NCBI GenBank assembly: GCA_945494195.1
Contig: CALYVJ010000004.1
Location: 1-19,163 of the forward strand
DNA from: an uncultured Selenomonas sp.
GTDB taxonomy: Bacteria > Bacillota > Negativicutes > Selenomonadales > Selenomonadaceae
Direction of reading: 5' to 3'
DNA length: 19,163 bases
Shown: in pieces, positions 1 through 19,163 of the stretch
Position numbering within the stretch: position 1 is the first letter of the stretch
How the letters are laid out: each line of letters opens with the position of its first letter
Position numbers and translations under genes: made by a program
The notes under the pieces: model-generated
Databases searched by the model: none
The model's input: the letters and a program-made list of their open reading frames with translations, nothing else
Told to the model about the DNA's origin: nothing

Positions 1-1
1 T

Positions 2-271
2 CGCGTGGAAAATCCGGACTTTACGCTGGTATACCTCGGGGATGGCGGGAATTCTCCGCACGAGCTTGAACTGACTTGGTTAAAGGGGCGCAAAGATCCT
101 TATAATCTTGGGGAGAATGAATTCCACCTTGCCCTTACGGTCGACGATTTTGAGGCGGCACATAAGCGTCACAAGGAAATGGACTGCATTTGCTATGAAA
201 ATGCAGCGATGGGAATCTATTTCATCAGTGATCCGGATGGTTATTGGATTGAAATTCTTCCAGAAAAGTAA
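2..271 (+). CDS. gloA: Glyoxalase I-like VOC protein (5' end missing)
   Basis: This is the C-terminal part (about 89 residues) of a vicinal-oxygen-chelate protein that most resembles lactoylglutathione lyase, which isomerises the hemithioacetal of methylglyoxal during detoxification. The frame is open to the left edge, so the GTG at position 5 is probably internal. Visible family features are the ELELT strand, FHLAL and WIEILPE; the Glu, His and Glu in them match the second, third and fourth metal ligands of glyoxalase I. The first ligand, an N-terminal His, would lie outside the window. The family is usually about 125-135 residues, so roughly a third is missing. A clear intrinsic terminator follows 14 bases after the stop. 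Other VOC enzymes such as methylmalonyl-CoA epimerase are less likely given the DPDGYWIEI ending, but substrate cannot be proven here. Confidence 0.8.
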   Translation, partial: RVENPDFTLVYLGDGGNSPHELELTWLKGRKDPYNLGENEFHLALTVDDFEAAHKRHKEMDCICYENAAMGIYFISDPDGYWIEILPEK

Positions 272-284
272 ATGATGTAGCTGG

Positions 285-330
285 AATAAAATGGTGTTGG
301 AGTAAAATCTGATGCCATTTTATTTTTTTT
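285..330 (+). terminator. Intrinsic terminator after the glyoxalase gene
   Basis: The 10-base arms AATAAAATGG (285-294) and CCATTTTATT (315-324) are perfectly complementary, enclose a 20-base loop, and run into a T tract ending at 330. The stem is AT-rich but the downstream U run is long, so termination on the + strand is likely. It separates the glyoxalase gene from the chemotaxis genes. Confidence 0.7.
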
Positions 331-375
331 ATGAAGGAGCAGGGATTTTAGTCATGGATAGCGAAAAATTAAGTA

Positions 376-405
376 TTGAGAATTGAATAGCCCTAAGAGT
401 ATAGG
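376..405 (+). promoter_or_regulatory. Possible sigma-A promoter of the REC-CheX/cheX genes
   Basis: TTGAGA (376-381) and TATAGG (400-405) are separated by 18 bases, about 54 bases before the GTG start of the response regulator gene. The -35 matches consensus at 5 of 6 positions, the -10 at 4 of 6. Some promoter is expected because a terminator ends at 330. A motility sigma factor (SigD/sigma-28) site was looked for here and only a poor match was found. Confidence 0.3.
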
Positions 406-458
406 TAAGGAAATAGTGTCACGTAGTCTTAAGTATTAAAAGAAGCAGGTGAGCATTT

Positions 459-1322
459 GTGGAGAAAGTCAAAGTGATGATTGTCGACGATTCAAAAATC
501 AGTCGGGCAATGCTAGAAGGGAATCTCAAGAAGACCAACTTTGAAGTGTGTGCTATGGCAGCAAATGCAGCGGAGGCCGTTCAGCTTTATGCCGAACACA
601 GGCCAGCTGTAGTTACCATGGATATGAATCTTCCGGATGCGGATGGAATTGAATGCAGCCGCCGTATCCATGCAATCGACTCCGAGGCCAAGATTGTCAT
701 GATTAGTGCCATGAAGGATGCCAGCCTGGTGGCAAGAGGACGTGAGGCTGGGATAAGCGCGTTCATGCAGAAACCAATCAATACCAACGATTTGATTGAT
801 ACGCTGATGATTCTATGCCAGAACAAGGTGGGAAAGGTTGCTGTATTACGGGAATCTTATGCAAAACCGTTTGCGCGTGCTTTGCAACAGGGGCTTTTCA
901 GTCTAGTCGGTGTGCATAGTGAAGTAGAAGTCGAGCTGGATGAACGGCGGTTCCTCGATGTCAGCGGTGTAGCGGTTATCATTGGTTTGACGGGATATCC
1001 GGTTGGACGTGCCATCGTATCGATGGAGGCAGATACGATGCATAAGTTTTCTATGATCATGCTGGACAAGGAAAGCTTGGATGACATTACGGAAGAGGAG
1101 GCTAGCGAATCCGTAGAAGAATTGGCAAATATCATTGTGGGTCGAGGGGTATCCAATATCAATGATATATTCAAGGACAAAGAGATGCGTATTACGCCGC
1201 CGGGCACAATCTGTGGTACGAATATCCGTATTGCAAGCCCGAAACTGACTACTTTCTGCATCGTAGCAAAAACTCGAATTGGAGATATAAGCATGAATGT
1301 GGGATTTGCGGAAGGAGATTGA
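459..1322 (+). CDS. Response regulator with C-terminal CheX domain
   Basis: This 287-residue cytoplasmic protein joins a CheY-like receiver (about residues 1-122) to a CheX-like domain (about 125-285). The receiver keeps the acidic pair D10/D11, the phospho-acceptor D55, S83 at the Thr/Ser switch position and K105 followed by Pro. The C-terminal domain keeps the ExxN signature of CheC/CheX phosphatases as E221-L-A-N224, so it may dephosphorylate a CheY-type regulator. The GTG start at 459 is supported by AGGTGA six bases upstream. The stop is 4 bases before the ATG of the separate cheX gene, and that gene's ribosome-binding site lies inside this frame, so the two are probably co-transcribed and translationally coupled. 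There is no DNA-binding output domain. Which phosphoprotein it acts on, and whether the receiver gates the CheX domain, is inference. Confidence 0.85.
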   Translation: MEKVKVMIVDDSKISRAMLEGNLKKTNFEVCAMAANAAEAVQLYAEHRPAVVTMDMNLPDADGIECSRRIHAIDSEAKIVMISAMKDASLVARGREAGISAFMQKPINTNDLIDTLMILCQNKVGKVAVLRESYAKPFARALQQGLFSLVGVHSEVEVELDERRFLDVSGVAVIIGLTGYPVGRAIVSMEADTMHKFSMIMLDKESLDDITEEEASESVEELANIIVGRGVSNINDIFKDKEMRITPPGTICGTNIRIASPKLTTFCIVAKTRIGDISMNVGFAEGD

Positions 1323-1326
1323 TACG

Positions 1327-1791
1327 ATGGATGCAAAGTTAGTGAATCCGTTTGTGGATGCATTCACAACTGTCATGCCGCAGATAGGATTTCCCGAGCC
1401 GAAGCGCCTGAAGATGAATGTAAGAGATAAGAATGCTATAAGCAAGGGCGTATCTGTTATTGTGGGGGTTACGAAACAGATTCGTGGAAATGTCGTTTAC
1501 AATATGTCGGAAGAAACAGCTAAATTCATTGCATCGACAATGATGATGGGGATGCCTGTGGCAGAATTCGATGCCATGGCACAGAGTGCTATTTCGGAAA
1601 TGAGTAATATGCTCACGGCAAATGCGGCAACAAATCTTACTAGGATGGGACTGGAAGTGGATATTTCTACGCCGTCACTTTCTATAGGAGAAAATTTTCA
1701 AGTCAAGATAAGCGATTCGCAGTATTTGACGGTGGAAATGGACTTGTCAGGACATGTGGTGGAACTTGACATTGCTGTAGAACAGCAGTAA
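1327..1791 (+). CDS. cheX: Chemotaxis phosphatase CheX
   Basis: This 154-residue protein has the size and fold pattern of stand-alone CheX, the dimeric phosphatase that removes phosphate from CheY-P and resets the flagellar motor signal. The ExxN catalytic signature is present as E91-M-S-N94 in the central helix, followed by a long beta-rich second half. The ATG at 1327 was chosen because AAGGAGA (1312-1318) lies 8 bases upstream; an ATG at 1297 in the same frame has no such site and would overlap the preceding gene. It follows the REC-CheX gene by 4 bases and is closed by a strong terminator, so these two genes form one short operon. No cheA, cheW or cheY lies in the window. Confidence 0.88.
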   Translation: MDAKLVNPFVDAFTTVMPQIGFPEPKRLKMNVRDKNAISKGVSVIVGVTKQIRGNVVYNMSEETAKFIASTMMMGMPVAEFDAMAQSAISEMSNMLTANAATNLTRMGLEVDISTPSLSIGENFQVKISDSQYLTVEMDLSGHVVELDIAVEQQ

Positions 1792-1816
1792 GCTTTTTGT
1801 ATGGAATTTATGATTG

Positions 1817-1851
1817 AGTATTGCATAAATTATCATTTATGCAATACTTTT
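1817..1851 (+). terminator. Intrinsic terminator after cheX
   Basis: Two perfectly complementary 14-base arms (1817-1830 and 1835-1848) enclose the tetraloop TATC, and the transcript continues into UUUUACU, with the T run starting inside the right arm. This is a strong hairpin 25 bases after the cheX stop. It separates cheX from the chemoreceptor gene. Confidence 0.75.
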
Positions 1852-1878
1852 ACTATGAGTTCCTAAGATGTGTGTGTG

Positions 1879-1896
1879 CCGGATTGGGGAATCCGG
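1879..1896 (+). promoter_or_regulatory. Hairpin in the chemoreceptor leader
   Basis: CCGGATT (1879-1885) and AATCCGG (1890-1896) are perfectly complementary around a GGGG loop, 14 bases before the AGGAGG ribosome-binding site of the chemoreceptor gene. There is no T run, so it is not a terminator. It may stabilise the mRNA 5' end or be a protein-binding site. No similarity to the c-di-GMP riboswitch core was seen. Confidence 0.4.
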
Positions 1897-1924
1897 TGAG
1901 GAAGAGAATCAGGAGGTTAGTTTG

Positions 1925-3931
1925 ATGAAATTAAACAGCCTACGGACAAAGTTTTTGGCGGGGTTTCTGCCAATGTTTGTCGGCAGCTTTTTTGTGTTTT
2001 TGGCAATCAGCGACTACATGTCCAGCAATGTGATGTTTGAAAGTGCGGATATGATTTCCCGGGAAATCGGTAAAAGTACCGCATTGCAGATTGAAAAAAA
2101 ATACTTGGAAAAGGAAATGATCGTTGAGGGATTGGCACTCAATCAGGGAATCATTTCTGGTGACCGCGAGCAGCGCACGAAGATTATGGCAAACCTCAAG
2201 TCGAGGTCGGCTGGGTTTGCCATGCTGGCTTACTCTGATGTAAACGGCAACGCCTATAGCGAGACCGGAAAAGATATGGACCGCTCATCCCGTGACTACA
2301 TCAAGAAGGTTCGCGAGACGAAAAAGCCCTATATGACCGGTCCGTCTGTTTCTGGAACGACGGGAAAACTCATTACGATTATGGCGTATCCGGTGCTGGA
2401 TAATGGCAATTTGGTCGGTATTGTCTACGGCACGATTGAGTTGGAGGAAATCTCGGAAATTGCGGGCAATATCAAGTATATGGAAACTGGCCATGTTTAT
2501 ATCGCCGACCAGGAAGGTCTGGTTATCGCTTATGCGCAGCAGCCAGATGATGTCGGCAAGTTGGATATCTCCAAAGAGACGTCCAGCAAGACTATCGATA
2601 AGGCCTTAGTGGATGGCTATAACAAGGCCATCAAGGAGGATAAGCAAGTTGTCACGGAATACAGGACTTCCGCAGGGGTAGATTCTCAGGCGGTTATGAC
2701 GCCGATTCACCTGGGAAATCGCACCTGGCTGGCTGTTTCGGTAGCACCTCTGGATGAAATCCGTGCGGATGCCAATAACTTGGTTCGCGTGCTGACGTTG
2801 GTCGGAGTAGTTATGGTTCTGGCCGTCGCAATCATCATTTGGATCGTTTCAGGCAAGATGGTTGCACCAGTTGTTTCGCTGCGTGAGGATTGCCGGATCC
2901 TCAACGACGGGGATCTTCGTTCGCGGCCGTTGTCCGTAGATACCAATGACGAACTCGGTGAATTAGCCCGCGGTTTTGAAAATATGCGGCAGACGATCCG
3001 CGGCCTCATTGGCAGCATTCAGAGCAGCGCAGAAAAAGTTTCCGCTTCGGCTGAGGAACTTACGGCTGCTTCGCATCAGTCCGCTGATGCATCCAATCAG
3101 GTCGCTCAGCAGATTACGGATATTGCCACGGGGATTGCCAATCAGTCGGAACTGGCTGAGGCAGCTGACCAAGCCGCTCAGGATATTGCGGGCCGTACGG
3201 ATGATGTTGTCATGAATACGGAGGCAATTTCTTCTGTTACCCAGATGACGGTGGAGAGTGTCACCTCTGGCCGCGATGCCATCAATACGGTAGTTGATTC
3301 CATGCAGAATATCAGCAACAGCACTTCGACGGTCAAGACATCTATTCAGGCATTGTCGAAGAGTTCCGACGAAATCAGCAAGATTGTCGAAATGATTTCT
3401 GGTATTGCGGAGCAGACGAATCTTTTGGCACTTAATGCAGCGATTGAGGCTGCCCGAGCCGGTGAAGCCGGCCGCGGCTTTGCTGTGGTCGCCGATGAAG
3501 TTCGCAAGCTGGCGGAAGAGTCGGCAGCTTCAACGCAGCAGATTGCCGCTCTCGTGACAAAAATCCAGCGTGATATGAAAGATGCTGTGGAGGCAAGTGA
3601 GCTCAGCGCAGAAAGCGTTGCCAGCAGCATGGATTCGGTCAAGAGTGCCGATGAAGTATTCGAGTCCATCAAGATTTCTATCCAGTCGTTGGCGATGGGA
3701 ATCGAGGAGGTCACGACAAACTTCCGCAGCATTGCGGAAGGTACGAAGACGATGCAGCATTCGGTGAATAACATCGCCGAAATCAGCAGCCAGAATGCAT
3801 CCCGGGCGCAGTCGGTATCGGCTACGACGGAGGAACAGTCGGCTTCTACCCAGGAAATTGCGGCAGCAACCCGCAGTTTGGCAGAGCAGGCAGAGCAGCT
3901 GGCGCATCAAATTGATAAATTCCGGACCTGA
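1925..3931 (+). CDS. Methyl-accepting chemotaxis protein, Cache type
   Basis: This is a 668-residue transmembrane chemoreceptor. A membrane segment at about residues 10-28 is followed by an extracytoplasmic sensing region of about 250 residues that looks like a double Cache domain. A second membrane segment lies at about 286-308, then a HAMP linker, then a long helical signalling domain. The signalling tip is clear from [19 protein letters not shown] and the following [18 protein letters not shown], the contact region for CheA and CheW. The ATG at 1925 has AGGAGG 8 bases upstream; an in-frame ATG at 1868 would add a cysteine-containing 19-residue leader with no ribosome-binding site. There is no C-terminal tethering pentapeptide; the protein ends DKFRT. 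The ligand cannot be named; amino acids are common for this Cache class. The gene appears monocistronic, between two terminators. Confidence 0.95.
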
Positions 3932-3951
3932 TGGAGGTCATCCTTAAGGCA

Positions 3952-3982
3952 GCGGCCCACCGTTATGGTGGGCCGCTTTTTT
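3952..3982 (+). terminator. Strong intrinsic terminator after the chemoreceptor
   Basis: The 10-bp GC-rich stem GCGGCCCACC / GGTGGGCCGC encloses the loop GTTAT and is followed directly by six T residues (3977-3982). This is a textbook Rho-independent terminator. Confidence 0.95.
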
Positions 3983-3994
3983 CGAAAAATATAG

Positions 3995-4023
3995 TTGGCA
4001 ATGCTTGCACATTGGTTTATAAT
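3995..4023 (+). promoter_or_regulatory. Sigma-A promoter of ywiB-argS-rpoE
   Basis: TTGGCA (3995-4000) and TATAAT (4018-4023) are separated by 17 bases. The match is 5 of 6 at -35, perfect at -10, with ideal spacing. It lies directly after the chemoreceptor terminator and about 34 bases before the ywiB start. Confidence 0.85.
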
Positions 4024-4056
4024 AGTGTACAGCATGTTTTTTAAAGAGGTGATTAT

Positions 4057-4500
4057 GTGAGCGCAATGAATCCGGTCGTTGTCCGGGTACGCGGCAGCCA
4101 ACGGGATGACAGCGGGGAAGAGAATACCATCGAATCCATGGCGTTGGGCCGTCACTCGGTTAAGAACGGGAAGCATTACGTGCTTTATGAAGATGCCATG
4201 CTGGATGAGAAGGCGAAGACTTCCACAGTGCTGAAATTCAGTAATGAGGAAGTGGTAATCCTGCGAAAAGGCGGCGTGCATCAAGAAATGCGCTTCCGGG
4301 AAGGTGCTGAGACAAGCAGCATGTACCGGACACCTTATGGAGATTTGAAACTGTCCGTTCGCACGAACAGACTTCGGGTGAGTCTGGGGCTGATGGAAGG
4401 GGGTATTGAAGCTGAGTACGACATTGCTATTGACGGCCGGTATCAGAGCAGCAATACCTTGCAGGTTCAAATCACGAAAGACGAGAAACAAAAAGACTGA
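4057..4500 (+). CDS. ywiB: YwiB-type DUF1934 protein
   Basis: This 147-residue protein matches the DUF1934 (YwiB) family: small, beta-rich, lipocalin-like barrel proteins found next to argS in many Firmicutes, with no established function. Alternating beta strands are evident (YVLYEDAML, VVILRKGGVHQEM, DLKLSVRTN, LRVSLGL, EAEYDIAIDGR), with no signal peptide or membrane segment. The GTG at 4057 has GAGGTG 5 bases upstream; the next in-frame start is ATG 4066. The overlapping ATGTGA at 4055 is an out-of-frame ATG followed at once by a stop. It is the first gene after a consensus promoter and sits 39 bases ahead of argS, so it is expressed with a translation enzyme, but a role in arginylation is not established. 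Confidence 0.85.
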   Translation: MSAMNPVVVRVRGSQRDDSGEENTIESMALGRHSVKNGKHYVLYEDAMLDEKAKTSTVLKFSNEEVVILRKGGVHQEMRFREGAETSSMYRTPYGDLKLSVRTNRLRVSLGLMEGGIEAEYDIAIDGRYQSSNTLQVQITKDEKQKD

Positions 4501-4539
4501 AAGCTGCCCTGTCGGACAGATTTAGGCTAGGGGGATACT

Positions 4540-6195
4540 ATGGATATCAAAGATACACTCTCGGCTGCTATAGAGCAGGCCGCGAAAGATGCGATTGCCG
4601 ATGGCGTTTTCCCAGACGGAGAATTGCCGAAAATCGTTTTGGAAGTTCCGCCGCAGAAAGAGTTCGGTGATTTTGCCACGAATTTTGCGATGCAGTCAGC
4701 CCGCGTATTCCGCAAGAATCCGCGTCAGATTGCGGAGGAATTGTCTCAACGAATCAATGGGGATTGGCTGGATCATACGCAGATTGCCGGCCCGGGATTC
4801 TTGAATTTTTATTTGAAGGGCAATGTCCTTTACGATTCCTTCCTGAAGATCCTGGAAGCTGGGGAATCTTTTGGCCAGCTTTCGGCAAAGGAGGCACCCA
4901 AAATCCAGGTGGAGTATGTCAGTGCTAACCCGACCGGCCCGCTTCATGTAGGCCATGGCCGTGGTGCTGCTGCAGGTTCTGCACTGGTCAATCTGCTTCG
5001 GGCAGCTGGTTATCCGGTAGAAAGTGAGTACTACATCAACGATGCCGGCAATCAGATGAATAATTTGGCCCGTTCGGTAAACGCCCGCTATCTGGAAATT
5101 CTGGGCCGTGACGTCGAATTCCCGGAAGATGGCTATCATGGCCAGGATATTGTGGATACGGCAAAGCGAATTATTGACAAAGAGGGCGATAAGTACCTCA
5201 ACTTGGAGGAAGAAGAGCGCCTGAAGATTTTCCAGGATTTGGCCTATGTGGAAAAACTGGCAGCACTGAAGGAAGATTTGGCGGCTTTTCAGGTCACCTT
5301 TGACAAATGGTTCAGTGAGCGCACGCTTCATCCAGAGGCTGTCAAGGCGGCAGTCAAGATTTTGCAGGACAACGGCAATATTTATGAGCAGGATGGTGCA
5401 CTGTGGCTGAAATCTACGGCCTATGGTGACGACAAGGACCGTGTAGTCATTCGCGATAACGGCGTACCGACTTATCTGGCGGCCGATATTGCCTACCATC
5501 ATAATAAATATGAGCGCGGTTTTGACCGTCTCATCAACATTTGGGGCGCTGACCATCATGGGTATGTCTGCCGTGTAAAGGCAGCCATGGAGGCTCTGGG
5601 GCACGATCCTAAGAAACTGACGGTACTGTTGTTGCAGATGGTGGCGCTCTACCGTGGTGGCGAATTGGTCAAGATGAGCAAACGCACGGGGCAGAGTGTT
5701 ACCCTCAATGAGCTCATGGAAGAAGTTGGCACCGATGCTGCCCGTTACTTCTTCCTGATGCGTTCTTTGGACAGCCAGTTGGATTTTGATCTTGACCTTG
5801 CCAAGAAGAAATCCAATGATAATCCGGTTTATTATATCCAGTATGCTCATGCCCGCATCTGCAGCATCTTCCGTCAGGCGGAAGAGACGAAGCTGGTTCT
5901 GGGAGATAAACCGGAACTCAGCTTGCTGACGGACCCGTCAGAGATTGATCTCATCAAGAAGCTTGAAGAGTATCCCGAAGAAGTGGAGAAGGCTGCGGCG
6001 GATTACGCTCCGCAGCGCATCGCCCGCTACAGCTATGATTTGGCGGCGCTGTTCCACAGCTTCTATAATAAGTGCCGTATCATGGGGGTTGAGCCGAAGC
6101 TGGCTGAGGCCCGTCTGGCACTGGTGACGGTTACGGCGCATGTCATTCGTCACTCCCTTGGCATCCTTGGCGTTTCTGCCCCGGATCATATGTAA
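4540..6195 (+). CDS. argS: Arginyl-tRNA synthetase
   Basis: This 551-residue class I aminoacyl-tRNA synthetase charges tRNA-Arg with arginine using ATP in the cytoplasm. An N-terminal tRNA-recognition domain (about 1-90) precedes the Rossmann catalytic core. The HIGH motif is present as H136-V-G-H139 within NPTGPLHVGHGRG, and the KMSKS loop as K378-M-S-K-R-T-G384. A DALR-type anticodon-binding helical domain fills about 440-551 and ends in the typical Ile-Leu-Gly-Val stretch. Length is normal for the family. AGGGGA five bases upstream supports the ATG at 4540. No T-box leader fits in the 39-base gap after ywiB, so expression probably depends on the ywiB promoter. Confidence 0.98.
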   Translation: MDIKDTLSAAIEQAAKDAIADGVFPDGELPKIVLEVPPQKEFGDFATNFAMQSARVFRKNPRQIAEELSQRINGDWLDHTQIAGPGFLNFYLKGNVLYDSFLKILEAGESFGQLSAKEAPKIQVEYVSANPTGPLHVGHGRGAAAGSALVNLLRAAGYPVESEYYINDAGNQMNNLARSVNARYLEILGRDVEFPEDGYHGQDIVDTAKRIIDKEGDKYLNLEEEERLKIFQDLAYVEKLAALKEDLAAFQVTFDKWFSERTLHPEAVKAAVKILQDNGNIYEQDGALWLKSTAYGDDKDRVVIRDNGVPTYLAADIAYHHNKYERGFDRLINIWGADHHGYVCRVKAAMEALGHDPKKLTVLLLQMVALYRGGELVKMSKRTGQSVTLNELMEEVGTDAARYFFLMRSLDSQLDFDLDLAKKKSNDNPVYYIQYAHARICSIFRQAEETKLVLGDKPELSLLTDPSEIDLIKKLEEYPEEVEKAAADYAPQRIARYSYDLAALFHSFYNKCRIMGVEPKLAEARLALVTVTAHVIRHSLGILGVSAPDHM

Positions 6196-6225
6196 AGAAA
6201 AAGAATTGGAAGGAGACCATTATCT

Positions 6226-6555
6226 ATGGATTTCGTCAATAGCTCGGAAGTCGATATCGCTTACTATGTTCTGACTCAGAAAGGGAAGACTATTTATTAC
6301 AAAGACTTGGTTCTCGAGGTTATCGAGAAAAAGCATAAGCCGGTTCAGTCCCTGTCGGCAGCAATTTCGGAAGTATATACCCTCATCAATATGGACAGCC
6401 GTTTCCACTATGAGGGAGATGGGCAGTGGGGCCTTACGGAGTGGAACCCGCCAGAAATCAAGCGTCACAGCAGCCGTTCTGGTGCTGGCAAATCCAAAGC
6501 TGCCAACAAAGCTATCAATAATCGACAGAAGAAGTTGGAGAGCATCCAAGAATAA
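6226..6555 (+). CDS. rpoE: RNA polymerase delta-like protein with basic tail
   Basis: The N-terminal 75 residues match the HARE-HTH domain of the Firmicutes RNA polymerase delta subunit: a winged-helix fold ending in the signature DSRF (57-60), then GQWGLTEW (66-73). The position between argS and pyrG also fits rpoE. The protein is only 109 residues, whereas Bacillus RpoE is about 170 with a long acidic tail. Here residues 77-109 are net basic (nine Lys/Arg against three Glu), so the nucleic-acid-displacing activity attributed to the acidic tail is probably absent or altered. The ATG at 6226 follows GGAAGGAGA at good spacing, 30 bases after argS, so it is co-transcribed with ywiB-argS. Binding to RNA polymerase is inferred from the family. 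Confidence 0.85.
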   Translation: MDFVNSSEVDIAYYVLTQKGKTIYYKDLVLEVIEKKHKPVQSLSAAISEVYTLINMDSRFHYEGDGQWGLTEWNPPEIKRHSSRSGAGKSKAANKAINNRQKKLESIQE

Positions 6556-6569
6556 TCCTGTTTCAGGAT
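6555..6569 (+). promoter_or_regulatory. Palindrome just upstream of the pyrG promoter
   Basis: ATCCTG (6555-6560), TTT, CAGGAT (6564-6569) is a perfect inverted repeat starting at the last base of the rpoE stop codon and ending one base before the pyrG -35 box. It lacks a T run, so termination is unlikely. It may be an operator for pyrG or chance. Confidence 0.3.
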
Positions 6570-6570
6570 A

Positions 6571-6599
6571 TTGACAGTCTGGGTCAAAAAGGATAGAAT
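6571..6599 (+). promoter_or_regulatory. Sigma-A promoter of pyrG
   Basis: A perfect TTGACA (6571-6576) and TAGAAT (6594-6599, 5 of 6) are spaced by 17 bases. The predicted start site near 6605 gives a leader of only about 38 bases. The initially transcribed region (GGCAACATG) lacks the GGGC start, and the leader lacks the attenuator hairpin, known for CTP-controlled pyrG in Bacillus. Confidence 0.85.
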
Positions 6600-6621
6600 A
6601 GGCAACATGTTATTTCAATAA

Positions 6622-8256
<1,635 letters not shown>

Positions 8257-8259
8257 AAG

Positions 8260-8300
8260 AAAAAAGCCTTGGATTTCCTTAGGAAATCTAGGGCTTTTTT
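8260..8300 (+). terminator. Intrinsic terminator after pyrG
   Basis: AAAAAAGCC (8260-8268) begins a stem of about 19 bp, with a few mismatched or wobble pairs, that closes over TT-A and ends with GGGCTTTTTT (8291-8300). The A run and T run extend the stem, so it could also act on the - strand. It starts 4 bases after the pyrG stop. Confidence 0.85.
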
Positions 8301-8334
8301 CTTACAAAAATCTTTGGGCGCGGGAGGATTTCGA

Positions 8335-9039
8335 ATGAAGGTTGGCGAAGTATACTCCCAAATGATGATGGAAATGGGATTCGCCAGAAAGGAGGAGATG
8401 GTGATGCTTATCGATACGGCCTGTTCTTTAGCGTTCTACTGCCAATGCTGCGGCCGGATACAGCTCCAGGATGTGCCGCTCTTCAGCGGGCAGAAGCACT
8501 TCGTGATGGAATGCGGCAATTGTGGGCATACGATGGGAGAAATAACGTGGAAACCGCGCAAGGGCTTGTTGCTGAAGACGGTCTGTGGGGCTTGCAGGGG
8601 GGAGAACCAGCAGCAGTTTACCTGGCGGCAATTACGCCGCCTGCGCTTTGAAAAACTCTATTGCGAACATGACAATTTTGAGCTGGGGTATATTGGCCAG
8701 TGGCAGGCTATTGCTGAATTCTTGGATTTCAATGATGCCGAATACGATTCCCTGCATCCCAATGATGGGGACAGGTTCCTGGAACGGCAGCAGACGTTAT
8801 TAGAAGCGTTGAACCGGGTACACGATTTGGCAAGCAGTGGGGAGCTTGAGTGTCCTTGTGGAAGTTCTGAGATTTCGGCAGCGGTGCGTGGCGAAGAGAT
8901 TATCCTTGAATGTCAGGCCTGTGGATCTTATTGCATTCTCCCGGCACATAATGCTGAGAATTTGCAGAATCTGCGTCCAGGGATGGCATCAGCGTTTGTA
9001 TGGAAACCGCGGTCGTTTCTTGACGTCCGGAAAAAATAG
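8335..9039 (+). CDS. Cysteine-rich multi-zinc-ribbon protein, unknown function
   Basis: I do not recognise this 234-residue protein as a named family. It is soluble and rich in CxxC-type pairs: C36/C39 with C60/C63, then C84/C87, and near the C terminus C173/C175 with C193/C196 and C200. These are most simply read as two or three zinc ribbons around an acidic, helical middle (about 105-165). Such proteins often bind RNA, DNA or other proteins, but nothing shows which. The start is uncertain. ATG 8335 has GGGAGGA 6 bases upstream; ATG 8404 has a stronger AAGGAGG at about 8 bases and would give 211 residues beginning MLIDTACSLAFYC. The gene lies between the pyrG terminator and mfd, with no clear promoter of its own. 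Confidence 0.75.
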   Translation: MKVGEVYSQMMMEMGFARKEEMVMLIDTACSLAFYCQCCGRIQLQDVPLFSGQKHFVMECGNCGHTMGEITWKPRKGLLLKTVCGACRGENQQQFTWRQLRRLRFEKLYCEHDNFELGYIGQWQAIAEFLDFNDAEYDSLHPNDGDRFLERQQTLLEALNRVHDLASSGELECPCGSSEISAAVRGEEIILECQACGSYCILPAHNAENLQNLRPGMASAFVWKPRSFLDVRKK

Positions 9040-9072
9040 GATTATTATAAATAGCATTGAATTGTTTTTACA

Positions 9073-9112
9073 GGGACTATCGGCTGCTGATGCAGCCGGC
9101 AGTCCCATTTTG
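9073..9112 (+). terminator. Hairpin before mfd, probable terminator
   Basis: GGGACT (9073-9078) pairs with AGTCCC (9101-9106) and the inner CGGCTGC (9081-9087) pairs with GCAGCCG (9092-9098), with a small internal bulge and a TGAT loop. The tail ATTTTGG is short. It is probably a weak terminator for the zinc-ribbon gene, with some read-through into mfd. Confidence 0.55.
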
Positions 9113-9141
9113 GCGTAATGAAAACAGACAGAGGTGTAAGG

Positions 9142-12100
9142 ATGAATTCTTTATTGGCAGCTATGGGACAGGATACTGCAGTGCAGAAGCTGCAGGCCTG
9201 CTTTGCGGGCAAGGCCTGTGAGGTGCTGGCCTATGGGTTGGGGAGTTCTCAGAAGCATGTGGCCTTTGCGTCCTGCTATGGAAATGCTCCGCAGCCATGG
9301 GTGATATTGGTGCATAACCGGGATATGGTGAATGCCTGGCGGGAAAATCTAACGGCCCTGCTGCCTGAGACTGCGGTAGTAGAGCTGCCGGAACTGGATA
9401 TGGAAAATGTCCAGGCGGCGGCGAAGAGCTTGGAACGATCCGCGCGGCGCATGGATGTACTCGGCCGGCTCATGCGGCATGAACCGGTCATTGTGCTGGC
9501 GACAGCGGCAGCCGCTGTCCAAAAGGGGATGAGCCGCAATGAATTTGAACGGCTGAGTTTGCGGATCCAGCTGGGGCAGCAGTTCTCGCGAGAGCAGCTG
9601 TTGAAACATTTGGTCCAGCTGGGGTACGAGAATGCTGTTGATGTGGAAAGGGTAGGTCAGTTCAGTGCCCGGGGAGGCATCGTGGATGTCTATCCCATCA
9701 ACAGCCCTGCTCCTGTGCGTATTGAGTTTTTTGATGATGAAGTGGACTCTCTCCGGGAATTTGACTTGGAGACGAAACGCTCAATCCGCAATATCGGCAG
9801 TGCGGCTATCCTTCCACTGGCTCAGACAGATGCTTCGGGGCGCCCGGAACTTTTCTTGACCTATTTGGAAAAACGCGGGGCCGTACTTTTCGATGAACCG
9901 ATACGAATTCGTGAACAGATCAAGACCATGGTACGGGAAAATCCGGATATCAAATCGGAGGTTTTCCGTTGGGAAGATATGCTGGCTGCGGCGAAGGGTA
10001 ACCATGTATTTTATTCTGCGCTGATGCTGCAGCAAGTTCATGGGGCAGAGCCTGAGCAGACGATTAGCTTTACGGCTACCAATATGACGCCTTTCCAGCG
10101 GCAGATGGATTTGTTGGAGAATGAGGCAAATCGCTGGCTGGGGCAGAAGCAGCGTGTTTTGGTATTACTCGGTGACCGGGAAAAAGCCAACTCCATGCGG
10201 GAGCTCTTAGCCCGCCATCGGGTTCCCTCGGCGGTGGTGGAAGAAGCGGCAGCTCTGCGAGAGGATTTAGTGAACATCCAGCAGGGGACGCTTCTCTCCG
10301 GTTTTGAAATGGCTTCGGCAAGACTGGTAGTGGTGACGGAGAAAGATATTTTTGGTCATCAGAAGCGCAAAACAATCCGGCCATCCCATAAAGGAGAGCG
10401 GATTGCTCATTTCCGGGAGATCAAGCCTGGTGACTATGTGGTCCATGTCAATCACGGTATTGGAAAATATCTTGGGGTTGAGACACTGGAAGTCGGCGGC
10501 ATCCATAAGGATTACCTGCATATCAAGTATGGTGGCGATGATAAGCTCTTCGTGCCTACCGATCAGGTGGGCCTGCTGCAGAAATACATCGGTTCAGAGG
10601 GGGATGTTCCCCGTTTGCATCGCATGGGTGGTACTGAGTGGGTCAAGGCAAAAGCAAGGGCCAAGAAATCCGTGGAGGATATTGCCAAGCAGCTCATCGA
10701 GATTTATGCGAAACGCAGGCAGGCAAAGGGCTTTGCTTTTTCTCCGGATGATGCGACGCAGCAGGATTTTGAAGATTCGTTTCCCTATCAGGAGACGGAG
10801 GACCAGCTCCGGGCGATTGACGAAATCAAGGCGGATATGGAAAAAGAGAAGCCGATGGAACGCCTGTTATGTGGTGATGTAGGCTTTGGCAAGACCGAGG
10901 TAGCAATCCGGGCGGCCTATAAGGCTGCGATGGATGGGAAACAGGTGGCGGTGCTGGTGCCAACCACGGTGCTGGCTCAGCAGCATTATAAGACCTTCAG
11001 TTCCCGCTTTATGGATTTTGCGCCCCAGGTGGATGTAATCTGTCGGTTCCGCTCGGCAAAGGAGCAGAAAGAAACCATTGAGAAGGTAAAGACGGGGAAA
11101 GTGGATATCCTGATTGGTACTCATGCCATACTTAATCAAAACAAGGTTCAGTTCAAGAATCTCGGTTTGTTGATTGTCGATGAGGAACAGCGTTTTGGTG
11201 TTAAGCAGAAGGATAAGATTCGCAGCTTGGCGGCGGGAATCGATGTGCTGACGCTTTCAGCTACGCCGATTCCGCGGACGCTTCATATGTCTTTGGTTGG
11301 GGCACGGGATATGAGCATCATCGAAACGCCGCCGGCAGAGCGTTTTCCGGTGCAGACTTATGTGGTGGAAAATAACGATACCGTTTTGGCTAATGCGATC
11401 AAGCGAGAATTGAAACGTGGCGGTCAGGTTTATTTTGTCTATAACCGCGTCGATACCATCGACCGTATGCGTGATCATATCCAGCAGCTGGTTCCCGATG
11501 CTCGGATTCAAACGGCACATGGACAGATGCCCGAAGATATGCTGGAGCAGGTTATGATGGATTTTTATGAGGGAGCTTATGATATTCTGTTGGCCACCAG
11601 TATTGTCGAAAATGGATTGGATGTGGCTAATGCCAATACAATCATTGTCTACAATGCCGATCATTTTGGGTTATCGCAGCTTTATCAGATGCGTGGCCGG
11701 GTGGGGCGTTCCCATCATATGGCTTTTGCGTATTTTGTCTATCAGGCTGATAAGATCTTGACGGAAACTGCCGAGAAGCGGTTGCAGGCGATGAAGGAAT
11801 TTGCCGAACTGGGGGCAGGGTTCAAGATCGCTATGCGGGATTTGGAAATACGCGGTGCAGGAAATCTGCTGGGGTCACAGCAGCATGGGCATATCGCCAG
11901 TGTCGGTTTCGAGATGTACTGCAAGCTGCTCGAAGAAGCCGTAGAGAAGATGAAAAACGGCAAGAAGGAAGTGGAAGCACCGAAACCGGACCCGATTATC
12001 GACTTGCAGGTCGAAGCGTATCTTGATGGCGGATATATTGACGATGCCATGCATAAGATTGAAATTTATCAGCGTATTGCCGCCATCCGCAAGAATGAGG

Positions 12101-12474
12101 AGCTGCGCAACCTGCTGGATGAACTGATTGACCGTTTTGGGGACCCGACTAAGCCGGTTATGCATCTTTTGGAGGTGGCACGCATAAAAAATTATGCCCG
12201 GGATCTTTCCATCCGCTCGATTACGGAGATGCCGAAGGCGCTGGATATTTATTTGCTTCCCGGATATAAAATGCCGGTTAAGGGGATGATAGCACTGGAT
12301 AAATTGTTTGGCCGGAGCATGCGGGCTCTGCCGGATAAAAACGGTTTTCGCTTCGCCTTGAATGACAAATACAAGAAAAATATCACGAATTTCGTCACGC
12401 GGCTGCTTATGATTGCCACGGGAGAGGAAGCAGCTGCTGGAGAAAAAAACAAGGGTAGAACAACGGACAGATAA
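9142..12474 (+). CDS. mfd: Transcription-repair coupling factor Mfd
   Basis: This 1110-residue ATP-dependent DNA translocase removes RNA polymerase stalled at lesions and recruits UvrA for nucleotide excision repair. The N-terminal third is UvrB-like (for example [14 protein letters not shown] and the [15 protein letters not shown] segment). A CarD-like polymerase-interaction domain follows ([16 protein letters not shown] region). The helicase core has Walker A G578-D-V-G-F-G-K584-T585, Walker B D680-E-E-Q683, the [12 protein letters not shown] motif and QMRGRVGRS. The C-terminal TRCF domain includes the [19 protein letters not shown] segment. The ATG at 9142 has GAGGTG five bases upstream; the in-frame ATG at 9118 lacks a good site. 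Length is normal. It begins the segment syntenic with Bacillus mfd-yabN and is followed after 15 bases by the methylase-like gene. Confidence 0.97.
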
Positions 12475-12489
12475 GACAGGAGAGAGAAT

Positions 12490-13176
12490 ATGGCAACAAT
12501 CACAGTAGTAGGATTGGGTCCGGGGCGTGCTGGACTCATTACCCGGGAGAGTTGGGAACTCATGGAAAAGGCGGAGCGATTAATATTGCGCACGCGGATC
12601 CATCCTACCGTTGAGGTTTTGGAGACAGCGGGGATGAACTTTTCCACATACGATGGGTTCTATGATGAGGCAAAGGATTTTGAGACGTTGTACCGGAAGA
12701 TAGCGGCCGATCTTTTGGTACGGGCGGCAGCAGACGGCGATATCGTCTATGCGGTTCCGGGCAGCCCCTTGGTAGCTGAGCGCACTGTTGTGCTCTTGCG
12801 GGAGCTGGGGAAGGAGTCGGCCGTGACGGTGGATATCCGGCCGGGCATGAGTTTTGTCGAGGTCATGTATACCCGGTTGGGGATTGACCCCATTGACGGG
12901 CTTACGATTATCGATGCCGAGGATGTGGAAACGCTGAAGGAAGCTCCAGCTCAGTCGCTGGTCATCACCCAGGTCTATAACCAGCAGATTGCGTCGGATA
13001 CCAAGCTCATGCTGATGGAGTTGTATCCAGATGAATATGAAGTCACCTATATCCACAACTTGGCTTTGCCAGATGAATCCATCCGGCAGATTCCTCTTTA
13101 TGAGCTGGACCGCCAGAGGGATGTGGATCATCTTACGAGCTTGTTTATTCGTGCGAAAGCCTGTGGGATAGAATAA
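12490..13176 (+). CDS. Tetrapyrrole-methylase-type protein, YabN N-terminal half
   Basis: This 228-residue protein is a SAM-dependent tetrapyrrole (corrin/porphyrin) methylase fold domain: TVVGLGPG (5-12) at the N terminus, YAVPGSPLVAERTV in the middle and ELYPDEYEVTYIHN later. It corresponds to the N-terminal half of Firmicutes YabN, where the domain is fused to a MazG NTP pyrophosphohydrolase of roughly 250 further residues. Here the frame stops at LTSLFIRAKACGIE and no MazG sequence follows before the HU promoter, so the pyrophosphohydrolase half is absent at this locus. The methylase substrate is unknown even for YabN. The ATG at 12490 lies behind AGGAGAG, 15 bases after the mfd stop, so it is in the mfd operon. 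Confidence 0.8.
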   Translation: MATITVVGLGPGRAGLITRESWELMEKAERLILRTRIHPTVEVLETAGMNFSTYDGFYDEAKDFETLYRKIAADLLVRAAADGDIVYAVPGSPLVAERTVVLLRELGKESAVTVDIRPGMSFVEVMYTRLGIDPIDGLTIIDAEDVETLKEAPAQSLVITQVYNQQIASDTKLMLMELYPDEYEVTYIHNLALPDESIRQIPLYELDRQRDVDHLTSLFIRAKACGIE

Positions 13177-13220
13177 TTGAATAAGGGGGCGCGTTTTTTA
13201 GCGTTTTTTCGTGAAAGCCC

Positions 13221-13249
13221 TTGATTTTTATTTACTTTTCTGTTACATT
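13221..13249 (+). promoter_or_regulatory. Extended -10 promoter of the HU gene
   Basis: TTGATT (13221-13226) and TACATT (13244-13249) are spaced by 17 bases, and the -10 is preceded by TG at 13241-13242, giving an extended -10 (TGTTACATT). This implies a leader of about 70 bases before the GTG start of the HU gene. A GCCGATAA at 13262 resembles a motility-sigma -10 but has no matching -35. Confidence 0.6.
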
Positions 13250-13325
13250 CACTATTAGCAGGCCGATAAATGCGCATGGCATTGCTAGAGCCTGGGAAAA
13301 GGTATTTTTTAAGGGGGCTGCAACT

Positions 13326-13601
13326 GTGAATAAAACTGAATTGGTAGCCGGTGTTGCCGAAAAAACTGGTATGACGAAAAAAGATGCGGAAAAAGCAGTA
13401 AATGCACTGTTTGAGAGCATTCAGGAGGCTTTGACTTCAGGCGACAAAGTCCAGATGATTGGTTTTGGCACCTTTGAGGTAAAAGAGCGTCCGGCACGTA
13501 AAGGTCGCAATCCGCGCACAGGCGAGGATATCGTGATTCCGGCATCGAAAAATCCTGGTTTTAAGGCTGGCAAAGCATTGAAAGATGCAGTCAATGGATA
13601 A
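13326..13601 (+). CDS. hup: DNA-binding protein HU
   Basis: This 91-residue histone-like protein binds and bends DNA as a dimer and helps organise the nucleoid. It starts NKTELV after the initiator and carries the family signature [20 protein letters not shown] (about residues 47-66), which forms the DNA-gripping arm, then the helix-forming [15 protein letters not shown]. Length matches the family (about 90). The GTG at 13326 is preceded by AAGGGGGC at about 8 bases; the longer in-frame opening from 13221 is mainly promoter and leader and encodes nothing HU-like. It has its own promoter and a near-perfect terminator, consistent with an abundant monocistronic product. Confidence 0.97.
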
Positions 13602-13626
13602 GTAAAGATCGTTTAAAGGCAATGCA

Positions 13627-13656
13627 CCGGGTTCCTTCGGGGACCCGGCTTTTTTT
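13627..13656 (+). terminator. UUCG-loop terminator after HU
   Basis: The 9-bp stem CCGGGTTCC / GGGACCCGG closes over the very stable TTCG tetraloop (one G-T pair) and is followed by CTTTTTTT. It is a textbook terminator 25 bases after the HU stop. Confidence 0.95.
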
Positions 13657-13693
13657 ATGAAGAATGGTTGAATGAGAAGGGAGCTGGATTCTG

Positions 13694-14452
13694 ATGGAAT
13701 ATCAGGCCGCGAAGAAAGTCGTGATGATTTCAGGAGGAACGTCGGGGATAGGTCTTTCGGCCGCCAAGAGGTTCTTGAAGCGGGGGCTGCGTGTGGTTTT
13801 GCTCGGGCGGTCTGAAAGCCGTGGACAGGAAGCTGTGCGGGAATTGGAATCAGGGGAAGACGTTTGGTTTATTTCTTGTGATGTCAGCAGTCATGCGGAT
13901 TGTGATGAAGCGGTAGCAAAGGTGGTGAAGTGCTGGGGACGAGTGGATGTCCTGGTCAATTCGGCGGGAATTTATGTGGAAGGTGCCATTGAGGATATGA
14001 CGGATGCGTGTTTGGATGAAGTCCTTGATATCAACGTGAAGGGGACGTATTATCTATGCCAGGCTGCGGTAGGAGCCCTGAAAGCATCGCGGGGAAATAT
14101 CGTCAATGTTGCATCGGATGCTGGGGTTCATGGGAACTATTATTGTTCTGCCTATTGTGCCAGTAAAGGGGCAGTTGTTATGTTTACCAGAGCGCTGGCT
14201 CTGGAATTGGCTGGTTTTGGCGTCAGGGTCAATGCGATTGCCCCTGGAGATATTTTGACTCCGCTGACAGAAAAACAGCTGCAAGCGTCGCCAAACCGCG
14301 AAGAAGCCTTACGGCAGATGGCGTCGGTTTATCCGCTGGGGCGTATTGGTACACCGGAGGAAGCTGCTGCGTTGATCCTCTTTTTGGCATCTGCGGAAGC
14401 GTCCTTTGTAACTGGAGCAATTTGGGGCGTTGATGGTGGATTGACCGCTTGA
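13694..14452 (+). CDS. SDR-family oxidoreductase (FabG-like)
   Basis: This 252-residue classical short-chain dehydrogenase/reductase binds NAD(P) in a Rossmann fold. The glycine motif is G14-G-T-S-G-I-G20, D63-V64 fits the adenine-contact position, and NSAG (89-92) replaces the usual NNAG. The catalytic tetrad is intact: N114, S141, Y154 and K158 (YCASK). R39 after the second beta strand suggests NADP(H), which is inference. The C terminus has the common WGVDGGLTA ending. The fold resembles 3-oxoacyl-ACP reductase and sugar-alcohol dehydrogenases, and the substrate cannot be assigned. No fatty-acid genes lie nearby. The ATG at 13694 follows AAGGGAG. The gene lies between the HU terminator and a glycosyltransferase gene that seems to have its own promoter. 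Confidence 0.85.
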   Translation: MEYQAAKKVVMISGGTSGIGLSAAKRFLKRGLRVVLLGRSESRGQEAVRELESGEDVWFISCDVSSHADCDEAVAKVVKCWGRVDVLVNSAGIYVEGAIEDMTDACLDEVLDINVKGTYYLCQAAVGALKASRGNIVNVASDAGVHGNYYCSAYCASKGAVVMFTRALALELAGFGVRVNAIAPGDILTPLTEKQLQASPNREEALRQMASVYPLGRIGTPEEAAALILFLASAEASFVTGAIWGVDGGLTA

Positions 14453-14456
14453 AATA

Positions 14457-14465
14457 TGATACAAT
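14457..14465 (+). promoter_or_regulatory. Extended -10 promoter before the glycosyltransferase
   Basis: TGATACAAT (14457-14465) is an extended -10 element: TG, one base, then TACAAT (5 of 6). No good -35 lies at the right distance, which is tolerated for extended -10 promoters. The predicted start near 14472 would give a leader of about 33 bases before the proposed ACG start. Confidence 0.45.
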
Positions 14466-14504
14466 AGAAAGGTGTGTATTTTTATACAGAGAGGAGGGTG
14501 AAGT

Positions 14505-15632
14505 ACGAAAGCGTTCAAGATTTTGCTGCTGACAGCATCGATCGGGTCAGGGCATATTAAGGCAACGGAGGCCATTGAAGAGGCGCTGCGGGAAATATTG
14601 CCCCAGGCAGATATCACTACGGTTGACTTCATGTCGCGCCAGACATCCTGGGTTCATTGGCTCATGAAGAAAATCTATTTGATTATGCTGGATTTTGTGC
14701 CGAATCTTTATGATGTCTTTTACAAGATATCCGGAGGGGCTTCGGGTGGCTCGTTAGCACAGAGTGCGTTTGCTGTTATCATGCAGCCGGTGGCAGACCG
14801 GATTATCCGGGCGGCGGCGCCTGATGTGGTGATTTGTACGCACCCGTTTCCGGAGGGGGCAGCCTCATTATGGAAAAAACGTCACGATTCCCCGCTTCCT
14901 TTGGTGGTGGTCATGACGGACTACTCCTTGCATCAGATATGGTTGTATCCGCGGGTAGAGGCATATTTTATGGCGACGGAAGCGATGCGTCAGGAAATGA
15001 TTGCGAAAGCATTTTCCGGGGCAAGACTGCATGCAGCGGGAATTCCCGTTGATATGTCGCTCCAGGGGCTGCCGGGAAAAGCTGCTTTGCGGGATGCTTA
15101 CGGATTGCCGCAAAATAATCCGGTAATCCTCTTGATGGGAGGAGGTCTCGGATTAGGTGGGATTAAGGAAACACTGCTGGAGCTTGAGAAGATTCCGCAG
15201 CCGCTTACCTTGCTGGTGATTGCCGGGCGCAATGAGCGATTGCTGGAAGAAGTACGCAAGTGTGCCACCCAATATCATCATTTGGTGAAAGTGTGGGGAT
15301 TTACCGATAAGGCCCATGAGCTCATGGGGGCGGCAGATCTTTTGATTACTAAGCCTGGAGCGCTGACTATCAGTGAAGCTTTCGTATTGGGATTACCTAT
15401 GCTGCTGCATGATCCGATACCAGGACCGGAGATGGAAAATGCGGTTTATGCAACGAAGCATGGCGCAGCTGTTTGGTTGCATCCGGGAGAAAAATTAGCA
15501 CCGGCTGTACAGGAACTTTTGGCAGGGGATTGTCTAAAGCGTATGTCGGTTAAGGCAGGGGATTGTGCCAGACCGGCTGCGGCCATGGAAATAGCACATT
15601 GCATCGCAGCAATGCTGGCGGGCAAAAAATAA
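14505..15632 (+). CDS. MGDG-synthase/UgtP-type glycosyltransferase, apparent ACG start
   Basis: This 375-residue GT28-type protein has an N-terminal MGDG-synthase domain beginning KILLLTASIGSGHIKATEA (the GxGH acceptor/membrane loop at 14-17) and a C-terminal nucleotide-sugar-binding domain with KPGALTISEA (283-292). Relatives transfer glucose or galactose from a UDP-sugar to diacylglycerol on the inner membrane face; related MurG-like enzymes use GlcNAc. Donor and acceptor here are unknown. The start is unusual. The frame is closed by TGA at 14499, and the only codon at proper spacing (6 bases) from AGGAGGG (14492-14498) is ACG at 14505. The next standard start, TTG 14523, is 24 bases from that site and would remove the first beta strand. 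Either ACG is used, or an ATG has been mutated or misread. Confidence 0.82.
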   Translation, partial: TKAFKILLLTASIGSGHIKATEAIEEALREILPQADITTVDFMSRQTSWVHWLMKKIYLIMLDFVPNLYDVFYKISGGASGGSLAQSAFAVIMQPVADRIIRAAAPDVVICTHPFPEGAASLWKKRHDSPLPLVVVMTDYSLHQIWLYPRVEAYFMATEAMRQEMIAKAFSGARLHAAGIPVDMSLQGLPGKAALRDAYGLPQNNPVILLMGGGLGLGGIKETLLELEKIPQPLTLLVIAGRNERLLEEVRKCATQYHHLVKVWGFTDKAHELMGAADLLITKPGALTISEAFVLGLPMLLHDPIPGPEMENAVYATKHGAAVWLHPGEKLAPAVQELLAGDCLKRMSVKAGDCARPAAAMEIAHCIAAMLAGKK

Positions 15633-15653
15633 ATTCAAGAAGCTAGCAGGTTT

Positions 15654-15681
15654 TTGATATTATGACGAGGAATACTATATC
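15654..15681 (+). promoter_or_regulatory. Possible promoter of the double zinc-ribbon gene
   Basis: TTGATA (15654-15659, 5 of 6) and TATATC (15676-15681, 4 of 6) are 16 bases apart, about 50 bases before the start of the next gene. It is a plausible but unproven sigma-A promoter in the 100-base gap after the glycosyltransferase gene. Confidence 0.3.
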
Positions 15682-15733
15682 AACAGCCTGCGGACGGTTG
15701 GAGGGGATGAACTAGCTGTAGAAGGAATTGGTG

Positions 15734-16204
15734 ATGGAAATGGCCGTATTTCAATTAACAAAGGATGACAACAATCAGTTCATGTGCCCCAAATGCAAGG
15801 GAAAATTGCGCATGGTGGATGGCAAGGCGGTACAGATTGTCAATGGCAGAGCGGATATGAGTTCGATTTTGCCGAAATATGAATGCGATCATTGCGGGAT
15901 CTATTTTCAGGAACTTTTGGGATCTGGTTTTTATAGTGAGTATGATCTTCCACAGAAAAAGACGGCGAAGAAGATGGTAAAAACTGGTGACCTTCAACCG
16001 ATGGTTCTGAAACGTGACCGCAATAATCAATGTGTATGTCCACGTTGTGGCGAGATGATGGATTTTGTGGAGGGGCAGGCTGTCCGTTTGGTGGATGGTG
16101 TTCCTGATATGGAAAATGTCAAAGATCATTTTCATTGCAAACACTGCAATTCGACCTTTCGCCGGCTGGTTGCTACGGATTATTTCCAGTGGTCGGAAAA
16201 ATAA
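15734..16204 (+). CDS. Protein of two tandem zinc ribbons, unknown function
   Basis: I do not recognise this 156-residue soluble protein, but its structure is clear. It consists of two copies of one module, each with CPxC, then a GxAVxxVxGxxDM segment, then CxHC. Copy one uses C18/C21 and C51/C54; copy two uses C102/C105 and C135/C138. The distance between the first and third cysteine is 33 residues in both, and the copies are offset by 84 residues. A basic linker (KKTAKKMVK, about 75-83) joins them. Each copy probably binds one zinc ion. The ATG at 15734 has GAAGGA about 7 bases upstream; TTG 15728 and ATG 15740 are alternatives. It lies between the glycosyltransferase gene and divIC, where Bacillus has yabO/yabP/yabQ; it resembles none of these. 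Confidence 0.78.
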   Translation: MEMAVFQLTKDDNNQFMCPKCKGKLRMVDGKAVQIVNGRADMSSILPKYECDHCGIYFQELLGSGFYSEYDLPQKKTAKKMVKTGDLQPMVLKRDRNNQCVCPRCGEMMDFVEGQAVRLVDGVPDMENVKDHFHCKHCNSTFRRLVATDYFQWSEK

Positions 16205-16216
16205 TTGTCGATTGAC

Positions 16217-16245
16217 TTGCATCTCATAAAGTTTGCCGTTATCAT
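16217..16245 (+). promoter_or_regulatory. Possible promoter of divIC
   Basis: TTGCAT (16217-16222) and TATCAT (16240-16245, 5 of 6) are 17 bases apart, some 35 bases before the divIC start. The -35 is weak. A nearby TTGACT at 16212 is too far from the -10. Confidence 0.4.
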
Positions 16246-16281
16246 TAAGAGGATTGAGTTTTTTCAGAAGGAGGGATAATG

Positions 16282-16578
16282 ATGAATAACAGAAAACGGC
16301 CAAAGAAATATCGCGTCAGTTGGTTTTTTCTTTTGTTGGTCATCATTGTAGGTTATTTTGTCTCCATTCTGATATCCCAGCAGGTGTATCTCAGCCAGGT
16401 CAGCAGAGACCAGGCGGCAGCCGAAGCACGGCTGGCGGCCGCGCAGAAAGAGAATGAGGCCCTGCGGCAGGAAAAAGAAAAACTTAATGAATTGGGGTAT
16501 ATTGAAAAGATTGCCAGAGAAGAGCTGGGGATGACGCGCGCTGGAGAGCTTCCGTACACTACTGGAAGCCGGAATTGA
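16282..16578 (+). CDS. divIC: Septum formation initiator, DivIC/FtsB family
   Basis: This 98-residue bitopic membrane protein belongs to the DivIC/FtsB family, which pairs with FtsL and helps activate septal peptidoglycan synthesis at the divisome. A short basic cytoplasmic N terminus (NNRKRPKKYR) precedes one membrane helix (about residues 14-31), then a charged coiled coil outside the membrane (about 35-70), then the conserved YIEKIAREELGMTRAGE. Two ATGs lie side by side at 16279 and 16282; the second was chosen because AAGGAGGG (16268-16275) is then 6 bases away, and the difference is one residue. Its place just before the S1-domain gene and tilS matches the Bacillus divIC-yabR order. Confidence 0.92.
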   Translation: MNNRKRPKKYRVSWFFLLLVIIVGYFVSILISQQVYLSQVSRDQAAAEARLAAAQKENEALRQEKEKLNELGYIEKIAREELGMTRAGELPYTTGSRN

Positions 16579-16588
16579 GTGTTATCTG

Positions 16589-16613
16589 CCTTGACACTAT
16601 TCTATGGTCAAGG
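16589..16613 (+). promoter_or_regulatory. Inverted repeat overlapping the yabR promoter
   Basis: CCTTGAC (16589-16595) and GTCAAGG (16607-16613) are perfect 7-base inverted arms separated by 11 bases. The left arm contains most of the -35 box and the right arm ends one base before the -10. This is a typical layout for an operator. It could alternatively be a weak divIC terminator, but no T run follows. Confidence 0.45.
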
Positions 16614-16620
16614 TTATAAT
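16591..16620 (+). promoter_or_regulatory. Consensus sigma-A promoter of yabR
   Basis: TTGACA (16591-16596) and TATAAT (16615-16620) are both perfect, spaced by 18 bases, and lie 42 bases before the TTG start. It is the best match to consensus in the window, so it is expected to be strong unless repressed. Confidence 0.9.
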
Positions 16621-16661
16621 AATTCGTGTATTCTTTACTACATTAAGGAGGAAGAATTAAT

Positions 16662-17135
16662 TTGTCCATTGAAGTTGGCAGTGTGGTCGAGGGTGTCGTA
16701 ACCGGCATTACAAACTTTGGCGCATTCATCGAATTACCGGAGGGCAAGAATGGTCTTGTCCACATTTCAGAAGTCGCAGATGTTTATGTAAAAGATGTCC
16801 ATGATTTCCTCACAGAAAAAGATAAGGTTAAAGTCAAGGTCTTGACGATTGATGAAAAGGGCAAGATTGCGCTTTCTATCAAACAGCTCCAGGAGAAGAA
16901 GCCGGAGGAACATGTAGTTAAACCACATGCTGCTGCTGCGAGTGATTCTTCCGCCCGTCCCTTGCGTTCGCGGGCGCCACGTGATTTTCGGAAACCAAAT
17001 CGGTTCAACAATTCCAATGCATCGTTTGAGGATAAGCTTTCCCGCTTCCTCAAGGATAGTGACGAGCGTCTGACGGATTTGCGCCGTAAGACGGACTCAA
17101 AACGCGGAGGACGTGGTTCCCGTCGTTCGGACTAA
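16662..17135 (+). CDS. yabR: S1-domain RNA-binding protein, YabR-like
   Basis: This 157-residue protein has one S1 RNA-binding domain (about residues 5-75) with the typical GSVVEGVVTGITNFGAFIEL, GLVHISEVAD and KIALSIKQL segments, as in Bacillus YabR and the C-terminal domain of polynucleotide phosphorylase. A low-complexity tail rich in Lys, Arg and Ser (about 80-157, ending RGGRGSRRSD) follows and probably adds RNA affinity. The start is TTG at 16662, with AAGGAGGA about 9 bases upstream; no ATG is available near it. It is single-gene: a perfect promoter in front and a terminator behind. YabR-type proteins are thought to act on RNA or ribosomes, but the target here is unknown. Confidence 0.9.
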   Translation: MSIEVGSVVEGVVTGITNFGAFIELPEGKNGLVHISEVADVYVKDVHDFLTEKDKVKVKVLTIDEKGKIALSIKQLQEKKPEEHVVKPHAAAASDSSARPLRSRAPRDFRKPNRFNNSNASFEDKLSRFLKDSDERLTDLRRKTDSKRGGRGSRRSD

Positions 17136-17161
17136 TCGTGCGACAGTACATTGGTGATTTC

Positions 17162-17190
17162 AAAGCACTCTGCATAAGGGTGCTTTTGTT
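17162..17190 (+). terminator. Intrinsic terminator after yabR
   Basis: AAAGCACTC (17162-17170) pairs with GGGTGCTTT (17178-17186) as a stem of up to 9 bp with one G-T pair and a loop of about 7 bases, then TGTTCGTTTTATT. The T run is interrupted, so efficiency is uncertain and some read-through into tilS is possible; no strong tilS promoter was seen. Confidence 0.65.
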
Positions 17191-17222
17191 CGTTTTATTG
17201 CAGAAAGCTTGGTGATAGGGTT

Positions 17223-18623
17223 ATGATGGAAAAGGTGGAAAAGTTCTGCCAGCAGCATAACCTGTTGCCGGAAGGTGCGGGAATTCTCGTGGCTTGTTCT
17301 GGGGGGGCGGATTCGCTGGCTTTGCTGCTGGTTTTATGGCAGCTTCGCGAACGGTACCGGCTGCGCGTGGTAGCTGCGCATTACGAGCATGGTATCCGCG
17401 GGAGGGAATCCCAGGAGGATGCGGCTTTTGTGCAGTCCTTTTGCCGGCGGCATGGAATCCCTTTTCGGCTGGGACATGGGGATGTGCCGGCGCATGCTGC
17501 GGAAAAAGGGGTGTCTCTGGAAACGGCAGCCCGGAAGCTGCGGTATGCGTTCCTGGAAAATACTCGGCAGGAGTTGAAGCTGGAGTTCTTAGCGGTAGCC
17601 CATCATGCCGATGATCAGGCAGAAACCGTACTCATGCGTATCTTTCGGGGGACGGGTCCGGCGGGGCTGGCTGCTATGCGCCCGAAAAGTGGTGAAGATG
17701 GACATATCCTGCGCCCGTTTTTGGGGGTGACGAAGCCGGAAATCCGCCAGTGGTGTGCGCAGATGCATTTGTCTCCACGTGAGGACAGTACCAATCAACA
17801 GCTGGATTGTACACGGAATTTATTGCGGTTGCGCACGTTTCCTGCTTTGCAGCGGGAATATAATCCAGAACTGCCGAAGGCCTTGTGCCAATTGGCAGAA
17901 ATTGCCGCTGCTGAAAGTGATTATATCCAGGATCAGGTGGATGCGGTGTGGAAAAGCCCTTTGGTGGATCTGCAGAATGGCGCAGCTTTGCTGGTGGAGC
18001 GATTTGCTGAACTGCCGCTGGCGCTGCAGCGTGGTGTCGTCCGCAAATTCTGGCATTGCCTTACGGGCAGTGGAAGTGACCTGAGCTTTGTGCAGGTAGA
18101 AGAGGTGCGTCGGCTTTGTATGGAAAACAGGACGGGAAGCCGTCTGGAATTGCCAGGAGGATGGCTGGTGCGAATCGCTTACGGGCGGCTTCGCGGACAG
18201 TCAAAAGACTCAATGAGGCAGGCAGAACAGCTGCCGCCAGTACCGCTTCAAATTCCCGGCAGGACTGTCTGGGGAAGCTATGTCTGTGAAGCTGGTTGGT
18301 TAGAGGCGTTGCCAGACTCCACAGGGCCGTTTGAATATTACTTCTGCCCGGAGGCACTGGCGGAACCAATAGTTATCCGTCATCGGGAAGCTGGGGATGT
18401 AATCCAGCTTCCCAGTGGCCGCAAGAAACTCAAGCGGCTGCTGATTGACGACAAGATTCCTCAGGAAGAGCGCGGCCGGCTGCCTTTGCTTGCCGCCGGT
18501 CACGAAATATTATGGGTTGTGGGCCACCGGCGCAGCACGTTGTGCCTGGTGGATAAAGATACAACAGTTAAGAAAAAATTCTTATATCTCAAGATTCAAA
18601 GAAGAGAGGAACATTTATCATGA
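17223..18623 (+). CDS. tilS: tRNA-Ile lysidine synthase TilS
   Basis: This 466-residue enzyme attaches lysine to C34 of the tRNA-Ile with anticodon CAU, changing its identity to isoleucine and its codon to AUA. It is usually essential. The N-type ATP pyrophosphatase loop is S26-G-G-A-D-S31, followed by the AAHYEHGIRG and AVAHHADDQAETVLMR signatures. A central helical domain leads to the C-terminal TilS domain (about 385-455) with HREAGDVIQL, RLLIDDKIP and VVGHRRS. Length is typical. ATG 17223 is the annotated start, with ATG 17226 next to it; the ribosome-binding site is weak. The stop overlaps the next ATG as ATGA (18620-18623), the expected coupling to hpt, but the downstream gene is missing because of the junction. 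Confidence 0.95.
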   Translation: MMEKVEKFCQQHNLLPEGAGILVACSGGADSLALLLVLWQLRERYRLRVVAAHYEHGIRGRESQEDAAFVQSFCRRHGIPFRLGHGDVPAHAAEKGVSLETAARKLRYAFLENTRQELKLEFLAVAHHADDQAETVLMRIFRGTGPAGLAAMRPKSGEDGHILRPFLGVTKPEIRQWCAQMHLSPREDSTNQQLDCTRNLLRLRTFPALQREYNPELPKALCQLAEIAAAESDYIQDQVDAVWKSPLVDLQNGAALLVERFAELPLALQRGVVRKFWHCLTGSGSDLSFVQVEEVRRLCMENRTGSRLELPGGWLVRIAYGRLRGQSKDSMRQAEQLPPVPLQIPGRTVWGSYVCEAGWLEALPDSTGPFEYYFCPEALAEPIVIRHREAGDVIQLPSGRKKLKRLLIDDKIPQEERGRLPLLAAGHEILWVVGHRRSTLCLVDKDTTVKKKFLYLKIQRREEHLS

Positions 18624-18628
18624 TTCAC
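18620..18628 (+). other. Junction: start of the expected hpt gene joined to foreign DNA
   Basis: GAGAGGA (18604-18610) and ATGATTCA (18620-18627) look like the ribosome-binding site and first codons (Met-Ile-His) of the gene that normally follows tilS, hypoxanthine phosphoribosyltransferase. From about 18624-18626 the sequence instead matches the antisense of a GH95 gene. The frame read from this ATG gives 29 codons of unrelated sequence to a TAG ending at 18709. On the - strand the GH95 frame reads IRPP and then TGA, where the family has Trp (TGG), so the breakpoint can be placed within a few bases, with CA or CAC possibly shared by both sides. Confidence 0.75.
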
Positions 18629-19163
18629 GGCGGACGGATCGAGCTGTTCCAGATGCCCTGCAGCGTCGGGGGCTGTCCCCCCGGCTGGGACGACGAGATC
18701 AGGAGGTAGCGTCCGAAGGCGTAGTAGAGTTCCGGCAGGTACGGGTCGGGCGTCCTCTGGTAGTCACGCAGTAGCTGCGGGACGGTCTTCAGTTCCGATG
18801 CCGGATCGTGTCCAAGCCGGATCCGCGTCCGTCCGAACTGCGAACGGTACTTCCCGACATGCCGACGGCGCAGGGCGTCGTAGCCGAGGCCCTTCGCGGA
18901 CTCGAGAAGCCGCCGCGCCTTCGCCGTCTCGTCGACCGACTCCGCGTCGGCGTAGTTCCTGAAGCTTGTCGCGGCCGACCCCCACAGCACCACCTCGTCC
19001 GCACCGTCCACATAAATCGTCCCCTGCCGTATTTCGCAGCGCCCGCCCTTCACCTCCGGGATGACCAGCAGCTTGAAGCGCACCTTGCCCTCGACGTCCT
19101 TCCACGTGTTGGCGAGAAGCCACGGATTCGCGTAGCCGATGCCGCCCGCTTCCTCGCTCAAAC
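18625..19163 (-). CDS. GH95-type alpha-L-fucosidase fragment, both ends missing
   Basis: This frame of about 179 residues is an internal piece of a glycoside hydrolase family 95 protein, which releases alpha-1,2-linked L-fucose from glycans. Visible are the end of the N-terminal beta-sandwich (VLWGSAATSFRNYADAES), the linker with YRSQFGRTRIRLG, and the start of the catalytic barrel (LYYAFGRYLLISSSQPGGQP, LQGIWNSSIRPP). The family is usually about 750-800 residues. The catalytic Asn/Glu/Asp residues lie further downstream and are not present. The frame is open at the right edge; the TTG at 19161 is probably an internal Leu codon. The TGA at 18625-18627 is a product of the junction. The high GC and opposite strand differ from everything to the left, so this comes from another organism or a recent transfer. 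Confidence 0.8.
   Translation of the reverse strand, partial: LSEEAGGIGYANPWLLANTWKDVEGKVRFKLLVIPEVKGGRCEIRQGTIYVDGADEVVLWGSAATSFRNYADAESVDETAKARRLLESAKGLGYDALRRRHVGKYRSQFGRTRIRLGHDPASELKTVPQLLRDYQRTPDPYLPELYYAFGRYLLISSSQPGGQPPTLQGIWNSSIRPP

Follow-up and report, generated by a model that had tools for sequence, protein, structure and literature searches.

The window analysed here spans the entire contig C4 (19,163 bases), one of 340 in a 2.03-Mb draft genome whose listed completeness and contamination are 82.47% and 0.02. Most of its length carries genes which, named from their translations, are presumably argS, pyrG, mfd, hup, an S1-domain gene and others, and this run closes with tilS and the very start of hpt. 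The name Selenomonas and the gene names hpt, ftsH, argS, pyrG and mfd are presumptive, read off the sequences or inherited from the original prediction; tilS and GH95 are named from profile matches. Past this point lies a short antisense fragment of a very different kind. The features discussed below are as follows.

6..18624, plus strand: native backbone, collinear with same-genus genomes (blastn against G019 and G010)
17223..18623, plus strand: tilS, intact, 466 aa (PF01171, PF11734 and PF09179; TIGR02432 and TIGR02433)
18620..18624, plus strand: first five bases of hpt, ATGAT, overlapping the tilS stop codon; the remainder of the gene is absent from C4
18624..18626, no strand: the join; base 18625 fits neither side when compared with the closest relatives
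18626..19161, minus strand: foreign tail, an antisense fragment of the GH95 (alpha-L-fucosidase) family (PF22124, E = 9.6e-25)

Searching the two sides of the join separately, as the original prediction had proposed, gives two different answers: the native side returns its own genus, and the nearest relatives found for the tail, at 56–58% identity, belong to a Kiritimatiellia-class set of genomes. On the native side, positions 6 to 18632 align to two same-genus genomes as a single blastn alignment each (G019, 88.5% over 18,642 columns; G010, 86.5% over 18,643 columns), the last eight bases of both being a chance extension beyond the join. These uninterrupted alignments show that up to the join the window is ordinary chromosome in collinear order. 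The tilS product is 84% identical to that of another genome (G020) across residues 1 to 466. Elsewhere in the backbone, just past the pyrG stop codon, positions 8259 to 8303 form a terminator-like near-palindrome ending in a T run; this stretch also matches the equivalent site of G019 in inverted orientation, as expected of a near-palindrome.

The abrupt switch that had been placed directly after the tilS stop codon is confirmed and can be located at 18624/18625–18626. Agreement with the equivalent locus of G019 (L004) is complete in the 20-base blocks starting at 18585 and 18605 (20/20 each) and falls from 18625 onward to 7/20, 5/20, 6/20 and 8/20 in successive blocks. In the three nearest relatives hpt starts with ATGATGAACGACGAT, and the window departs from it after ATGAT, so that hpt is lost after fewer than two codons and not, as originally described, after about three. 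On the other side, the GH95 antisense frame can be traced to 18626, at the TG of a tryptophan codon. This codon, which follows ...RPP, reads TGA in the window and TGG in all 53 homologous rows (51 distinct loci; 33 of 33 in a separate comparison), bearing out the proposal that the GH95 frame breaks at its RPPW motif. The conserved GH95 continuation, the tryptophan followed by an NIN segment, is unlike the end of tilS.

A further detail, that two or three bases at the join would fit either side, did not hold: compared with the three nearest relatives, base 18625 agrees with neither side, and no run of adjoining bases at the join matches both. Bases 18627 to 18629 (ACG) do match both sides, by chance and after two mismatches. 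Base 18625 could itself be native; L009, a more distant genus member in which hpt begins ATGATT, has T there. The tail shares no exact word of at least 9 bases with the opening 200 bases of hpt in L004; the one 8-base word that they have in common lies inside the tail, at 18902. Joining through a shared word, or an assembler repeat, is thus disfavoured as the cause, an indirect argument in that it is made with relatives and not with the donor's own sequence.

The tail is a genuine GH95 sequence, GC-rich (0.664) and antisense as first described, but only a fragment of one. Its 178-residue translation matches PF22124 at residues 93 to 178 with 87.8 bits against a cut-off of 27, covering the first 87 of the 408 catalytic-domain positions, and among the matches listed the residues preceding this part resemble the upstream region of GH95 proteins. 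One end of this gene fragment is cut within the xPPW tryptophan codon, and the contig end truncates the other. The tail is the single occurrence of PF22124 found in this genome, and a search for the family in the genus's 21 other genomes (15 at least 90% complete, six under 90%) was negative. In a protein collection, 16 proteins match the 178-residue fragment. The one with the best E-value shares 48% identity across 87% of the fragment, and the higher identities among the 16 (50–82%) span no more than 18–58% of its length; the truncated fragment itself has no copy among these proteins.

The nearest relatives found for the tail occur in four genomes of a class-level set of 345, which includes RUG11823 and a Kiritimatiellae MAG and whose class name, Kiritimatiellia, is taken from the title of one locus (L034). 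Some match to the tail is given by 178 of the 345 genomes, and the best identity among them is 58%; the donor itself was not found. The four nearest loci have a GC content of 0.63–0.65, against 0.664 for the tail. A tree groups the tail with these four genomes on a long branch and with weak support (85/45). It was built from all 53 rows, of which L098 and L099 duplicate L033 and L035, hence the 51 distinct loci; L096 and L097 were left out because their genomes already contribute L032 and L034.

That the GH95 sequence might be a resident gene, and the join a normal arrangement of this lineage, finds its one argument in the continuity of the contig. The join breaks both reading frames, which already contradicts this view, and all 21 relatives carry the other arrangement, in which tilS is directly followed by hpt (20 of 21 identified by motif, the last, L010, by eye because the motif was too strict). 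The chance that the gene is resident in this way is close to negligible.

Composition separates the two sides as well. GC content is 0.528 in the 538 bases before the join and 0.664 in the 538-base tail. Across 538-base windows taken from 23 contigs out of 340 (with C1 and C2 truncated at 20 kb and the tail excluded), the tail exceeds all 1,245 in GC content, the highest comparison window reaching 0.638. The tetranucleotide comparison suggested with the original prediction places the tail as more divergent than 1,243 of the 1,245 windows; the two more divergent ones are both AT-rich and lie at the end of C5. The next GC-rich contig end in this comparison, at the 5′ side of C9, served as a control; it was considered as a second chimeric end and rejected, since its alignments begin at its very first base in 22 of 22 genus genomes, the nearest at 85–90%, and it is native. 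Because a GC-rich contig end can be native, composition alone is insufficient and homology decides.

Two other regions of the same draft genome also drew attention. At the 3′ end of C5 (L079, G000:C5, 17674–19144), where the last 538 bases have a GC content of 0.28, an open frame comes after an N6/N4 DNA methylase gene and has neither a Pfam match nor a counterpart among the 21 other genomes of the genus; this end is perhaps a restriction-modification island, or another foreign end. On C17 (L091, G000:C17, 612–2442), a resolvase-like gene, judged by eye, precedes an IS605 OrfB/TnpB-type gene, both within the contig's AT-rich 5′ part, and the pair looks like an IS607-type element.

The deciding evidence is a second contig, C154, which carries the native continuation within the same draft genome. 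Reversed, C154 starts inside hpt; its alignment to G019 opens at relative position 19248 and runs at 95.1% over 753 columns, then at 89.3% over 4,551 columns. Window base 18624 corresponds to position 19071 of that genome, leaving 176 bases missing between C4 and C154. A 271-base probe spanning the tilS-hpt junction of a relative recovers from this genome only positions 18572 to 18632 of C4 and the end of C154, and foreign DNA is absent from the hpt end of C154. As read from these alignments, hpt is present in the bin and split by an assembly gap, and the GH95 tail occupies the position of that gap. Another strain of the bin could be the source of C154, and with 176 bases missing the intact native junction is seen on no single piece in the sample.

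Hallmarks of an integrated element were not found at the join. No tRNA was found in the window, and no integrase or transposase was recognised among its frames, which were judged by eye apart from tilS and the tail, the two searched against family-library profiles. Repeats between 18300 and 18950 comprise one 21-base direct pair with copies on either side of the join (76% identity; 18523–18543 and 18861–18881), together with another direct pair and two inverted pairs that are each confined to one side. The 21-base pair was rejected as a target-site duplication because its copies lie too far from the join, about 80 and 235 bases away. The proposed lack of a tRNA, target-site duplication and transposase at the join is therefore upheld, by the tRNA and repeat searches and by inspection of the frames. 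Neither an integrase or transposase, nor a tRNA or attachment site, nor boundary repeats were found that would mark a mobile element or genomic island, and one boundary only lies within the contig. The exact 29-base junction pattern has no match in viral contigs, and the join was not found in phage records.

Against this background, a real recombination or insertion that brought foreign GH95 DNA to the hpt start inside a cell, in a strain or subpopulation, is improbable. A base-sharp join next to an intact tilS is what such an event might leave, and some plasmids of other bacteria do carry relatives of GH95, in 71 out of 72,556 plasmid records, every one of them at less than 60% identity. Yet the event would have severed hpt in its second codon and imported a gene that is itself cut mid-codon, with no tRNA, flanking repeat, or integrase or transposase recognisable by eye. 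The tail is wholly unadapted in composition, PF22124 is undetected in the 21 genus relatives, the contig stops 538 bases into the tail so that one boundary only is visible, and the hpt gene continues on C154, whose end there is free of foreign DNA. A narrower version, in which a community strain gained the GH95 piece from a Kiritimatiellia-like donor through illegitimate recombination that disrupted hpt in a subpopulation, is a shade less probable still.

The best reading, as the original prediction had favoured, is that the contig end is a chimera, a library or assembly artefact in which a GH95 piece of about 538 bases sits on native chromosome; judged from the sequences, its probability is roughly 0.94. 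It is supported above all by the continuation on C154, and further by the tilS-hpt order in 21 of 21 relatives, by the lack of detected PF22124 in those relatives, and by the tail's nearest kin found, which lie in another phylum. We infer that the join formed during library preparation or assembly and not in a cell. A Selenomonas-like contig would have halted at a gap at the hpt start, after which a chimeric fragment or a false extension would have attached about 538 bases of a GH95 gene. The donor would be an unrelated GC-rich organism of the same community, probably of the Kiritimatiellia class. Because the join shows neither an overlap nor a shared word of at least 9 bases, a physically chimeric read or fragment, or a low-coverage extension, appears more plausible than a shared k-mer. 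A single short read would probably not span the tail, in which case the assembler must have continued some distance into the donor.

Chimeric contigs arising from misassembly are a well described phenomenon. The article on GUNC (PMC8201837) defines misassembly as the wrong assembly of fragments from multiple sources, yielding chimeric contigs. Its authors hold misassemblies to be relatively rare compared with mis-binning, a point that counts against reading the contig as a chimera. Species of low to intermediate coverage are treated in a second article (PMC7881036). C4 resembles the interspecies chimeric contigs of metagenome-assembled genomes in joining two lineages without a mobile-element signature, at a contig end and in a fragmented bin. 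Its two sides have homologues in different lineages, in another phylum for the tail, and the continuation of the native side is located elsewhere in the assembly, on C154, 176 bases downstream. No substantive difference from such contigs was noted; here the native continuation is also identifiable in the same bin. With the GH95 alpha-L-fucosidase family (PF22124) the tail shares the start of the catalytic domain, but unlike family members it is merely a fragment, cut at both ends, and uninformative about the Selenomonas-like host.

The switch is almost certainly a matter of assembly quality and not a real biological feature, and contig C4 should be used only as far as position 18624. A bin with a listed contamination of 0.02 can thus harbour some 540 bases of chimeric end. 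For the organism itself, the GH95 sequence should not be credited to its genome, and on this evidence neither a fucosidase capacity nor a gene transfer between phyla should be attributed to it.
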